From Burkholderia lata (lineage in GTDB: Bacteria > Pseudomonadota > Gammaproteobacteria > Burkholderiales > Burkholderiaceae), in NCBI RefSeq assembly GCF_000012945.1, contig NC_007511.1, positions 930,001 through 994,000 on the forward strand: a stretch of DNA of 64,000 nt. The letters run 5' to 3'. Made by a program: the position numbers and the translations under genes. Below are positions 1-64,000 of the stretch, one piece after another (the stretch's first letter is position 1; the number at the start of each line of letters is the position of its first letter). The notes beneath the pieces were generated by a model that searched no databases, was not told where the DNA came from, and saw nothing but the letters and a program-made list of their open reading frames with translations.

Positions 1-132
1 TGATGAAGTGACCGATTGCGGATCGGGCCAGGCAGTGTGCGTTTACCCTTGCGGATCTCTGCCGGGGCTTCGTTGCGATGACGCATCGCACGTCGATTCA
101 TGCCCGGGGGGGCGCAAGTCGTGCCGCTCCCG

Positions 133-921
133 CTAACGGTCGAACCGGAACGTCGAAACGCTGTGCATCGTCGCGTCGTCGGTGCCGACGATGCCCTGCG
201 TATTCGCGACGGCCGCCCGCTTCCCGTTGCCCAGCACGGCCCAATAGCATTCGCCGGCCGACGAGTGGAAGCCGGTTTCCGGATCGCTGATGCCACATAT
301 GACCGTCGCTTGCATGCCGCGCCAGCCAGCACCGGAAAAACGTTCAACTTCCTGTGCGATGCCGGGGCCAAACGTGGTTGTCCACTTGCCGTCGTCCTGC
401 TGCTCGAATCCCGCTTTCTGTTTCGCGATTGTCTCCAGCGCGCCGTCGACGATCTCGAACGCGATGAAGTAGTTGCTGTAGGTCATGTTGCGGCCGACGA
501 TCGCGATGCAGCGGTCGCCGCCGATTTCGGGGCAGGGCTTCTTCACCTGCCGGTTCGCGAGGTACTCGAACGAGATGCCGAGCACCGGGTCGCGATAGGT
601 TTTCCAGCCGGCGTGCTTGACCTGCTTCAGCGCCGCAGTCCTGTCGCGATAGGCCGTTGCGACGCACGCCGCGTCGCCGCACGCATCGCGCTGCTTGAGC
701 CATGTGCGTTGCGACTGGATGACCGCTTGCTGGTCGGCGGCGATGCCGACTGCATCGTAGTACGCGCTCGACAATGCGCTGTCCGCTGACACGAGGGCCT
801 TGTCGCTGCATATCAGGCGGTCGGTGCGTGTCTTTGCACGCGAGCAGTCGATGCTGTCGGCGTGGGCCGACAGCGAGAGGCCGATGGCGGCCAGCGTGAG
901 ACCAAGGCGAATACCGAACAC
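133..921 (-). CDS. Exported LprI-like (DUF1311) protein
   Basis: 262 aa. A signal peptide is visible (hydrophobic residues 5-19, cleavage after AHA at 21). The next ~80 residues match the lysozyme-inhibitor LprI N-terminal (DUF1311) pattern: Cys26 and Cys38, the 'ALVSADSALSSAYYDAV' helix, then 'QRTWLKQRDACGDAAC'. Four cysteines in this region probably form disulfides in the periplasm. The C-terminal ~150 residues, with further Cys pairs, match nothing I recognise. LprI domains bind or inhibit lysozyme in some species, but that role is only an inference here. It stands alone, with no operon partner. Confidence 0.75.
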   Translation of the reverse strand: MFGIRLGLTLAAIGLSLSAHADSIDCSRAKTRTDRLICSDKALVSADSALSSAYYDAVGIAADQQAVIQSQRTWLKQRDACGDAACVATAYRDRTAALKQVKHAGWKTYRDPVLGISFEYLANRQVKKPCPEIGGDRCIAIVGRNMTYSNYFIAFEIVDGALETIAKQKAGFEQQDDGKWTTTFGPGIAQEVERFSGAGWRGMQATVICGISDPETGFHSSAGECYWAVLGNGKRAAVANTQGIVGTDDATMHSVSTFRFDR

Positions 922-1042
922 GGTCGGCTCCTCATCGGGTTCGAACGGCGGCTGTCGCGCCGCCGTCAGATGGCGCAGCGGCGCACGCCGTTCGCGAAGC
1001 TTTGAACCCGTGCGCCGTTCAGCAAGATGCGACGGGGTGAAA

Positions 1043-1930
1043 TCAGCGATTGATCTGGTCCGCCGAAATCAGCTCGGCCACCAGCACCGGAGCCGGCCCC
1101 TGCAGGTAGTACTCGTGCTCGAGCGGTTCGCGCAGCTTCATGAACGTTTCCGCGCCGATCTGCATCGTTTCGCCAGCGTGCATGCGCGCGCCGCTTTCCA
1201 GCAGGTAATGCATCACGTTGTTGAAGATGCCCGAGTAGCGTTCGCCTTCATGATGACCTTCCGCGAGCGCGGCGAAATCGGGCAGGCCGAACACGTCGGC
1301 GCCATAGGTGCGCATCCACACACCGTTGACGCCTTCGACTTCGTATTTCACGAAGCCGCAGAAGAACAGGTTCAGCGGGATATCCCGCAGCACTTCGAGG
1401 CTTTCCTCGCCGAGCTCCTTCGCATTGAAGACGCCGGCCGGCAGCGACGTGTGCGCGTGCTCGTTCAGCACCGCGAGTCCGTTCTGTTCGGCCAACGCGC
1501 CGGCGACGGCCACCAGCGCGACATACTGGTCGAGCGGATTCGCTTCGTGTCCGGCGTAGTAGAGGATCACGTGGCTGCTGCTCGCGCGCACCTGCTGCTT
1601 CAGGTCCTGCCCGTAGTGGGCCGGTGCGACACACGTTTCCAGTGCCTCGGACGGATAGGGCGCATCGAAGCCGACGAGCCGGACGACGTGGTTGCCCCAG
1701 CCGGCGAGCCCGAATACCTGCTCCAGCGTCGGCTCGGTTTCGACGCGCGCCTGCTTCATGCTCGGGTGGTACGCGCGCAGCGCGGCCGTCAGTGCGGCGA
1801 TGTCGACCTGCAGCGGGCCGTCGAAGACGACCGTCACGCTCAGCGGATTCTCGACGTCGGGTGCCGCGACCAGCGCGACGGGGTTTTCGGGTTCGTCTTT
1901 GCGGCCAAAGAATCGGGATATCAGGCTCAT
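1043..1930 (-). CDS. DUF4261 domain-containing protein
   Basis: 295 aa, soluble, no signal peptide. The body resembles the DUF4261 family: 'HVILYYAGHEANPLDQYVAL' in the middle and a C-terminal half with 'GVWMRTYGADVFGLPDF'. The family has no established biochemical role and is sometimes linked to secretion or effector neighbourhoods; nothing of that kind is next to it here. The N-terminal 'MSLISRFFGRK' is a short basic lead. The 225 bp between this start and the SRPBCC gene holds no gene I can support. Confidence 0.7.
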   Translation of the reverse strand: MSLISRFFGRKDEPENPVALVAAPDVENPLSVTVVFDGPLQVDIAALTAALRAYHPSMKQARVETEPTLEQVFGLAGWGNHVVRLVGFDAPYPSEALETCVAPAHYGQDLKQQVRASSSHVILYYAGHEANPLDQYVALVAVAGALAEQNGLAVLNEHAHTSLPAGVFNAKELGEESLEVLRDIPLNLFFCGFVKYEVEGVNGVWMRTYGADVFGLPDFAALAEGHHEGERYSGIFNNVMHYLLESGARMHAGETMQIGAETFMKLREPLEHEYYLQGPAPVLVAELISADQINR

Positions 1931-2154
1931 CGGATTGTGTTCGTGTCGTAGCCGTTTCAGGGAGGAGTGCCCCGTTCTCTCGGTCGGGGCTCGCCGTCAG
2001 GGTGACGGCCGCCCGTAGTTTCCCCGGGTTCGGCGAATCTGGCAAATGCGCGGTGAATGCCCGACGGCGCGGCAATGGCGCGTTCGAACACGTTCGGGAT
2101 GAGGTGGCGCGGGCGCGCCGGGCCGCGCGAGCGCGTGGCCCGCGGCAGCGATGA

Positions 2155-2607
2155 TCAGTGCGGCAACGCTTCGGCTTCGGCCCAGCGCTTGAACGAATCG
2201 AGACGCCGGCGCGTCTGCACGAGATAGAACGCGCCGATCAGCGGTTCGAGCAGCCAGCGCAGCCAGGCCGGCTGGACGCGGAAGTGGTACGTGAATTTCA
2301 CCTCGGTCGTGCCGGGCGTGTGCTCGGTGAAGTTCCAGCTGCCGCTGAAGCGTTCGAGCACTTTCGGCCCGTCGACCATTTCGACGGCGGCGACCTGCGG
2401 CGGACGGTACGAGATGTAGCGCGACACCATCGTCGCGCCCGACTGGCTGCGGCAGAACGCATCGACGCCGACGTCGGCCGTCATGCCGTCGAGCAGATAG
2501 GCGTCGGTGAGGAAGCTGTCCCACACGAGCCGCCGCGCGTAATCCTGCGACCACGTGAAGAGGCGTCTGCGATCGACGCCGACGGTCCGGCTGACTGAGA
2601 TCCTCAT
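2155..2607 (-). CDS. SRPBCC (START-like) family protein
   Basis: 150 aa, about the size of a single helix-grip START-like domain. It opens with 'ISVSRTVGVDRRRLFTWSQDY', the usual first strand and helix of polyketide-cyclase/SRPBCC proteins. A central beta sheet follows ('GSWNFTEHTPGTTEVKFTYHF'), then a long C-terminal helix ('RRRLDSFKRWAEAEAL'). The fold binds hydrophobic ligands in a cavity; the ligand cannot be told from sequence. It is transcribed divergently from the NAD salvage operon and shares a ~190 bp spacer with it. Confidence 0.75.
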   Translation of the reverse strand: MRISVSRTVGVDRRRLFTWSQDYARRLVWDSFLTDAYLLDGMTADVGVDAFCRSQSGATMVSRYISYRPPQVAAVEMVDGPKVLERFSGSWNFTEHTPGTTEVKFTYHFRVQPAWLRWLLEPLIGAFYLVQTRRRLDSFKRWAEAEALPH

Positions 2608-2714
2608 GATGGCGGGCGCGATGGCGCGGATTGGGATGAAATCGAGTGTAACCCGCCAATGCCGCGCATTTCTTCAGACTTCGTCAAGTCGAGGAGGGGC
2701 TCGAACGGGCTCGA

Positions 2715-2773
2715 TTGACGCACCCCGGGATTTCCCCTAGGATTCGTTTCAACCCTTCGGGAAAGACCCGAAG
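2715..2773 (+). promoter_or_regulatory. Promoter and leader hairpin of the nadM-nadV operon
   Basis: TTGACG at 2715-2720 and TAGGAT at 2738-2743 are separated by exactly 17 bp, a good sigma70-type promoter. Just past the expected start point lies a hairpin with 7-bp arms, CTTCGGG (2755-2761) and CCCGAAG (2767-2773), with loop AAAGA. It is flanked by two copies of CGTTTCAA. The hairpin may stabilise the mRNA or act as an operator; that part is inference. Confidence 0.6.
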
Positions 2774-2798
2774 CGTTTCAATCTCTTGAGGGAGCCTC

Positions 2799-3839
2799 AT
2801 GAGTACGCAACAGAACCGGCGCTTCGACGCGCTCGTTTTCATTGGTCGTTTCCAGCCTCCGCATCGCGGTCACCTGAATGTGCTGAAGTCGGCACTGAGC
2901 CGGGCCGAGCGCGTGTGCGTGCTGATCGGATCGACCGACAAGCCCCGCACCATCAAAGATCCGTTCTCGTTCGACGAGCGCCGCCAGATGCTGGCTTCGC
3001 TGCTCGACGCGTCCGAGCGCGACCGCGTCACCATCGCGCCGTTGCAGGATTCGACCTACAACGACGGCGACTGGGTGCGCTGGGTGCAGGACGCCGTCGC
3101 GTCCGCGCTCGGCGATATCGCGCAGCGCAAGGTCGGGCTGATCGGCCACGAGAAGGACGCCACGTCGTATTACCTGCGGATGTTCCCGCAATGGGAGCTC
3201 GTCGACGTCGACGCGACGGAAGACATTTCCGCCACCGAGATCCGCGACCAGTATTTCGCTGAACGCCCCAACAGCTTCGTACAGTGGGCCGTGCCGGAAC
3301 CCGTGTTCGGCTGGCTCGAGCGTTTCCGGTCGCAGCCGGAATTCGCGCAGCTGAAGTCGGAAGCCGAATTCATCGCCGGGTATCACAAGGCGTGGGCGGC
3401 GGCGCCGTATCCGGTCACGTTCGTGACGGTCGACGCGGTGGTCGTGCACTCGGGCCATATCCTGCTCGTGCGCCGCCGCAGCGAGCCGGGCCGCGGCCTG
3501 TGGGCGCTGCCCGGCGGGTTCGTGAACCAGGACGAGCGGCTCGACGCGGCCTGTATCCGCGAACTGCGCGAGGAAACCGGCCTGAAGCTGCCGGAGCCCG
3601 TGCTGCGCGGCTCGATCAAGGATCGCCAGGTGTTCGATCACCCGACGCGTTCGCTGCGTGGCCGCACGATCACGCATGCGTGCCTGTTCAATTTCCCGAC
3701 CGGCGAGCTGCCGCGCGTGAAGGGCAGCGACGATGCCGACAAGGCACGCTGGGTGCCGCTGAACGAATTCGCGCAGATGCGCGGCGTGATGTTCGAGGAT
3801 CACTTCGACATCGCGTATCACTTCCTGGGGAAGCTGTGA
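2799..3839 (+). CDS. nadM: Bifunctional NMN adenylyltransferase / Nudix hydrolase
   Basis: 346 aa. The N-terminal ~180 residues are a nucleotidyltransferase of the NadM type: 'GRFQPPHRGHLNVL' carries the (H/T)xGH ATP-binding motif, and 'ISATEIRDQ' is the later ISxTxxR motif. The C-terminal half is a Nudix domain with a complete box at about residues 238-260 ('GGFVNQDERLDA' then 'RELREETGL'). The first domain makes NAD+ from NMN and ATP; the second, as in the cyanobacterial slr0787 type, is expected to be an ADP-ribose pyrophosphatase. It is followed 73 bp later by nadV, so the pair should convert nicotinamide to NAD+ in two steps. RBS: GAGGGAG before the ATG. Confidence 0.9.
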   Translation: MSTQQNRRFDALVFIGRFQPPHRGHLNVLKSALSRAERVCVLIGSTDKPRTIKDPFSFDERRQMLASLLDASERDRVTIAPLQDSTYNDGDWVRWVQDAVASALGDIAQRKVGLIGHEKDATSYYLRMFPQWELVDVDATEDISATEIRDQYFAERPNSFVQWAVPEPVFGWLERFRSQPEFAQLKSEAEFIAGYHKAWAAAPYPVTFVTVDAVVVHSGHILLVRRRSEPGRGLWALPGGFVNQDERLDAACIRELREETGLKLPEPVLRGSIKDRQVFDHPTRSLRGRTITHACLFNFPTGELPRVKGSDDADKARWVPLNEFAQMRGVMFEDHFDIAYHFLGKL

Positions 3840-3912
3840 TCCGCTGATTCCCCGCATTCCGTCCGCCGCGACAGACGCGGCGGCACTTCAACGGCCTAGA
3901 GGAGCTCTAGCC

Positions 3913-5346
3913 ATGCAAAACGATCTCGGCGGCTTTGCCGCGGTTCTCGCCAATCCGATCCTCAACACGGATTCGTACAAGGCTTCCCACTTCCTGCAAT
4001 ATCCGCCCGACGCATCGGCGATGTTCTCGTACGTCGAATCGCGCGGCGGCCGCTACGACCGTACGGTGTTCTTCGGCCTGCAGATGCTGCTGAAGGAATA
4101 TCTGTGCAAGCCGATCACGCACGCGATGATCGACGAAGCGCGCGATTTCTTCACGGTGCACGGCGAACCGTTCAACGAAGCAGGGTGGCGAACCATCGTC
4201 GAACGCTACGACGGCTACCTGCCGGTGAAGATCCGCGCGGTACCAGAAGGCTCGGTCGTGCCGGTGCACAACGTGCTGATGACGGTCGAGTGCGATGACC
4301 CGCAGGTGTTCTGGCTCGCGTCGTATCTGGAGACGATGCTGCTGCGCGTGTGGTATCCGGTGACGGTCGCGACGCGCAGCTGGCACCTGCGGCAGACGAT
4401 CCGCCGCTTCCTCGAAAAGACCGACGACGATCTCGCGCAACTGCCGTTCAAGCTGCACGACTTCGGCGCACGCGGCGTATCGAGTGCGGAGTCGGCCGCG
4501 ATCGGCGGTGCCGCGCACCTCGTGAACTTCATGGGCTCGGACACGGTGCTCGGCGTGCTGGCCGCGAATCGTTTTTATCGTGAGCCGATGGCCGCATACT
4601 CGGTGCCGGCGGCCGAGCACAGCACGATCACGTCGTGGGGCCGCGAACACGAAGCCGATGCGTACCGGAACATGATTCGTCGCTTTGGTCTGCCTGGTGC
4701 AATCGTATCGGTCGTGTCGGACTCCTACGATCTGTTCGCCGCGCTCGATCTGTGGGGCGGCGAGCTTCGGCAGGCCGTGCTCGATTCGGGCGCGACGCTG
4801 GTCGTGCGGCCCGATTCGGGCGACCCCGTGGCGATCGTGCTGCAGACCGTGCGCGCGCTCGACGAATCGTTCGGCTCGACCGTGAACAGCAAGGGGCGGC
4901 GCGTGCTGAATCGGGTGCGTGTGATCCAGGGCGACGGTGTCGACGAGCTGTCGATCGAAGCGATTCTGTCCGCGCTCGACGACTCGGGCTATGCGGCCGG
5001 CAACGTCGTGTTCGGCATGGGCGGCGGGCTGCTGCAGCAGGTGAACCGCGATACGCAGCGCTTCGCGATGAAGTGCTCGGCGATCCGGCGCGGCGGCGTG
5101 TGGCACGACGTCCGCAAGGATCCGGTCACCGATCAGGGCAAGCGCTCGAAGAAGGGCCGGCTCACGCTGCTGCGCAGTTTCCGCACCGGTGAGTATCGGA
5201 CGACGACGCTGCCTGCCGCGTGGGACGACCGGATGCTGGAAGGCGAGTGGGAGGAAGCGCTGGAAACGGTGTTCGATACGGGGCGGTTGCTCGTCGATAC
5301 GTCGTTTGCGGAAGTGCGGGCGAGGGCGCACGCGGGGGAGGTGTAA
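3913..5346 (+). CDS. nadV: Nicotinamide phosphoribosyltransferase (NadV/NAMPT)
   Basis: 477 aa, normal length for NAMPT. It makes NMN from nicotinamide and PRPP, the rate-limiting step of non-deamidating NAD salvage. Family signatures seen: 'NTDSYKASHF' near residue 18, 'HDFGARGVSSAESAAIGG' near residue 179, 'VVSDSYD' near 270, and the phosphate-binding 'RPDSGDP' near 301. The start has a strong RBS (GAGGAGCTC before ATGCAAAAC). It is the second gene of the operon after nadM. Phages and some proteobacteria carry the same pair, but base composition here matches the chromosome, so there is no sign of recent transfer. Confidence 0.92.
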   Translation: MQNDLGGFAAVLANPILNTDSYKASHFLQYPPDASAMFSYVESRGGRYDRTVFFGLQMLLKEYLCKPITHAMIDEARDFFTVHGEPFNEAGWRTIVERYDGYLPVKIRAVPEGSVVPVHNVLMTVECDDPQVFWLASYLETMLLRVWYPVTVATRSWHLRQTIRRFLEKTDDDLAQLPFKLHDFGARGVSSAESAAIGGAAHLVNFMGSDTVLGVLAANRFYREPMAAYSVPAAEHSTITSWGREHEADAYRNMIRRFGLPGAIVSVVSDSYDLFAALDLWGGELRQAVLDSGATLVVRPDSGDPVAIVLQTVRALDESFGSTVNSKGRRVLNRVRVIQGDGVDELSIEAILSALDDSGYAAGNVVFGMGGGLLQQVNRDTQRFAMKCSAIRRGGVWHDVRKDPVTDQGKRSKKGRLTLLRSFRTGEYRTTTLPAAWDDRMLEGEWEEALETVFDTGRLLVDTSFAEVRARAHAGEV

Positions 5347-5418
5347 GCCGAGGGGAGGGCGGGCACGGGGGCGGCGGCAGTTCGCGTTGCCCGCCTTCGC
5401 GCGTAGACCGAGCATGCT

Positions 5419-5976
5419 TCATGCGCCGTTCAAGTAGAGCCGCATGATCGGTCGCTCGCGCGATGGTGATGGGATGTGCAGGAAGCCGAATCGTTCGAAG
5501 GTCGTCACGAATCCGGTGCTCGATGAACTGGGGGATGTAGATCGATCGATTGGATACGCCTCGATCGCGTGTGCCCCGCTTCGTTTGGCGAGATCGATTG
5601 CTGCGTTGATCAGGTGCGACGATATTCCACGACGCCTGAAATCCTTGCGGATATAAAAACAGGAAATCGTCCAGACGGCAAGGTTGTCCGGCGAACGCAA
5701 GCGCCACGCGTGCTCCATATAAGGCAAAAGCTCGCGACTGCCAACCTGGCACCAGCCGACGGGCTGATCCTCGACGTAGGCGAGGATGCCGGGCGGCGGC
5801 CCTGCTGCGACGACCCTTTTCAAATCCGACTTGTTTGCAGACGGCTCCTGTTGACGATATCGCGGGCCGATTCGCCAATACGTGCACCAACAGCGTCGAG
5901 TGACTGCGCCCTCGCTCAGCAAGGCTTCGATATCGGGCCATCGGTCCGGCGTCAGCGCTTCTACGGAAATGTCCAA
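5419..5976 (-). CDS. GNAT-family N-acetyltransferase
   Basis: 185 aa. The GNAT core is visible: 'AYVEDQPVGWCQVG' (strands 2-3), 'ISCFYIRKDFRRRGISSHLI' (strand 4 and the acetyl-CoA pyrophosphate loop R-R-x-G-I) and 'IEAYPID' (strand 5). The N-terminal 'RRCWCTYWRIGPRY' is typical of a small-molecule GNAT subgroup that carries conserved Cys and Trp. The acceptor is unknown. Its codons are less GC-biased than those of its neighbours, which hints at later acquisition. The ~240 bp between it and the MocR gene shows nothing recognisable. Confidence 0.8.
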   Translation of the reverse strand: MDISVEALTPDRWPDIEALLSEGAVTRRCWCTYWRIGPRYRQQEPSANKSDLKRVVAAGPPPGILAYVEDQPVGWCQVGSRELLPYMEHAWRLRSPDNLAVWTISCFYIRKDFRRRGISSHLINAAIDLAKRSGAHAIEAYPIDRSTSPSSSSTGFVTTFERFGFLHIPSPSRERPIMRLYLNGA

Positions 5977-6213
5977 AAACGATCTCCTTGTTTGTCGCGA
6001 CGGTACTCCCGCTTGCGGATAGTCAGATCACGCGCGGCAGCTTCGACCTTCGACGCTGTGTCACTTTCCGGACATTACACCTTCCCGGACGACGATGCCG
6101 TCACGTCTGCGTCTGGCTGTTCGACATCGTGACCCGGCATCGAGGCGCCTGATCGAGGCCGCCAGATACGGATCACCGATGCCGTCCGCAATCGGCCGTG
6201 CTTCTGCGAGCAA

Positions 6214-7680
6214 TCACAAGCGTTCAACTTGCGCGAGATCGCTTGCATCCGGCTGCGTGACTGTCCGCACCGCCTCCATCGCCCGGGCCAGCGCATCGAA
6301 CACCGCCGGCCCCTTGCAGCGCGACACGTTGAAGCGCAGGTACGACGTCGCGCTGTGCGACGCGCTGAACACGTTGCCGGGCGCGAGCACCACATCCTGA
6401 TCCAGCGCATGGCGCGCGACGCGCGCGGCGTCGAGCCCGTCGGGCAACTCCGCCCACACGAACAGGCCGCCGCGCGGCTCCGTCCAGATCCGGAGCCCGG
6501 CGCGCGTGACGCGTCGGAGCGTTTCGCCCATCGCGTCCGCGAGGCGCGCGCGCAGGCTGTCGACGTGGCGCCGGTACGTGCCGTCGACGAGCAGCCGGTG
6601 GACGACGTTCGCGCCGATCTGCGCATGGCCGAACGACGTCGCGAGCTTCAGGTCGACGAGCGCCTCGATCCATTCCGGGCGCGCGGCGACGTAACCGCAG
6701 CGGATCGCGGCCGACAGCGTCTTCGAGAAGCTGCCGATCGACACGACCCGCGACAGCCCGTCGAACGCGGCGAGGCGCGGCGCGGGCGTGCTCTCGAAAT
6801 CCGCGAAGATGTCGTCCTCGACGATCAGCAACCCATGCTCGGCTGCGAGCGTCAGCAGCCGGTGCGCAACGGGCGCCGAGAGTGTCGCGCCGGTCGGGTT
6901 GTGCAGCGCCGAGTTGGTGATGTACAGGCGCGGCCGGTGTTCCGCGAGCACCTGCTCGAAGCGCGCGAGATCGGGGCCGTTCGGCGTGTACGGGACGCTG
7001 ACGATTCGCGCACGGTGCGCGCGCAGCAGCGCCTGGAAGTTGAAGTAGCACGGATCGTCGAGCACGACCGTGTCGCCCGGCTCCAGCAGCAGGCGGCAGA
7101 CGAGATCGAGCGCATGCGATCCGCCGTCGGTCAGCATGATCTGCGTGGGTTCGGCCTGGACGCCGTGCTGCGCGAGCCGCCAGGCGAGCTGCTGGCGCAT
7201 CGCGGGCAGGCCGAGCGGTGTCGCGTAGTCGGTCAGCGCGTCGGATTCGTCGCGCGACGCGGCGCGCAGCGCGCGGCGCAGGCTCTCATCCGGCAGCCAC
7301 GACGGCGGCAGCCAACCGCAACCGGGCTTCACGGACGTCGGTGCCGCCTCGAGCGACTGGCGCGACAGCCACAGCGGATCGAGCCCGCGATCGAGCTGCG
7401 GGCCGAGATCGGCGAGCGCGAGCGGCGGCGCGTGCCCCGACACATAGAAACCCGAGCCGCGCCGCGCGACCAGCACGCCTTCGCTCGCGAGCCGCTCGTA
7501 CGCATCGACGACGGTCGATTTCGACACGCCGAGCGCGTCCGCCATCATCCGGATCGACGGCACGCGCGCGCCGGGCACCAGCGCGCGGCTCGCGATTCGT
7601 GCGCGCAACGTATCCATCACGGTTTCCACGCGCGTGCGCGACGGGGTGGGCGGAACGGGAAACGGGGCGGTCTGGCTCAT
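6214..7680 (-). CDS. MocR-type PLP-dependent transcriptional regulator
   Basis: 488 aa, standard MocR length. Residues ~15-85 are a GntR winged helix ('RIASRALVPGARVPSIRMMADALGVSKSTVVDAY'). The rest is a fold-type I aminotransferase-like domain with the PLP-binding lysine in 'GSFSKTLSAA' (about residue 320) and 'NPTGATLS'. Such proteins sense PLP or an amino compound and usually act on a divergent neighbour. Here that is the EamA transporter starting at 7808, with a matching inverted repeat directly upstream of this gene. PdxR-like is possible, but no pdx gene is adjacent. Confidence 0.88.
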   Translation of the reverse strand: MSQTAPFPVPPTPSRTRVETVMDTLRARIASRALVPGARVPSIRMMADALGVSKSTVVDAYERLASEGVLVARRGSGFYVSGHAPPLALADLGPQLDRGLDPLWLSRQSLEAAPTSVKPGCGWLPPSWLPDESLRRALRAASRDESDALTDYATPLGLPAMRQQLAWRLAQHGVQAEPTQIMLTDGGSHALDLVCRLLLEPGDTVVLDDPCYFNFQALLRAHRARIVSVPYTPNGPDLARFEQVLAEHRPRLYITNSALHNPTGATLSAPVAHRLLTLAAEHGLLIVEDDIFADFESTPAPRLAAFDGLSRVVSIGSFSKTLSAAIRCGYVAARPEWIEALVDLKLATSFGHAQIGANVVHRLLVDGTYRRHVDSLRARLADAMGETLRRVTRAGLRIWTEPRGGLFVWAELPDGLDAARVARHALDQDVVLAPGNVFSASHSATSYLRFNVSRCKGPAVFDALARAMEAVRTVTQPDASDLAQVERL

Positions 7681-7691
7681 GGCGAAGAAAG

Positions 7692-7720
7692 AACTGTACG
7701 GCCGGTTGTCCAGTACAGTT
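7692..7720. promoter_or_regulatory. Inverted-repeat operator, MocR/EamA intergenic region
   Basis: Perfect 8-bp arms AACTGTAC (7692-7699) and GTACAGTT (7713-7720) separated by 13 bp. They sit 11 bp upstream of the MocR start and between the two divergent genes. Position and symmetry fit a GntR/MocR binding site; binding itself is inferred. Confidence 0.55.
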
Positions 7721-7807
7721 TGTCCGAATTGTATTGGGCTGTAGCTTACGCGCTTTTCGCGGGCGGCGGATCATCGGTCATCCACTTTCCCCATTTCAGG
7801 ATTTCCC

Positions 7808-8695
7808 GTGCAAAAGACGACCGACGGATGGCTCAGCGGCCTGCTGGGCGTGATCATCTTCAGTGGCTCGCTGCCCGCGACGCGTATCGCGGTGCAGGGG
7901 CTCGACCCGCTGTTCCTCACCTTTGCGCGCGCGACGATCGCCGGCGCGCTCGGCCTGCTGCTGCTCGTCGTGCTGAAGCAGCGGCGGCCGACGCGTGCCG
8001 AGGCCGTGTCGCTCGCCATCGTCGCGCTCGGGGTCGTGATCGGCTTTCCGTTGCTGACGGCGCTCGCGCTGAAGCACGTGACATCGGCGCACGCGATCGT
8101 GTTCGTCGGGTTGCTGCCGCTCGCGACCGCGCTGTTCGGCGTATGGCGCGGCGGCGAACGGCCGCGGCTGCCGTTCTGGATCTTCTCGATCATCGGGAGC
8201 TGCGCGGTGGCCGCGTTTGCGCTGCGCAACGGCGGCCAGGCGTCGGTGGTCGGCGATGCGCTGATGCTGGCCTCGATCGTCGCATGCGGGTTGGGCTATG
8301 CGGAGGGTGCGCGCCTGTCGCGCGAGCTCGGCGGGTGGCAGGTGATCTCGTGGGCGCTCGTGCTGTCGCTGCCGCTGATGCTGCCGCTCACGTGGCTCAC
8401 CTGGCCCGTGTCGTTCGACGGCGTCGATGCCGCCGCGCTGTGGGGGCTCGCGTACGTGTCGCTGTTCAGCATGCTGATCGGTTTCGTGTTCTGGTATCGC
8501 GGGCTTGCGCTCGGCGGGATCGCAGGTGTCGGTCAGTTGCAGCTGCTGCAGCCGTTCTTCGGCCTGCTGCTGGCGGCGGGGCTGCTGCACGAGACGGTGC
8601 CGCCGTCGATGGTCGTCGTGACGGTCGTCGTGGTCGGCTGCGTGGCGGGCGCGAAATACTTCTCGAAAATGGCGCCCGTGCGGCGCGCGGGCTGA
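7808..8695 (+). CDS. DMT-superfamily (EamA) transporter
   Basis: 295 aa, about ten hydrophobic segments arranged as two EamA repeats, each near 145 residues. The first opens with 'GLLGVIIFSGSLPATRIAV', the second with 'LWGLAYVSLFSMLIGFVFWYRGLALGGIAGVGQLQLLQPF', a very typical EamA stretch. Inner membrane. Members usually export amino acids or small metabolites. GTG start at 7808. Divergence from the MocR regulator suggests that the regulator's ligand is related to the transported compound. Confidence 0.88.
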   Translation: MQKTTDGWLSGLLGVIIFSGSLPATRIAVQGLDPLFLTFARATIAGALGLLLLVVLKQRRPTRAEAVSLAIVALGVVIGFPLLTALALKHVTSAHAIVFVGLLPLATALFGVWRGGERPRLPFWIFSIIGSCAVAAFALRNGGQASVVGDALMLASIVACGLGYAEGARLSRELGGWQVISWALVLSLPLMLPLTWLTWPVSFDGVDAAALWGLAYVSLFSMLIGFVFWYRGLALGGIAGVGQLQLLQPFFGLLLAAGLLHETVPPSMVVVTVVVVGCVAGAKYFSKMAPVRRAG

Positions 8696-8752
8696 CGTGC
8701 GAGCCTGAACCGGTGCGCGGGCGCGACCCGTCGAAGGTCGGCCCGCTCGCAC

Positions 8753-9121
8753 TCAGTCGTCCGGCGTGCATACGCGCAAGCGGTGGCCGTCCGGGTCGAG
8801 CGCGACGAACGTCAGGCCGAACACGGCCGTCATCGGCGCTTGCTCGAACGCTACGCCGAGAGACTTCCATGCTTCATACAGACGCCGGACTTCGCGGTCG
8901 TCGTCGACCATGAATGCCAGCTCCGACCGGTGGCCGGCACCGCCCGATACGAAATCGCGCGCGCTGGTCGACCACAGGCCCAGATGCAGCCCGTTGTCGA
9001 ACGTAAATGCCGCATAGGTAGGAAACGCGGCGACCGGAGGTCGCCCGAACAGGCGCTCGTAGAACTGCGCGCTGCGCGCCGGGTCCTCGACATACAGAAG
9101 AACGAGATTCGGGGAAGTCAT
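8753..9121 (-). CDS. VOC (glyoxalase/dioxygenase-like) family protein
   Basis: 122 aa, one VOC module of two beta-alpha-beta-beta-beta repeats. Typical pieces: 'LYVEDPARSAQFYERLFG' at the N-terminus, 'FTFDNGLHLGLWS' in the middle, 'FGLTFVALDPDGHRLRVC' at the end. These fit the PhnB/glyoxalase-like subgroup. The substrate is unknown. It faces away from the WYL regulator that starts at 9199, so regulation by that protein is likely. Confidence 0.85.
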   Translation of the reverse strand: MTSPNLVLLYVEDPARSAQFYERLFGRPPVAAFPTYAAFTFDNGLHLGLWSTSARDFVSGGAGHRSELAFMVDDDREVRRLYEAWKSLGVAFEQAPMTAVFGLTFVALDPDGHRLRVCTPDD

Positions 9122-9153
9122 GCGGAGCCGTCCTGGGTTCGATTAAGATGCGT

Positions 9154-9191
9154 TCCATTCTATGAATGGATGCTGTCAGAAAATGGCAGCA
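9154..9191. promoter_or_regulatory. Two inverted repeats between VOC gene and WYL regulator
   Basis: TCCATTC-tat-GAATGGA occupies 9154-9170. It is followed at once by an imperfect repeat, TGCTGTCA and TGGCAGCA around a 5-bp centre (9171-9191). Both lie in the 77-bp divergent spacer and end 8 bp before the regulator start, so they are good operator candidates for autoregulation. Confidence 0.5.
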
Positions 9192-9198
9192 TGGAACG

Positions 9199-9900
9199 AT
9201 GACGCGTGCCGAACGATTGCTCTCGCTGCTGCAGGTGCTGCGGCGCTACCGCCGCCCGGTGAGCGGCCGCGTGCTGGCCGGGGAGCTCGGCGTCAGCCTC
9301 CGCACGGTCTATCGCGATATCGCGTCGCTGCAGGCACAGGGCGCGGACATCGACGGCGAGCCCGGCGTCGGCTATGTGCTGCGCGCCGGGTTCATGCTGC
9401 CGCCGCTGATGTTTTCGCAGACGGAACTGGAAGCGCTGATGCTCGGCTTTCGCTGGGTCGGGAAGTTCGCGGACGCGCAGCTCACGACGGCGGCGTCCGA
9501 TGCACTCGCGAAGATCTCCGCGGTGCTGCCCGCCGAACTGCGCCGCGAGATGGAATGCACGACGCTGCTCGTCGGTCCGCGCACGATCGTGGATCGGGAA
9601 ACCGTCGACATGGGTGTCGTGCGCGCGGCGATCCGTACCGAAAGCAAGCTCCGGATCCGTTACGCGGGCGAGGGCCGGAAAGCGATCGACGAACGGATCG
9701 TGTGGCCGTTCGCGCTCGGCTATTTCAATGACGTGAGGATCCTGGCGGCGTGGTGCGAAGGACGAAACGATTTTCGGCATTTCCGGACGGATCGCATCGT
9801 CGCGCTCGAACCGATGGACGTACGCTATCCGCGGCGGCGCGCGGCGTTGCTGAAGGCGTGGCGCGCGGCGGGCGCCGATGTGCGTGTGACGGTGAGGTAG
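9199..9900 (+). CDS. YafY-type HTH/WYL-domain transcriptional regulator
   Basis: 233 aa from the ATG at 9199. An upstream in-frame start at 9166 would run through the palindromes, so I prefer 9199. The N-terminus is an HTH_11 winged helix ('RAERLLSLLQVLRRYRRPVSGRVLAGELGVSLRTVYRDIASL'), the rest a WYL domain ('IRTESKLRIRYAGEGRKAIDERIVWPFALGYFNDVRILAAWCE'). WYL domains sense small ligands or nucleic acid. This is the YafY arrangement, commonly divergent from a VOC gene as here. Confidence 0.85.
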   Translation: MTRAERLLSLLQVLRRYRRPVSGRVLAGELGVSLRTVYRDIASLQAQGADIDGEPGVGYVLRAGFMLPPLMFSQTELEALMLGFRWVGKFADAQLTTAASDALAKISAVLPAELRREMECTTLLVGPRTIVDRETVDMGVVRAAIRTESKLRIRYAGEGRKAIDERIVWPFALGYFNDVRILAAWCEGRNDFRHFRTDRIVALEPMDVRYPRRRAALLKAWRAAGADVRVTVR

Positions 9901-9972
9901 AGGGGGCGGAGAACGGGCCGCGCATCGCGCGCCCCGTTCCGTGCGGCCGCTCGACCGCGCGCGCCGGTGCGC

Positions 9973-10317
9973 TTATGCGACGTGTGCCACGCCGTATTGC
10001 GCCGACAGGTACCGCCGGATATCGGCGGGCGAATCGATGAAGCGCCGGCCGTTGTGCTCCCGAATCGCGAGGGTGTCGTCATCCGGCGCGCGTCCGGCGG
10101 CGAGCACGAGCACGGGTGCTGACTGGTTGTCCGCACCGATCAGCATGACGATCGGCTGGCGCGGACGTGGTGCATCGATGTATTCGACGTCGACGGCGTC
10201 GCGCAACTGCGGATAGAAACTCAGCAGCCCTTCGACGGCAACCGAATCGCCACAGTAGAACGGACCATCGGAGTCCTTGAAGAAGCCCGGGCGGAGAATG
10301 AACAGCGTGTCTTTCAT
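9973..10317 (-). CDS. DUF3088 domain-containing protein
   Basis: 114 aa, beginning 'MKDTLFILRPGF' at 10317. Codons upstream of this methionine are open but not coding-like, so I chose this start. It resembles DUF3088: 'FYCGDSVAVEGLLSFYP', 'VEYIDAPRPRQPIVMLIGADNQSAPVLVLA', and a C-terminal 'HNGRRFIDSPADIRRYLS'. The pattern looks like a thioredoxin or glutathione-transferase N-domain without a clear CxxC. It is the last gene after metC on the same strand (76 bp gap) and may belong to that operon. Confidence 0.75.
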   Translation of the reverse strand: MKDTLFILRPGFFKDSDGPFYCGDSVAVEGLLSFYPQLRDAVDVEYIDAPRPRQPIVMLIGADNQSAPVLVLAAGRAPDDDTLAIREHNGRRFIDSPADIRRYLSAQYGVAHVA

Positions 10318-10393
10318 GATGATCTCGCTATGACAGAGTGAATAAAGTCGAAGAAAACATGATGTGGAGTGGCACGCGTGACGTCGCCGGATG

Positions 10394-11575
10394 TCACGCT
10401 TCCGCGAGCGCGGCGGCGCGCATTCTCGCGAAGCCGGCGGCGAGGTCGGCAATCATGTCGTCGGGATGCTCGAGCCCCGCATGAATCCTCAGCAGCGGGC
10501 CGGTCGCCGCCCATTGGGTGGCAGTGCGGTTACGCGCCGGATTGGACGGGATGATCAGGCTTTCGAAGCCGCCCCAGCTATACCCCATGCCAAAGCACGT
10601 CATGCCGTCGAGCAGGGCGCGCACGGCTTCGTCGCCCTGCGGATGCAGCACCACGCCGAACAGCCCGCACGCGCCCGTGAAATCGCGCTGCCACAGCGCA
10701 TGACCGGCGTCGCCGGCGCGTGCCGGATACAGGATCCGCGCGACTTCCGGCTGCTGCGACAGCCAGTCGGTCAGCACGTGCGCGTTGCGCTGATGCCGCT
10801 CGAGCCGGACCGACAGCGTCCGCAGGCCGCGCAGTGCGAGATACGCGTCGTCGCCGCTGACGGTCATGCCGAGCTGCCGGTAGAAGCGCGTGACTTTCGG
10901 TGCGAGCGCCTCGGTGGTCAGAATCGCGCCCATCAGCACGTCCGAGTGCCCCGCGATGTATTTGGTCGCGGCGTGAATCGACACGTCGACGCCATGCGAA
11001 AACGAGCGGAAATTCAGCGGCGTGCCCCAGGTGTTGTCGAGCAGCACGACCGCGCCGCGCTGGTGCGCAACGCGGCTGATGGCCGGAATATCCTGCACCT
11101 CGAAGGTCAGTGAGCCCGGCGATTCGGCGAATACCGCGCGCGTGTTCGGCCGCATCAGCGACGCGATGTCCGCGCCGATCGTCGGATCGAAGTAAGTCGT
11201 TTCGATGCCGAGGCGCGCCAGCGTTTCGTCGCAGAACGAACGGGTCGGGTCGTACACCGAGTCGGCCATCAGCAGATGGTCGCCCGGATTCAGCACCGCG
11301 AGCAGTGCGGTGGTGATCGCACTCAGGCCGCTCGGCGTCAGCAACGCGGCGTGCGCACCTTCGAGCCGCGCGAGCGCTTTCTCGAGCGCGCGCGTGGTCG
11401 GGCTGCCATGACGCCCGTACGCGAGCGGCGTGCCGCGTACGGCGTCGAGCGCGTCGGTGCCGTGAAAGAGCAGCGTCGACTGGCGATAAACAGGCGGGTT
11501 GACCGGCGAACCGGGCTGGCCGTGCGAGCGGCCTTCATGGGCGAGAACGGTGTCGATCGAATGCAGGTGGTTCAA
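10394..11575 (-). CDS. metC: Cystathionine beta-lyase
   Basis: 393 aa, the usual size. Cys/Met-metabolism PLP enzyme of fold type I: 'YGRHGSPTTRALEKALARLEGAHAALLTPSGLSA' at the N-terminus, the PLP lysine in 'HAATKYIAGHSDVLMG' (about residue 204), and the C-terminal 'MGYSWGGFESLI' typical of MetC rather than cystathionine gamma-synthase. It cleaves cystathionine, and often cystine, to homocysteine or thiocysteine with pyruvate and ammonia. It lies 50 bp downstream of an ABC importer operon on the same strand, suggesting import and breakdown of cystine or a similar sulfur amino acid. Confidence 0.88.
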   Translation of the reverse strand: MNHLHSIDTVLAHEGRSHGQPGSPVNPPVYRQSTLLFHGTDALDAVRGTPLAYGRHGSPTTRALEKALARLEGAHAALLTPSGLSAITTALLAVLNPGDHLLMADSVYDPTRSFCDETLARLGIETTYFDPTIGADIASLMRPNTRAVFAESPGSLTFEVQDIPAISRVAHQRGAVVLLDNTWGTPLNFRSFSHGVDVSIHAATKYIAGHSDVLMGAILTTEALAPKVTRFYRQLGMTVSGDDAYLALRGLRTLSVRLERHQRNAHVLTDWLSQQPEVARILYPARAGDAGHALWQRDFTGACGLFGVVLHPQGDEAVRALLDGMTCFGMGYSWGGFESLIIPSNPARNRTATQWAATGPLLRIHAGLEHPDDMIADLAAGFARMRAAALAEA

Positions 11576-11625
11576 GATGTCTCCTTTGAGTGTCGATCAA
11601 TCGAAGTGGCGGAGCTGTCGTGCGG

Positions 11626-12375
11626 TCAATGCAGGATCTTGTCGAGGAAGTCGCGCGCGCGTTCGGAATGCGGCGACGCGAAGAACCGGTCGCTGGCCGC
11701 GTCCTCGACCACGGTGCCCTGGTCCATGAAGATCACGCGATGCGCGACCTTTCGCGCAAAGCCCATTTCATGCGTCACGCATACCATCGTCATGCCGTCG
11801 CGCGCGAGCTCGACCATCACGTCGAGCACTTCGTTGATCATCTCGGGATCGAGCGCGGAGGTGGGCTCGTCGAACAGCATCGCGACCGGGTTCATCGACA
11901 GGGCGCGCGCGATCGCGACACGCTGCTGCTGACCGCCGGACAACTGCCCCGGATACTTGTGCGCATGCGCCTTCAGGCCGACACGGTCGAGCAGCTTCAT
12001 GGCGTTCTCGACGGCCTCGTCCTTGCGGCGGCCGAGTACCTTGACCTGCGCAAGCGTCAGGTTGTCGGTGATCGACAGGTGCGGAAACAGCTCGAAATGC
12101 TGGAACACCATGCCGACGCGGGCGCGCAACTGCGCAAGCTTTGCAGTGGGATCGCCGAGCCGCGTGCCGTCGACGGTGATGCTGCCTTTCTGGAACGGTT
12201 CGAGACCGTTGATCGTCTTGATCAGCGTCGATTTCCCGGAGCCGGACGGCCCGCACACGACGACCACCTCGCCCTTCGAGACCGCCGCACTGCATGCCGA
12301 GAGCACCTGATGCTTGCCATACCATTTCGATACGTTGTCGAGCGTAATCATGTTCTGTCCGTCGATGGAGTTCAT
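11626..12375 (-). CDS. Polar amino-acid ABC transporter, ATP-binding protein
   Basis: 249 aa, GlnQ/TcyN type. Walker A 'GPSGSGKST' near residue 42, Q-loop in 'GMVFQHFELFPHL', signature 'LSGGQQQR', Walker B 'AMLFDEPTSALDPE', H-loop 'VCVTHEMGF'. It energises the permease encoded just upstream (19 bp gap). A second in-frame ATG at 12351 (MITLDNV) would also give a complete domain. Operon order is binding protein, permease, ATPase, metC, DUF3088. Cystine as substrate is an inference from metC. Confidence 0.9.
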   Translation of the reverse strand: MNSIDGQNMITLDNVSKWYGKHQVLSACSAAVSKGEVVVVCGPSGSGKSTLIKTINGLEPFQKGSITVDGTRLGDPTAKLAQLRARVGMVFQHFELFPHLSITDNLTLAQVKVLGRRKDEAVENAMKLLDRVGLKAHAHKYPGQLSGGQQQRVAIARALSMNPVAMLFDEPTSALDPEMINEVLDVMVELARDGMTMVCVTHEMGFARKVAHRVIFMDQGTVVEDAASDRFFASPHSERARDFLDKILH

Positions 12376-12394
12376 GTGAATGCCGGGTGCGCGT

Positions 12395-13054
12395 TCAATG
12401 CGTGGACGGCAGCGCGAGGCGCGTCTCGACGCGACCCTGAAGCCGCGTGAGCAGCGTGCTGAGGACCCAGTAGATCGCGGCGGCAGCGAGATAGAGCGGC
12501 AGCGGCTGGAACGTCGCGGCGATCACCTCCTGCGTCGAGCGCAGCAATTCGGTGACGGTGATTACGGAGACCAGCGACGTGTCCTTGATCAGGCTGATCA
12601 GCGTGTTGCCGAGACTCGGCACCGCGAGGCGCAGCGCTTGCGGGCAGACGACGTAGCGCAGCGTCTGCACGTGCGTGAGACCGAGACTGTGTGCGGCCGC
12701 CCATTGCCCGCGGCCGATGCCGAGAATCGCGCCGCGCATGCTCTCGGACAGGTAGGCGCCTGCGTTGAGCGTCAGCGTGAAGATGCCGGCCGTCGTGGGA
12801 TCGAGCGTGATGCCGAGATCGGGCAGCCCGTAGTAGACGACGAACATCTGCACGAGCAGCGGGGTGCCGCGCATCAGGCTGACGTAGCCTTGCGCGAGGC
12901 TGGCGGCAAGCCGGTTGCTGCCGATGCGCATGATCGCGATCACGAGCCCGACGACGAGACCCAGCGCCATCGACGCGACGGCAAACTTCAGCGTGAGCAT
13001 GGCGCCCTTGACCATCACGGGCAGCGTATGTACGACCAGTTGGAGTGCTTCCAT
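12395..13054 (-). CDS. Polar amino-acid ABC transporter, permease
   Basis: 219 aa from 13054, where AGGAGA sits about 6 bp before the ATG; an upstream start at 13096 lacks this. HisM-type permease with about five membrane segments. The EAA loop is recognisable in 'GRGQWAAAHSLGLTHVQTLRYVVCPQALRLAVPSLGNTLI'. The N-terminal 'GAMLTLKFAVASMALGLVVGLVIAIMR' is the typical first helix pair. It works as a dimer with the ATPase downstream in the inner membrane. Confidence 0.9.
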   Translation of the reverse strand: MEALQLVVHTLPVMVKGAMLTLKFAVASMALGLVVGLVIAIMRIGSNRLAASLAQGYVSLMRGTPLLVQMFVVYYGLPDLGITLDPTTAGIFTLTLNAGAYLSESMRGAILGIGRGQWAAAHSLGLTHVQTLRYVVCPQALRLAVPSLGNTLISLIKDTSLVSVITVTELLRSTQEVIAATFQPLPLYLAAAAIYWVLSTLLTRLQGRVETRLALPSTH

Positions 13055-13129
13055 TGCGTGTCTCCTGATTGTGTGCCGGACGGCCCGCGCGTGCATGCAT
13101 GCGCACGCACGGGCACGGGGCGGGCTGCG

Positions 13130-13930
13130 TTATTGCGTCACCGGCTTGGTCGTGTCCGCGCCGAACCACTGCATCGAGATCTTTTTCATCGTGCCGTCCT
13201 GCTGCAGCGATGCCACGGCGTCGTCGATCGCCTTCGCGAATTTCGGATTGCCCTTGCGGAACGGGATGCCCATCCGGTCCTCGCCGCCCGCGAGCACGGA
13301 GCCCGGGCGCAGCGGCAGGCGTGAGTTCTTGATCAGGTAGCTGAGCATCAGGCGATCGTTGACGGCCGCGTCGATCCGGCCGGCCGCGAGGTCGCGCAGG
13401 TTTTCCGGCGTACCGGGGTACACCTGCAGGTCGATCGCGGGCACGGTCTTGACCAGATCGACGTAGTTGCTGCCCATCGTCACGCCGATCTTCTTGCCCT
13501 TCAGTTCGTCGAGCGACTTGAATGCGCGCGCATCGTTTTGCCGTTGCAGCAGCTGCGCGGACGAATACACGTACGGCGTGCTGAAGTCGAGCGCCTGCTG
13601 GCGCGACGGTGTGATCGCGACCTGGTTGACGATCACGTCGAACTTGCCGGCCTGCAGGCCGGCAAGAATCCCGCTCCATTCGGTCGTCACGAACTGCGGC
13701 TTCACACCGAGGCGGGCGGCGACCGCCTTCGCGACGTCGACGTCGAAGCCTTCGAGCTGGCCGTCGGCATTGCGATAGTCGAACGGCGGGTAGGTGCCTT
13801 CCAGTGCAATCTTCAGTACACCGGATTGCTTGACGGTGTCGAGCAGGTCAGCCGCATGCGACGTTGCGGTCGCGATGCAGAGCAGGGCGGCCGCGATGCC
13901 TTGCTTGAACGTCGGGGTGAAGTGCTTCAT
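13130..13930 (-). CDS. Amino-acid ABC transporter, periplasmic binding protein
   Basis: 266 aa. Signal peptide ends near residue 26 (ATSHA). SBP_bac_3 fold: 'GVLKIALEGTYPPFDYRNADGQLEGFDVDVAKAVAARLG' is the canonical start, and 'KFDVIVNQVAITPSRQQALDFSTPYVYS' the ligand-binding centre. It resembles cystine-binding proteins of the FliY/TcyJ type, which agrees with metC downstream. First gene of the operon, with the permease 75 bp downstream. Confidence 0.88.
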   Translation of the reverse strand: MKHFTPTFKQGIAAALLCIATATSHAADLLDTVKQSGVLKIALEGTYPPFDYRNADGQLEGFDVDVAKAVAARLGVKPQFVTTEWSGILAGLQAGKFDVIVNQVAITPSRQQALDFSTPYVYSSAQLLQRQNDARAFKSLDELKGKKIGVTMGSNYVDLVKTVPAIDLQVYPGTPENLRDLAAGRIDAAVNDRLMLSYLIKNSRLPLRPGSVLAGGEDRMGIPFRKGNPKFAKAIDDAVASLQQDGTMKKISMQWFGADTTKPVTQ

Positions 13931-14454
13931 GGTTGTCTCCGTGGTTGTTGTCGAAAATTCAGGGTGTGCGACGCCGCGGCGACGGGCGGCGTCGCCGTGA
14001 GCGGGAAGTCGATGAAGCGTGAGGCGGCGGGCGTAGCTGTCCGCCGTGCGCGATGCCGTGCGTTACGGCATGCGTTCGGGGGCGATGAAGGACCGGAGCG
14101 CGTACGGATGGACGAGGCAGGCGCGTGAGCGGCAGTGGAGGCCGGCGTGCGCGGCGAAGCGTTCAAGCGTGCGAGTCATGATTGCCCGTGCAGCATTGCG
14201 AGTGTGTTGGACCGGATGCATCGTCGATGCGTATCCGGCGACAGGAATGCGGTGCGACTGAGGGCAATCTTAGTTTTGTCAAAAGGGAATGTGTTTCCAA
14301 AGATGCGTGCACTTTTCACGCGACGTGGAATGTTTTTCTCTGCGTGAGAAAGGTGGCGCAAGCGATCTGCTGCGGTTGCGCGCGATGAGAAGGATCAGGT
14401 GCTACGGTGCGGGCGAAGGGTTGCTCCAGGCTGCGTTCCGGCCGTACGCCGAAA
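13931..14454. other. Non-coding stretch upstream of the importer operon
   Basis: About 520 bp with no convincing reading frame. The part near 14260-14360 is AT-richer and probably carries the importer promoter, but I cannot name a single -35/-10 pair with confidence. Confidence 0.4.
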
Positions 14455-14497
14455 AGCAAAACGGCCAGGCTGCCGTGAGTGGCAAGCCTGGCCGTTG
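14455..14497 (-). terminator. Intrinsic terminator of lysA
   Basis: On the minus strand, 12-bp arms AACGGCCAGGCT and AGCCTGGCCGTT (plus positions 14485-14496 and 14460-14471) enclose a 13-nt loop and are followed by TTGCTTTT. It lies 24 bp past the lysA stop codon. Confidence 0.8.
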
Positions 14498-14520
14498 GCC
14501 TTCGTCACGCGGGAGTCGCG

Positions 14521-15759
14521 TTATTCGAACGTTTCGAGCGCGAGCAATTCGTCGATCGTCTGCCGGCGGCGGATCAGCCGCGGTGCGCTGCGATCGACGA
14601 GCACTTCCGGCGCGAGCGGCCGGCTGTTGTAGTTCGATGACATCGACGCGCCGTAGGCGCCCGCGTCGTGCAGGAACAGCAGGTCGCCGATCTGCGGCTG
14701 CGCCAGCTTGCGGTGCGTGACCACGCCGCCCGCGTCCTGCGTGAACACGTCGCCCGATTCGCACAGCGGCCCCGCGATCGCGAGATCGACGAGCGGCCGC
14801 CCGGCCAGCAGCGCGCCTTCATGCGTGTGTACGGACACCTCGTGGTAGCTGCCGTACATCGACGGGCGCATCAGGTCGTTGAAGCCCGCGTCGATCAGCA
14901 CGAAATCGTGCTTCGGCCGGCGGTTGACGGCCTGCACTTCGGTGACGAGCGTGCCGGCTTCGGCGACGAGGAAGCGGCCCGGTTCGATCTCGATGCGCAC
15001 CGGGTGGCCGAGATGTCGCTCGATCCGCTTGCGGGCTGCGTCCCACTGGCTGAAGTAGTGACCGACGTCGACGCGCGGCTCGCCGTCGCGATACGGGATC
15101 GACAGGCCGCCGCCGGCCGAGATCGCGTCGATGTCATGGCCGAGCGACGTGACGAGAGCGACCATCGCGTCGCACACCTGCGACAGGTGGCCGTAGTCGA
15201 CGCCCGAGCCGATATGCATGTGGATGCCGACCAGCTTCAGCCCGTACTGGCGCACGATCTCGATCGCGCGCGGCACGTCGTCGATCCAGATGCCGTGCTT
15301 GCTCTGCGGGCCGCCGGTATTGGTCTTGTTGCTGTGGCCGTGGCCGAAACCGGGATTGACACGCAGCCACACGCGGTGGCCGGGCGCGTGCTCGCCGATG
15401 CGCGCGAGCATGTCGAGCGAACCGGCGTTCACGGTCACGCCGTGCTTGAGCACGGCGGCGAGCGTCGGGCGGTCGATCAGGTCGGCCGTGAACACGACGC
15501 CTTCCGGCTCGCTGGCGGGGCTGAACCCGGCCGCGAGGCTGCGCTCGATCTCGCCGAGCGACACGGCGTCGACGCATGCGCCTTCCTCGCGCATCAGCTT
15601 CAGGATATGGATGTTCGAGTTCGCCTTCTGCGCATAGCGGATCACGTCGAACTGACGCAGTTGGGCGATGCGGTCGCGGATGACGTCGGCGTCGTACACC
15701 CACAGCGGGGTGCCGTATTGCTGCGCGAGCGTCGCGAGCTGGCGGGAATCGAGGGACAT
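14521..15759 (-). CDS. lysA: Diaminopimelate decarboxylase
   Basis: 412 aa from the ATG at 15759 (MSLDSRQLATLAQQYGTP). Catalyses the last step of lysine synthesis, meso-diaminopimelate to L-lysine plus CO2. Fold-type III PLP enzyme: PLP lysine in 'IRYAQKANSN' (Lys45), 'GGGLSIPY' and 'EPGRFLV' for phosphate binding, and 'CESGD' with the active-site cysteine. It is divergent from a LysR-family gene with 109 bp between them, the classic lysA-lysR arrangement. A clear terminator follows. Confidence 0.92.
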   Translation of the reverse strand: MSLDSRQLATLAQQYGTPLWVYDADVIRDRIAQLRQFDVIRYAQKANSNIHILKLMREEGACVDAVSLGEIERSLAAGFSPASEPEGVVFTADLIDRPTLAAVLKHGVTVNAGSLDMLARIGEHAPGHRVWLRVNPGFGHGHSNKTNTGGPQSKHGIWIDDVPRAIEIVRQYGLKLVGIHMHIGSGVDYGHLSQVCDAMVALVTSLGHDIDAISAGGGLSIPYRDGEPRVDVGHYFSQWDAARKRIERHLGHPVRIEIEPGRFLVAEAGTLVTEVQAVNRRPKHDFVLIDAGFNDLMRPSMYGSYHEVSVHTHEGALLAGRPLVDLAIAGPLCESGDVFTQDAGGVVTHRKLAQPQIGDLLFLHDAGAYGASMSSNYNSRPLAPEVLVDRSAPRLIRRRQTIDELLALETFE

Positions 15760-15868
15760 GGCAGATGAATCGAGTCGAATGAACGGATAGCGTGAATGAT
15801 GCACCTGATTGTCTATACAGTAAAATGCCTGTTTATCGACATTCGATTCATATTTGATATAGACGATC

Positions 15869-16783
15869 ATGCTCACGCACCGCCATATCGAGGTCTTCCG
15901 CGCGCTGATGGTCACCGGCGGCACGACGCGCGCGGCCGAGATGCTCTATACGTCGCAGCCGACGATCAGCCGCGAGCTCGCGCGCATGGAGCAGGTCGTC
16001 GGCTTCGCGCTGTTCGAGCGCGCGCACGGCCGGCTGAGGCCGACGATGGCCGCGCTCACGCTGTTCGACGACGTGCGGCTTGCGTATGTGGGGCTTGAAC
16101 GCGTCGCGGCAACCGCCGCGCGCCTGCGCGAGTTTCGCGACGGTCAGTTGTCGGTGATCGCGCTGCCGGCGTTCTCGCACGCGATCCTGCCTGGTGCGTG
16201 CCGGCGTTTTCACGAGAAGCACGCGGGCGTCAGCGTGTCGGTGGCGACGCAGGAATCGCCGGTGCTCGAAGAGTGGCTGACCGCGCAGCGTTACGACCTC
16301 GGGCTGACCGAGCACGATGTCGCGCCGGCCGGCACCGTGCTCACGCCGCTGCTCGAAGTCGACGAAGTGTGCGTGCTGCCCGACGGCCACCCGCTGCTCG
16401 CGCAGGATGCGATCGATCTGGCGGATCTCGCCGATCGTCCGTTCGTGAGCCTGTCGCTGAACGATCCGTACCGCATCCTGATCGACGAGGCGTTCGCGCA
16501 GCTCGGCGTCGCACCGCGCTCGGTCGTCGAAACACCGTCGGCCGTGTCGGTGTGCGCGTTCGTGCGGCAGGGGCTCGGCGCCGCGATCGTCAATCCGCTG
16601 ACCGCGCTCGATTTCGTCGGGCGCGACTTGCACGTGCGGCCGCTCACGCGGTCGTTTCCGTACCGGGTCAGCGTGATCGTGCCCGAGCACCGGCCCAAGA
16701 GCCTGCTCGTCGATGCGTTTGCCGACGCACTGCGCGGCGAGGCGAAGGCGATTCGCCGCCGGTTGGCCGCAGTCCTCGGCTGA
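15869..16783 (+). CDS. lysR: LysR-family activator of lysA
   Basis: 304 aa. N-terminal winged HTH at residues 1-60 ('HIEVFRALMVTGGTTRAAEMLYTSQPTISRELARMEQ'), then the two-lobed co-inducer domain. Divergence from lysA matches E. coli LysR, which activates lysA when diaminopimelate is high and lysine is low; that role is transferred by context. The intergenic region is AT-rich, as expected for overlapping divergent promoters. Confidence 0.85.
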   Translation: MLTHRHIEVFRALMVTGGTTRAAEMLYTSQPTISRELARMEQVVGFALFERAHGRLRPTMAALTLFDDVRLAYVGLERVAATAARLREFRDGQLSVIALPAFSHAILPGACRRFHEKHAGVSVSVATQESPVLEEWLTAQRYDLGLTEHDVAPAGTVLTPLLEVDEVCVLPDGHPLLAQDAIDLADLADRPFVSLSLNDPYRILIDEAFAQLGVAPRSVVETPSAVSVCAFVRQGLGAAIVNPLTALDFVGRDLHVRPLTRSFPYRVSVIVPEHRPKSLLVDAFADALRGEAKAIRRRLAAVLG

Positions 16784-16837
16784 CGCGCCGTATGATGGGC
16801 GTTTCGCTGCCATCGTCGTCTCTTTCCGGAACCCTTC

Positions 16838-17437
16838 ATGACCGATGCTTCTGCTTCCCTCGAACCACCGATCCTCACCGGCGAACGCGTTGAACTGCGG
16901 CCGCTCGACTTATCCGACCGGCAGGCGCTGCTGGACGCTGCCGCGGACGGCCAGATGTGGAACCTGAAGGTCACGGTCGTGCCGGGCCCTGAGACGATCG
17001 ACGCTTATATCGATACGGCATTGCAGGGCCGCGCCACCGGCACCGTGATGCCATTCGCGATCGTCGATCGTGCATCGGGCCGCGTGATCGGCAGCACGCG
17101 TTTCTGGAAGATCGATCGCAAGAACCGCAAGCTCGAGATCGGGCATACGTGGCTGAGCGAATCGGCGCAGCGCACGCGCGCGAATACCGAAGCGAAATGG
17201 TTGTTGCTGGGCTATGCGTTCGACGTGCTGCAATGCGTGCGCGTGCAGTTCACGACCGACGAGCTGAACGAGAAATCGCGCGCGGCGATCCTGCGGCTCG
17301 GTGCGAAGCAGGAAGGTATCGTGCGACATGAACGGATCATGCCGGATGGCCGCAAGCGCAATTCGGTGCGCTTCAGCATCATCGACGACGAATGGCCGGA
17401 GGTGCGTGCGCGGCTGCTGGCGAAGCTCGCGACGTAA
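16838..17437 (+). CDS. RimJ/RimL-like GNAT acetyltransferase
   Basis: 199 aa. Acetyltransf_3 type: 'LTGERVELRPLDLSDRQALLDAA' opening, 'FAIVDRASGRVIGSTRFWKID', 'LEIGHTWLSESAQRTRANTEAKWLLLGYAFD' (strand 4 and acetyl-CoA loop), and 'CVRVQFTTDELNEKSRAAILRLGAKQEGIVRHERIMPDG', very typical of the RimJ/RimL family. It may acetylate a protein N-terminus or a small amine. It follows lysR by 54 bp but is probably independent. Confidence 0.85.
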   Translation: MTDASASLEPPILTGERVELRPLDLSDRQALLDAAADGQMWNLKVTVVPGPETIDAYIDTALQGRATGTVMPFAIVDRASGRVIGSTRFWKIDRKNRKLEIGHTWLSESAQRTRANTEAKWLLLGYAFDVLQCVRVQFTTDELNEKSRAAILRLGAKQEGIVRHERIMPDGRKRNSVRFSIIDDEWPEVRARLLAKLAT

Positions 17438-17550
17438 CGTGTGACGCGTGAAGTGCGACGTTTGATGGGCGTCGCGCCGCCGGAAGGGGAGCGGCGACGC
17501 GACGACAGGGGACGCAGTGCGCCACGCAAGACGCGCGGCGCTGCGGCGCG

Positions 17551-18129
17551 TTACTGCGCCGATGCGAGGTGGTGGCGTTCCGCGAGCTTCTGCGCGTCGG
17601 CGTAGTGCTTCTGCAGGATCGGCAGCGACTGGCGTGCGACTTCCTTCAGCTTCGTGTCGCGGCCCGACGCGATTTCGGCCTGGAACGCCGAGATGGCCTT
17701 CTGCTGGCCAGCGAGCGCGACCTGCTCGATATACGCCTTGTCGAACTCGGCGCCGCGCAGGTTCTTGATGCTGCTCAGCACAGCCGTGTCGGGGTCGTTG
17801 GCCGGCACGTCGACGCCGCGCGGGCTCGCTGCGCGCATCGCCTGGATGATCTTTTCATCGTCGGTGGACACGCGTTGCGCGAACGCCTTGACCTGGCTGT
17901 CCGACGTGCGCGAATCGGCGATGCGTGCCGCGTCGTGCTGCGTCGACACGGTCTTCGTGCCGTCCGTGATGAAGGCCTGGTCGGCTTCGTGGATACGCGT
18001 CGCGGCGGCGGCCGGTGCGTTCGGTGCGGCCGGTGCCGGTTGTGCGGTTTGCGCGGTCGCCGTTACGGCGACGAGAAGCAGGCCAGCGGCAGACAGTGCA
18101 AGGCGCGAGATGTGGGGAAAGCGGTTCAT
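17551..18129 (-). CDS. Exported DUF4142 protein
   Basis: 192 aa. Signal peptide to about residue 26 (ATAQT), then an Ala/Pro linker, then a helical DUF4142 domain: 'DQAFITDGTKTVSTQHDAARIADSRTSDSQVKAFAQRVSTDDEKI' and 'SFRGAEFDKAYIEQVALAG'-like segments near residues 125-145. The family is a ferritin-like four-helix bundle of periplasmic proteins with unknown role, often stress-induced. RBS AGGAGG precedes the ATG. Confidence 0.8.
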   Translation of the reverse strand: MNRFPHISRLALSAAGLLLVAVTATAQTAQPAPAAPNAPAAAATRIHEADQAFITDGTKTVSTQHDAARIADSRTSDSQVKAFAQRVSTDDEKIIQAMRAASPRGVDVPANDPDTAVLSSIKNLRGAEFDKAYIEQVALAGQQKAISAFQAEIASGRDTKLKEVARQSLPILQKHYADAQKLAERHHLASAQ

Positions 18130-18164
18130 GGGACCTCCTTTCGATCGGGGCTCTGGTTGAAAAA

Positions 18165-18180
18165 CGGATCACGTGATCCG
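18165..18180. promoter_or_regulatory. Perfect 16-bp palindrome upstream of the DUF4142 gene
   Basis: CGGATCACGTGATCCG, 36 bp upstream of the DUF4142 start, in the otherwise featureless 18130-18530 spacer. Could be a regulator site; the regulator is unknown. I see nothing else in this 400-bp spacer. Confidence 0.35.
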
Positions 18181-18530
18181 TCGCTGTGCGAGAGACCGGG
18201 CGCGCCCGGGCCGGATTCGACCGCCGCTCTGCCGCGGCGCCGGTCGAAGTGTTTCCCGGCCCGACTGATTCTAGGAGAGCGATCCGGTAGCAGGTGCAAC
18301 CGCGCTGTGGTTTGTGTAACGGTTGGTAAGACGAATCGATGAGCGAGCGTGGCGACAGGTATTGCGTACCTGTTGCGTGTGCGGCGGCGGCAATTTTTGC
18401 GCACATGAGGCGTGCGAGATGCACGTCGGTGTCATCTGCTTTTCATCGTCGTGCGGCTATGTCGTGCGATGACGTGCGCATCAAGCGATGGGTCGAACCG
18501 GATGCGCGGAGCGTGAAGCGCGCGGATGCT

Positions 18531-19154
18531 TCACACGCGATCGAGCAATGCGTCGAGACTGGGCAGCAACGGTGTCGCGCAATGCGCCTGTAACGCGTCC
18601 GGCGCGGTGTAGCCCCACGCAACGCCCTGGAATGCGATGCGCGCGCGTCGTGCCGCGTCGGCGTCGCGGATTTCATCGCCGACATACAGCACTTCGTCGC
18701 TGCGCACGCCGGCCTCATGAACGAGCGCGCGCAGGCGACGCGCCTTGCCGAACAGTGGAATGCCGCACGCGAAGTGCTCGACACGGCTGCTGGCGTGCGG
18801 GCCGAGCCGGTCGCGCACGATCGCCTCGGTATTCGACGTGGCGATCGCGATGCGGATGCCGCGCGCGGCGAGCGCGTCGAACGTCTCGCCGACGCCGGGG
18901 AACAACGCCACTTGCGCGACGCGCGGCTGCATCAGGCGACGCATGTCGATCGTCACGCGCGGCACTTTCCACATCGGTACGTCGAGCGCACGAATGATGT
19001 CGCGCGCCGACATGCCGCGCAGCGCCGGGCGCAACTCGGGTGTGGCGTCACGAAAGCCGTGCATGCGCGACGCTTCCGACAGCGCGGCGAGAAAGCTGTC
19101 GAGCGAATCGGCGAGCGTGCCGTCGAAGTCGAATGCGATGAGGCGATAGGGCAT
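18531..19154 (-). CDS. HAD-superfamily phosphatase
   Basis: 207 aa. HAD motif I 'AFDFDGTLADS' at residues 7-17, motif II in 'RIAIATSNTE', and motif III/IV near 'DEVLYVGDEIRDADAARRARI'. It resembles the phosphoglycolate phosphatase (Gph/PpaX) group with a small helical cap. Substrate unknown. It starts 17 bp after the stop of the binding-protein gene upstream, so the two are probably co-transcribed. Confidence 0.85.
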   Translation of the reverse strand: MPYRLIAFDFDGTLADSLDSFLAALSEASRMHGFRDATPELRPALRGMSARDIIRALDVPMWKVPRVTIDMRRLMQPRVAQVALFPGVGETFDALAARGIRIAIATSNTEAIVRDRLGPHASSRVEHFACGIPLFGKARRLRALVHEAGVRSDEVLYVGDEIRDADAARRARIAFQGVAWGYTAPDALQAHCATPLLPSLDALLDRV

Positions 19155-19171
19155 GAAGCGGCGTGGCGGGT

Positions 19172-20002
19172 TTATTGGGCAGGCGACATTGTCACCGAAT
19201 CGAGGCCGGTCGCCCGCACGGCCGGTTGCGCCTGCGGCGACGCGAGATAGTCGAGCAGCTTCTTCGCGTCTTCCGGATGATCGGCAGCGACCGGAATGCC
19301 GCCCGCGAAACGCGTGACCGACTGCACGGATTCGGGCACCTTGCCCGCATATGTGACGCCCGGCACCGGCAGCAGCTCGCTGACCTGCTGGAAGCCGATC
19401 TCGTAGTCGCCGTTCGCGACGACCGATGCAACCGGAATGCGCGGCACCATCTTCGCCTTCGGCTTCACCTGGGCCTCGACGCCGAGCTTCCGGAACATTT
19501 CCTTCTCGATATAGACGCCGCTCGCGCTGTCCGAATACGCGACCGATTTCGCGTGCAGCAGCACGTCCTTCAACTGCTCGACGGTGCCGATGTCGGGTTT
19601 CGGCGCACCCGCGCGCACGACCATCCCGATCCGCGAATCGGCGAGCTCGACGCGCGATGCTGGAATCACCTTGCCTTCCTTGATCAATCGGTCGAGCGCG
19701 TAGCCGACCATGATCAGCACGTCGGCCTTTTCGCCGTTCGCGAGGCGGTTCGGAATCGCTTCCTTCGATTCGCCCATCGACGGGCCGGAGATCGTGTCGA
19801 GCGTGTCGCCGGACGCGGCCGTGAAACCGGGGCCGAGTTGCTTGTATGCAGCAGTGAATCCGCCGGAGATCATCACGCGCAATTCGGTGGCCGCGGCCGG
19901 CAGTGCGACGGACGCGAGCGCGGAGGCGACGAGCCAGAACGTGGCGCGGCGCGCGAGGCGATGGCGGGTGGCAGGGGCGGTGAGGGCGGCTCGGTCACGC
20001 AT
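19172..20002 (-). CDS. Molybdate-type ABC solute-binding protein (orphan)
   Basis: 276 aa from 20002, where AAGGAGA precedes the ATG. Signal peptide with an RR-containing n-region ends near 'ALPAAATE'. The mature part fits the ModA-like SBP_bac_11 fold: 'LRVMISGGFTAAYKQLGPGFTAASG', 'ADVLIMVGYALDRL', 'SDSASGVYIEKEMFRKLG', and the C-terminal 'AKKLLDYLASPQAQPAVRATGLD'. No permease or ATPase gene is adjacent, so the transport partner must be elsewhere or the protein may have a sensor role. The HAD gene follows. Confidence 0.8.
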   Translation of the reverse strand: MRDRAALTAPATRHRLARRATFWLVASALASVALPAAATELRVMISGGFTAAYKQLGPGFTAASGDTLDTISGPSMGESKEAIPNRLANGEKADVLIMVGYALDRLIKEGKVIPASRVELADSRIGMVVRAGAPKPDIGTVEQLKDVLLHAKSVAYSDSASGVYIEKEMFRKLGVEAQVKPKAKMVPRIPVASVVANGDYEIGFQQVSELLPVPGVTYAGKVPESVQSVTRFAGGIPVAADHPEDAKKLLDYLASPQAQPAVRATGLDSVTMSPAQ

Positions 20003-20103
20003 CGGGGTGTCTCCTTCCAGTCTGTCGTGGTCGGTGTGTGCGGTCGATTGACGCATTGCAAGGCAGATCGCGCGTTACGGTCGCCGTGAGCGATGGGGTG
20101 ATG

Positions 20104-20370
20104 CTATTCGTAGTGGTAGCGGCAGGACACGATGCTGATCTGCAAGTCGTCAGCTTCGTAGACCAGACGGTTCGTGTCGTCGATACGGCGCGACCAGAAG
20201 CCGGAGAGATTGGCCTTTAACGGTTCGGGTTTGCCGATGCCTTCGAACGGCGTTCGCTGGGCTTCGCGAATGAGCTGGTTGATGCGCTTGAGCGTCTTGC
20301 GATCCTGCCCCTGCCAGTAGACATAGTCGTCCCACGCGTCGGAGGTAAAGAGCACGCGGCGTACGCTCAT
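20104..20370 (-). CDS. yoeB: YoeB-family mRNA interferase toxin
   Basis: 88 aa, typical of Txe/YoeB, a ribosome-dependent endoribonuclease. Catalytic pattern is intact: Glu in 'PFEGIGKPEPLK', Arg in 'WSRRIDDTNRLVYE', and the terminal His-Tyr in 'VSCRYHYE'. It overlaps the antitoxin gene by 4 bp, the usual translational coupling. It is expected to be held inactive by the upstream-encoded YefM. Confidence 0.92.
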   Translation of the reverse strand: MSVRRVLFTSDAWDDYVYWQGQDRKTLKRINQLIREAQRTPFEGIGKPEPLKANLSGFWSRRIDDTNRLVYEADDLQISIVSCRYHYE

Positions 20371-20627
20371 TCTTCATCCGCCGCGAGCTTGTGTTCTTTC
20401 GCCTTGCCCTTGCGCAGTTGCGCGATCGAACGCTCGAGATGGGCGACGTTGGCCGGCGAGCGCAGCAAGTGCACCGTCTCCATCAGGCTGTCGTAGTAGT
20501 CCTGCGACATGATGACGGCGTTCGGTGCATCGCGGCGCGTGATGAGCGTTACGTCCGCATCGTCGACGACCTGGTCGATAACCGTCTTCAGATTGCCACG
20601 AGCATCCGAAAAATGAATCGTGCGCAT
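20367..20627 (-). CDS. yefM: YefM-family antitoxin
   Basis: 86 aa Phd/YefM antitoxin: 'IHFSDARGNLKTVIDQVVDDADVTLITRRDAPNAVIMSQDYYDSL' is the DNA-binding N-domain, and the charged C-terminal tail ('QLRKGKAKEHKL') wraps the toxin. First gene of the pair. The promoter region directly upstream contains TGTACA-type sites of the kind bound by YefM in E. coli, so autorepression is likely. Confidence 0.92.
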   Translation of the reverse strand: MRTIHFSDARGNLKTVIDQVVDDADVTLITRRDAPNAVIMSQDYYDSLMETVHLLRSPANVAHLERSIAQLRKGKAKEHKLAADEE

Positions 20628-20636
20628 GATTGCCTC

Positions 20637-20700
20637 ACTTGTACATATAACCGTACAAGTTTAGCATATTTGATAAATATGTACTGTTTGCTGTACAAGT
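20637..20700 (-). promoter_or_regulatory. YefM operator region
   Basis: ACTTGTAC (20637-20644) and GTACAAGT (20653-20660) form a perfect inverted repeat with an 8-bp centre. A further GTACAAGT lies at 20693-20700, with TGTACA at 20640 and 20692. E. coli YefM recognises TGTACA hexamers, so these fit autoregulation. The region is AT-rich against its surroundings. Confidence 0.65.
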
Positions 20701-20852
20701 TGACCTACTCCTGCCTGGTTGCCCGCCACAATCGTCCAGAAAGCGCATGCGCATCCGTTGGGCCGTAGCCGATAAGCCGCACCGCTTGTAGCCCCTCGCG
20801 CCGCGCGGTATCGTCAGCGTTTCGCCTTCCACCCCACCAACAGGAGACCGAC

Positions 20853-21296
20853 GTGCCCGCTGCCACCCCCGCCACGCTGAGATTTTCCACCGACAAGCGC
20901 GAACTCGACGTCGACGCGATCTTCGACTTCCTGCATCGCGACGCGTACTGGTCACTGGGCATTCCGCGCGACGTGGTCGAGCGTGCGATCGAGGGCTCGC
21001 TGTGTTTCGGCGCCTACGTGGGCGACCGGCTCGTCGGCTTCGCGCGGCTCGTGACCGATCACGCGACGTTCGCGTACCTGTGCGACGTGTTCGTGCTGCC
21101 GGCCGAGCGCGGCAACGGCTACGGCCGCGCGCTGATCGACCACGTGTTCGCGCAGGAGATGGTGCAGGGCCTGCGCCGCATCATGCTCGTGACGTCGGAT
21201 GCGCACGAGCTGTACCGGCCGGTCGGCTTCGAGCTCTCCGCGAATCCCGAGCGGATGATGGAAATCCGCCGCCCGGACATCTACGCGAAACGCTGA
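20853..21296 (+). CDS. GNAT-family N-acetyltransferase
   Basis: 147 aa, GTG start behind an AGGAG. A compact GNAT: 'GAYVGDRLVGFARLVTDHATFAYLCDVFVLPAERGNGYGRALIDHVF' contains strands 3-4 and the R-G-x-G-x-G/A acetyl-CoA loop, and 'MLVTSDAHELYRPVGFE' the last strand. It begins with a strand-poor lead and 'FDFLHRDAYWSLGIPRDVVERAIEGSLCFG', typical of a widespread uncharacterised subgroup. Confidence 0.88.
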   Translation: MPAATPATLRFSTDKRELDVDAIFDFLHRDAYWSLGIPRDVVERAIEGSLCFGAYVGDRLVGFARLVTDHATFAYLCDVFVLPAERGNGYGRALIDHVFAQEMVQGLRRIMLVTSDAHELYRPVGFELSANPERMMEIRRPDIYAKR

Positions 21297-21353
21297 CGCA
21301 CGGCGCAGCGCATACAATACGCGCTTTCCGTTTTTGCCGAAGAGAAGCCCATC

Positions 21354-21572
21354 ATGACCGAACAGGAAGCCGAACAGCTCGCGACGCATCGCCATTACAA
21401 GGGCGGGCTGTATCGCTACATCGGCGTTGCCCGCCATTCCGAAACCGAGGAATCGGTGGTCGTGTACGAACACCTGTGGCCGCATGCGCGCGGGCTGTGG
21501 GTCCGGCCGGAAGCGATGTTCAACGGCAACCTCGAAGACGGCACGCCGCGTTTCCGCAAGCTGCGCGACTGA
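21354..21572 (+). CDS. DUF1653 domain-containing protein
   Basis: 72 aa. The DUF1653 pattern is nearly full length: 'HYKGGLYRYIGVARHSETEESVVVYEHLW', then 'LWVRPEAMFNG' and a C-terminal 'TPRFRKL'. Small soluble protein of unknown role. Start with GAGAAG upstream. It follows the GNAT gene by 57 bp on the same strand and may be co-transcribed. Confidence 0.85.
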   Translation: MTEQEAEQLATHRHYKGGLYRYIGVARHSETEESVVVYEHLWPHARGLWVRPEAMFNGNLEDGTPRFRKLRD

Positions 21573-21623
21573 TTGACGGCCGGCGGCGCGCGCCGCCGCC
21601 GTGCCGGCCGGCTGCGTGGACGT

Positions 21624-22835
21624 CTACGCGCCGGCCAGCGCCTTCACCAGCTCCGGCGGGGCGTGCCCGGCCGTGACTTCCGGCGTGCCGTGCCACGCCG
21701 CGAGCTTCTTCACCGCCTTCGCGACATCCGCTGCGAGCCCCGTACCGAACCGCACGCCCGGCTCGACGTGCACGGCCTTCAGTTCGAACGTGCCGAGCGT
21801 GCGATGCGCCTTCGCGTCGATGCGCCCGACCAGCCGCCCGCGATGCAGCACCGGCAGGCAGAAATAGCCGTAACGCCGCTTGTGCCCGGGCGTATAGCAT
21901 TCGATCGTGTAATCGAAACCGAATAGCGTCGACGCGCGCCGGCGGTCCCATACGACCGGGTCGAACGGCGACAGCAGCGTCGTGACCGTCGAGCGCAGCG
22001 TGTCGGCCTCGGCGGCCGGCAGCCATGCTTCGAGCGAGCGATGCACGTAAGCCGGCTCCTTCCAGTCGTCGATCGCCACCGGGATCAGGTCGCCCGCGTC
22101 CGCGAGCTGCTCGAGCTCCGCGCGGTATGAACGGCGCGGCAGCCGATAGTAGTCGGCCACCCAGTCCGCGCGCACGACGCCGAGCGCCCGGCACGTGTAG
22201 TCGAGCAGTGCGGGCAGCACCGCGCTGCGCGGCGGCAGGTCGCGCGTGTCGTCCCAGTCGGGCAGCACGCGCTCGCGCACGTCGTACACGCGCTGGAAAT
22301 TGCGGCGTTCCGACACCATCAGGTCGCCCGTCGTGAACAGCACCTCCAGGTGCTGCTTCTCGGGCTTGCGATCCCACCAGCCGTTGCCCTTCACGCCATC
22401 CTCGCGGGCGAAATCGGCCGACCGGACGGGGCCCTCGGCGCGAATCCGCGCGAGCAGCCGCTCGATCTCGGGACGATTCTGCTCATGCCACTCGGCCGCG
22501 TACTTCCAGCCCATCCCGGACGGATCGAGCATCTTGTAGCGCATCAGGCCGAACTGCTCGACCGGCAGGAAGCACGCTTCGTGTGACCAGTATTCGAACA
22601 GGCGCGCCTCGGCGAGATGTTCGTCGAGCCACTGCGGCGAGAAATCGCCGAGACGGCTGAACAGCACGAGATACGGACTGCGCGCGACGACGTGGATGGT
22701 GTCGATTTGCAACTGCGCCATCCGGCGGATCGTGTCGAGCACGTCGGATTTGGTTGCCTTGCGGCGGGGCGGCGTCAGCAGGCCTTGCGCGGCGAGATGC
22801 AGCGCGCGGGCGGCGGCGGTCGAGAGCGTGAGCAT
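21624..22835 (-). CDS. AlkX/YcaQ-family DNA crosslink glycosylase
   Basis: 403 aa, full length for the HTH_42 (formerly DUF1006) family. N-terminal motif 'MAQLQIDTIHVVARSPYLVLFSRLGDF' corresponds to the Q-x-D catalytic motif region of YcaQ. Further conserved pieces are 'LFEYWSHEACFLPVE', 'LLSPFDPVVWDRRR' and 'YTPGHKRRYGYFCLPVLHRGRLVGRIDAKAHR'. E. coli YcaQ unhooks interstrand crosslinks and N-alkyl purines. It stands alone on the minus strand. Confidence 0.85.
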   Translation of the reverse strand: MLTLSTAAARALHLAAQGLLTPPRRKATKSDVLDTIRRMAQLQIDTIHVVARSPYLVLFSRLGDFSPQWLDEHLAEARLFEYWSHEACFLPVEQFGLMRYKMLDPSGMGWKYAAEWHEQNRPEIERLLARIRAEGPVRSADFAREDGVKGNGWWDRKPEKQHLEVLFTTGDLMVSERRNFQRVYDVRERVLPDWDDTRDLPPRSAVLPALLDYTCRALGVVRADWVADYYRLPRRSYRAELEQLADAGDLIPVAIDDWKEPAYVHRSLEAWLPAAEADTLRSTVTTLLSPFDPVVWDRRRASTLFGFDYTIECYTPGHKRRYGYFCLPVLHRGRLVGRIDAKAHRTLGTFELKAVHVEPGVRFGTGLAADVAKAVKKLAAWHGTPEVTAGHAPPELVKALAGA

Positions 22836-22927
22836 CGGAAGGGCGGCCGGGAGTGATGGTCGGGAACCACTTTAGCGCGAAAGCGGCGCGCGCGTGCGAC
22901 GTGCCGATGCACCGTGTCTGACAATGG

Positions 22928-23141
22928 TTGACAGATGCGTTGCGCAAGTTTCCCTATAGTGCAGTTCATGGCGCAACGATAAAGACGCGCAACGATTTTG
23001 CTTCCGACGCACATATGTCAATGGCACGCAGGAAGTGAATCCGGGATTCTCAACCCCCATCGGGAGACCCGGAGCCCTGAGCGGACATCCATGCGGCTGT
23101 GCACCGGCCCCGTGTGGATGTCCGCTGATTTTTTTGTTTTT
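22928..23141 (+). ncRNA. Candidate small RNA with its own promoter and terminator
   Basis: No protein gene lies on the plus strand here, yet a strong intrinsic terminator ends at 23141. Upstream are TTGACA (22928-22933) and TATAGT (22955-22960), though the 21-bp spacing is long. A transcript from about 22967 would be ~175 nt. It would hold a G/C hairpin around 23041-23072 (CCGGG and CCCGG ends) and then the terminator. The promoter is the weak part of the case. Occupies most of the AlkX-MFS spacer. Confidence 0.45.
23080..23141 (+). terminator. Strong intrinsic terminator, plus strand
   Basis: 12-bp perfect arms AGCGGACATCCA (23080-23091) and TGGATGTCCGCT (23115-23126), a 23-nt loop that can pair internally, then GATTTTTTTGTTTTT. 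The orientation does not serve the flanking minus-strand genes. Confidence 0.8.
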
Positions 23142-23208
23142 CCGGTTTGCTTCGCAAGCCGCGTTTCCTTCTGTCCCTTCCGCCGAATCCCGTTTATCAG
23201 AAGGTCGT

Positions 23209-24597
23209 CTAGGACCGCTTGCCGCGCGCGACTTCGTCGCCTGCGCCGGGCGGCAGCCTCCGCGTGATCGGAATCGACGCGAACGAGCACAGCCCGACCA
23301 CGACGAATGCGGGCCAGAAATCCGACCACACCATCTTCTGATGCCCTTGCAGCCAGTGCGAAATGTGCAGCACGAGGCCGGCCACCGTCACGCCCAGGCC
23401 GAGCGACATCTGCTGCACGACACTGCCGAGGCTCGTCGCGCGGCCGGCGTCGCGCGGCGAGATGTCCGCGTAGATCATCGAGTTCAGGCTCGTGAACTGC
23501 AGCGCGGGGAAGATGCCGCCGACGAGCACGATCAGCCAGATCGCCCAGGTCGCCATGCCGGGATGGAACACGCCGTACGCGGCGATCGCGAGCCCCGCGA
23601 ATGCCGCGTTGTAGATCAGCACCGTGCGGAAGCCGAAGCGGCGCAGCGTATGCGTGGCCGTCGAGCGGCTCATGGCGCCGCCGAACGCGGACGCGCACGT
23701 GATGAGCCCCGAATGGAACGCGCTCATGCCGAGCCCTTCCTGCAGCGCGAGCGGCAGCAGGAACGGCACCGCGCCGAGGCCGATACGGAACAGCGACCCG
23801 CCGACGACGCTCGCGTGATACGTGGGGATCTTGAGGAAACTGAGGTCGAGCACCGGGCGCTCCTTGCGGCGCGCGTACGGCACGTAGAGCGCAAGCAGGA
23901 CGGTGCCGGTCACGCACATGACGAGCGCGTTCGAGCGTGACGTGAGCGAGCCGTCGATCAGCGTGAGGCCCATCAGCAGCAGCGCGGCGCCGCTCGCCGA
24001 CAGCAGGAAGCCGAACCAGTCGAGCGGGCCGGGATCGGGCTCGCGCGTGTTCGCGATGTGCTTGCTCGCGAGGTAGATCCCGTAGATGCCGATCGGCACG
24101 TTGATGAAGAAGATCATCCGCCAGTGCAGGTAGGTCGTGATGAAGCCGCCGACGAGCGGCCCGACCGTGGGCCCGAACAGTGCGGGAATCGCGAGGTAGT
24201 TCATCGCGCGCACGAGATCCGAGCGCGGCACGGCGCGGAAGATGATGATGCGGCCGACGGGTACCATCATCGCGCCGCCGACACCCTGGATGAAGCGCGC
24301 GAACGTGAGCACGCCGAGGGAATTGGAGGCCGCGCACATCAGCGAGCCGACGACGAAGATGCCGATCGCGGTGCGGAATACGGAGCGTGCGCTGAAGCGG
24401 TCGGCCAGCCAGCCGCAGATCGGGATGAACACGCCGAGCCCGACCACGTAGGCCGTGATCGCAATGTTCAATGTGACGGGGCTGTGCCCGAAGTCCCTCG
24501 CCATCGCGGGGAGGGCGGTGACGATGATGTTCGCGTCGACGCTTTCCATGAACAACGCACAGGCAACGATGAGCGGTGCTAGAAAGACGGGCGACAT
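23209..24597 (-). CDS. MFS transporter, DHA2 (EmrB/QacA-type) family
   Basis: About 462 aa from the ATG at 24597 (MSPVFLAPLIVACALF); an in-frame start at 24633 would add 12 polar residues and overlap the pseudogene. About 14 membrane segments, the DHA2 layout. Motifs: 'MESVDANIIVTALPAMARDFG' in helix 1 and 'GWLADRFSARSVFRTAIGIFVVGS' (motif A) between helices 2 and 3. These are proton-driven drug exporters. The TetR gene starting at 25200 may control it, with the dead gene in between. Confidence 0.88.
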   Translation of the reverse strand: MSPVFLAPLIVACALFMESVDANIIVTALPAMARDFGHSPVTLNIAITAYVVGLGVFIPICGWLADRFSARSVFRTAIGIFVVGSLMCAASNSLGVLTFARFIQGVGGAMMVPVGRIIIFRAVPRSDLVRAMNYLAIPALFGPTVGPLVGGFITTYLHWRMIFFINVPIGIYGIYLASKHIANTREPDPGPLDWFGFLLSASGAALLLMGLTLIDGSLTSRSNALVMCVTGTVLLALYVPYARRKERPVLDLSFLKIPTYHASVVGGSLFRIGLGAVPFLLPLALQEGLGMSAFHSGLITCASAFGGAMSRSTATHTLRRFGFRTVLIYNAAFAGLAIAAYGVFHPGMATWAIWLIVLVGGIFPALQFTSLNSMIYADISPRDAGRATSLGSVVQQMSLGLGVTVAGLVLHISHWLQGHQKMVWSDFWPAFVVVGLCSFASIPITRRLPPGAGDEVARGKRS

Positions 24598-24623
24598 GGG
24601 CTGGGCACGCGGTAAAGACGCCA

Positions 24624-25121
24624 TTATGCCCACAATGTGACCGTTGAGTCACGTCCGACAACAGTTGTTCCGCATGTTGCAACAGTCGTCTCTTTTTGCG
24701 GGTGGTTCGGAAAGAACGACTGCGCAAACGCGGCGTTTGCATCGCGTCCGGATCCCGCATGCGCCTGGACGGCAGACAGCGCGACTTCGTCGTCGTCGGC
24801 CGCATCTGCGCTCTCGACACCTGGCAGGATCTCGACGATGTCGAAGCAGCGATCTTGGGGCGGCGTCTCGCGAAGCACCTCTATCGTGAGTTCGCGTGCG
24901 TGGTGGCCCTGCGCGTATCCGATACGTCCATCGGTCACGCGAGCCGAGTCGTACGTGGTGTCGCATTAGTGCCGCGATACGCATTCGCCCTGAGTTTCGC
25001 GGATCGGCGCGATGAATTCGCGCAGCGGCCGCAAGCGTTCGAGCATGGGGAAGCCCGGCCATTCGGGGCGCGTTTGCACGACGATGAACACGGTGGGCAG
25101 GGTCGCGGTTTGCCGGGTCAC
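24624..25121 (-). pseudogene. Darcynin-family gene, decayed (internal stop)
   Basis: Reading from the GTG at 25121 (AAAAGGAATCAGC before it), 51 codons run to an in-frame TAA at 24966-24968. The same frame then stays open to 24624. The joined product would be ~165 aa. It begins 'VTRQTATLPTVFIVVQTRPEW', resumes after the stop with 'CDTTYDSARVTDGRIGYAQG', then 'LRETPPQDRCFDIVEILPGVES'. This follows the darcynin pattern as I remember it, where the equivalents are F-x-D-x-E-x-YSARVTD, 'ALRETxFWDxYFDIVEIxPGVENAYA'. Several aromatic residues are replaced by G, P or C, so the gene has drifted beyond the nonsense change. It is divergent from the TetR gene. Confidence 0.6.
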
Positions 25122-25159
25122 GCTGATTCCTTTTGACCGAGGGGAAGGGCATTTCTAGA

Positions 25160-25179
25160 ATATGAGCGTTTGCTCATAT
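25160..25179. promoter_or_regulatory. TetR operator
   Basis: ATATGAGC-gttt-GCTCATAT, a perfect 8+4+8 inverted repeat, 20 bp before the TetR start and 38 bp before the darcynin pseudogene start. Size and position are typical of a TetR-family operator acting on both divergent genes. Confidence 0.75.
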
Positions 25180-25199
25180 ACGAAACTCGCATTCCGACC

Positions 25200-25829
25200 A
25201 TGTCCGAATCGTCTCCACGGATTCCGTTGTCGCCCCGCAAGGCGCCGCGCCAGCGCCGCTCGCTGGCCACCGTCGACGCGATCGTCGAGGCCGCTGCTCG
25301 CATTCTGGAGCGCGACGGCTTCGACGGTTACACGACGAACGCGGTCGCGGCGCTGGCCGGCGTGAGCATCGGTTCGCTCTATCAATACTTCCCGAATCGC
25401 GATGCGCTGACGGCTGCGCTCGTCGAGCGCGAGAGTGCGCATCTGCTCGACGATGTCGACCGGGCTGGCGCGCTGTCGTCATGCGACGACGTACTGCGCG
25501 CACTGGTGCGCGCGGCCGTCGCGCACCAGATGCGCCGCCCCGTGCTCGCGCGGCTGATCGATTTCGAGGAGGCGCGGCTGCCGCTCGGCGCGCGCACCGC
25601 ACGCGTCGCGGATCGCATCCACGCGACGCTGCTGCACGCGCTCGCGCTGCGCGATGCGCCGCGTGTCGCGGCGCCCGATGTCGTTGCACACGACCTGCTC
25701 GCGATCGTGAAAGGGATCGTCGATGCAGCGGGCGCGCGCGGCGAGACCGATGCGGATGCGCTCGACGCCCGTGCGTGGCGGGCCATGCGCGGCTATCTGC
25801 GCGAGTCGCGCGAATCGAAACTTGCTTGA
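25200..25829 (+). CDS. TetR/AcrR-family regulator
   Basis: 209 aa from the ATG at 25200. The alternative TTG at 25170 lies inside the operator palindrome, so I reject it. The HTH is canonical: '[56 protein letters not shown]'. The ligand domain is unremarkable. It faces the darcynin pseudogene and the DHA2 exporter; its regulated neighbour may have been lost, or it may now serve only the exporter. Confidence 0.88.
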
Positions 25830-25965
25830 TGTGCACGTTTCGTGCGACAGTCGGACCCACTCGCACCACAAAACGACGCGTATCGATCGAGGGCCATCGA
25901 GACGAGCGCGCGCGCGAACGAGACCTCGTGCCGACCCACTCACCATCGAAAGGAGGGGACACGTC

Positions 25966-27702
25966 ATGACGTCACGTCGTGCCGCATCGATTGCATCTCG
26001 ATTCTCATCGCGCTTCTCAAGCCGTCTCTCACCGCCTCTCGCCCCACCCGCGCCGCGTCTTCGCTGGGCCGCCGCACTCGCCGTTGCGTATCTCGCCGTT
26101 GCCGGCTGCGCCGCACAGGCCGACAACGCGAACCAGGCCGCGCAGGCAGCAGCCCAGTCGTCACCGCCGGCCACGGCCGCAATTGCCGCCCCCGCATCGG
26201 GCACGCTGCTGCCGCCGCCGAGCCAGCTCTATGGCGACCTGTTCGTCGCGGTGCAGACCGCGCAGATCTATCCCGACCAGAAGACCTTCGTCGACGCGAC
26301 GCCCGACAGCGATCCCGCGACGATCGTGCAGTTGTATCAGCAACAGAAATCGCAGCCGGGCTTCTCGCTGAAGGCGTTCGTCGGCCAGCATTTCACGCCG
26401 CCACCGGAAGGCGGCGTGACGCCGCCGCCGAACCAGACGCTGCGCCAGCACATCGACTGGCTGTGGCCGCAGCTCACGCGCACGAGTGCAACGGTGCCGC
26501 CGTACAGCTCGCTGATCCCGCTGCCGAAGCCGTATGTCGTGCCGGGTGGCCGCTTCCGCGAGGGCTACTACTGGGATACCTATTTCACGATGCTCGGGCT
26601 GCAGGTGTCGGGCCGTGAGGATCTCGTCGACAACATGCTCGACAACTTCGCCCATCTGATCGACACGATCGGGCACATCCCGAACGGCAACCGCACTTAC
26701 TACGCGAGCCGCTCGCAGCCGCCGTTCTTCGCGTACATGGTCACGCTCGCCGCGCAGGCCGAAGGCGACAAGGTCTATCAGAAATACCTGCCGGAACTGC
26801 GCAAGGAACATGCGTACTGGATGCAGGGCGAAACTACGACGCCGCGCGGGCAGGCCACGCGCCATGTGGTCGCAATGCCCGACGGCACGGTGCTGAACCG
26901 CTACTGGGACGCGAGCGATACGCCGCGCGACGAGTCGTATCTCGAGGATGTGACGACCGCGAAGTCGGTGCCGGCGCGTCCGGCGAACGAGGTCTACCGC
27001 GACCTGCGCGCGGGCGCCGAAAGCGGCTGGGACTACAGCTCGCGCTGGTTCGGCGACGGCAAGACGCTCGCGACGATCCGCACGACGTCGATCGTGCCGG
27101 TCGACCTGAACAGCCTGATGTTCCATCTTGAGACGACGATCGTGAAGGGCTGCACGGTCACGCGCGACGTGGCATGCGTGACCGATTTCTCAGCGCGCGC
27201 GGCGCGGCGTGCGGCCGCGATCAACCGTTATCTGTGGAACCGGCGCGGCTATTACGGCGACTACGACTGGCAGCAGCGCAAGCCGCGCGACGCCGTGACG
27301 GCCGCCGCGCTGTATCCGTTGTTCGCGGGCGTTGCGTGGCCCGAGCGCGCGAAGGCGACCGCGCGCGAGGTGCGCAAGACATTGCTGCAGCCGGGCGGCC
27401 TCGCGACGACGACCGAGAACACCGGGCAGCAGTGGGATGCGCCGAACGGCTGGGCGCCGTTGCAGTGGATCGCGATCGACGGGCTGCGGCGCTACGGCGA
27501 ACCGGCGCTTGCGAAGGACATCGGCACGCGCTTCCTGTCCGACGTGAAACATGTGTATGCGACCGAAGGCAAGCTCGTCGAGAAGTACGTGGTCGAAGGC
27601 GCCGGCACGGGTGGCGGTGGAGGCGGGGAGTATCCGCTGCAGGACGGTTTCGGCTGGACCAACGGCGTCACGTTGAAACTGCTGGGGCTGTACGGCGAGT
27701 GA
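25966..27702 (+). CDS. treA: Periplasmic alpha,alpha-trehalase
   Basis: 578 aa from the ATG at 25966, with AGGAGGGGA just upstream. Hydrolyses trehalose to two glucoses (GH37). An atypically long, Ser/Arg-rich n-region precedes the hydrophobic core and 'AVAGCAAQ', which could be a lipobox (LAVAGC). Both trehalase signatures are present: '[15 protein letters not shown]' near residue 192 and '[10 protein letters not shown]' near 489; the C-terminal '[14 protein letters not shown]' follows a poly-Gly loop. Faces the OprB porin, which may bring sugar into the periplasm. Confidence 0.93.
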
Positions 27703-27741
27703 CACGCGGCGCGGGCCGCGCGCTGGCACCGCACGAGAACG

Positions 27742-27781
27742 CACGGGCCGGACTGTCGCGCAAGCGGCCGTCCGGCCCGTG
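27742..27781. terminator. Hairpin between convergent treA and oprB
   Basis: 12-bp arms CACGGGCCGGAC (27742-27753) and GTCCGGCCCGTG (27770-27781). There is no T-run on either side, so it is a possible bidirectional terminator or end-stabilising structure for the convergent genes. Confidence 0.45.
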
Positions 27782-27806
27782 TCTGCATCCGCCTGGCTTC
27801 AGGGCG

Positions 27807-29294
27807 TTAGAACGTGATCGTCGTGCGCACGCCGACCACCGTTTCGTCGCCGATGCGTGCACCGGCTGCGTTCGGGTTCGGGATGCCGCCGCCCGGACGG
27901 AAGAAGTGCTGCAGGTCGGCCTGCATCTGCCACCACGGCGTGACCTGGTACTGGTAGGTCGCCTCGACGACCGTTTCCGCACGGCGCACCGGATAGCCGG
28001 GCGTCGTGTAGACGCCGGTGTCGCCGTCGAGGCCGCGCGCATGCGAGCCGATCTTCGCGTAGCCGACCGCGATGCCCGCGACGTCGTTGTCGCGACCCTT
28101 GAACGGCGCTTTCAGCGTCACGCCTGCGTTGGCGGCGAAATCGACGGTATTGCGGTCGCCCGGCGCACCCATCACGCGCGCGAACACGTTGACCGAGCGC
28201 GGGCTGTCGGCCGACGGCCGCCATACCATCTGGTCCGCGACCGCGTAGAACGAGTAGTTGCCGCGATGGGTGGCGGCAATGCCGTTGCTCTCCGGATTCG
28301 CGAGCGACAGACCGTCGGTGCCGTAGCGCGGGTCGTTCGCATGCTGCGTCTGATACCAGAAGCCGAGCTTGTACGTGCCCGGCAGGCCGGCCGGCTGCGG
28401 TGCCTTCGGATCGGCGGGCGGCGCGTTCAGCGCGTATTGCACTTCGCCGATCACGAACGCGCCGCTCCGCAGGTTGAAGTTGGTGCCGTGCGCGTTCAGC
28501 ACTTGCGCATCGCCGTCGCTGCGGCCGGCCGGGTTGCCGTCGAACACGCCGATCATCGCGGTCCATGCATCGGACGGCTTCACGCGCAGCCGCACGCCGA
28601 GCGACGACAGCGGATACGCGGGGCCGCCGGCCGGCAGGTCGGTCGACGGCAGCACGGGCCAGCCGAACGTCGCGTTCATGAACGTCGCCGCGTTCTGGCT
28701 CACCATGAATTCCTGGTCGACACTCTGCTGGCCGACCTTCACGTCGACCTTGCCGTCGAGCAGCGACTGCTGGTACCAGAGTTCCCACAGGCGCGTGGTC
28801 GAATTCGCTTCGATGCCGGTCGCGGTCTGCAGCGTCTGCAGATAGCGCTGCGTGAGGTTGGTGCCGTGAATCTGCAGCGCCGACACGTTGAACGTGCCGC
28901 CCGGCAGGCCGACCGCCTTGCCCGTGTCGACGTTGAAACCGAATTGCGTGAGCCCCTGGTACGCGCCGCCGCGATTCGTGCCGCCCGACGTGTTGTACAG
29001 GTACTCGCTGGTTTCCTGCAGGCTCAGTGTGATGCCGTGATCGCCGAGCACGTCGCGCAGGCCGCCCATGTTGCCGAGCAGGTTCGAACGCTCCCAGAAG
29101 CCGGTGGGGGCGGGCGCGGCAGCATCGGCGGCCTGTTGTGCGGGAGCGGCGGCGTCGCTGGCGCCGGCCGCCGGTTCGGTTGCGGCAGACGACGATGCTT
29201 GCGCGAACGCGGGCGTGGCGGCGAGCGACAGCAGCAGCGTGGCGAGCGCATTGACGCGAAGCTTGCGCGGGACGGGTTCGAGGTAGTTCTTCAT
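27807..29294 (-). CDS. Carbohydrate-selective porin OprB family
   Basis: 495 aa from the ATG at 29294. Signal peptide cleaves near 'ATPAFAQA'. An Ala/Pro-rich spacer follows, then 'FWERSNLLGNMGGLRDVLGDHGITLSLQETSEYLYNTSGG', the usual OprB opening. The rest alternates as expected for a 16-strand beta barrel and ends '...VGVRTTITF', a proper C-terminal Phe for outer-membrane insertion. Probably takes up sugars such as trehalose or glucose; the link to trehalase is from position only. Confidence 0.9.
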   Translation of the reverse strand: MKNYLEPVPRKLRVNALATLLLSLAATPAFAQASSSAATEPAAGASDAAAPAQQAADAAAPAPTGFWERSNLLGNMGGLRDVLGDHGITLSLQETSEYLYNTSGGTNRGGAYQGLTQFGFNVDTGKAVGLPGGTFNVSALQIHGTNLTQRYLQTLQTATGIEANSTTRLWELWYQQSLLDGKVDVKVGQQSVDQEFMVSQNAATFMNATFGWPVLPSTDLPAGGPAYPLSSLGVRLRVKPSDAWTAMIGVFDGNPAGRSDGDAQVLNAHGTNFNLRSGAFVIGEVQYALNAPPADPKAPQPAGLPGTYKLGFWYQTQHANDPRYGTDGLSLANPESNGIAATHRGNYSFYAVADQMVWRPSADSPRSVNVFARVMGAPGDRNTVDFAANAGVTLKAPFKGRDNDVAGIAVGYAKIGSHARGLDGDTGVYTTPGYPVRRAETVVEATYQYQVTPWWQMQADLQHFFRPGGGIPNPNAAGARIGDETVVGVRTTITF

Positions 29295-29418
29295 GTGGGT
29301 TCCGTTGTCGGTTTGATTAGTTAAGCTGAAGAAACGAAAACGTGATGCGGGAAGCGTGGCGAGACGAGGCGGTCGCACGGCGGCGCCTGGCGCGTGGCAC
29401 GGCTGCGCGACGGGGGAT

Positions 29419-29688
29419 TTACGGCAGCCAGCCGCCGATGCGCCACACCTGCGCGAAGCCGAGGCGCGACGCGGCCGAGCACAGCAGCGCGACGAGCGCG
29501 ACGGCGGCAGCCATCATGGCGACCAGCAGGCAGTCGAGCGGGCGGGGCGCTGCCGGCACGTGGGCGAGCGCGGTGCCGCGCCAGTTGCTGAATGCGTGGG
29601 CGAGCGGCGAGAGGCCGGATACGAATGAGCGGTCGCATGCGAGATGCACGATGCGCTTGAGTCTGACCGCGAACGATTGAAGAAACAT
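29419..29688 (-). CDS. Small predicted membrane protein
   Basis: 89 aa from the ATG at 29688, with GGAGGCAGCGTC upstream. A basic N-terminal half ('MFLQSFAVRLKRIVHLACD') is followed by one strong hydrophobic segment near residues 50-72 ('LLVAMMAAAVALVALLCSAA') and a short tail ending 'WRIGGWLP'. I do not recognise the family. It precedes oprB by 124 bp on the same strand. Confidence 0.5.
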   Translation of the reverse strand: MFLQSFAVRLKRIVHLACDRSFVSGLSPLAHAFSNWRGTALAHVPAAPRPLDCLLVAMMAAAVALVALLCSAASRLGFAQVWRIGGWLP

Positions 29689-30224
29689 GACGCTGCCTCC
29701 GTCCGGTCCGGCTCGGGCCGGACGACGTGATCGAGCGCGGGCGCGTGACGCGGCCTGCGGTCGGAGGGTGGAACGTGGTGGAGCGTGCAACGGACGAACC
29801 GGCGATGGCCGGCTCGGGAGGAAGCGCGCTAACCCGACGAATGCGAGCTAGCGGCGTATGACATGCGTCTGGCTGCTATCTCGCGATGGCTTGGCCGGCC
29901 TGGACCGGCATCGAACTGCAACTAGAGCATGTGTCCACGGAGGGACTCCTGTGATGAATTGCGGCGGATTGTATTCGGGTCGTTTGCTGCAGCGCAAGTA
30001 AAAAACGCACAAAAAGCGCCGTGTGTGGCGCGCGTGTCGCCATGGATCGCTGCGGCACGAGGGCGGAACGACGAGAGGGCGGCAGGGCGCCGCGCCGTTG
30101 TTCGCACACATCGGAGCGTGACCGCAGCGTGATGCGCTGAAAGGTTTCGGCACGTCGTTTCAAGGGCAAATCTTTCAGTGCCGCAAAGCAGGAAATTTAT
30201 TTCGAGAAATGGGGTTGGTAGGGG
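29689..30224. other. Non-coding spacer between porin region and metal-transporter leader
   Basis: About 530 bp without a supported gene. Only very short open frames occur. The part 29990-30010 is A-rich. Confidence 0.4.
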
Positions 30225-30254
30225 TTGACTTCACTTTCGGGCCGTCCATAGAAT
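30225..30254 (+). promoter_or_regulatory. Promoter of the NRAMP-like transporter leader
   Basis: TTGACT (30225-30230) and TAGAAT (30249-30254), 18 bp apart, the best sigma70-type pair in this spacer. The start of transcription would be near 30262, giving a leader of about 750 nt before the transporter. That leader contains several hairpins (for example GCCGCCT/AGGCGGC at 30476-30492) and two short reading frames. Confidence 0.55.
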
Positions 30255-30585
30255 CCGCCATCTTCACTCTTGGGGCCGCCGCCTTGGACGCCTGCAGTAG
30301 TCGATCTTCGAACGAAATTTCCGCCTGAGCGACCGACGTCCGCGCCTCATCGAAGCCGCCGTTTGTCTCCCAGGCAAACGGTGCGCGCAGCAGTATTCCG
30401 CAGCAAATTCCTACGTGCACCCTGATTCGCGCCGGTTAGCGTGATGCGTTTTCGCATGCGCCGTCCGGTTTTGCCGCCGCCTGGCAGGCGGCCGCGTTCG
30501 CGCATCCCTTTCCCGGGTGCGAATGCCGGCCCCCATGCCTGACGGCGGTCAACCGTGTTCTCCGGAACACCGCACAGGAGCCGCC

Positions 30586-30672
30586 ATGAACGACAGTGAC
30601 AGTTGTCCCTTATGCCCGTTGCACGCACAGACCCTTTTGAACCCGGGTCGCAGGGACAATCCGGCCGACTAG
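30586..30672 (+). CDS. Leader peptide candidate, 28 aa, Cys-rich
   Basis: Starts MNDSDSCPLCPLHAQ, with AGGAG 6 bp before the ATG, and stops at TAG. The CPLCPLH stretch could bind a metal ion. Position inside the long leader of a metal transporter suggests a regulatory leader peptide rather than an enzyme. Not recognised as a known family. The RBS is the main support, since it is too short for codon statistics. Confidence 0.4.
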   Translation: MNDSDSCPLCPLHAQTLLNPGRRDNPAD

Positions 30673-30754
30673 CCTGACACGTCGTTCAGGCCCCGGACTG
30701 GCCCCGCGCCCAACACGCGGCCGGCAGCCTGCCGTCGCCGCACGGAGCCAGATC

Positions 30755-30892
30755 ATGAACTTCGGCCTTCTGCTGTCGAATCTCCCGCACGTCACGGAAT
30801 CGCGCAACCACTACGACGCGATGCTGATGCTCGACGCCCGTCCGCGGGTGTTCTCCCGCCTGTTGAACCAGTTGAAATCGTTGATCCGCTGA
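30755..30892 (+). CDS. Small protein, 45 aa, upstream of NRAMP-like gene
   Basis: Starts MNFGLLLSNLPHVTESRNHY and ends 'LLNQLKSLIR'. GGAG lies 8 bp before the ATG. Nearly every third codon position is G or C, as in true genes of this genome, which argues that it is translated. An amphipathic C-terminal helix is likely. No known family. It ends 116 bp before the transporter start and lies in the same transcript. Confidence 0.55.
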   Translation: MNFGLLLSNLPHVTESRNHYDAMLMLDARPRVFSRLLNQLKSLIR

Positions 30893-31008
30893 AAGATGCA
30901 CCGAGTGCGTCTCGGCATGCGCACACGCGACCGCCATCGAGCGGTCGCCCCGCGCGCATTCCAAGATCGCTTGCTCGCCAGATAACCATTAGCCGTACGG
31001 AACACATC

Positions 31009-32655
31009 ATGTCCACGCCATCCAACGTTTCTCCACCGATCGCCGTCGAACGCAGCGCCGTGCTCGACGAAGCCCACCTGGGCGACATCCGCGGTGCGCT
31101 CGGTACCATCGCGCATCACGACACCGGCTCGCGCGGCACGTGGTGGGCGCGCCTGCGCACGCTGCTCGCGATCATCGGCCCGGGCCTCATCGTGATGGTC
31201 GGCGACAACGACGCCGGCGCATTCGGCACCTACACGCAGGCCGGCCAGAACTACGGGACGACGCTGCTGTGGACGCTGCTGCTGCTCGTGCCCGTGCTGT
31301 ACGTGAACCAGGAAATGGTGCTGCGCCTCGGCGCGGTCACGGGCGTCGGCCACGCACGCCTGATCTTCGAACGCTTCGGCAAGTTCTGGGGCGCGTTCAG
31401 CGTGATCGACCTGTTCCTGCTCAATGCGCTCACGATCGTCACCGAGTTCATCGGCATCACGTTCGTGCTGGATTTCTTCGGGCTGCCAAAGGTGGCCGGC
31501 GTGTGCGTGGCCGCGGCACTGACCATGGCCGCGGTGAGTACCGGGGATTTCAGGCGCTTCGAGCGGTTCGCGATCGGGCTGTGTGTGCTGAGCCTGCTGC
31601 TCGTGCCGGTGCTCGTGTCGATCCATCCGCCCGTCGCGCAGATGTCGCGCGATTTCTTCGTGCCGAACTGGCCCGCGCACGCGAAGCTGTCGGACGTGAT
31701 GCTGCTCGTGATCGGCATCGTCGGCACGACCGTCGCACCGTGGCAGCTGTTCTTCCAGCAGAGCTACGTGATCGACAAGCGCATCACGCCGCGCTTCATG
31801 AAGTATGAAAAGGCCGACCTGTGGATCGGCATCGTGTTCGTGCTGATCGGCGCGGTCGCGATGATCGGTTTCAGCGCCGCGCTGTTCAACGGGCATCCGG
31901 AAGCCGGCAACTTTACCGATGCGGGCGGCATCATCGCCGGCCTCGAGAAGTATGCGGGCCGCACGAGCGCGACGCTGTTCGCGGTGGCACTGCTCGACGC
32001 GTGCATCATCGGCGCGGCGGCCGTGTCGCTGTCGACGGCCTATGCCATCGGCGACGTGTTCAAGATCCGCCACTCGCTGCACCGCGGCGTGTCCGATGCG
32101 AAGGGCTTCTATCTCGTGTATTTCGGCATCGTCGCGGCCGCGGCCACGCTCGTGCTGATTCCGGGCAGCCCGCTCGGCCTGCTGACCGAAGCCGTGCAGA
32201 CGCTCGCGGGCGTGCTGTTGCCGAGCGCGACGGTGTTCCTGCTGGTGCTGTGCAATGACCGCCAGGTGCTCGGCCCGTGGATCAACTCGACGAAGCTCAA
32301 CGTGTTCACGGGCGCGGTGATCTGGGTGCTGGTGCTGCTGTCGATCATTCTCACGGCGTCGGTGATGTATCCGGATATCAGCGGCGAAGCGATCGTCGAC
32401 GTGCTGGTTGGCGGCACCGTGCTCGCGATCGCGGGCTATATCGCCACGGTATTGATCCGCCGCAACAAGCGCGTGGTCGAACCGGCCGTCGATCGCTCGT
32501 TGCGCGACACGTGGCGCATGCCGCCGCTCGACACGCTCGAGCCGCAGAACATGACGGTCGCGACGCGGATCTGGATGGCCGTGCTGCGCGGCTATCTCGT
32601 GATCGCGGTCGGTCTCGTGATCGTCAAGGTCGTGCAGATGACGCTGCTGAAGTAA
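31009..32655 (+). CDS. NRAMP-family divalent metal transporter, divergent clade
   Basis: 548 aa, 11-12 membrane helices, with a ~45-residue hydrophilic N-terminal extension. The overall pattern is NRAMP/SLC11, but the ion-site motifs differ from classic MntH. Helix 1 reads 'VMVGDNDAGAFGTYTQAG' in place of the DPGN type, and helix 6 reads 'GTTVAPWQLFFQQS' where MntH has an MPH-type motif. Loss of that Met is a trait of the NRAMP-related magnesium transporters, so Mg2+ rather than Mn2+ is possible. 'VNQEMVLRLGAVTGVGHARLI' follows helix 2. Long regulated leader upstream; hairpin terminator downstream. Confidence 0.85.
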   Translation: MSTPSNVSPPIAVERSAVLDEAHLGDIRGALGTIAHHDTGSRGTWWARLRTLLAIIGPGLIVMVGDNDAGAFGTYTQAGQNYGTTLLWTLLLLVPVLYVNQEMVLRLGAVTGVGHARLIFERFGKFWGAFSVIDLFLLNALTIVTEFIGITFVLDFFGLPKVAGVCVAAALTMAAVSTGDFRRFERFAIGLCVLSLLLVPVLVSIHPPVAQMSRDFFVPNWPAHAKLSDVMLLVIGIVGTTVAPWQLFFQQSYVIDKRITPRFMKYEKADLWIGIVFVLIGAVAMIGFSAALFNGHPEAGNFTDAGGIIAGLEKYAGRTSATLFAVALLDACIIGAAAVSLSTAYAIGDVFKIRHSLHRGVSDAKGFYLVYFGIVAAAATLVLIPGSPLGLLTEAVQTLAGVLLPSATVFLLVLCNDRQVLGPWINSTKLNVFTGAVIWVLVLLSIILTASVMYPDISGEAIVDVLVGGTVLAIAGYIATVLIRRNKRVVEPAVDRSLRDTWRMPPLDTLEPQNMTVATRIWMAVLRGYLVIAVGLVIVKVVQMTLLK

Positions 32656-32707
32656 CGCAGGTCGTCTTCCAGGAAGCGGCGCCGGACCCGGCACCACGCC
32701 GCAACCC

Positions 32708-32738
32708 GCACATGCCGGCCTCCGTGGCCGGCATGTGC
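32708..32738 (+). terminator. Hairpin terminator after the NRAMP-like gene
   Basis: 13-bp arms GCACATGCCGGCC (32708-32720) and GGCCGGCATGTGC (32726-32738), loop TCCGT, followed by GTTTAC. The stem is very strong but the T-run is short. Confidence 0.65.
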
Positions 32739-32777
32739 GTTTACGCGTCCGCTTGCGGCACGCCGCGCGCGCCGACG

Positions 32778-33683
32778 TCAGATCAGTTCGAGCTTCGACG
32801 TCAGGTACGTGAGCTGGATCCGGTTCGCGACGCCGAAGCGCTTGCGCAGCTTGCGCAGGTGATAGTCGACGTTGTGCGCGCTCGTGTCGAGGCGCCGGCC
32901 GATCTCCTTGTCGGAGGCGCCTTCGGCGATGCCGAGCAGCAGTTCCTGCTCGAACGGCGTGAGCCCGTTCACCGCGCGCTCGCGCGACGTCGAGATCAGC
33001 TGCGGCGACGCGAACTTGTGCACCGACAGCCCGATCGACAACGCCTGCTCGATCGTCGCCGGCGTGATCCATTCGCGCGTGCGGCGCGGCGCGGTGAAGC
33101 TCATGAACGCGTGCAGCCGCGTGCCGGGCACGGCCATCGAGTACATGATGCCGCTGCACATCCCGTCGTCCTGCATGTTCTGCAGGAAGCCGTCGAGCGC
33201 GGCCGGCGTCACGCGCGGGCCGTCGTCGCGCTCGCGATGTTCGCGGCGCAACTGCTGCAGGTCCCACACGATCGGCATGTTGCACACGCGCGCGCCGAGC
33301 GTGCGCGGATCGATGTCGTGATGGTTGTGCCGCACGTAGTCGCCGCGATAGGTGGCCGGCGTGAACGCTTCGTGCAGGTAGAGACTTTCGACGCGCTCGT
33401 GCGCGAATTCGAGCGCGAAGTACGCGAACGTCGAGAAGCCCGTCAGATGCAGCAGGCTCGCGACGATGCGGCTGCGCTCCGCCGTGCTCTGCGCGTGCGC
33501 GAGCGTATCGGCGACGCCGAGCTTCGGTGCGTGCGGCTGCGTGATGTCACCGCGCTTCACGTCGTCGCACCAGACGACCTGCACGGGGCGTTCCCGCAGC
33601 ACGTCCGGGCACGTGTTCAGCCCGTGCGACGTGCGGGAAAAGGTTGGGGCGACCGCTTCTTCATGCAATGCAATATCGGACAT
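32778..33683 (-). CDS. LuxR-type regulator with autoinducer-binding-like domain (1)
   Basis: 301 aa from the ATG at 33683 (MSDIALHEE), preceded by GAGGGA. The N-terminal domain keeps parts of the acyl-homoserine-lactone fold: 'YVRHNHHDIDPRTLGARVCNMPIVWDL' matches the Y-x-D-P...P-x-x-W region of TraR/LasR. The C-terminus is a complete LuxR HTH ('LTPFEQELLLGIAEGASDKEIGRRLDTSAHNVDYHLRKLRKRFGVANR'). No luxI-type synthase is in the window, so this is a LuxR solo. Divergent from a second such gene. Confidence 0.85.
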   Translation of the reverse strand: MSDIALHEEAVAPTFSRTSHGLNTCPDVLRERPVQVVWCDDVKRGDITQPHAPKLGVADTLAHAQSTAERSRIVASLLHLTGFSTFAYFALEFAHERVESLYLHEAFTPATYRGDYVRHNHHDIDPRTLGARVCNMPIVWDLQQLRREHRERDDGPRVTPAALDGFLQNMQDDGMCSGIMYSMAVPGTRLHAFMSFTAPRRTREWITPATIEQALSIGLSVHKFASPQLISTSRERAVNGLTPFEQELLLGIAEGASDKEIGRRLDTSAHNVDYHLRKLRKRFGVANRIQLTYLTSKLELI

Positions 33684-33967
33684 GTGCCATCCCTCGGAAT
33701 CGACACGCATCGCCTGGCGGCGGCCGTATCGTGTACGGCATTCGCGGCGGTGCGATCGAGCATCGGTGTGATATGCGCCGATCGTCATCCCTGACGAAAC
33801 GCGGGGGCATTGTACAAAAATGCCTGTGTATGCGTAATATGCCGTAATACTAATGGCGGCGGAAGATTCCTATTCGCACGCATATCACGCCGACCAAAAA
33901 ATCCATAAAGCAAAGACCAGATCGTGACGGGGCGCAGGTTCACATATTGGGAAAGGGCGGGCTCCTC

Positions 33968-34801
33968 ATGACATATGCTGACGGCGCACCACGCGTCGAG
34001 TGGTTCTCGCAAGCCGATATCGCAACGGCTGCGACGTATTCGAATGAATATCAGGCAATCGGGCACGACGTTTTTACCGGCACGCAAATCGAACCCGGTA
34101 AAACCGACCTGGCTTCGCTCGATTTCGCGCAATGCCATGCGCGCTTGCGGCAAATCGGTTTCAGTACGCTCGGTTATGGCGCGTTCGAAATGATCGGGCG
34201 GCGCATCCTGTGCGCGCATCTGCTGCGAGACCTCGCCCCCGCGACTTTCATGCAGCCGTTTATCGAAGGCATGCTCTACGAGAGCGACCCGCGGTTCGCG
34301 CAGGTGCGGCAGAGCGGCTTTCCGGTCGCGTGGCGGCTCGACGAGATCGAAGCGGCCGCACAGGGCAGCGGCGATCGAAAGATGCTGGCGCTCGCCGGCC
34401 ATCTGCGCGCGCACGGGATGAACAGCGGCGTGCTGTTTGGCCTGTCGGCGCCGCGCCTCGACCTGCGCGTCGCGGTGAACGTGACGTCGGAGACGCACGG
34501 CACCGAATGGATCGACGATCGCGTGATCGGCGGTGCGCTGTCGGTCAGCCTCGCAGTACATCGCGTCGCGCTGCCGTTCCTCGAAGCACGTATTGCACGC
34601 ATGCGCGGTTTCGCGCTCGGCGACGAGCAATTGCAGGTGCTCGACCGCCTCGTGCACGGGTTGTCCGACCAGGAAATCGCGAGCGCGCTGCGCACGTCGC
34701 TGCACAAGGTCGGCCACCACATCCGCTCGCTCGAAAAACTCTTCAACGTGCAGAACCGCGCGCAGCTGGCGTATCTGGCGGCGCGCCGCTTGCCGTCCTG
34801 A
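33968..34801 (+). CDS. LuxR-type regulator with autoinducer-binding-like domain (2)
   Basis: 277 aa from the ATG at 33968 (a TTG at 33947 is also in frame). The sensor half has 'FIEGMLYESDPRFAQVRQSGFPVAWRLDE', again the D-P...P-V-x-W pattern, with weaker agreement than the first copy. HTH: 'LGDEQLQVLDRLVHGLSDQEIASALRTSLHKVGHHIRSLEKLFNVQNRAQL'. The two proteins are clearly related in layout but far apart in sequence, so this is an old duplication or a recruited pair. asnB follows 264 bp downstream on the same strand. Confidence 0.82.
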   Translation: MTYADGAPRVEWFSQADIATAATYSNEYQAIGHDVFTGTQIEPGKTDLASLDFAQCHARLRQIGFSTLGYGAFEMIGRRILCAHLLRDLAPATFMQPFIEGMLYESDPRFAQVRQSGFPVAWRLDEIEAAAQGSGDRKMLALAGHLRAHGMNSGVLFGLSAPRLDLRVAVNVTSETHGTEWIDDRVIGGALSVSLAVHRVALPFLEARIARMRGFALGDEQLQVLDRLVHGLSDQEIASALRTSLHKVGHHIRSLEKLFNVQNRAQLAYLAARRLPS

Positions 34802-35065
34802 CGCTGTCCGTCCCCGGTTTTCTCCGCGTGACCCGATGACCGTCGTGCCGGCCCTCCGTGGTGGCCCGGCGGGCCGTTTCGGCTGCGCGCGCTGGCGCGA
34901 TGCGTACACGCTGCTTGACAGCGCTTTTTTCGAGTGATTGCCGCATTCACCTGTGAATTATTGCTGAATTATTTCTTCGTAATATGGCTCGACCGTCACG
35001 CTGGACGGCGGGCCGCGAGGTTGCGCCACGCGTGACGGAACTGGTCAACAGGGGCGGACAAATCA

Positions 35066-37033
35066 ATGTGCGGAATCGACGGCTTTCTGAATAGCGTCGC
35101 CTTCGATGAGGAGACAGCGCGCGGCACGCTCGCGCGCATGACGGCAAGCCTCGCGCATCGCGGGCCGGACGGGCAGGGGATCTGGGTCGACCCGGAAGCC
35201 GGCATTGCGCTCGGCCACCGGCGGCTCGCGATCGTCGACCTGTCGGTACACGGCCGACAGCCGATGGCATCCGCGTGCGGCCGCTACGTCATGGTCTTCA
35301 ATGGCGAAATCTACAACCATCGCGAACTGCGCGCGGAGCTCGAGCGCGCGGGTCGTGCACCGGCGTGGCGTGGCCACTCCGACAGCGAGGTGCTGATCGC
35401 GGCGATCGTCGCGTGGGGTGTCGACGCGACGCTGCGGCGCGCGACCGGCATGTTCTCGATCGCGCTGTGGAATCGAGAATCGCGGGTGCTGACGCTCGCG
35501 CGCGACCGGATCGGCGAGAAGCCGCTCTACTACGGCCGGATCGGCGACGCGCTCGTGTTCGCGTCCGAACTGAAGGCGCTGCGCGGCTATCCGGGCTTCG
35601 ATGGCGCGATCGACCGTGACGCACTGTGCCTGTACCTGCGCCAGTCGAGCGTGCCCGCGCCGCACACGATCTATCGCGGCATCCACAAGCTGCCGCCCGG
35701 CACGTATATCCAGTTCGAGCATGCGCGCGACACGCCGCGCCTGCGTGCGTACTGGACGCTCGAGCAGGCGATCGAGGACGGTCGCGCGCAGCCGTTCGAG
35801 GGCAACGCCGACGAGGCCGTCAGCCAGCTCGACGCGGTTCTGCGCCAGGCCGTCGCGCGGCAGATGGAGGCCGACGTGCCGCTCGGCGCGTTCCTGTCGG
35901 GCGGCGTCGATTCGTCGACGATCGTCGCGCTGATGCAGGCGCAATCGTCGACGCCGGTCGACACGTTCACGATCGGTTTCCATGAAGCGGGCTACGACGA
36001 AGCCGGTTATGCGAAGGCCGTCGCGCGTCATCTCGGCACGCGCCATACCGAGCTCTACGTCACGGCCGACCATGCGCTCGGCGTCGTGCCGAAGCTGCCG
36101 TCGATCTACGACGAGCCGTTCTCCGATGCGTCGCAGATCCCGACCTTTCTCGTCTCGGAGATGACGCGCCGGCATGTGAAGGTGAGCCTGTCCGGCGACG
36201 GCGGCGACGAGCTGTTCGGCGGCTATACCCGCTACTTCCTGACGCCGCGCCTGTGGCGCAAGCTGCATCGCGTACCCGGCGCCGTGCGGGCGCGGATCGC
36301 CGCCGCGCTGCATGCGTTGCGGCCCGATCATGCGGACCAGCTCGCGGCCGTCGCGCAGGGTGCGTGGGGCGGCGTGGAGGCGCGCGAATCGGCAACGCGC
36401 ATCGGCGATCGCCTGCACAAGCTCGGCCACGTGATGACGGCCGAGAGCCGCATCGGGCTGTATCGTCTGCTGATGTCGTCGGTGCATCATCCCGAGCGCC
36501 TCGCGCTGTCGGGGCAGGAGCCGGCGACGCCGCTCGACACCGTATCCGCGTGGCCCGCGCACCTGAGCTTCGCCGAGCAGGCGATGGCGATCGATACGCT
36601 CACGTACCTGCCGACCGACATCCTCGCGAAAGTCGATCGCGCGGCGATGGCGGTGAGCCTCGAAACGCGCATGCCGTTCCTCGACCATCATGTCGTCGAA
36701 TTTGCGTGGCGCATGCCGGCGGACCTGCGTTTGCCGGAAGGACAGTCGAAGGCGCTGCTGCGTCGGCTGCTCGACCGGTACGTGCCGTCCGCGCTGATCG
36801 ACCGGCCGAAGCAGGGCTTCTGCGCCCCCGTCGATCACTGGTTGCGCGGCTCGTTGCGTGACTGGGCCGAGGCGTTGCTGCGGCCGTCGCGGTTGCGCGA
36901 GGAAGGCTTCTTCGATGCGGCTGCGGTCGAGCGCCTGTGGCGACAGCACGTAACCGGCCGGATGAACTGGCAGCACCAGTTGTGGACGGTGCTGATGTTC
37001 CAGGCCTGGCTGGAGGCACAGCGCGCCACGTAA
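35066..37033 (+). CDS. asnB: Asparagine synthetase, glutamine-hydrolysing
   Basis: 655 aa. Class II glutaminase domain with Cys2 as nucleophile ('MCGIDGFLN') and 'FNGEIYNHRELRAEL', 'SDSEVLI'. The synthetase domain holds the PP-loop 'FLSGGVDSSTIVALM' near residue 275 and 'KVSLSGDGGDELFGGY'. It makes asparagine from aspartate, ATP and glutamine, or, in secondary-metabolite and surface-sugar clusters, an amide on another substrate. The 'R-x-Y-W' and C-terminal 'RMNWQHQLWTVLMFQAWLEA' fit the large AsnB form. Its position behind two LuxR solos suggests population-density control, but this is inference. Confidence 0.88.
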   Translation: MCGIDGFLNSVAFDEETARGTLARMTASLAHRGPDGQGIWVDPEAGIALGHRRLAIVDLSVHGRQPMASACGRYVMVFNGEIYNHRELRAELERAGRAPAWRGHSDSEVLIAAIVAWGVDATLRRATGMFSIALWNRESRVLTLARDRIGEKPLYYGRIGDALVFASELKALRGYPGFDGAIDRDALCLYLRQSSVPAPHTIYRGIHKLPPGTYIQFEHARDTPRLRAYWTLEQAIEDGRAQPFEGNADEAVSQLDAVLRQAVARQMEADVPLGAFLSGGVDSSTIVALMQAQSSTPVDTFTIGFHEAGYDEAGYAKAVARHLGTRHTELYVTADHALGVVPKLPSIYDEPFSDASQIPTFLVSEMTRRHVKVSLSGDGGDELFGGYTRYFLTPRLWRKLHRVPGAVRARIAAALHALRPDHADQLAAVAQGAWGGVEARESATRIGDRLHKLGHVMTAESRIGLYRLLMSSVHHPERLALSGQEPATPLDTVSAWPAHLSFAEQAMAIDTLTYLPTDILAKVDRAAMAVSLETRMPFLDHHVVEFAWRMPADLRLPEGQSKALLRRLLDRYVPSALIDRPKQGFCAPVDHWLRGSLRDWAEALLRPSRLREEGFFDAAAVERLWRQHVTGRMNWQHQLWTVLMFQAWLEAQRAT

Positions 37034-37052
37034 GCGGGCGCGCTGCGCGGCG

Positions 37053-37400
37053 TCACTGATCGAGGCAGCGCATGCAGCGCCGCTTCGCGTCGCTCGATGG
37101 CAGGCCGCGGCACATCGTCATCACGGGCCGTGCATGGCACGACGGCGGATCGGCGGAGGCTGCCGGCGACGCCATCCGGCGCGCGCGATCGGGCGGCGTG
37201 GTCGCGGCGGCATCCATGCGTCGCTGGCGTGCAGGCGGCGCGTCGCGCCCGGCGCTGCCTTCGTCAGGATTGCCCGACGTCATCGACGCGACGTGCAGCG
37301 TGTTGTCATTCGTTGCACGAGCAACGGGCGACGCCGCACACGCGAGCGCGGCCAGCGCGGTCAGGCAGGCGGCGACGGTTCGCGAAGCGCGCATGTTCAT
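37053..37400 (-). CDS. Small exported protein of unknown function
   Basis: 115 aa from the ATG at 37400 (MNMRASRTVAACLTALAALA). Signal peptide ends near 'SPVARAT'. The mature part is Ala/Pro/Arg-rich and low in structure, with four Cys in the last 35 residues ('SCHARPVMTMC', 'RRCMRCLDQ'). No family recognised. Converges with asnB. The composition is not strongly protein-like, so it may be a minor or non-functional frame. Confidence 0.4.
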   Translation of the reverse strand: MNMRASRTVAACLTALAALACAASPVARATNDNTLHVASMTSGNPDEGSAGRDAPPARQRRMDAAATTPPDRARRMASPAASADPPSCHARPVMTMCRGLPSSDAKRRCMRCLDQ

Positions 37401-37576
37401 ATCCGTTCCATACGTTTCGGTGCCGGCGGCGCGGAGCGCGCGCGGCTGCTGCGTCGATTGTAGGGACGGCAATGGCCGTGTGTCACGCCGCAATCCGTAG
37501 TCTCGAACATCGGCGGCGGTGGCCGGAGCGGAAGCGACGAAGCGTGGTGTACGAGGATGCGCGGCCGCCGACGCTC

Positions 37577-37622
37577 AAAAGCTCAAAAGCCCAAAAGCGA
37601 CCGCCGCCCGGAGGCGGCGGTC
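37577..37622 (-). terminator. Intrinsic terminator of the stand-alone wHTH gene
   Basis: On the minus strand, GACCGCCGCC and GGCGGCGGTC (10-bp arms, 4-nt loop; plus 37599-37622) are followed by GCTTTTGGGCTTTT. It lies ~140 bp past the stop of the gene at 37760. The rest of 37401-37759 shows nothing coding. Confidence 0.7.
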
Positions 37623-37759
37623 GGGTCGCGACTGGCTGGCGGGCCGGGCGGCGTGCAGGCCGCGCCCGACGGGCGGGCCGCGACGCGCTGCGGATTGGCG
37701 CAGCGCGGTGGGGGGAGCGTAGCCGGTGCGCCGCGAGCGAGCGGCGCGCGGGCGAATCG

Positions 37760-38158
37760 TCAGGCGTAGTCGGCGGCCATCACGGCCTGCGGTGCCACGC
37801 GCAGGATCGGCGCCGCGTCGTGGCGCTCGACGTGCGTCATCGCCGCACCGAACAGCACCAGGCGATAGCCGACCGCGTAGATCGGGATGATGCGCAGGTT
37901 CTTGTCGTGATCGAGCTGCAGCTTCGAACGGATACGCGAGATATGGGTGTCGAGCGTGCGCGACGACACGCCGAGTTCACGGCCCCACACGGCTTCCTGG
38001 ATTGCCTGCCGCGGCACGATCTTGTTCATGTTGTCGAGCAGGAATTCGACGACGTCGAATTCACGCGGCGTGACATCAATGATCTTGTTGTCGATTTCGA
38101 TCGTGCGGCGCACGAAGTTGATTTTTATGTTGTCGATGTACAGGTATTTGCAATCCAT
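37760..38158 (-). CDS. Stand-alone OmpR/PhoB-type winged-helix DNA-binding protein
   Basis: 132 aa. The whole protein is a Trans_reg_C domain: 'IIDVTPREFDVVEFLLDNMNKIVPRQAIQEAVWGRE' then 'SSRTLDTHISRIRSKLQLDHDKNLRIIPIYAVGYRLVL'. The receiver domain that normally precedes this in response regulators is absent, and no kinase gene is nearby. The N-terminal 25 residues are rich in Ile, Asn and Lys, unusual for this genome. A short tail follows the domain. It may act constitutively or through a partner protein. Confidence 0.82.
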   Translation of the reverse strand: MDCKYLYIDNIKINFVRRTIEIDNKIIDVTPREFDVVEFLLDNMNKIVPRQAIQEAVWGRELGVSSRTLDTHISRIRSKLQLDHDKNLRIIPIYAVGYRLVLFGAAMTHVERHDAAPILRVAPQAVMAADYA

Positions 38159-38349
38159 GGTGGCCCTCGCATGTCCATAAAGGAGTGTTTGCGGGACCTA
38201 TGTTGCAACTTCCGGGCCAGGGACAGGATCGTCAGTAATCGAAAGCCGACGGCACCGCCGCAGGCGGCGCGGCAGCCTTGAATTTAAAAGAATTTTTAAC
38301 GGGAGGCGCGCGGCGGACAAAAAAGGGGCCGGGGCAACGGTGAAGGATT

Positions 38350-38399
38350 GTTACGTAGCATCGGCGGGCGACGTTACGGGCGTTACGTCCGACGTAACG
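38350..38399. promoter_or_regulatory. Cluster of GTTACG elements with an inverted repeat
   Basis: GTTACG occurs at 38350, 38373 and 38382. The last forms a perfect inverted repeat CGTTACGT-ccg-ACGTAACG (38381-38399). It lies ~200 bp upstream of the stand-alone wHTH gene and ~190 bp before fic. OmpR-type proteins bind repeated hexamers, so this is a candidate site for that protein. Confidence 0.4.
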
Positions 38400-38465
38400 T
38401 GCGGGGGTAGGCGGGAACTGCATGGGTTACACACTCGCAGCGCGAGTAGGAAGTCGGGTAAATGA

Positions 38466-38579
38466 AACCCTACATGGAACCCTACATTCAACCCTACTCA
38501 TTCAATGGGAAAGTTTATATAAATCATCAACATAAGTGAATATAATTGCCGACAACGAACCCTACATTGAACCCGACAG
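38466..38579 (+). repeat. Phased AACCCTACAT repeats around the fic promoter
   Basis: Two clusters with 12-bp periodicity: AACCCTACAT at 38466 and 38478 plus AACCCTACT at 38490; then AACCCTACAT at 38558 and the variant AACCCGACAG at 38570. Between them the DNA is AT-rich and holds TATAAT at 38541. The second cluster sits between the -10 box and the fic ATG (38586). This layout fits repressor sites that straddle the promoter, perhaps bound by Fic's own winged helix. Confidence 0.65.
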
Positions 38580-38585
38580 CGAAGT

Positions 38586-39788
38586 ATGACCACCGTCGCT
38601 ACCTTCGAACCGCTATTTCCCGAGGATCGCGTACTCGATCCGCTCCTTGAGCAGGCTGCGGAACTCGTCGATTCATCGCATCGGCTGCTTGCCGTACGCG
38701 ATACTCCGCTGGCCACCGCGCTCGTGCCGCAGTTGCGCGCCATGAATTCGTACTACACGAACAAGATCGAAGGGCAGCATACGACGCCCGCCAAGATCGA
38801 GGCTGCGCTGCATCGGGATTATTCGACCGATATTGTCGAGCGTAAGAAACAACGCTTCGCGGTCGCGCATATCGCGACGGAAGCGGCGCTCGAGGAGGAA
38901 TGGCAAACGCTTCCCGTTGCCGCGCTCTTCGAGCCGACACGAATTTCGGCCATTCACGATCGCTTCTTCTCCGGTTTGCCGGTCGATGAACGACTGACCG
39001 GTGAAGGAAAAGCCATCGCCCCTGGCGAATTTCGCCGCTTGGATGTGACAGTGGGGCGTCATCTCGCCCCGGAGCCCGAGATGGTCGAGCCATTGCTTCA
39101 GGCCTGGGCGACACGTTATGCCCGCATTCGAGCCAAAGAGTATCAACTGATCGGCATTGCCTGTTCGCATCATCGCCTGACCTGGGTGCACCCGTTCATG
39201 GATGGCAACGGCCGGGTGGCGCGTCTGCATTCGCATCTCGCACTACGCGCAGCGGACCTGACCCATGGTCTTTGGTCGCCGCTCCGGGGGCTGGCGCGGG
39301 AACACGAACAGTATTACGCGAGGCTGAGCGAGGCCGACCAGACGAGACGCAACGATCTGGACGGCCGGGGCAATCTGTCCCAGGAAGGGCTGGTCAAATT
39401 TGCCCGCTTCTTTCTCGACTGCTGTCTGGACCAGGTCGGTTTCATGGTGAGTATGACGGAGTTCGAGGGGGTGACCGGGCGATTACTGGATCTGCTGCGA
39501 TACCTGGAGGCCAATCCGTGGACCATCAGTTCGGAAAAATCGGTCATCAAACCGGAAGCTGCGGCGCTGGCCATGGAGTTCGTGGCGCTACGCCGAACGG
39601 TCACGCGAGCGGAATTTTCCCAGATGCTCGGTGTGAGCGACGTACTGGCGCGCCGGATCGTCCGTTCGCTGCTGGATTGTGGACTGCTGACTTCGCCGTC
39701 GCATCGCGGTGAACTGTCCTTTGGATTGCCGCTGAGCGGCCTCCGTTTTCTTTTTCCGAGGCTCTGGCCCGAAGTCGACCTGGAGTGA
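38586..39788 (+). CDS. Fic-family protein with C-terminal winged helix
   Basis: 400 aa. Fic motif 'HPFMDGNGRVAR' near residue 202 has the catalytic His and the phosphate loop, so AMP transfer or a related modification is possible. An inhibitory motif TxxxEG ('TNKIEG', near residue 58) marks a class II Fic with self-inhibition by the N-terminal helix. Residues ~310-390 look like a winged helix ('AEFSQMLGVSDVLARRIVRSLLDCGLL'). The neighbourhood is less GC-rich than the rest of the window. No antitoxin gene is adjacent. The phased repeats upstream suggest autoregulation. Confidence 0.88.
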   Translation: MTTVATFEPLFPEDRVLDPLLEQAAELVDSSHRLLAVRDTPLATALVPQLRAMNSYYTNKIEGQHTTPAKIEAALHRDYSTDIVERKKQRFAVAHIATEAALEEEWQTLPVAALFEPTRISAIHDRFFSGLPVDERLTGEGKAIAPGEFRRLDVTVGRHLAPEPEMVEPLLQAWATRYARIRAKEYQLIGIACSHHRLTWVHPFMDGNGRVARLHSHLALRAADLTHGLWSPLRGLAREHEQYYARLSEADQTRRNDLDGRGNLSQEGLVKFARFFLDCCLDQVGFMVSMTEFEGVTGRLLDLLRYLEANPWTISSEKSVIKPEAAALAMEFVALRRTVTRAEFSQMLGVSDVLARRIVRSLLDCGLLTSPSHRGELSFGLPLSGLRFLFPRLWPEVDLE

Positions 39789-39909
39789 GCGTTGCCGGTC
39801 GAGCGCGCCATTGGGCGTTGGTTTTCGTCAGCGTTGCGCTTTCTGCGAGGGGCCGACAATCGCCGGCCGCAAGACGTCTCCGCGCCGCGGCCGGCGTTCC
39901 GCACCTTCG

Positions 39910-42120
39910 TCAAGCCTTCGCGCTGTCCGCCGAATCGAACGGCAGCACGTAATGCCGCTTGCCCGTCGCCGCGAAGATCGCGTTCGCGACCGCCGGCCCG
40001 ACCGGCGCGACGCCCGGCTCGCCGACCCCGGTCGGGGCTTCGGCCGACGGCACGATATGCACCTCGACCTTCGGCATCTCGGCCATCCGCAGCACGTGGT
40101 AGCCGTCGAAGTTGCGCTGCTCGACCTGGCCGTCCTTCAGCGTGATCGCGCTGTGCATCACCGCGCCGAGCCCGAAGCCGATGCCGCCCTCCATCTGCGC
40201 GGCGACGATGTCGGGATTGATCGCGATCCCGCAATCGACCGCGCACACCACGCGCTCGACCTTCACCTTGCCGTCCGCGTCGACCGACACCTCGGCCACT
40301 TGCGCGACATAGCTCTTGAACGCCTCGGCGACCGCGATCCCGCGCCCGCGGCCTTTCGGCAGCGGCTTGGCCGGATCCCAGCCGGCCTTCTGCGCGGCCA
40401 GGTCCAGCACCGCGCGCATGCGCGGCTCCTTCGCGAGCAGGTCGCGGCGGAACGCGTACGGATCCTTGCCGGCGGTGTGCGCGGCTTCGTCGATGAACGC
40501 CTCGACCGCGTACGCCGTGTGCGAGCTGCCGACCACGCGCCACCACAGCACGGGCAGGCCGACCTTGGTGGTGGTGAGCTCGACCGACACGTTCGGCACC
40601 GCGTACGGCAGGTTCGCCGCCCCCTCGACCGAGGTGGCGTCCACGCCGTTCTTTACCATGAACGCCTCGAACGGCGTGCCGGCGAGGATCGACTGGCCGA
40701 CGATCCGGTGGCGCCAGCCGACCAGCTTGCCGTCCGCCGTCAGCCCCGCGTCGAGCTTGTGGAAGTACATCGGCCGGTAGAAGCCGCCCTGGATGTCGTC
40801 CTCGCGCGTCCACTGCAGCTTGACGGGCTTGCCGTCCGCGCCGAGCGCCTTCGCGATCGACACGGCCTCGACCACGTAGTCCGACCACGCGTTCGCGCGC
40901 CGGCCGAAGCTGCCGCCCGCGTATAGCGTGTGGATCTGCACCTGCTCGGGCTTCAGGCCGGCCGTCCTGGCCGCGTTGGCCTGGTCGACCGTCTGGAACT
41001 GGTCGCCGGCCCAGATCTCGCAGCTGTTCGCCGTCAGCTTGACGACCGCGTCGAGCGGTTCCATCGGCGCGTGCGCCAGATACGGGAATTCGTACGTCGC
41101 GCTGATCTTGCGTGCGGCGCCCGTGATCGCCGCATCGGCATCGCCGTCCTTGCGTGCCGACGTGCCCGGCTTGTCGGCGAGCTGCCGGTATTCGTGCATG
41201 ATCTCGTCCGAGCCGCGCTTTTCGGCGTTCGTTTCGTCCCATTCGACCTTCAACGCGTCACGGCCCTGTTTTGCGGCCCAGAAGCCGGTCCCGACGACCG
41301 CGACGCCACCGGGCACCTGCACGACCGACACGACACCCGGCACGGCCTTGGCGTCCGTCGCGTCGAACGACTTCACCTTCGCGCCGAAGCGCGGCGGGCG
41401 CTGCAGCAGCGCGACGCGCATGCCGGGGAAGGTCGTGTCGAGCGTGAAATGCGCGGTACCGTTCGATTTGGCCGACGCGTCGACGCGCGGAATCCGGTGA
41501 CCGATCAGCTTGAAATCGGCCGGCTGCTTCAACGCGACCTTGTCGGGCACCGGCAGCTTCGATGCATCGGCGACGAGCGTGCCGTACGCGGCCGTCTTGC
41601 CGCTCTTCGCATGCGTGACGACGCCATTGGCCGTCGTCAGCTCGCTCGCCGGCACTTTCCAGCGGGCCGCCGCGGCCGAGACCAGCATCGCGCGAGCCTT
41701 GCCGCCCGCCTCGCGCAGTTGCTGCCACGAGTTCGACATGGCCGAGCTGCCGCCCGTACCCTGCATCGTGCCGAACGCGAGGTTCGCGTAGCGTTTCGCA
41801 TCGGCGGGCGCGCTTTCGACGCGTACGTGCGACCAGTCGGCGTCGAGCTCCTCGGCGACGATCGTCGCGATGCCTGTATACGCGCCCTGGCCCAGCTCGA
41901 CGTGCTTCGCGATGACCGTGACGGCGCCGTCGGGCGTGATGCGCAGGAATGCGTTCGGCGCGAAGTCGGCGGCGGGTGGGGTCGCCGCCAGCGCGCGACG
42001 GCCGAGGCCGGCCCATTCGAAGCCGATGGTCAGGCTGACGGCGGCCGCGGCGCCGGCGGCTTTCAGGAACGTGCGGCGCGATGGACGCACCGAACCGGTG
42101 TTGTCGAGTTCGATCGTCAT
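39910..42120 (-). CDS. Molybdopterin-binding oxidoreductase, isoquinoline 1-oxidoreductase beta type
   Basis: 736 aa from the ATG at 42120. Tat signal 'RRTFLKAAG' near residue 15 sends the folded enzyme to the periplasm. Xanthine-oxidase-family large subunit of the IorB kind: '[38 protein letters not shown]', '[16 protein letters not shown]', '[15 protein letters not shown]', and near the C-terminus '[25 protein letters not shown]', which holds the conserved active-site Glu. Works with the 2Fe-2S subunit encoded just upstream (2 bp gap). Members oxidise N-heterocycles or aldehydes, passing electrons to a cytochrome. Confidence 0.9.
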
Positions 42121-42122
42121 GG

Positions 42123-42584
42123 TCAGGCTCCCAGCGTCGCGGCCGCGTCGTGGATCGCCGCCCGAATGCGGGCGTAGGTCGCACAGCGGCACAGGTTGCC
42201 GTTCATCGCGGCGTCGATGTCCGCGTCGGTCGGCTTCGGGTTCTGTTCGAGCAGCGCGGTGGCCGACATGATCTGGCCGGACTGGCAGTAGCCGCACTGC
42301 GGCACCTGCAGCTTGACCCAGGCGGCCTGCACGGCGTGCGCGGGCTTGCTCTGCAGGCCTTCGATCGTCGTGATGTGCTTGCCCGCGATGCCGGCGAGCG
42401 GCAGCACGCACGAGCGGACGGCCTGGCCTTCGAGATGCACGGTGCACGCGCCGCACTGCGCCATGCCGCAGCCGAACTTCGTGCCGGTCAGTCCCGCGTG
42501 TTCGCGAATCGCCCAGAGGACGGGCATCGACGGATCGGCATCGAGCGTGACGTTCTTGCCGTTCAGGACAAACGAGGTAGGCAT
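42123..42584 (-). CDS. 2Fe-2S subunit of the molybdo-oxidoreductase
   Basis: 153 aa, IorA type. The plant-type cluster ligands are '[21 protein letters not shown]', and the second cluster is held by 'CGYCQSGQ' and '[11 protein letters not shown]'. It transfers electrons from the molybdenum subunit encoded downstream. First gene of the operon; the AraC gene and a direct-repeat operator lie upstream in the divergent direction. Confidence 0.92.
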
Positions 42585-42665
42585 TTTGATTGTCTCCGTG
42601 GGGAAAACCCGGCATGCGCCCGGTTAGCGGGCAGTGTGCGCGAGCAGCCGATTTTTGCGTCTACC

Positions 42666-42699
42666 CAATCCTGCAAATTTATTGAACAATCCTGCAAAT
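42666..42699. promoter_or_regulatory. Direct-repeat operator between iorAB-like operon and AraC gene
   Basis: CAATCCTGCAAAT occurs at 42666-42678 and again, identically, at 42687-42699. The 21-bp step is two helical turns, the spacing expected for an AraC-family dimer binding direct half-sites. It lies in the divergent promoter region. Confidence 0.7.
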
Positions 42700-42765
42700 C
42701 CCCGGCAGGTCGCGGGTGGTTTCGCTATGCTCCCGCGACATGAGGAAATCTATCGAGGACGCGTC

Positions 42766-43689
42766 ATGGACATGACCGATATCGTGACGTCGCGCGAATC
42801 CGGGCGGCGCGAGCTGGCGATGCTGATCAGCCGCTTCGCACCGGCGGACGGCTCGCATTCGACGGCCGTGCCGGGTTTGATGCTGCACCGGCACACGCGC
42901 CCGGTCGATATGGGCTGCGGCGTGTCGCGGGCCGCACTCGTGATTGCCGCACAGGGCGCGAAGCGCGTGATCGTGGCCGGCCAGGCTTACGAGTACGACG
43001 CGCAGAATTGCCTGATTACATCGATCGACTTGCCAATCCTGTCGCGCGTGACGCGCGCGTCGCCGGACGCGCCGTACCTGTGCCTGTCGCTGACGCTCGA
43101 TCCGCAGCGCATCGTCGAGCTCGCGGCCGAGATGCGGTTGCCCGAACCCGATGCGGGCCCCGAAGGCGAGGGGATCGCGCTCGCCGAACTGACGCCGCCG
43201 CTGCTCGATGCTGCGCTGCGGCTGATGCGGCTGCTCGATACGCCGGCCGACATTGCGGTCGTCGCGCCGCTGATCGAAAAGGAACTGCTGTACCGGCTGA
43301 TGACGAGCGGGCAGGGCACGCGGCTGCGGCACATGGCGATCGCGGGCAGCCAGACGCACCGGATCGCACGCGCGATCGAATGGATTCGCGACCACTTCGC
43401 GGAGCCGATGCGCGTCGAGTCGCTCGCGCAGGCGGTCAACATGAGCGTGTCGTCGCTGCACCATCATTTCAAGCACGTGACGACGCTGAGCCCGCTGCAG
43501 TACCAGAAGCAGCTGCGGCTGCACGAGGCGCGGCGGTTGCTGCTGCGGCAGGGCGGCGATGTCGGGTCGGTGGCCGCCGTCGTCGGCTATGAAAGCGCGT
43601 CGCAGTTCAGCCGCGAATACAGCCGGCTGTTCGGCGCGCCGCCGATGCGCGACGTCGTGCAGTTGCGGAAGAAGGAACTGCTCGGCTGA
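42766..43689 (+). CDS. AraC-family regulator (AraC_N type)
   Basis: 307 aa from the ATG at 42766 with GAGG upstream (an in-frame ATG at 42727 is possible). N-terminal AraC_N domain: 'HTRPVDMGCGVSRAALVIAAQGAKRVIVAGQAYEYDAQNCLITSIDLPI'. C-terminal double HTH: 'MSVSSLHHHFKHVTTLSPLQYQKQLRLHEARRLL' and 'VGYESASQFSREYSRLFG'. Divergent from the molybdo-oxidoreductase operon, a pairing common for AraC_N proteins and alcohol or aldehyde oxidising enzymes. Probably activated by the enzyme's substrate. Confidence 0.88.
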   Translation: MDMTDIVTSRESGRRELAMLISRFAPADGSHSTAVPGLMLHRHTRPVDMGCGVSRAALVIAAQGAKRVIVAGQAYEYDAQNCLITSIDLPILSRVTRASPDAPYLCLSLTLDPQRIVELAAEMRLPEPDAGPEGEGIALAELTPPLLDAALRLMRLLDTPADIAVVAPLIEKELLYRLMTSGQGTRLRHMAIAGSQTHRIARAIEWIRDHFAEPMRVESLAQAVNMSVSSLHHHFKHVTTLSPLQYQKQLRLHEARRLLLRQGGDVGSVAAVVGYESASQFSREYSRLFGAPPMRDVVQLRKKELLG

Positions 43690-43726
43690 CGGCGCACCGC
43701 CGACGCGCCGTCGTTCACCGCGCATT

Positions 43727-46387
43727 TCACCTGGCGACCACCGTCGTCTGCAGGAACGCCGGCGCGATCCGCCAGTCTGGCACGTAATGCGCCGGCCACG
43801 CGCCGGGCGTATCGACCGCGTTGAAATACACCACGGCCTTCAGCAGCGGATAGCGCCACAGCGACCGCTGGAATTCGTCGAGTTCCTCGCGCTTGCGCGA
43901 ATTCGATCCGTCGATGCCCAACTCGGTGACCATCACCGGCAGCCCGTAGTCGGTCACCCGCTCGTACTTGGTCCGCAGGATGCTCGCGGCGGACGCGTGG
44001 CCGCCGGCCGGCCAGATCGCGCAGCGCGGGCAGTCGAACACGGACAGGCCGACATCGTCCACATAGCTGCGGCCCGGGAAATAGTCGTCGAGGTTCCGGT
44101 TGCCGGCCGGCGACCACACGAAGCGGATCTGGTTGGTCATCGTGCGGCAGGTGGTCACGACCCGCCGGTACGCATCCACGTAGGCCGACGCATCGCCGAT
44201 GGCCCACGGGTAGCGTCCGGTGTCGGCCTCCATCTCGTGGCCCCAGCGCACGAACACGGGGCCCTTCAACGCGGCGAGCGCCGAGCAGGCGGCCGCGATC
44301 CGCGCGTCGTAGCGCCCGTGCGCGATATCCTCGAGCAGTGCGCCTTGCCGCGTGTCGCCGGCCGCCCAGGGCTCGATGGTCAGCATCAGTGAGCGGTTGC
44401 GCGCCTGCGCGCTCCGGTACGCATCGTCGATTTCCGCGCGGACGTCGGGCGCGTTCCACGACACGAACACATGGTCGAACGCGAGATCCCGATCGGCCGC
44501 GAGCGTCTGCTCGGGATCGTAGGCGCCGAGTTCGGGCTGCTTCACCGGTTCGCCCGGCACGGGCGCGACCACGGCCGGCAAACCCGAGCGCCACATCATC
44601 GCCTGCCAGCCTTTCGGCGCGCGCAGCCCGATACCCGACAACAGTATCGCGAGCGCGAACACGAACAGCGCGTTGCGCACGGGCAGGCGGCTGAAGAACA
44701 TCTGCCTGAATGCCGACCACTCGAGCCCTTGCTCCCTGCCGTGATTCACGGTGACGACGGCCGCGATCACGAGATACAGGATGCTCGTCAGCGTCGAGAA
44801 CAGATAGAAGCCGGCCGCGTTGCGCGGATTCTCGACCGTGACCACGGGCAGGCTGCAGAACAGCGAGATCAGCAGATACGGGGCAACCACGCGCAGCGGC
44901 GCGTCCTGTTCGATCGTGCCGCCTTTCGGCGTGACCTTGAACGGAAATTCCTTCCCGCGCACGCAGTCGAACACCGCCGATGCGCAGCCGAGCACGACCC
45001 ACGGCCAGCGCGCGAACACGAACGACAGCCCTTCCCACGACAGCAGTTTCGTATTCAGCGGCCGGCACGACTGGGTCGAATGCGTGGCCCAGGTCACGAC
45101 GCACAGGATCAGCACGGTCAGCGGCAGCGCGTAGGTGAGATACGTGAGGTAGTCGACGTGTGCCCACACGCGGCCGGTAAGCAGCGCGACGACCGGAATC
45201 ACGACGCTGCCGGCCATCGCGAGCGCGCATAGCGGGTACCACAGCTGGCAGAACAGGAACTGCGCCTTCAGCCTCAGCGGCAGCCCCATGAAATAGTGGC
45301 GCGTGTAGCGCAGCATGATGATCATCACGCTCTTGGACCACTGGAATTCCTGCGTGGCCAGGTCGCCGAACGTGCGCGGCCCTTCGCCGTTCGCGATCGC
45401 GTTCAGCGCATGCATGCCGCGCCAGCCCTTCGAATTGAAGATCATCGTGGTCGAGTGATCCTCGGCGAGCTCGGGCCCGAGCCCGCCGATCTCGCGCAGC
45501 GCGCGGCAGCGCACCGCATAGTGCGAGCCGATGCACAGCGGCGCGAGGCCGCTCGCGTAGCCGGCCTGCATCGTGCCGTGCAGCGGCCCCTCGACGTTCA
45601 CGCGCCCGCGTGCGCTCCAGCTCCCGGCCGCGTTGCTGTCGCAGATGCTCGGCGCCGACACGTAGCCGACTGCCGGATCGACGAACGGCCGCAGCATCTC
45701 CTCGAGATAGGTGCGGGTCGGCACGTGGTCGGCATCGAGCTGCGACACGAAATCGTAGTTGTCGTACCCGTACATGTCGTAGAAGTACGCGAGATTGCCT
45801 TCCTTGCACTTGGTGCGGCGCGGCCAGCTCGTCCGGTGGTACGCGGCAATGCCGCGCCGCGTCGACACGAACACGCCGTGCTCGCGGCACCAGTCGAGCG
45901 TCTCGGGCGACGGGTCTTCATCGGCGAGCCACGTATCGTGCGGGTAGGTCTGGTCGAGCATCGCGAGCAGCGTCGTGCGCACGATGTCGAACGGCTCGGA
46001 CGGCGCCTTGGTGACGACCATCGCGACGCGCCAGTCGCGCGGCACCGGCAGCGCGGGATTCGGCACGACCGCCGAGCGGATGATGAAGATGAAGTAGCCG
46101 GGAATGAAGGTGGTCCAGAACAGCACGAAGCAGTTGACGCCGAAGCGGAACGCGTCGACGTAGTGCTCGTCGCGCAACCACCAGCGCCAGAAGATGCCCA
46201 GCGCGACGAACCAGCACAGCGCGAGGATGTGGAAGACGATCTTGCTCCCGCTGTCCATCAACGGGACGAGGAGCGGGACGTCCGCGTTCATCGAGGCGGT
46301 GCGATCCGCTTCAGCGTCGGTGGTCTCGGTGGTGTCGGCGGTATCCGGCGCAGGGCCGCCGGCAAGCGACGCAACCAGCTTCTTCAT
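43727..46387 (-). CDS. Membrane glycosyltransferase 2 fused to GH26-like hydrolase
   Basis: 886 aa. Two N-terminal helices, then a cellulose-synthase-like GT2: 'DQTYPHDTWLADEDPSPETL', DxD in 'SQLDADHVP', 'ELAEDHSTT', and 'QEFQWSKS' in place of QxxRW. More helices follow to about residue 590. The C-terminal ~270 residues look like GH26: 'FVRWGHEMEADTGRYPW' carries the acid/base Glu, 'VMVTELGIDGS' the nucleophile Glu. A synthase joined to a beta-glycan hydrolase suggests that chains are cut or trimmed as they leave the membrane. Last gene of the sugar operon with ugd, an epimerase and uxs. Confidence 0.85.
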   Translation of the reverse strand: MKKLVASLAGGPAPDTADTTETTDAEADRTASMNADVPLLVPLMDSGSKIVFHILALCWFVALGIFWRWWLRDEHYVDAFRFGVNCFVLFWTTFIPGYFIFIIRSAVVPNPALPVPRDWRVAMVVTKAPSEPFDIVRTTLLAMLDQTYPHDTWLADEDPSPETLDWCREHGVFVSTRRGIAAYHRTSWPRRTKCKEGNLAYFYDMYGYDNYDFVSQLDADHVPTRTYLEEMLRPFVDPAVGYVSAPSICDSNAAGSWSARGRVNVEGPLHGTMQAGYASGLAPLCIGSHYAVRCRALREIGGLGPELAEDHSTTMIFNSKGWRGMHALNAIANGEGPRTFGDLATQEFQWSKSVMIIMLRYTRHYFMGLPLRLKAQFLFCQLWYPLCALAMAGSVVIPVVALLTGRVWAHVDYLTYLTYALPLTVLILCVVTWATHSTQSCRPLNTKLLSWEGLSFVFARWPWVVLGCASAVFDCVRGKEFPFKVTPKGGTIEQDAPLRVVAPYLLISLFCSLPVVTVENPRNAAGFYLFSTLTSILYLVIAAVVTVNHGREQGLEWSAFRQMFFSRLPVRNALFVFALAILLSGIGLRAPKGWQAMMWRSGLPAVVAPVPGEPVKQPELGAYDPEQTLAADRDLAFDHVFVSWNAPDVRAEIDDAYRSAQARNRSLMLTIEPWAAGDTRQGALLEDIAHGRYDARIAAACSALAALKGPVFVRWGHEMEADTGRYPWAIGDASAYVDAYRRVVTTCRTMTNQIRFVWSPAGNRNLDDYFPGRSYVDDVGLSVFDCPRCAIWPAGGHASAASILRTKYERVTDYGLPVMVTELGIDGSNSRKREELDEFQRSLWRYPLLKAVVYFNAVDTPGAWPAHYVPDWRIAPAFLQTTVVAR

Positions 46388-46413
46388 GGTGTTCTCCCGT
46401 CAAGGTCAGATCA

Positions 46414-47817
46414 TCAGTCTTGAAGCAGGCCGCGCTGCGGCCGGGTGTCCTCGTTCGCGTGCTGTTGTTCCGGTGCCGGGTCGGCCGGCGTGCGTTCGCC
46501 GCACGAGCGGCCCACGCGTTCGTAGCGGCGAAAGCCGCTGTCGACAGCGAGCCGTTCGCTGAACAGGTTGCGCATGTCGAGCATCACGGGATCGGCCATG
46601 TGATCCGCGAGGTCGGCGAGATCGAGTGCCTCGAACGCCTTCCATTCGGTCATCACGACGACGGCGTCCGCGCTGCGCACCGCATCGATCGCGGAGCCCT
46701 CCATGAATACCTGCGGCAGCAGCCGCGACGCTTCGTGCGGACGCGCCGGGTCGTATGCGCGGATATGCGCGCCCGCGCCGACGAGCAGCTGGATCACGTC
46801 GATGCTCGGGCTTTCGCGCACGTCGTCGGTCTGGCCTTTGAACGTGAGGCCGAGCACCGCGATGCGCTTGTCCTTGATCGAGCCGCCGCAGGCCTTCTCG
46901 ATGCGGCGCAGGATCTGCTCCTTGCGCAGCGCATTCGATTCGATCGCCGCGCTGACGATGCGCAGCGGCACCGCATGTTCGGAAGCCGTCGCCTTCAGTG
47001 CGCGCGTGTCCTTCGGAAAGCACGAGCCGCCCCAGCCGGGGCCGGCCTTCAGGAACGATGCGCCGATGCGGCGGTCGAGGCCCATGCCGTTCGCGACCAG
47101 TTCGACATCGGCGCCGACGGCTTCGCACAGGTCCGAGATCTCGTTGATGTAGCTGATCTTCACCGCGAGGAATGCATTCGCCGCGTATTTCACGAGTTCG
47201 GCCGTTTCGATCTCGGTTGCAAGCACGAGATGGCCCATCGCTTCCAGCGGCGCATAGATGGCCTTCATGATCTCGATCGCACGCGGATGCTCGGCGCCGA
47301 ACACGACGCGGTCCGGGTGCATGAAATCGTCGATCGCCGACCCTTCGCGCAGGAACTCCGGATTCGATGCGATCGCCGTGTCGATGCCGTCCGGCGCGCA
47401 GCGTTCGACGATCTGCTTGACGATCCGGTTGGTGCCGACCGGCACGGTCGACTTCGTGACGACGACCGCGAAACCGGTCAGGTTCGACGCGATCTCGCGC
47501 GCGGCCGCCTCGACGTACTGCAGGTCTGCCTGGTCGGTGCCCGGCAGCGTCGGCGTGCCGACCGCGATGAATACCGCGTCGCGATCGCACACGCTCGCCG
47601 CGAGGTCGCTGCTGAAGCGCAGCGTGCCGCGTTCGACGTTGCGTGCGACGACGGCGTCGAGGCCCGGTTCGTAGATCGGCATGCGTCCTTCGTTCAGCGC
47701 GTCGATCTTGCCGCGATTGTTGTCGATGCAGACGACGTCATGCCCGAGATCCGCAAAGCACGCGCCGCTGACCAGCCCGACGTAGCCCGTGCCGACGATG
47801 GCGATCCGTACCTTCAT
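46414..47817 (-). CDS. ugd: UDP-glucose 6-dehydrogenase
   Basis: 467 aa. Makes UDP-glucuronate from UDP-glucose with 2 NAD+. N-terminal Rossmann 'IAIVGTGYVGLVSGACFADLGHDVVCID', 'NPEFLREGSAIDDFMHPDRVVFG' and the catalytic Cys in 'GWGGSCFPKDTRAL'. The last ~25 residues are a polar, Glu/Gln-rich tail not needed for the fold. Lies between the epimerase (35 bp gap) and the glycosyltransferase (26 bp gap), so it is part of the same transcript. Confidence 0.93.
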   Translation of the reverse strand: MKVRIAIVGTGYVGLVSGACFADLGHDVVCIDNNRGKIDALNEGRMPIYEPGLDAVVARNVERGTLRFSSDLAASVCDRDAVFIAVGTPTLPGTDQADLQYVEAAAREIASNLTGFAVVVTKSTVPVGTNRIVKQIVERCAPDGIDTAIASNPEFLREGSAIDDFMHPDRVVFGAEHPRAIEIMKAIYAPLEAMGHLVLATEIETAELVKYAANAFLAVKISYINEISDLCEAVGADVELVANGMGLDRRIGASFLKAGPGWGGSCFPKDTRALKATASEHAVPLRIVSAAIESNALRKEQILRRIEKACGGSIKDKRIAVLGLTFKGQTDDVRESPSIDVIQLLVGAGAHIRAYDPARPHEASRLLPQVFMEGSAIDAVRSADAVVVMTEWKAFEALDLADLADHMADPVMLDMRNLFSERLAVDSGFRRYERVGRSCGERTPADPAPEQQHANEDTRPQRGLLQD

Positions 47818-47852
47818 GGTGATTCCCCTGCGTGGCGTTCAAGGAAACTTGC

Positions 47853-48842
47853 TTACTTGCCGGATTCGAATTGCAGTGCTTTCTGAAACCACGCCGCGGC
47901 GTGTTCGACCATCGGTTCGATCGCGGTGAAACTCGGCCGCCAGCCGAGCACGAGCGCGGCTTTCGTGGCGTCGGCGTACAGCTCGGGCGGGTCGCCCGGG
48001 CGGCGCGCGGCCGTTACCGTCGGCACGCGGCGGCCCGTCACGGCTTCGACGGCGCGCAGTGCGTCGAGTACCGACGTTCCTTTGCCGGTGCCGAGATTCA
48101 GTGCGACGCTGTGGCCGCCGCCGCACAGATAGGCGGTCGCTTTCAGGTGCGCGTCGGCGAGGTCGCTGACATGCACGTAATCGCGAATCGCCGAGCCGTC
48201 GGGCGTCGGGTAGTCGGCGCCCATTACCTGGAACGCATGGCCGGTGCCGAATGCCGCGCGAATCGCGAGCGGCAGCGCGTGCGTTTCCGGTTCGTGGCAT
48301 TCGCCGATCTCGCCGTCAGGGTCCGCACCGGCCGCGTTGAAGTAGCGCAGCGCGACCCACTTCAATCCGTATGCACGCTCGAAATCGGCCGCCATCCGTT
48401 CCATCGCGTACTTCGTGAAGCCGTACGGATTGATCGGCCGCTGCGGCGTGCGCTCCGAGATCGGCAGGCCGTCCGGAATGCCGTACGTCGCGCACGACGA
48501 CGACATCACGATCCGGCCGACGCCCGCCGCGTGCATCGCGCTCAGCAGCATGCAGGTGCCCGTGACGTTGACCGTGTAATAGCGGTCGGGCGCGAGCACC
48601 GAATCGCCGACGTACGCGAGCGCGGCGAAATGGATCACGACGTCGGGCCGGTGCGCGGCGAACGCCTTCGACAGCGCGTCGCGGTCGAGAATGTCGGCGG
48701 TGACGAGCGGTCCCCATCGCACCGCATCGCGATGGCCGGTCGACAGATTGTCGTAGGCGACCGGTTCGTGTCCCGCTGCCGCGAGCGCCTTGCAGGTATG
48801 GCTGCCGATATAGCCCGCTCCGCCTGTCACGAGCACTTTCAT
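47853..48842 (-). CDS. galE: UDP-sugar 4-epimerase (GalE-like)
   Basis: 329 aa from the ATG at 48842. SDR fold: 'VLVTGGAGYIGSHTCKAL', catalytic pair in 'YGFTK', 'SSSCATYG'. Annotated GalE by similarity, but it overlaps uxs by 4 bp and sits behind ugd. UDP-xylose/UDP-arabinose epimerisation, as by known GalE-like UXE enzymes, is therefore equally likely. An active-site difference that would settle this cannot be read with confidence. Confidence 0.85.
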   Translation of the reverse strand: MKVLVTGGAGYIGSHTCKALAAAGHEPVAYDNLSTGHRDAVRWGPLVTADILDRDALSKAFAAHRPDVVIHFAALAYVGDSVLAPDRYYTVNVTGTCMLLSAMHAAGVGRIVMSSSCATYGIPDGLPISERTPQRPINPYGFTKYAMERMAADFERAYGLKWVALRYFNAAGADPDGEIGECHEPETHALPLAIRAAFGTGHAFQVMGADYPTPDGSAIRDYVHVSDLADAHLKATAYLCGGGHSVALNLGTGKGTSVLDALRAVEAVTGRRVPTVTAARRPGDPPELYADATKAALVLGWRPSFTAIEPMVEHAAAWFQKALQFESGK

Positions 48843-49846
48843 GCCGTGGCCCCGGTCAGGCGCAGCACCGGCGCGAGCCACAGTTCACGACTGAAATAGT
48901 CGACGGTCCGGCGCAGCCCTTCGTCGAGATCGATGCCCGGCCGCCAACCGAACTCGGTCGACGCGACCGAGATGTCGGGCTTGCGCTGGTGCGGATCGTC
49001 GATCGGCAGCGGCCGGAACACGATCTCCGATTTCGAGCCCGTCATCGCGAGCACTTTCTCCGCGAGCTCGATCATCGTGAATTCGCCGGGGTTGCCGATG
49101 TTGACCGGCGTGCCGACGTTGCGCTCGGCGCTCATCAGGCAGAAGAAGCCGTCGATCAGGTCGCTGGCGAAGCAGAACGAGCGCGTCTGCTTGCCGTCGC
49201 CGTAGATCTCGAGCGGCGCGCCGTTGAGTGCGCCGACGATGAAGTTCGACACGACGCGGCCGTCGCGCGGCGACATCCGCGGGCCATAGGTGTTGAAGAT
49301 GCGCGCGACACGCACGTCGATGCCGTGCGTGCGGTAGTAGTCGTAGCACAGCGCCTCGGCCGCGCGCTTGCCTTCGTCGTAGCACGCGCGCGGGCCGATC
49401 GTGTTCACGTTGCCGCGATAGGTTTCCGTCTGCGGGTGCACGTCCGGGTCGCCGTAGATCTCGCTGGTCGACGCCTGGAACACGCGTGCGCCCGTCTTGC
49501 GCGCGAGTGCGAGGCAATGGTTCATGCCGAGCACGTTGGTCATCATCGTATGGACGGGATCGATCTGGTAGGTGGGCGGCGATGCCGCGCACGCGAGATT
49601 CCAGATCTCGTCCACCTGCAGTTGCGGCAGGCCGAGCGATACGTCGCCCTTCACGAACTCGAAGCGGCCGGACGCTTTCAGGTCGGCGACGTTGAGCTTG
49701 CGCCCCGTCAGCAGGCTGTCGATGCACGTGACGGACGCGCCTTCCATGACGAGGCGTTCGCACACGTAGCTGCCGAGAAAGCCGGCGCCGCCCGTCACCA
49801 GGACGCGCTGCCCAGCGCGCGTCTCGAGCGCGACCCTGTCATTCAT
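48839..49846 (-). CDS. uxs: UDP-glucuronate decarboxylase (UXS)
   Basis: 335 aa. Converts UDP-glucuronate to UDP-xylose with bound NAD+. SDR with 'VLVTGGAGFLGSYVCERL', 'ACAASPPTYQIDPVHTM', 'ASTSEIYGDPDVHPQTE', 'GNVNTIGPRACYDEGKRAAE' (Tyr-x3-Lys in context) and 'RIFNTYGPRMSPRDGRVVSNFI', all standard for UXS. Uses the product of ugd in the same operon. Its start overlaps the stop of the small upstream frame (49839-49846), pointing to coupled translation. Confidence 0.92.
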   Translation of the reverse strand: MNDRVALETRAGQRVLVTGGAGFLGSYVCERLVMEGASVTCIDSLLTGRKLNVADLKASGRFEFVKGDVSLGLPQLQVDEIWNLACAASPPTYQIDPVHTMMTNVLGMNHCLALARKTGARVFQASTSEIYGDPDVHPQTETYRGNVNTIGPRACYDEGKRAAEALCYDYYRTHGIDVRVARIFNTYGPRMSPRDGRVVSNFIVGALNGAPLEIYGDGKQTRSFCFASDLIDGFFCLMSAERNVGTPVNIGNPGEFTMIELAEKVLAMTGSKSEIVFRPLPIDDPHQRKPDISVASTEFGWRPGIDLDEGLRRTVDYFSRELWLAPVLRLTGATA

Positions 49847-50063
49847 GGCTTTCTCCTTCGTCGTTCAGCTCCGGGAACCACACGTCGAGCAGTTCGACGG
49901 CGGCGCGCACGCGTTCCATCCCGCTGCATGGGTAGCGTTTCGGCAAGCGCCGGTTCGCTCGTGCTGATGTCGACGAAGCGCCGCGACAGGCGCTCCGGTT
50001 TCGCTGACTACCCCGTTGATGCTTGAACGACGCACGCGTCGATCGATCGGTGGTGATCTTCAT
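49839..50063 (-). CDS. Small protein, 74 aa, coupled to uxs
   Basis: Starts MKITTDRSTRASFKHQ at 50063 with GGGGAAAAGG upstream; ends 'VELLDVWFPELNDEGESHE', overlapping the uxs start by 8 bp. Basic first half, acidic last quarter. It is the first frame after the sigma54-type promoter at 50153-50167, with a predicted ~78-nt untranslated leader. No family recognised; may be a translation-coupling leader or a small regulator. Confidence 0.5.
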   Translation of the reverse strand: MKITTDRSTRASFKHQRGSQRNRSACRGASSTSARANRRLPKRYPCSGMERVRAAVELLDVWFPELNDEGESHE

Positions 50064-50152
50064 CGCCTTTTCCCCGAGACGCTGATTGACGAGCAGGCCG
50101 CCGTTCGTGATCTTGTGCCTCGGCGTGCCGCTCGGTGAGAGCCGGAGATCAG

Positions 50153-50167
50153 GCAATCGGCATGCCA
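50153..50167 (-). promoter_or_regulatory. Sigma54-type promoter of the polysaccharide operon
   Basis: Minus strand TGGCATG-CCGA-TTGC. GG and GC are 10 bp apart as required for RpoN. Six of seven -24 bases and all of TTGC match TGGCACG-N4-TTGC. Transcription would begin near 50141 and lead into the 74-aa frame, uxs, galE, ugd and the glycosyltransferase. Confidence 0.65.
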
Positions 50168-51013
50168 TGAACGATGCCGTCACGATGCGCACGGGCGTGG
50201 CGCCGAAATTGCCGCGCGATATGCGCGCTTCTGTTTCATGCATGTATCGTGGGGACAGAAAAGCGCGAGGGCCAATTGCCGGGTCGATACGATTCGATAC
50301 GACGAAATGCACGATAAATCAGGCTTTTGCGGGAGTGGCTTCGTCAAACAGGTGTTGAGCGGGAATGTTTCATCGATGAGAAATGCGCAGATAACGGGTT
50401 AAAAACGTTTCCCTCGTGTACTGCGAATCCGGCAATTCGGTGCGTGAAAGGCGGGGCGAATGAAAGTGAAAAAATGATGTGTGCCGTCCGGAGGGCGCGA
50501 GTTTTCATTTGTTTTAATTATTACGTTGGAACGGAAGTTTTCATTTTTACGGCCCATTTCGACGCTCGAGCGGGGTGTGATCCTGTCGGTATTTTCACGG
50601 ATGAATCAAATTCGTCCGGGTCGTCGGAGGAAACGTGTGTCGAAGCCTCGCCGAAGGCTACGGGATCGGGCTCCCGGTGCCCGGCGTCGCGCGTATCGAT
50701 TCTCGTTTGTGATGGCGCGGGAGGGGGCCGCACACGGTGCGATCTCCGGTTTCCAGGCGGAAATGCCCGCGCCGCCTGCCTTGCACGGCCGTGCGCTTCT
50801 CAAGTTTGAAACACTCGTTCATCTGGCCGTCCGGCACGGGCCTGCAGGCCGGATTCGTCCGTCTAATCCGGCAATTGCGTCGCGGCGCTCAACGATCGCC
50901 GGGGGTGTCAAACTGTTGTTGCGATACATTCCTGAAACAAAAAATGTCGTTTCGGGCGCTGCGTGCCGTCGCGGCGGCCGTTTGCCGAGCGCAATATGCG
51001 GTGGAATATCACG
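50168..51013. other. Divergent control region with repeats (candidate enhancer sites)
   Basis: About 850 bp with no supported gene. It is AT-richer at 50440-50560 and holds the direct repeat AGTTTTCATTT (50500-50510 and 50536-50546, 36 bp apart). Several GAAAC/GTTTC elements occur, for example near 50935-50960 and 50367-50385. An enhancer-binding protein would be expected to bind somewhere here. Confidence 0.4.
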
Positions 51014-51028
51014 TGGCACGCTGCTTGC
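51014..51028 (+). promoter_or_regulatory. Sigma54-type promoter of the exported-protein operon
   Basis: TGGCACG-CTGC-TTGC matches the RpoN consensus perfectly, with GG and GC 10 bp apart. Transcription would start near 51040, giving a ~900-nt leader before the first exported-protein gene. Confidence 0.75.
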
Positions 51029-51039
51029 GGTATTGGACG

Positions 51040-51938
51040 CACCGGCGGGCGGTCGACACGAAGTAACGAAGAGGTGGGGCGGCCAACTCGTCAATAAGCA
51101 GTCGGGGAAACGGCGATGAAGACCATAAGCAGTAGCTTGATCGGCGCGTACTTTATTACGCACCAATGGGGTAGTCGGAAAGACCGGGGTGACGCTCGCG
51201 ACGCTGTGCCAGCTTCGCGGGTTGCTCTGTCCCGGTTTCTTGCCCGCCGCGCGCTTCGCGTGCTGGCGCGGTTGTCGCGCCGTACGGCAGTCGGGCGACA
51301 GCGGTACTCGCTTTCATACAGTTCACCCGGATGGATCAGGCTGTTCGTGCCGGACAGCGTGATGCCGATTCGTCTTCGGACGTGCAGGGTCGCTTCGATC
51401 GCGCCTGGCCCATGCCGGCGCCGGCCGGATTAGATCGAACGCCCGTCGGCCGGATTATCCGGAAGACTTTCTTCGATAGCTCAGGGAGAAGACAGGCCAC
51501 CTGGCTGCAATGCAGGCCCGTTGTCGCCCGGATAAAGGGTGTATTTTCAACGGCGCTGCATTTTGCGGTGGTTAATGTATTCGCGAATTTTCGATTCCGG
51601 AAATGGGATGTCTATTAATGGCATGCCGTCCGGCGGGGTGTCGAATATCGCAAGCCGGAAAGGTGTGCGCATCGTTCCGGTTTATCAGGCAATGGTGTTT
51701 TCGGTGTAAGTCCAATGTTCATAAAAATAATAGAAAACACCTACAAAAAAAGTTTGGATAACTAAAAATCGCGAAGCTAAGCTTCGTCTGGCCAAAATCA
51801 CAAAAAATTGAATTGAAAAGGCATCGGGATTTTTTTAATTAGATAGTGATCCTTAATTTCGAGGATTGCTCAAGTCGGGAAGGTTGATGGCGTGCGATCT
51901 TCCTGACTCACTCCGTCCACGCCGTTTTGGAGTCGACC
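51040..51938 (+). other. Long leader of the exported-protein operon
   Basis: Low coding signal. A 105-codon frame starts at 51116 with a modest RBS, but its codons look random and Arg-rich, so I do not call it. 51700-51860 is strikingly AT-rich for this genome and contains the palindrome CGAAGCT-A-AGCTTCG near 51773. A further promoter or a silencing (H-NS-type) element may sit here. Confidence 0.4.
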
Positions 51939-52262
51939 ATGAAGAAGCTTCTGATTGCAGCAGCAGTTCTGGCGGTTTCGGGTGCAGCGTTCGCTGGCAG
52001 CGGCACGGTGTCGAGCAGCAGCTCGTCGAGCGGCGGCCAAACGATGGCAGGGGTTGCTGGCTTCGGCCATTTCTCCGCAACCGATTCCGGCTCGGCACTC
52101 GGTGCAGCCGGCGCAGTTGCAGGCGGCCCGGGCAGCGGTTCGATCTCGTACACGAACCATACCCAAACGTCGACCGTCGGTGGCTTCGGCTTCGGCGGCT
52201 CGCAAGCCGGTGGCAACAGCGGTGCAAATGCCGGTTCGATCGGCTGGACGTATCACCACTAA
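51939..52262 (+). CDS. Exported Gly/Ser-rich low-complexity protein A
   Basis: 107 aa from the ATG at 51939 (MKKLLIAAAVLAVSGAAFAG) with GGAG upstream. Signal peptide ends after AFA. The mature ~87 residues are nearly all G, S, A, T, with aromatic and polar interruptions ('HFSATDSGS', 'GSISYTNHTQTSTVGGFGFGG'), ending 'GWTYHH'. Such sequence is typical of matrix or amyloid-forming subunits. No known family. First gene of the sigma54-controlled operon. Confidence 0.7.
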   Translation: MKKLLIAAAVLAVSGAAFAGSGTVSSSSSSSGGQTMAGVAGFGHFSATDSGSALGAAGAVAGGPGSGSISYTNHTQTSTVGGFGFGGSQAGGNSGANAGSIGWTYHH

Positions 52263-52373
52263 GCCGCGACGCGTAGCGTTCGTCATTGGCTGGCGGTACG
52301 GATGCCGGGTTCCGCTCGATGGGGGTTGACCCGGCTCCGCCACCGCCGAACTTACTCACAGCAAGGAATTGCT

Positions 52374-52964
52374 ATGAAAGCCAAAGTCATTTTCGCGACA
52401 GCGCTCACCGTCTTAGCGTCGGCTGCATTGGCAGCGGGTTCCTCCACGACCAACCAGACACAATCCGTTGCGGCGGGTGTTTCCGGTTCGGTCCTGGTCG
52501 GATCCGGCAGCTATACCAGCAATTCGACTTCGACGGCGGGCGCGAACGCGGGCAGTACGGTGACACCCGCTGGTTCCGCCGGCACGGCATCCGCCTTCCA
52601 CAACACGACTTCGACGGCCAGCGGTTCGGGCACGAACGGAGGCGCGTTTGCGGCAGGTGGCGGTATCGGTGCCGCAGGCTCGTACGGTGGAAACAGCAGC
52701 ACGAACGAGAACGCGAATGCGCTGTCGGGCGGGGTGAGCGCCACGATCGTCCTTGGTGCCAATCACTACACGGCTTCGAGTGCGAACGACCAGGGCGTTG
52801 CCAACGCGGGTGCCGCTGGGCTGACCGGCAGTGGTGGGTCAGGCGCGATCACGGGTTCGAATCACTACAACTCGTCGACCGTTTGGAGTACCGGTCCGGC
52901 CGGGTCGCCGTCCGCATCGGGCGGGAGCCAGGGCAGTGCAAGTGCGACCGGAAGCAGTCATTAG
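52374..52964 (+). CDS. Exported Gly/Ser/Thr/Asn-rich protein B
   Basis: 196 aa from the ATG at 52374, with AAGGAATT upstream. Signal peptide to about residue 21. The mature part has loose repeats: 'GSGSYTSNSTSTAGANAG', 'AFHNTTSTASGSG', 'GANHYTASSANDQG', 'GSNHYNSSTVWSTG'. The (H)Y-x-x-S-S element is spaced 30-50 residues apart, as in curli-like or other repeat fibre subunits. No Cys. Related in style to protein A. Function as a matrix or fibre protein is inferred. Confidence 0.7.
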   Translation: MKAKVIFATALTVLASAALAAGSSTTNQTQSVAAGVSGSVLVGSGSYTSNSTSTAGANAGSTVTPAGSAGTASAFHNTTSTASGSGTNGGAFAAGGGIGAAGSYGGNSSTNENANALSGGVSATIVLGANHYTASSANDQGVANAGAAGLTGSGGSGAITGSNHYNSSTVWSTGPAGSPSASGGSQGSASATGSSH

Positions 52965-53038
52965 TCAGGTGTGGGGGGGCCAGTTTCCCAGCGACGCTGG
53001 TCTCTTTTCCCCACATTGTTGTCACGTAAGGAGTTGGC

Positions 53039-53320
53039 ATGAAGCAGAAACTGATTGCCGCCGCTCTGATGCTCGCGTCTCTGACGGCGTATGGCGCTGA
53101 CCGTATTGCCAACGACGTGCAATCGAATTTGCAGACGTCAAACAACCCTGACCAGACAACCAAACCGTCAGAACAACAAACGCTTTCTTCGGGCAGTGCC
53201 ATCGGCGGACCAGACGCCCAGCAGTGGCAGGGCATGTCGGCCGGCTCATGGTCCCAGCTGGGTAACGGCTGGAAACAGTTCGGGGAAGCAGGCAAAGCTG
53301 AAGGGAATCAGGGGAATTAG
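53039..53320 (+). CDS. Small exported protein C
   Basis: 93 aa, start behind AAGGAG. Signal peptide ends after 'TAYGA'. The mature ~73 residues are Gln/Asn/Ser/Gly-rich: 'NDVQSNLQTSNNPDQTTKPSEQQTLSSGSAIG', then 'WQGMSAGSWSQLGNGWKQFGEAG' with evenly spaced Trp. No family recognised. Could be a minor fibre or nucleator subunit; that is a guess from context. Confidence 0.65.
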   Translation: MKQKLIAAALMLASLTAYGADRIANDVQSNLQTSNNPDQTTKPSEQQTLSSGSAIGGPDAQQWQGMSAGSWSQLGNGWKQFGEAGKAEGNQGN

Positions 53321-53364
53321 TACGGTTGCCTGGGTGGGAGGTCAAACCTCGTCCGGAGAGTGAA

Positions 53365-55065
53365 ATGAACAGCAACAGGATCAAGGTGGCATGCGCAGCG
53401 ATGTTCGCGATGACCACGATCGGCGCCCAAGCGCAAACCGCCGATTCGACTTCGAGCGCACAGTCCTCGACGTCGTCTTCGTCGATCAGCCAGGGCGGCG
53501 GCTCGAGCATGAACACGAACACCACGAGCTCGCGCGGCGGTAACGCTACCAGCTCCAGCGGGGTTCGCAGCAGCGGCAATTCGAGCGTGAACGTGAACGT
53601 GACGATGCCGTCCAGCACGAGCGGCGGCACGAACGTGACGCCGCAGTCGCTGCAGTCATCCGGCGCGCCAGGCACCAACCCGTACAACACCCAGTCAGCG
53701 GAAAACGTCAATTACTCGGGTACGCAGACGATCAAGACCAACCCCGCGATCCAGGCGCCGGGCCTCACGACCACGCTGTCCGATACCTGTATGGGGTCGG
53801 TGAGCGTCGGCGTGTCGTTCCCGGGGTTCGGCGCGACGGGTGGTACGACACTCGTCGACCAGGCCTGCGTCCGACGTCTCGATGCACGTGAATTCCGCGC
53901 GATGGGCCTGACCGACGTGGCGCTCGCGCTGCTCTGCCAGAGCGACGCGAACCGGCGTGCAGTTGAAGCGACCGGGCACCTGTGCCCGGGCACGACCGCG
54001 CCGCTCGCCCGTTCGAACGTGGCGCCGAGCGTAGAAGCGACGGTTGCCGACGACGTGAAGTATCGCGATCCGATCGTGCGCGACCGCATGGGCTTGCCGC
54101 CGCTGGGCGCTGCCGCGCCGGCACCGGCGCAACCCCGCCCGGTGGCGACGACCTCGGTGCAGGCGGCACCCGTGTCGGTGCCGGTACCTGTGCCCGTGCC
54201 GTCGATGGCGCCGATTGCCGCTGCACCGGCCGTCGCCGCACCGGCTGTTGCCGCTGCCGCACCGGCAGTGGCGGCGCCGGCTGTCGCAGCCGCCCCGGCC
54301 GTCGCAGCCCCCGCCGTTGCCGCCGCGGTACCGGCCGCAGCAGCAGCGCCCGCAGCGGCTGCCGTACCTGCTGTCGCCGCCGCACCCGCAGCATCGGTCG
54401 TCCCGGCGGCTGCGATTGCAGCCGTACCGGCTGCCGCCGTGATCGCCGCACCGGCAGTTGCGGACAAGGCATCGCCCGCACCTGCCGAGCCGGTTGCCGA
54501 CACGAAGGCACCGGAGCCCGTGCAGCCCGTGGCCGACAAGGCGCCTGAGCCCGTACCGGCCGTGGCCGACAAGGCACCGGAGCCCGCACCGGCAGTCGCC
54601 GACAAGGCACCGGAGCCCGCACCGGCGGTTGCCGACAAGGCGCCGGAGCCTGCACCGGCAGTCGCCGACAAGGCGCCGGAGCCGATCCCGGCCGCGACCG
54701 ACAACGCAGCGCAAGCCGCTGCCGCGCCGGCTGCGGACACGACGCCGGCCGCTGCCGTCGTCGCGGTGCCAGCCGTGGAGACCGCGATGCCTGCACCGGC
54801 AGCCGATGCGAAGGCCGTCGAGCCGGCGCCGGTCGCCGCCGAAGCGCCCGCGCCGGAAGCCGCGCAGCCTGCCGTAGCCGCAGCGCCTGCCGACATGCCG
54901 ACCGCCGACGCGAAGGTGCCGGAAGCCGCCGCGCAGGCCGCCGACATGCCGGTGTTGTCCGATCCGGCGCAAGGATTGCCGCCGGCTTCGGTCGACCAGC
55001 AGGCTGCCCCGGCTGCCCCGGTCGTGCCGGCTCCGGCCGTGATCTCGACGAGCACGTCGTCGTAA
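53365..55065 (+). CDS. Large exported protein D with Ser/Asn, Cys-domain and Ala/Pro repeat regions
   Basis: 566 aa from the ATG at 53365, with GGAGAG upstream. Signal peptide ends near 'GAQAQT'. Three parts. First, Ser/Asn/Gly/Thr-rich residues ~25-135. Second, a compact domain of ~90 residues with conserved-looking Cys ('DTCMGSVSVGVSFPGFGA', 'DQACVRRLDAREFRAMGLTDVALALLCQSD', 'GHLCPG'). Third, a long Ala/Pro/Val tail with five 11-residue units of VADKAPEP-type. The tail could span the periplasm or wall, and the middle domain could anchor. No known family for the whole. Confidence 0.7.
   Translation: MNSNRIKVACAAMFAMTTIGAQAQTADSTSSAQSSTSSSSISQGGGSSMNTNTTSSRGGNATSSSGVRSSGNSSVNVNVTMPSSTSGGTNVTPQSLQSSGAPGTNPYNTQSAENVNYSGTQTIKTNPAIQAPGLTTTLSDTCMGSVSVGVSFPGFGATGGTTLVDQACVRRLDAREFRAMGLTDVALALLCQSDANRRAVEATGHLCPGTTAPLARSNVAPSVEATVADDVKYRDPIVRDRMGLPPLGAAAPAPAQPRPVATTSVQAAPVSVPVPVPVPSMAPIAAAPAVAAPAVAAAAPAVAAPAVAAAPAVAAPAVAAAVPAAAAAPAAAAVPAVAAAPAASVVPAAAIAAVPAAAVIAAPAVADKASPAPAEPVADTKAPEPVQPVADKAPEPVPAVADKAPEPAPAVADKAPEPAPAVADKAPEPAPAVADKAPEPIPAATDNAAQAAAAPAADTTPAAAVVAVPAVETAMPAPAADAKAVEPAPVAAEAPAPEAAQPAVAAAPADMPTADAKVPEAAAQAADMPVLSDPAQGLPPASVDQQAAPAAPVVPAPAVISTSTSS
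54529..54693 (+). repeat. 33-bp tandem repeat, five units, within protein D
   Basis: Units start at 54529, 54562, 54595, 54628 and 54661, each coding V-A-D-K-A-P-E-P plus P/A/V residues. Copy number can change by slippage without breaking the frame, so length may vary between strains. Confidence 0.8.
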
Positions 55066-55079
55066 GCACGCGGGTCGGA

Positions 55080-55113
55080 CTCCCGTGCGGCCGGAACGCA
55101 GGTCGCACGGGAG
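55080..55113 (+). terminator. Hairpin inside the operon after gene D
   Basis: 10-bp arms CTCCCGTGCG (55080-55089) and CGCACGGGAG (55104-55113) with a 14-nt loop and only CCTTTC behind. Too weak to stop all transcription; may lower expression of the downstream genes. Confidence 0.4.
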
Positions 55114-55221
55114 CCTTTCGAACCCGATGCCCGACGGTCGTTTCCTGTTTGACGGGTGTTGATCCCATCCCCGAGGTCAACACCTCTTTTTGCCCGACGA
55201 GGATGCAAGGAGGCCTCAATC

Positions 55222-55806
55222 ATGAGGATCTTTTTGGTCGCTCTGTTGTTGTACAGCGCGCAAGCCGCAGCGCAAGCGGTATTTCAGAACCCGGCGGTCT
55301 TCGTGATCCTGGGCGAGCAGACCGCCGCGAACGCCGTGAGCGTCGAGCAGGCGTTGACGACGCTCGGTCGCGCCGACAACACGGCATGCGCGCCGATGAT
55401 GATGATCGGCGATCCGCAGATGATCTACATGATGCCGGAGGAAGGTCACGCACCGTCGTGGCAATCGCCGGTGTACGGCCGTGGCGCGCCGTTCGAAGCG
55501 CAGAACGGGCCGGCGCCGACCGGCAAGACGATCGGCGCGATGCAGCATGCCGAGGACATGCAGACGCAGCCGTGGAGCGACGGCAGCGCGATCACGCAGA
55601 AGATCGCGGGCGAGTCGAGCGTGACGGCGGCGGACCGGGTGAGCGGGTGGCAGCGCAACGGGCTCAACTCGATCGAGACGGCCCCTGCGACGGAAGTCAC
55701 GGTGAACGGCAAGACCTACCGCGCCTATCGTGACGACCTCAACCGTTCCACGAAACCGGTCGTCGAGCCGCAGATCTACACGCAGCGCGTCGTTTTCTGC
55801 CGATAA
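55222..55806 (+). CDS. Exported protein E of unknown function
   Basis: 194 aa from the ATG at 55222 with AAGGAGG upstream. Short signal peptide (MRIFLVALLLYSAQAAAQA). Mature part is globular rather than repetitive: 'NPAVFVILGEQTAANAVSVEQALTTLG', a Met-rich stretch 'ACAPMMMIGDPQMIYMMPEEG', and a C-terminal 'VTVNGKTYRAYRDDLNRSTKPVVEPQIYTQRVVFCR' with likely disulfide partners. No family recognised. Sits just upstream of the regulator gene; may assist assembly or secretion. Confidence 0.7.
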   Translation: MRIFLVALLLYSAQAAAQAVFQNPAVFVILGEQTAANAVSVEQALTTLGRADNTACAPMMMIGDPQMIYMMPEEGHAPSWQSPVYGRGAPFEAQNGPAPTGKTIGAMQHAEDMQTQPWSDGSAITQKIAGESSVTAADRVSGWQRNGLNSIETAPATEVTVNGKTYRAYRDDLNRSTKPVVEPQIYTQRVVFCR

Positions 55807-55917
55807 CGAAACGTCAATCCGAGGACGGCCCGGCGCTGCGCCGCGGGACCACGATGCCCCGCGCTGCGCGATCCGGCGACGGCCGTTTCGACAACCAAAT
55901 CAAGCGACGAGGCCATC

Positions 55918-57339
55918 GTGAACTATTGCTGCCAGATCAGGGTGTCGGGCCCGCAGGATCTCGAACGCGATGCGGGTACGGCGCCGTTCGTTGCCGTCCG
56001 GCGCAATCATGTCGTACCGTCGCGGCCACTCGTCTACCTGTCGCAGCAGCACGATGCCGCGCTCGTCGATTGTCTCGAATCGCGCGGCTGGGACGTGTGG
56101 CGTGCGAAAACCGTTGCGGACGCACTGAATCTCGTCAAGGTGAACCGTCCGCATGCGGGCATCGTCGATTTCGGCAGCTTCGCGTCGCCCGACGTCACGT
56201 CGTTCGAGACGCTGCTGCGCGATCCGCGGGTCGGCTGGGTCGCGCTCGCCGACAATGAGCGGCTGCGGGATCTCACCATCGCGCGCCTGATTCGCCACTG
56301 CTGCTTCGACTACGTGCGCAATGTGACCGCCTATACGACGATCGGCTATCTGGTCGGCCACGCCTACGGGATGCTGAAGCTCGCGGACGGCAGCCCGGAC
56401 GCCGATGCGGCGCCCCCCGGCGGCACGATGATCGGCTCATGCGACGCAATGCGCCGCCTGTTCGCGACGATCCGCAAGGTCGCCAACACGGACGCCACCG
56501 TATTCATCGCCGGTGAATCCGGCACCGGCAAGGAGCTGACGGCAGCGGCGATCCACCAGCAGTCGTTGCGCGCCGACGCGCCATTCGTCGCCGTGAACTG
56601 CGCGGCCATTCCGTCGACGCTGCTGCAGGCCGAACTGTTCGGCCACGAGCGCGGCGCATTCACGGGCGCGCACCAGCGCAAGATCGGCCGGATCGAGGCC
56701 GCGCACGGCGGCACGCTGTTTCTCGATGAAATCGGCGACATGCCGTTCGAGAGCCAGGCGAGCCTGCTGCGCTTCCTGCAGGAAGGCACGATCGAGCGGC
56801 TCGGCGGGCACGCGTCGATTCCGGTGGACGTCCGGATCGTGTCGGCGACCCACGTCGATCTCGAGGCCGCGATGCAGGCGGGGCGGTTCCGTGCCGACCT
56901 GTACTACCGCCTGTGCGTGCTGCGCATCGACGAGCCGCCGCTGCGCGTGCGCGGCCGCGACATCATGCTGCTCGCCGACTACGTGCTGCGGCGCTATCGC
57001 GGTGACAGTTCGCACCGGATTCGCGGCTTCATGCCGTGCGCGATCGAGGCGATCCACAACTATCCGTGGCCCGGCAACGTGCGCGAGCTGATCAACCGGA
57101 TCCGGTTCGCGGTGGTGATGACGAACGGCCCGATGATCTCGGCCGCCGATCTCGAACTGCACCCGTACACGTCGCGGCGGCCGCCGACGCTCGCGGAAGC
57201 GCGCCGGCAGGCCGAGCGGCACGCGATCGAGGAAACGCTGATGCGCCACCGCCACCAGCATGCGGACGTGGCGGCCGAGCTGGGCATCTCGCGCGCGACG
57301 CTGTATCGGCTGATGACCGCGCACGGGCTGCACGGCTGA
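55918..57339 (+). CDS. VpsR/BerB-like sigma54 enhancer-binding protein
   Basis: 473 aa, GTG start with GACGAGG upstream. N-terminal ~150 residues are a receiver-like domain lacking clear phosphorylation residues, as in VpsR. AAA+ domain: Walker A 'GESGTGKE', the sigma54-contact loop 'GAFTGA', Walker B 'GGTLFLDEIGDMP', 'R' finger region 'VRIVSATHVDLEAAMQAGRFRADLYYRL'. C-terminal Fis-type HTH 'DVAAELGISRATLYRLM'. Proteins of this kind bind c-di-GMP and activate exopolysaccharide genes. It probably activates both sigma54-type promoters in the divergent region. Confidence 0.85.
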   Translation: MNYCCQIRVSGPQDLERDAGTAPFVAVRRNHVVPSRPLVYLSQQHDAALVDCLESRGWDVWRAKTVADALNLVKVNRPHAGIVDFGSFASPDVTSFETLLRDPRVGWVALADNERLRDLTIARLIRHCCFDYVRNVTAYTTIGYLVGHAYGMLKLADGSPDADAAPPGGTMIGSCDAMRRLFATIRKVANTDATVFIAGESGTGKELTAAAIHQQSLRADAPFVAVNCAAIPSTLLQAELFGHERGAFTGAHQRKIGRIEAAHGGTLFLDEIGDMPFESQASLLRFLQEGTIERLGGHASIPVDVRIVSATHVDLEAAMQAGRFRADLYYRLCVLRIDEPPLRVRGRDIMLLADYVLRRYRGDSSHRIRGFMPCAIEAIHNYPWPGNVRELINRIRFAVVMTNGPMISAADLELHPYTSRRPPTLAEARRQAERHAIEETLMRHRHQHADVAAELGISRATLYRLMTAHGLHG

Positions 57340-57471
57340 CGCGCCGCGGCACACCGCCGCTCAAGACCGCGCGACGTCGGCCGTTAAGACAGGAAACGGC
57401 CCGTCCGGACCGCCGGCGCAGCCATGCGCGCGCGGCCGGCACGTGGCGCATCACGCTTATCCGAGGTTACC

Positions 57472-57978
57472 GTGGCAGAGTGCAGTCACTGCGGCAGGAC
57501 GTTCCTGGTCGGCGGGCAGTCGATCGACGGCCGCCGCTATTGCCGTGAGGCGTGCGCGCAAGCGCATCCGATCGTCGTCGAGGCAGAGCAGGTGCCCGAC
57601 GCGAAAGTCTGGGAGTACGTGCACGACTGGCGTTACGGGCCGTGCCCGATCTGCCGTCGCGACGACCAGCCGGTCGACGTCCATGCGTCGCATCGCGTCG
57701 TGTCGCTGCTGTTCGTCACGCGCTGGGCGACGCGGCGCCATGTGTGCTGCCGGCGTTGCGGCCGCAGGAAGCAGGCGGTCGCGCTGCTTGCGTCGGCCGC
57801 GTTCGGCTGGTGGGGGTTGCCGTGGGGCCTCGTGCTGACGCCGATCCAGTTGGTGCGCAACGCGCTCGGGCTGGCCGCGCGCGATCCGGCGGTCGCGACG
57901 CAGCAGTTCGAGCAGCTCGTGCGGCGCAAGCTCGCGGCACGCCGGCTGCGGCGCGCACGGCAGGGGGCCGGCGCCTGA
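57472..57978 (+). CDS. Zinc-ribbon membrane protein
   Basis: 168 aa from the GTG at 57472, with GAGG upstream. Two Cys pairs at the N-terminus ('CSHCGRTF', 'YCREAC') form a small ribbon; a second set follows ('GPCPICRRDDQPVDVHASHRV', 'HVCCRRCGRRKQ'). Then 'GWWGLPWGLVLTPIQLVRNA', a membrane-hugging stretch, and a basic tail. The central part resembles an uncharacterised zinc-ribbon family. Separated from the sigma54 regulator gene by 132 bp, same strand. Confidence 0.65.
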   Translation: MAECSHCGRTFLVGGQSIDGRRYCREACAQAHPIVVEAEQVPDAKVWEYVHDWRYGPCPICRRDDQPVDVHASHRVVSLLFVTRWATRRHVCCRRCGRRKQAVALLASAAFGWWGLPWGLVLTPIQLVRNALGLAARDPAVATQQFEQLVRRKLAARRLRRARQGAGA

Positions 57979-58008
57979 GCGCGCGGCCCGGCGGCGCGCG
58001 GCGCGCTG

Positions 58009-58503
58009 TCAGGAGGCCGGCCGCTCGAAGCCCGATGCGACCCAGCGCTCGGCGCTGGCCTTGTTGAGCTTGAACCCGGCCGATACCTTCGCTTCGGCCA
58101 GCAGTTCGCCATACGGATCGAATGCCTTGAGCTGCGCGTACGGCTCGAACTCGTCCGGCACGATGTCGAGCGTCACCGACACATCCTGGTCGTCCTCGCC
58201 CTGAACCGTCACTTCCTTGTGCAGCATCGCGCGCCGCTGCTGCTCGTGCCGCATCAGCACTTCGGTCGCGGTTTTCACGAGCGTGCGGAACGCGTTTGCG
58301 TCCATCGGCTTCGGGTTCTTCTTGTCGCGGCCCATGGTCCACGGCCCGACGAGCGCGGGCTCGGACTCGCCGTCCTTGATCATCTCGACGGCCCAGCCGT
58401 CGTCGTCTTCGTTCTTGATGATGCGCGCCGTCCAGCCGTTGTCGCGCCAGAGGCCGTCTTCGTGGATGGAGGTGTCGTCGGGTTGCAGGTCGGATTCGGT
58501 CAT
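58009..58503 (-). CDS. Conserved hypothetical protein
   Basis: 164 aa from the ATG at 58503 (MTESDLQPDDTSIHEDGLW). Acidic, soluble, no signal peptide. 'DGLWRDNGWTARIIKNEDDDGWAVEMIKDGESEPALVGPW' is the most distinctive stretch, with 'RDKKNPKPMD' and 'VTLDIVPDEFEPYAQLKAFDPYGELLAE'. I do not know its function. Convergent with the zinc-ribbon gene. Confidence 0.65.
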   Translation of the reverse strand: MTESDLQPDDTSIHEDGLWRDNGWTARIIKNEDDDGWAVEMIKDGESEPALVGPWTMGRDKKNPKPMDANAFRTLVKTATEVLMRHEQQRRAMLHKEVTVQGEDDQDVSVTLDIVPDEFEPYAQLKAFDPYGELLAEAKVSAGFKLNKASAERWVASGFERPAS

Positions 58504-58794
58504 GAGGAAAGCGGGGGTACGGGCAGCCGGCAAACGGGCGGTGGCGCGCGGCCGGCTTCGGCGCGTCGCTCGCCGCCGGTGGCCCGGCGCGGTATGCAAA
58601 GGCGTCGATTTTACCTGCTGGCCGGTCGCTTGGCCCGGATGACCCGCCACGCTGGCCATCCGGCCGATGTCTACGGATACCGGCCGCCATGTGTCGGGCG
58701 CTCGAACTGGCGCAAATATCAAACTCGTATTACGTCTCCGGCGGCCGATCCCGATGCCGTCCGATATCCCGCTTGCGCGCGGCTTCATAGAATC

Positions 58795-58824
58795 GACGTT
58801 CAGGCTAAAAGTAGCCTGAACGTC
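58795..58824. repeat. Perfect 12-bp inverted repeat upstream of the RcsB-like gene
   Basis: GACGTTCAGGCT (58795-58806), loop AAAAGT, AGCCTGAACGTC (58813-58824), then CTTTC. A TAGAAT element precedes it directly at 58788-58793, so the hairpin would form the very 5' end of the mRNA. Operator, mRNA stabiliser or leader structure are all possible. Confidence 0.6.
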
Positions 58825-58890
58825 CTTTCAACGCCAAACCGGCCGTGCGCGATCCGTGTCGCGCGGCCGATGAACCACCTGGAACTGCGC

Positions 58891-59568
58891 ATGAGGAAAT
58901 TCAATGTTCGCGTCGCTTTCGCGTACGACTGGCCGTTGACGCTGGCCGGCATCGAGCAGGTCGCGGGCAGCGGCTGTGCGATCGAGATCGTCGCGGTCTA
59001 CCGGAGCGTGGCCGAACTGGTCGCGTCGCTCGGCGGTGTCGACTGCGATGTCGTGCTGGTCGACTATGCGATCCGCGGAGACGAGCAGATGGACGGCCTT
59101 GCGCTGTTCGACTGGCTGCGCCGCACGCGTCCGAACGTCGGGATCGTCGCGCTGGTCGCGAACGAGAACCCGCTGATCTTCGGGTCGATCCTCGCGATCG
59201 GCGGCGTGAGCATCGTCAGCAAGTTCGACGAGGTCGGCCATATCGTCACGGCCATTCATTCGAGCTACAGCGGCGGGCGCTACCTGTCGCCGCTCGTCAG
59301 GCGCGCGGTCGACGCATTCGGCGAGCGCGGCGAGGCGCCCGTGAAGCTGTCGGCGCGCGAGATCGAGGTCATTCGCCTGTATCTGTCGGGGGTGCCGATC
59401 AAGACGATCGCGCAGCGTCTGAGCAAGGGCAAGCAGACGGTCAGCGCGCAGAAGATCAGTGCGATGAAGAAGCTCGGCGTGAGTAATGACGTCGAGTTGA
59501 TCCAGCGGGCGGCGGGGCTGGGGCTCGGCACCGGCCTGGCGGTGTCACGACCAGGCCGAGCCGCGTGA
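58891..59568 (+). CDS. NarL/FixJ-family response regulator, RcsB-like
   Basis: 225 aa from the ATG at 58891 with GGAA upstream (58870 is an alternative). Receiver domain: 'VRVAFAYDWPLTLAGIEQVAG', acceptor Asp in 'DVVLVDYAIRGDEQMDGLALFDWLR', then 'VSKFDEVGHIVTAI'. LuxR HTH: 'KLSAREIEVIRLYLSGVPIKTIAQRLSKGKQTVSAQKISAMKKLGVSNDVELI', close to RcsB. Usually partnered with a hybrid kinase; none is in the window. Convergent with the chemoreceptor gene (25 bp apart). Confidence 0.85.
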   Translation: MRKFNVRVAFAYDWPLTLAGIEQVAGSGCAIEIVAVYRSVAELVASLGGVDCDVVLVDYAIRGDEQMDGLALFDWLRRTRPNVGIVALVANENPLIFGSILAIGGVSIVSKFDEVGHIVTAIHSSYSGGRYLSPLVRRAVDAFGERGEAPVKLSAREIEVIRLYLSGVPIKTIAQRLSKGKQTVSAQKISAMKKLGVSNDVELIQRAAGLGLGTGLAVSRPGRAA

Positions 59569-59593
59569 GCATGTGTGCGCCGTGCGGCCGCTG

Positions 59594-61147
59594 TCAGGCC
59601 GGCAACGCAAACCGCGTCACCGCATCCCGCAGCGCCTCGGCCTGATCGCGCAGCGAATGCGCGGCCGCCGCGGCTTCTTCGACGAGCGCCGCGTTCTGTT
59701 GCGTCACCTGGTCCATCTCACCCACCGCGCGATTCACCTGTTCGATCCCGGCGCTCTGTTCGCGCGAGGCATGGCTGATCTCGTCGAGGATCTCGTTCAC
59801 GCGCCGCACCGACTGCACGATCTCGGCCATCGTCTCGCCCGCGTGCGTGACGAGCGCCGCGCCTTGCTCGACGGTCTCGTTCGACGACACGATCAGCGAC
59901 TTGATCTCCTTCGCGGCCGTCGCCGAGCGTTGCGCGAGCGAGCGCACCTCGGCCGCGACCACCGCGAAGCCGCGGCCCTGTTCGCCGGCACGCGCGGCTT
60001 CAACCGCCGCATTCAGCGCGAGGATGTTGGTCTGGAACGCGATCCCGTCGATCACGCCGATGATGTCGCCGATCTTGTGCGAGCGGTCGGTGATCTCGTT
60101 CATCGTGCGCACGACGTCGTCGACCACCGCGCTGCCGCGCGTCGCGACCTGCGCGGCCTGGCCGGCGAGCGACGCGGCCTGCGCGGCGCTGTCCGCGTTC
60201 TGCTTCACGTTCGCGGTCATCTGATCCATGCTCGACGCGGTCTGCACGAGCGCGGCGGCCTGTTCCTCGGTGCGCTGCGACAGGTCCGTGTTGCCGGACG
60301 CGATCTCGCTCGCGCCGACGTTGATGTTCTCGGTGCCCATCCGCACGCGCGAGACCATGTCGATCAGCCCGCCCTGCATGGTATGCAGCGCGTGCAGCAG
60401 GCTGCCGCGATCGTCGTGCTTCACGGTGACGCGCGCGGTCAGGTCGCCCTGCGCGATGCGCTGCGCGGCGTCGAGCGCCACTTCCAGTTCGCCGCCGAGG
60501 TTCGCGCGCACGCTTTTCAGCACCAGCACCATTACGGCGGTCGCGATCCCGCCGAGCACGGCCGTCATCGCGAGCCAGCGGCCGACGCTTTCGAGCACGG
60601 CCGAGCGCACGTCGTTCATGTACATGCCGGTCACGAGATACCAGTCCCACGGCGCGAAGCGCTGCACCGCGCTGGTTTTCTCCTGCGGCTTGTCGGCGCC
60701 CGGCTTCGGCCACAGATACTCGACGAAGCCCTTGCCGCCTTCCAGGTTGCCGGCCTTCACGATCTCGACGAACAGGTGCTTGCCGTTCGGATCGGTGAAA
60801 TTCGACACGTCCTTGCCGTTGAGATCGGACTTGATCGGATGCATCACGATCACGGGCTTCGAGTCGTTGATCGAGATGTAGCCGTCGGCGCCGTAGCGCA
60901 TCGCGGCGATCGCCTCGAGCGCCTTCTGCTTCGCATCGGCTTCCGGCAACGCGTTCTGCTGCGACAGCTTGTAGAAGTGGTCGGTCACGCTCGCGGCTTG
61001 TGCGACCAGCGACGCGAGTTGCTCGCGGCGGTCCGTGATCATCGATGCACGTGTCTGCCAGGCGCCGAGCCCGGCGATCACGAGCAGGCCGAGCCACAGG
61101 ATGACGATCATCGAGGCGAGTTTCTGATTCAGGGAAAGGTTGCGCAT
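59594..61147 (-). CDS. Methyl-accepting chemotaxis protein, Cache type
   Basis: 517 aa from the ATG at 61147. TM1 residues ~11-31 ('[18 protein letters not shown]'), a periplasmic single-Cache domain to ~185 ('[45 protein letters not shown]'), TM2 ~190-212, HAMP, then the MCP signalling domain with the CheA/W-contact hairpin '[45 protein letters not shown]'. No CheR-binding pentapeptide at the C-terminus. The ligand is likely a small organic acid. Confidence 0.9.
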
Positions 61148-61293
61148 GGTGTGTGGTCGGTCGGTCGTGGAAGCTCGCCGTGACGGCGTGACGGGATAAG
61201 TGTTTTGACGGCGCCTGGCGGGCGTCACCGTAGACGGGTTATCCCTAGGAACCGGTACCGTGGATGCAAGCCTCTAATGACGACAAGGGTATC

Positions 61294-61307
61294 TATGCAT
61301 ATGCATA
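61294..61307. promoter_or_regulatory. Perfect 14-bp palindrome between MCP and reductase genes
   Basis: TATGCATATGCATA, 92 bp before the reductase start, in the 250-bp divergent spacer. Possible operator; regulator unknown. Confidence 0.35.
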
Positions 61308-61398
61308 ACGGGTATCGCTATACTCACGGGGCGATTGCGTGTGCGCCGCGGGCCCGGCTCGGCGGCGCGGCGGCGAATGAAACCGAAAGGAGGCAACG

Positions 61399-62346
61399 AT
61401 GCGAATTCTGGTGGTAGGGGCCGGCGCGGTCGGCGGATATTTCGGCGGCCGGCTGGCCGCGGCGGGGCGGGACGTGACGTTCCTGGTGCGTGACGGCCGT
61501 GCGGCCGCGCTGGCGCGCGACGGGTTGCTGATCCGCAGCCCGCATGGCGACCTGACGCTCGCGAACGTGCAGACCGTGCGCGCGGGCGATGCGGGTGCCG
61601 GCGTCGCGCCGTTCGACCTCGTGCTGCTGAGCTGCAAGGCGTACAGCCTCGATGACGCGATTCTTTCGTTCGCGCCGTTCGTCGGCCCGCAGACGCTGAT
61701 CCTGCCGATGCTCAACGGGATGCGTCATCTCGACGTGCTGCGCGACCGGTTCGGCGCCGCGCAGGTGCTCGGCGGGCTGTGCGTGATCGCGGCGACGCTC
61801 GATCGCGAGCAGCGCATCGTGCACCTCAACGATACGCATGGCGTCACCTTCGGCGAACTTGCGGGCGGCGAATCGCCGCGCGTGCGCGCGGTGGCCGAGG
61901 TGCTCGGCGGCGCGGGTTTCGATGCGACGCTCAGCGACAACGTGGCCGCGCGGATGTGGGAAAAGTGGGTGTTCCTCGCGACGCTCGCCGCAAGCACGTC
62001 GCTGTTCCGCGGCTCGGTGGGCGACATTCTCGCCGCGCCGGACGGCCGCCGCCTGCTCGAGACGATGCTCGCCGAATGCAGTGCGATCGCCGAGCACAAC
62101 GGCCACCGGCCCGACCCGGCCGCGATCGAGCGGATGCAGCGGATGGTGCTGACGCCGTCGCCGCTGACCGCGTCGATGCTGCGCGATGTCGAGAACCATG
62201 CGCGCGTCGAAGCCGATCACGTGATCGGCGACCTGCTCGCGCGCCGCGACCCGCAGGCGGCCGATGCGCTGTCGCTGCTGCGGATCGCGTACAACAACTT
62301 GAAGGCCTACGAAGTGCGGACGGCGCGCGAGCACGCGGCCGCGTAA
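61399..62346 (+). CDS. Ketopantoate reductase family (PanE-like)
   Basis: 315 aa, AAAGGAGG before the ATG. Rossmann 'ILVVGAGAVGGYFGGRLAAAG', 'DLVLLSCKAYSLDDAI', 'LPMLNGMRHLDVL', and the catalytic-helix 'VAARMWEKWVFLATLAA' with Lys, then the C-terminal 'NHARVEADHVIGDLL'. PanE reduces 2-ketopantoate with NADPH in pantothenate synthesis. Many relatives act on other 2-keto acids, and no pan genes are adjacent, so I leave the symbol blank. Confidence 0.85.
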   Translation: MRILVVGAGAVGGYFGGRLAAAGRDVTFLVRDGRAAALARDGLLIRSPHGDLTLANVQTVRAGDAGAGVAPFDLVLLSCKAYSLDDAILSFAPFVGPQTLILPMLNGMRHLDVLRDRFGAAQVLGGLCVIAATLDREQRIVHLNDTHGVTFGELAGGESPRVRAVAEVLGGAGFDATLSDNVAARMWEKWVFLATLAASTSLFRGSVGDILAAPDGRRLLETMLAECSAIAEHNGHRPDPAAIERMQRMVLTPSPLTASMLRDVENHARVEADHVIGDLLARRDPQAADALSLLRIAYNNLKAYEVRTAREHAAA

Positions 62347-62579
62347 GCACCGGAGCGGGCGGCCGTCCGGCCGTTCCGCGCTGCACAAATTTGCCGTCCG
62401 GCGCCGTTTGCGGCCGGAATGCGCAAAAAAGTATCGGAAATCAGGCGTAAAGTTGGTGGAGCCGCGCGCTCGATCGACCTACATTGCTTCCCATGCGACC
62501 GGTCGCGTCGCCGCGTGAGATACGCGGCGCACGCGCGCAACGAACCGGCCAGCGAGACATGGGAATGGAGACGCCAACA

Positions 62580-63548
62580 ATGATGCACCCCGATCTGGAA
62601 GTGGTCGAAGTGCGACGCGACGAGTCGTTCAAGGTCTGGTCGCACGGCTATCCGTATCGCACGATCCGCTGGCACTTCCATCCCGAATTCGAACTGCACC
62701 TGATCGTCGCGACGCGCGGCAAGTATTTCGTCGGCGACCACATCGGCTCGTTCGGCCCCGGCCATCTCGTGCTGCTCGGCCCGAACCTGCCGCACAACTG
62801 GGTCAGCGACATGGCCGAAGGCGAAACCGTCGAGCGCCGCAACCTCGTGATCCAGTTCGATCCGGCGTTCGTGCGCCGTTGCATGGACGCGTTTCCCGAA
62901 TGCCGCGACGCGCAGGCGCTGCTCGACGATGCGCGGCGCGGGGTCGGCTTCGACGCGGCAACCAGCGCTGCGATCGCGCCGCTGTTCGACGAGCTGCTGG
63001 CCGCGCGCGGCATGCGCCGCATCGCGCTGTTCATGACGATCCTCGAACGGCTTTGCGGGGCGGCCGAACGCACGCTGCTCGCGAGCCCCGCATACGACCA
63101 GGCCGACGTCACGCCGACGCGGCTCAGCCATGCGCTGTCGTACATCGGCAAGAACCTCGCGTCCGAGCTGCGCGAATCCGATCTCGCGCAACTGACCGGG
63201 CAGAGCGTCAGCGCGTTCTCGCGGGCGTTCCACCGCCAGACGGGCATGCCGTTCGTCCAGTACGTGAATCGTCTGCGGATTGAGTCGGCGTGCCAGATGC
63301 TGCTTGCCGACGACGCGAACATCACCGATATCTGCTTCCAGGCCGGCTTCAACAACGTGTCGAACTTCAACCGCCAGTTCCGCGCGGTGAAGGGGATGGC
63401 GCCGTCCGAATTCCGCGCGCTGCAGCGCCTGAATGCGCGTAGCCGCGAGCTTGCGCTGCATGCAGCGCCCACCGGCAATCCGCTGCCGCCGCGCGTCGTC
63501 ACGCCCGGCGTGCCCGGCGTGCCCGAACTCGCGCCGCAGGCCGGATGA
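62580..63548 (+). CDS. AraC-family regulator with cupin sensor domain
   Basis: 322 aa from the ATG at 62580, preceded by GGAG at a usable distance (62559 is in frame too). N-terminal cupin: 'WHFHPEFELHLIVATRGKYFVGDHIGSFGPGHLVLLGPNLPHNW', typical of sugar sensors of the AraC/XylS type. C-terminal HTH pair: 'LAQLTGQSVSAFSRAFHRQTGMPFVQYVNRLRI' and 'ITDICFQAGFNNVSNFNRQFRAVKGMAPSEFRAL'. A sugar-binding-protein gene follows 120 bp downstream, so it likely controls that import system. Confidence 0.88.
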   Translation: MMHPDLEVVEVRRDESFKVWSHGYPYRTIRWHFHPEFELHLIVATRGKYFVGDHIGSFGPGHLVLLGPNLPHNWVSDMAEGETVERRNLVIQFDPAFVRRCMDAFPECRDAQALLDDARRGVGFDAATSAAIAPLFDELLAARGMRRIALFMTILERLCGAAERTLLASPAYDQADVTPTRLSHALSYIGKNLASELRESDLAQLTGQSVSAFSRAFHRQTGMPFVQYVNRLRIESACQMLLADDANITDICFQAGFNNVSNFNRQFRAVKGMAPSEFRALQRLNARSRELALHAAPTGNPLPPRVVTPGVPGVPELAPQAG

Positions 63549-63668
63549 TCGCCGGGCCGTTGCCCGCCTGACTTTCCACACCGTTTCACCCAGCGCAATC
63601 GCGTCACCCCCGGCGCGAGGGGCGCGCTCACCCACGAAAAAGCAGCACAACTAACCGGAGACACCGTC

Positions 63669-64000
63669 ATGACGCATGTATCGCCCGCTTCATCCCCCCG
63701 TCGCGCCGCCCGCATGGCGGTGGTTGCCGCGCTCGCCGCTGCAGCCTGGCTGCCCGCTGCCGCCGTGCAGGCCGCACCGCTGCGCATCGGCATGACGTTC
63801 CAGGAGCTGAACAACCCGTATTTCGTGACGATGCAGAAAGCGTTGAACGACGCGGCTGCGTCGATCGGCGCGCAGGTCGTCGTCACCGACGCGCATCACG
63901 ACGTCAGCAAGCAGGTGAGCGACGTCGAGGACATGCTGCAGAAGAAGATCGACATCCTGCTCGTCAACCCGACCGATTCGACCGGCATCCAGTCGGCGAT
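63669..64000 (+). CDS. Sugar ABC transporter, periplasmic binding protein (cut by window edge)
   Basis: At least 110 aa, continuing beyond 64000. CCGGAG precedes the ATG at 63669. Signal peptide ends near 'AAVQAAP'. The mature start 'LRIGMTFQELNNPYFVTMQKALNDAAASIGAQVVVTDAHHDVSKQVSDVEDMLQKKIDILLVNP' is the Peripla_BP_4 (ribose/allose-type) N-lobe. Permease and ATPase genes are expected just outside the window. Confidence 0.88.
   Translation, partial: MTHVSPASSPRRAARMAVVAALAAAAWLPAAAVQAAPLRIGMTFQELNNPYFVTMQKALNDAAASIGAQVVVTDAHHDVSKQVSDVEDMLQKKIDILLVNPTDSTGIQSA

Follow-up and report, generated by a model that had tools for sequence, protein, structure and literature searches.

Two divergent gene sets of Burkholderia lata, one for exported proteins and the other for a polysaccharide, probably constitute a sigma54 control module that activates itself and drives two outputs. 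They lie within a 64,000-nt stretch of NC_007511.1 (positions 930,001 to 994,000 of the forward strand; hereafter the window). We propose that a regulator encoded at 55918-57339 would bind 16-bp dyads located between two promoters and open both with RpoN. Rightward, transcription would cover orfS, five exported proteins and the regulator's own gene, resulting in positive feedback; leftward, it would cover an operon of the arabinose-polysaccharide (APS) type known from Sinorhizobium meliloti, a root-nodule bacterium. Ugd and Uxs would then yield UDP-xylose, a GalE/Uxe-type epimerase would yield UDP-arabinose, and a membrane GT2 would polymerise an arabinose-containing polysaccharide, which a GH26 domain would trim outside the membrane. 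The genes, the promoter motifs, the dyads and their conservation, the APS-type gene order and the survival of a promoter-regulator unit are established at the level of sequence.

Two divergent arms and their -24/-12 sites

The original prediction described two divergent sigma54-type promoters, a minus arm with uxs, galE, ugd and a GT2/GH26 gene, and a plus arm with five exported proteins and a GAFTGA-bearing activator. A motif scan found both the exact plus-strand site and the one-mismatch minus-strand site, all four minus-arm genes were found on the minus strand, and the plus-arm content was borne out, with the signal peptides of the five exported proteins judged by eye from their N-termini. 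This observation of divergent promoters and two gene sets is confirmed, and the interpretation built on it is, as a whole, partly supported. Absent from it were a 105-aa ORF, orfS, and the five dyads between the promoters. The features are:

43727..46387, minus strand: CesA-like GT2 fused to GH26 (ApsS-ApsE-like), 886 aa, Pfam GT2 and GH26
46414..47817, minus strand: ugd, UDP-glucose 6-dehydrogenase
47853..48881 (start may be 48842), minus strand: galE-type UDP-sugar 4-epimerase, closest to the S. meliloti APS-operon epimerase
48839..49846, minus strand: uxs, UDP-glucuronate decarboxylase (UDP-xylose synthase), by match to 2b69
50153..50167, minus strand: -24/-12 site TGGCATGCCGATTGC, one mismatch, conserved
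50233..50248, no strand: dyad B4, GTTTCATGCATGTATC, 65 bp upstream of the minus site
50367..50382, no strand: dyad B5, GTTTCATCGATGAGAA
50592..50607, no strand: dyad B3, TTTTCACGGATGAATC
50797..50812, no strand: dyad B2, TTCTCAAGTTTGAAAC
50923..50938, no strand: dyad B1, GATACATTCCTGAAAC, 75 bp upstream of the plus site
51014..51028, plus strand: -24/-12 site TGGCACGCTGCTTGC, exact consensus match, conserved
51116..51433, plus strand: orfS, conserved basic 105-aa ORF, the first after the plus site
51939..52262, plus strand: expA, Gly/Ser-rich exported protein, 107 aa, G+S+A+T+N 68%, at 37/38 loci
52374..52964, plus strand: expB, Gly/Ser-rich exported protein, 196 aa, G+S+A+T+N 77%, at 38/38 loci
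53039..53320, plus strand: expC, small exported protein, 93 aa, at 38/38 loci
53365..55065, plus strand: expD, exported protein with a Ser-rich N-terminus, a conserved Cys-containing domain and an Ala/Pro tail with five DKAPEP repeats
55222..55806, plus strand: expE, exported protein of 194 aa outside any known family, at 38/38 loci, most of them picked for carrying it
55918..57339, plus strand: VpsR-domain sigma54 enhancer-binding protein, BerB paralogue, with PF20161, PF00158, AAA_lid_14, HTH_8 and GAFTGA at residue 246

Motif counts alone are unremarkable. The window contains 30 matches to the -24/-12 motif at ≤2 mismatches against 37 expected from shuffled sequence. For TGGCAYRN4TTGC, the 8.68-Mb genome gives 20 occurrences and the reversed control 11. 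The two sites nevertheless stand above chance because they are conserved across loci: the plus site is present at 37 of 38 mapped loci, and the minus site at 16/16 loci whose minus arm is intact and at 14/22 where it is not. At one locus, L079, neither a -24/-12 site nor a dyad was found. Two genes in the whole genome carry a Sigma54_DBD domain. The plus arm is probably co-transcribed; a terminator-like hairpin followed by a T run between expD and expE (55173-55186, plus strand) could cut expE and the regulator off from the plus promoter, but such hairpins are not enriched here (13 versus 11 in shuffles).

At 22 of the 38 loci that keep exported genes, the polysaccharide arm is either absent or scarred. 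The arms are therefore not an obligate unit, and the polysaccharide arm is dispensable. In favor of one regulator serving both arms, each arm has a conserved -24/-12 site with the same dyad type 65-75 bp upstream.

A regulator controlling only itself and the exported proteins, with the polysaccharide arm under another activator such as BerB, would fit a minus arm that is not intact at 22 of 38 loci keeping dyads or exported genes. It would also fit a minus site one base off consensus, and recognition helices that are near-identical among four paralogous activators in this genome, with that of BerB nearly the same. We regard this arrangement as distinctly improbable. B4, at 65 bp, is placed relative to the minus site in the way that B1 is to the plus site; 17/17 alignment rows with an intact arm have both B4 (≤1 mismatch) and the minus site, their absences being confined to rows without one; and an intact GT2/GH26 gene is found in 20 of the 46 genomes with B1 but in 0 of the 19 without. 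Rows lacking an intact arm keep B4 in 14/20 cases, and the minus site likewise in 14/20. The association of minus site with intact arm gives a Fisher p of 0.012 among relatives that are not independent, and loss of the minus site and B4 versus arm loss was not significant on phylogenetically independent pairs.

The regulator and the 16-bp dyads

The regulator is, as had been proposed, of the VpsR/BerB-like sigma54 activator type. Its PF20161 match, the VpsR N-terminal domain, scores 68.4 bits against a Pfam cut-off of 23.7, and the solved VpsR structure 7v2b matches residues 52-413. It also carries the AAA+ sigma54-interaction domain, Walker A, GAFTGA and DNA-binding domain of a sigma54 enhancer-binding protein. 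VpsR of Vibrio cholerae acts independently of sigma54. In contrast, the regulator here has an intact GAFTGA, and its locus has -24/-12 sites.

BerB of Burkholderia cenocepacia is likewise a sigma54 activator with AAA+, GAFTGA and a C-terminal DNA-binding domain, encoded near exopolysaccharide genes. Passages of PMC5552954 describe it as binding c-di-GMP and working with RpoN, and passages of PMC9684580 identify it as BCAM1342, near bep; Bcam2836 was rejected as BerB on this published identity. Its syntenic counterpart in our genome is C3:2056619, which is 53-54% identical to the regulator and neighbours a gene of the Crp type that has the published berA site, TGGCACGTAAATCGC. Because synteny with bep and berA belongs to C3:2056619, the regulator is classed as a paralogue of BerB, not an orthologue or BerB itself. 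BerB acts through berA, whereas neither arm of this locus contains a CRP-type gene. By analogy with BerB and VpsR, c-di-GMP would be the regulator's signal.

Each dyad comprises two inverted KWYHCA half-sites flanking a 4-bp centre, 16 bp in total. The window has five dyads, all between the two promoters, against an average of 0.44 in shuffles, and the 38 loci hold 157 dyads in 45.6 kb of promoter region versus 3 in 633 kb elsewhere; the pattern was defined after the five sites had been seen, and therefore these counts are no blind test. Half-sites are better conserved than flanks in 5/5 dyads and than centres in 4/5, B1 being equal. Among 860 intergenic alignment positions, half-site conservation ranks 4th for B1 and B3, 14th for B2, 26th for B5 and 35th for B4, and other intergenic stretches match them in conservation. 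Allowing one free base, 46 of 65 Burkholderia genomes each have a single B1 match, whereas the reversed control gives 0. The form GWTWCA-N4-TGWAWC has 6 matches genome-wide, against 1 for the control. Two of these are at this locus. Another precedes the gene of the closest paralogous regulator and is separated by 74 bp from a TGGCATGCATTTCGC site directed at a small ORF with a signal-like start. These features make the dyads a defined candidate enhancer for VpsR/BerB-type regulators, to which the regulator may bind.

The dyads could instead be bound by a different DNA-binding protein, with the -24/-12 sites served by a distant activator. One of the three dyads outside promoter regions precedes an exact sigma54 site by 75 bp at L091, a locus whose 17.5 kb contain no regulator match; in that genome, the nearest relative is on a different contig, at 63%. 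This dyad and site also dispose of the idea that loci without a linked regulator have no dyads. Still, a different binder seems very unlikely: dyads are concentrated at the regulator's locus, one lies upstream of its closest paralogue, and dyad and regulator are retained together at L206-L208. At these loci, from three genomes, dyad, promoter and regulator are kept in line without expA-expD, an arrangement that self-activation would need. The predicted positive feedback is thus consistent with a promoter-regulator unit that persists after loss of exported genes. The dyad is not the published BerB footprint: none was found in the approximate stretch upstream of berA to which passages of PMC5552954 map BerB, and the closest dyad precedes the berA site by 276 bp.

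Likeness of the minus arm to the S. meliloti APS operon

The original statement that the protein set matches no known matrix system is not supported for the polysaccharide arm, which is similar to the S. meliloti APS operon, with uxs, epimerase, GT2 and GH26 in identical order. The uxs product is 59% identical to that of S. meliloti uxs1, and gives 361 bits to UDP-glucuronate decarboxylase 1 (2b69) against 151 bits to the next other enzyme. The epimerase is 55% identical to its S. meliloti counterpart versus 43% to the genome's other GalE; the GT2 part reaches 54% over 568 aa, and the GH26 part 39% over 261 aa to a separate S. meliloti GH26. The Burkholderia locus differs in its GT2-GH26 fusion and inserted ugd, and nothing in the window matched the two DUF995 genes of S. 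meliloti (best E, 0.49). An AraC-type gene adjoins the S. meliloti operon, whereas the Burkholderia locus has a sigma54-type promoter and dyads. No -24/-12 match (≤2 mismatches) or dyad was found upstream of S. meliloti uxs1, and no CuxR-type activator was found here, the AraC gene at 42634-43689 being only 26% identical over 78 aa to the S. meliloti AraC gene. By its sequence, the arm resembles an APS-like operon with a fused synthase-GH26 and without DUF995 or CuxR, under a regulator class different from that in rhizobia.

DxD, ED, QxxQW and both GH26 glutamates (E718, E822) are invariant in 75/75 aligned rows, S. meliloti included; this alignment supersedes GH26 active-site regular expressions, which gave mixed counts (28/38 and 8/38). 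Cellulose synthases carry QxxRW rather than QxxQW. The polymer might be a xylan, or a different glycan containing xylose, galactose or uronic acid, instead of an arabinose polymer, since the only solved GH26 relatives found were xylanases, beta-1,3-xylanase 2ddx first, and ugd lies within the operon. We find this rather doubtful, given the QxxQW motif and a gene order and four proteins shared with an operon whose product contains arabinose, according to passages of PMC7902896. The xylan-synthase reading of the xylanase match was demoted because of the APS-operon match, and is retained as a rival. By analogy, UDP-arabinose would be made and arabinose would be the polymer sugar.

The same passages of PMC7902896 report that c-di-GMP raises the S. 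meliloti product through CuxR. If a c-di-GMP-responsive regulator drives both arms through one shared enhancer, the same polymer pathway would have come under c-di-GMP control independently in two groups, by CuxR in rhizobia and by a VpsR-type protein in Burkholderia. No description of this locus, or of any APS operon in Burkholderia, was recognised in titles, abstract openings and passages of openly licensed literature, including PMC5552954, PMC9684580, PMC6335245, PMC7902896, PMC8546604, PMC9957244 and PMC5491218.

The exported proteins and their distribution

orfS is, judging from its alignment, a sixth gene at the head of the putative plus operon. Indels in the leader alignment are mostly in threes, 34 of 37 aligned rows encode 96-107 aa and the other 3 are truncated, and 44 of 65 genomes have a match, 4 of these with internal stops. 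expD has a tblastn match at 36/38 loci and occurs at 71 genome loci across several genera. Neither orfS nor expA-expE has a Pfam match above cut-off or matches a described matrix-protein or amyloid family; expD matches only phrog_20531, of unknown function. Predicted structures of expE and the expD domain were too poor to use (pLDDT 37.6 and 53.8), and no known amyloid or secretion partners were recognised by eye among ORFs near expD at five loci in other genera. The result is a named, conserved set of exported proteins, with no family of known function found for its members.

Matrix proteins commonly have export signals and a low-complexity composition, and the exported proteins may join the polymer in a matrix. 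They might instead make up a distinct envelope or surface layer that serves another purpose, with the polysaccharide as an optional neighbour. expE is present in 45/65 genomes against 20/65 with an intact GT2/GH26 gene. expA and expD also occur together in Caballeronia and Paraburkholderia, where expA relatives (46-55%) adjoin expD; the stretches examined had no regulator or polysaccharide match and mostly no sigma54 site. We consider such a layer somewhat unlikely, as the divergent promoters have a common dyad type and the proteins have the matrix-like traits noted above. More speculatively, the locus might specify a new two-part matrix, in which a c-di-GMP-responsive activator and a shared five-dyad enhancer would direct an arabinose-type polymer, made by a fused synthase-hydrolase, and a low-complexity secreted coat (expA-expE). 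If so, the expA-expD core of this coat would extend beyond Burkholderia. Natural losses, with the polysaccharide arm gone, or the exported genes gone and promoter and regulator kept, offer ready-made comparisons.

Two divergent arms and their promoter sites

The host genome comprises three contigs (8.68 Mb); the window lies on the third, and its relatives are Burkholderia. Two gene arms diverge from a shared inter-promoter region.

Leftwards from 50167: minus arm, with uxs, galE, ugd and a CesA-like GT2 fused to GH26
Rightwards from 51014: plus arm, with orfS (a 105-aa ORF), expA-expE (exported proteins) and a sigma54 activator (the regulator)

Against UDP-glucuronate decarboxylase 1 the uxs product reaches 361 bits, versus 151 for the best other enzyme. 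We mapped 38 loci, 36 from genomes of the genus Burkholderia and two from plasmid-collection records; these were selected for expE or a DNA match to the window, and plus-arm presence among them is thus partly by choice. In an unselected set, expE occurs in 45 of 65 Burkholderia genomes.

The original prediction placed a sigma54-type promoter before each arm. The -24/-12 motif shows no excess in the window at up to two mismatches (30 matches versus 37 expected), while a stricter form gives 20 matches genome-wide versus 11 for the control. Although this motif count is unremarkable, conservation across the 38 loci is above chance and upholds both sites as real: the plus site is kept in 37 loci and the minus site in 30. 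The sole locus without the plus site, L079, also gave no match to expA.

Two further observations concern such motifs. Another divergent pair of -24/-12 sites, ~180 bp apart, lies at C2:158003 and C2:158195 of the same genome. At 38001-39000 of the window, GC content falls to 55% around a one-mismatch site at 38205, TGGCCCGGAAGTTGC, whose 15 bases are also present in the related loci L206-L208.

Dyads as a candidate enhancer

An alignment of the inter-promoter region (26 rows) reveals five blocks, B1-B5, on one plan: a 6-bp half-site, four bases and the inverted half-site. Average identity to the window is 93-100% in half-sites, 65-100% in centres and 62-79% in flanks. By half-site conservation among 860 positions, B1 and B3 rank 4th, B2 14th, B5 26th and B4 35th. 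B1 ends 75 bp ahead of the plus site, and the minus site has B4 at 65 bp on its upstream side; according to the BerB paper (PMC5552954), a distance of about 80-150 bp upstream is usual for activators of this type.

A degenerate dyad pattern, composed after the five sites had been seen, has five matches in the window, all between the promoters, versus 0.44 in shuffles; over the 38 loci it has 157 matches in 45.6 kb of promoter regions versus 3 in 633 kb elsewhere. With one free base, B1 matches exactly once per genome in 46 of 65 Burkholderia genomes (reversed control, 0). GWTWCA-N4-TGWAWC occurs at six places in the window's own genome versus one for its reversed control: two at this locus, one upstream of the regulator's closest paralogue and three others. 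The dyad near that paralogue is 74 bp from a TGGCATGCATTTCGC site, which faces an ORF of 108 aa whose start is signal-like.

L101 8259-8720 (C2 of the same genome) shows a smaller version of this arrangement. There a VpsR-type regulator diverges from a small ORF that has a signal-like start and a -24/-12-like site, and a perfect palindrome, GTTTCAGGCCTGAAAC, lies between them.

Separation of the arms and the regulator

These dyads and natural deletions both lend support to the predicted control of the two arms of this candidate biofilm-matrix locus by one regulator. The minus arm is intact at 16 of the 38 loci, scarred at 9 and absent at 13; a 37-row tree of plus-arm proteins calls for 7 or more changes of its state, 5 of them forced by well-supported branches. 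Scarred loci retain differing pieces of uxs and GT2, which makes repeated loss the likelier direction of change. The minus site is kept at 16/16 loci with an intact arm, 8/9 with remnants and 6/13 without the arm. An intact GT2/GH26 gene is present in 20 of 65 Burkholderia genomes, all with B1, and in none of the 19 genomes without B1, a count that ignores kinship; a 21st genome holds a fragment with a stop. Among rows without an intact minus arm, the minus site is kept in 14 of 20 and B4 likewise in 14 of 20, suggesting either slow decay or a region that also serves the plus arm. An independent-pairs test of minus-site and B4 loss against arm state was not significant.

Loci L206-L208 yielded no match to expA-expD, with an expE fragment in L207 and orfS in L206 only. 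In all three, a B1 dyad is still followed by a TGGCATGCCGCTTGC site at a distance of 75-76 bp and, in line with both, by the regulator (84-86%). Such retention of a promoter before the regulator after cargo loss would fit positive feedback. In the window, expD and expE are separated by a terminator-like hairpin, which counts against self-activation and slightly lowers confidence in the main one-regulator explanation; hairpins of this kind show no excess over shuffles.

The regulator contains PF20161 (VpsR), Sigma54_activat, AAA_lid_14 and HTH_8 domains, with Walker A at 199 and GAFTGA at 246. Its genome encodes three close paralogues (54-57%). The neighbours of one of these, C3:2056619, include Wzc-like and acyltransferase genes and a Crp-type gene (HTH_Crp_2), upstream of which is TGGCACGTAAATCGC, the site published for berA (PMC5552954, section 3.2). 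We take C3:2056619 to be BerB, which would make the window's regulator a paralogue of BerB. BerB is described as binding c-di-GMP and working with RpoN (PMC5552954), and we infer by analogy that the window's regulator may do both.

In five of eight genomes searched (G024, G033, G006, G065, G080), two regulator relatives (58-67% identity) are separated by about 2.5-7 kb and encoded on opposite strands.

A known kind of polysaccharide and apparently new exported proteins

The gene set had been thought to match no known matrix system; the polysaccharide is of a known kind, while the exported proteins and the regulatory wiring look new. The GT2/GH26 protein has a Sinorhizobium meliloti match (49% over 93%, tblastn) in the gene order AraC regulator / uxs, galE, GT2, DUF995, GH26, DUF995, a locus to which the names of the arabinose-polysaccharide (APS) operon were assigned by gene order. 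Identities for uxs, epimerase, GT2 and GH26 are 59, 55, 54 and 39%, and the epimerase is 55% identical to its S. meliloti counterpart versus 43% to the other GalE of its own genome. DxD, ED, QxxQW and both GH26 Glu are invariant in 75/75 aligned rows (listed relatives P0146-P0229 of 800-950 aa, plus S. meliloti). In contrast to S. meliloti, searches found no DUF995 genes in the window and no CuxR-like neighbour beside its arm. Since the core is in common and these components are absent, we regard the minus arm as putatively APS-like in its working, yet keep it apart from the S. meliloti APS system. Relatives of the GT2/GH26 protein, fused and unfused, are widespread: of 7999 proteins scored, 3061 matched at E 1e-30, of which 120 were listed. 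In B. pyrrocinia, the 611-aa protein P0199 carries epimerase domains and is 85% identical to half of the GT2/GH26 protein; it is perhaps an in-frame deletion joining two minus-arm genes.

Family searches and structure prediction placed the exported proteins in no family of known function and gave no usable fold. G, S, A, T and N make up 68% of expA and 77% of expB; the Cys-containing domain of expD is conserved and its Ala/Pro tail varies. Several expD relatives are labelled CheA, which we read as misnaming caused by low-complexity sequence. Pairs of expA and expD also occur in Caballeronia and Paraburkholderia, with no regulator or polysaccharide match within the stretches examined; pairing was viewed for 47 of 71 expD loci, the other 24 being Burkholderia. 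Domains of expD type extend to Herbaspirillum, Collimonas and others, and all named sequences among the 66 expE matches are Burkholderia.

The 505-nt gap between orfS and expA (51434-51938) contains short conserved blocks and an AT-rich stretch, with no Rfam family at gathering threshold. Elsewhere in the window, ARAGORN calls a tRNA-Ser(cga) at 39919-40008 (-) within the 3' end of a 901-aa ORF (39910-42615) with molybdopterin-binding domains; either the two truly overlap or one is miscalled. At 22968-23135 (+) lies a full-length match (183 bits) to the Burkholderia sRNA ncS035 (RF02870).
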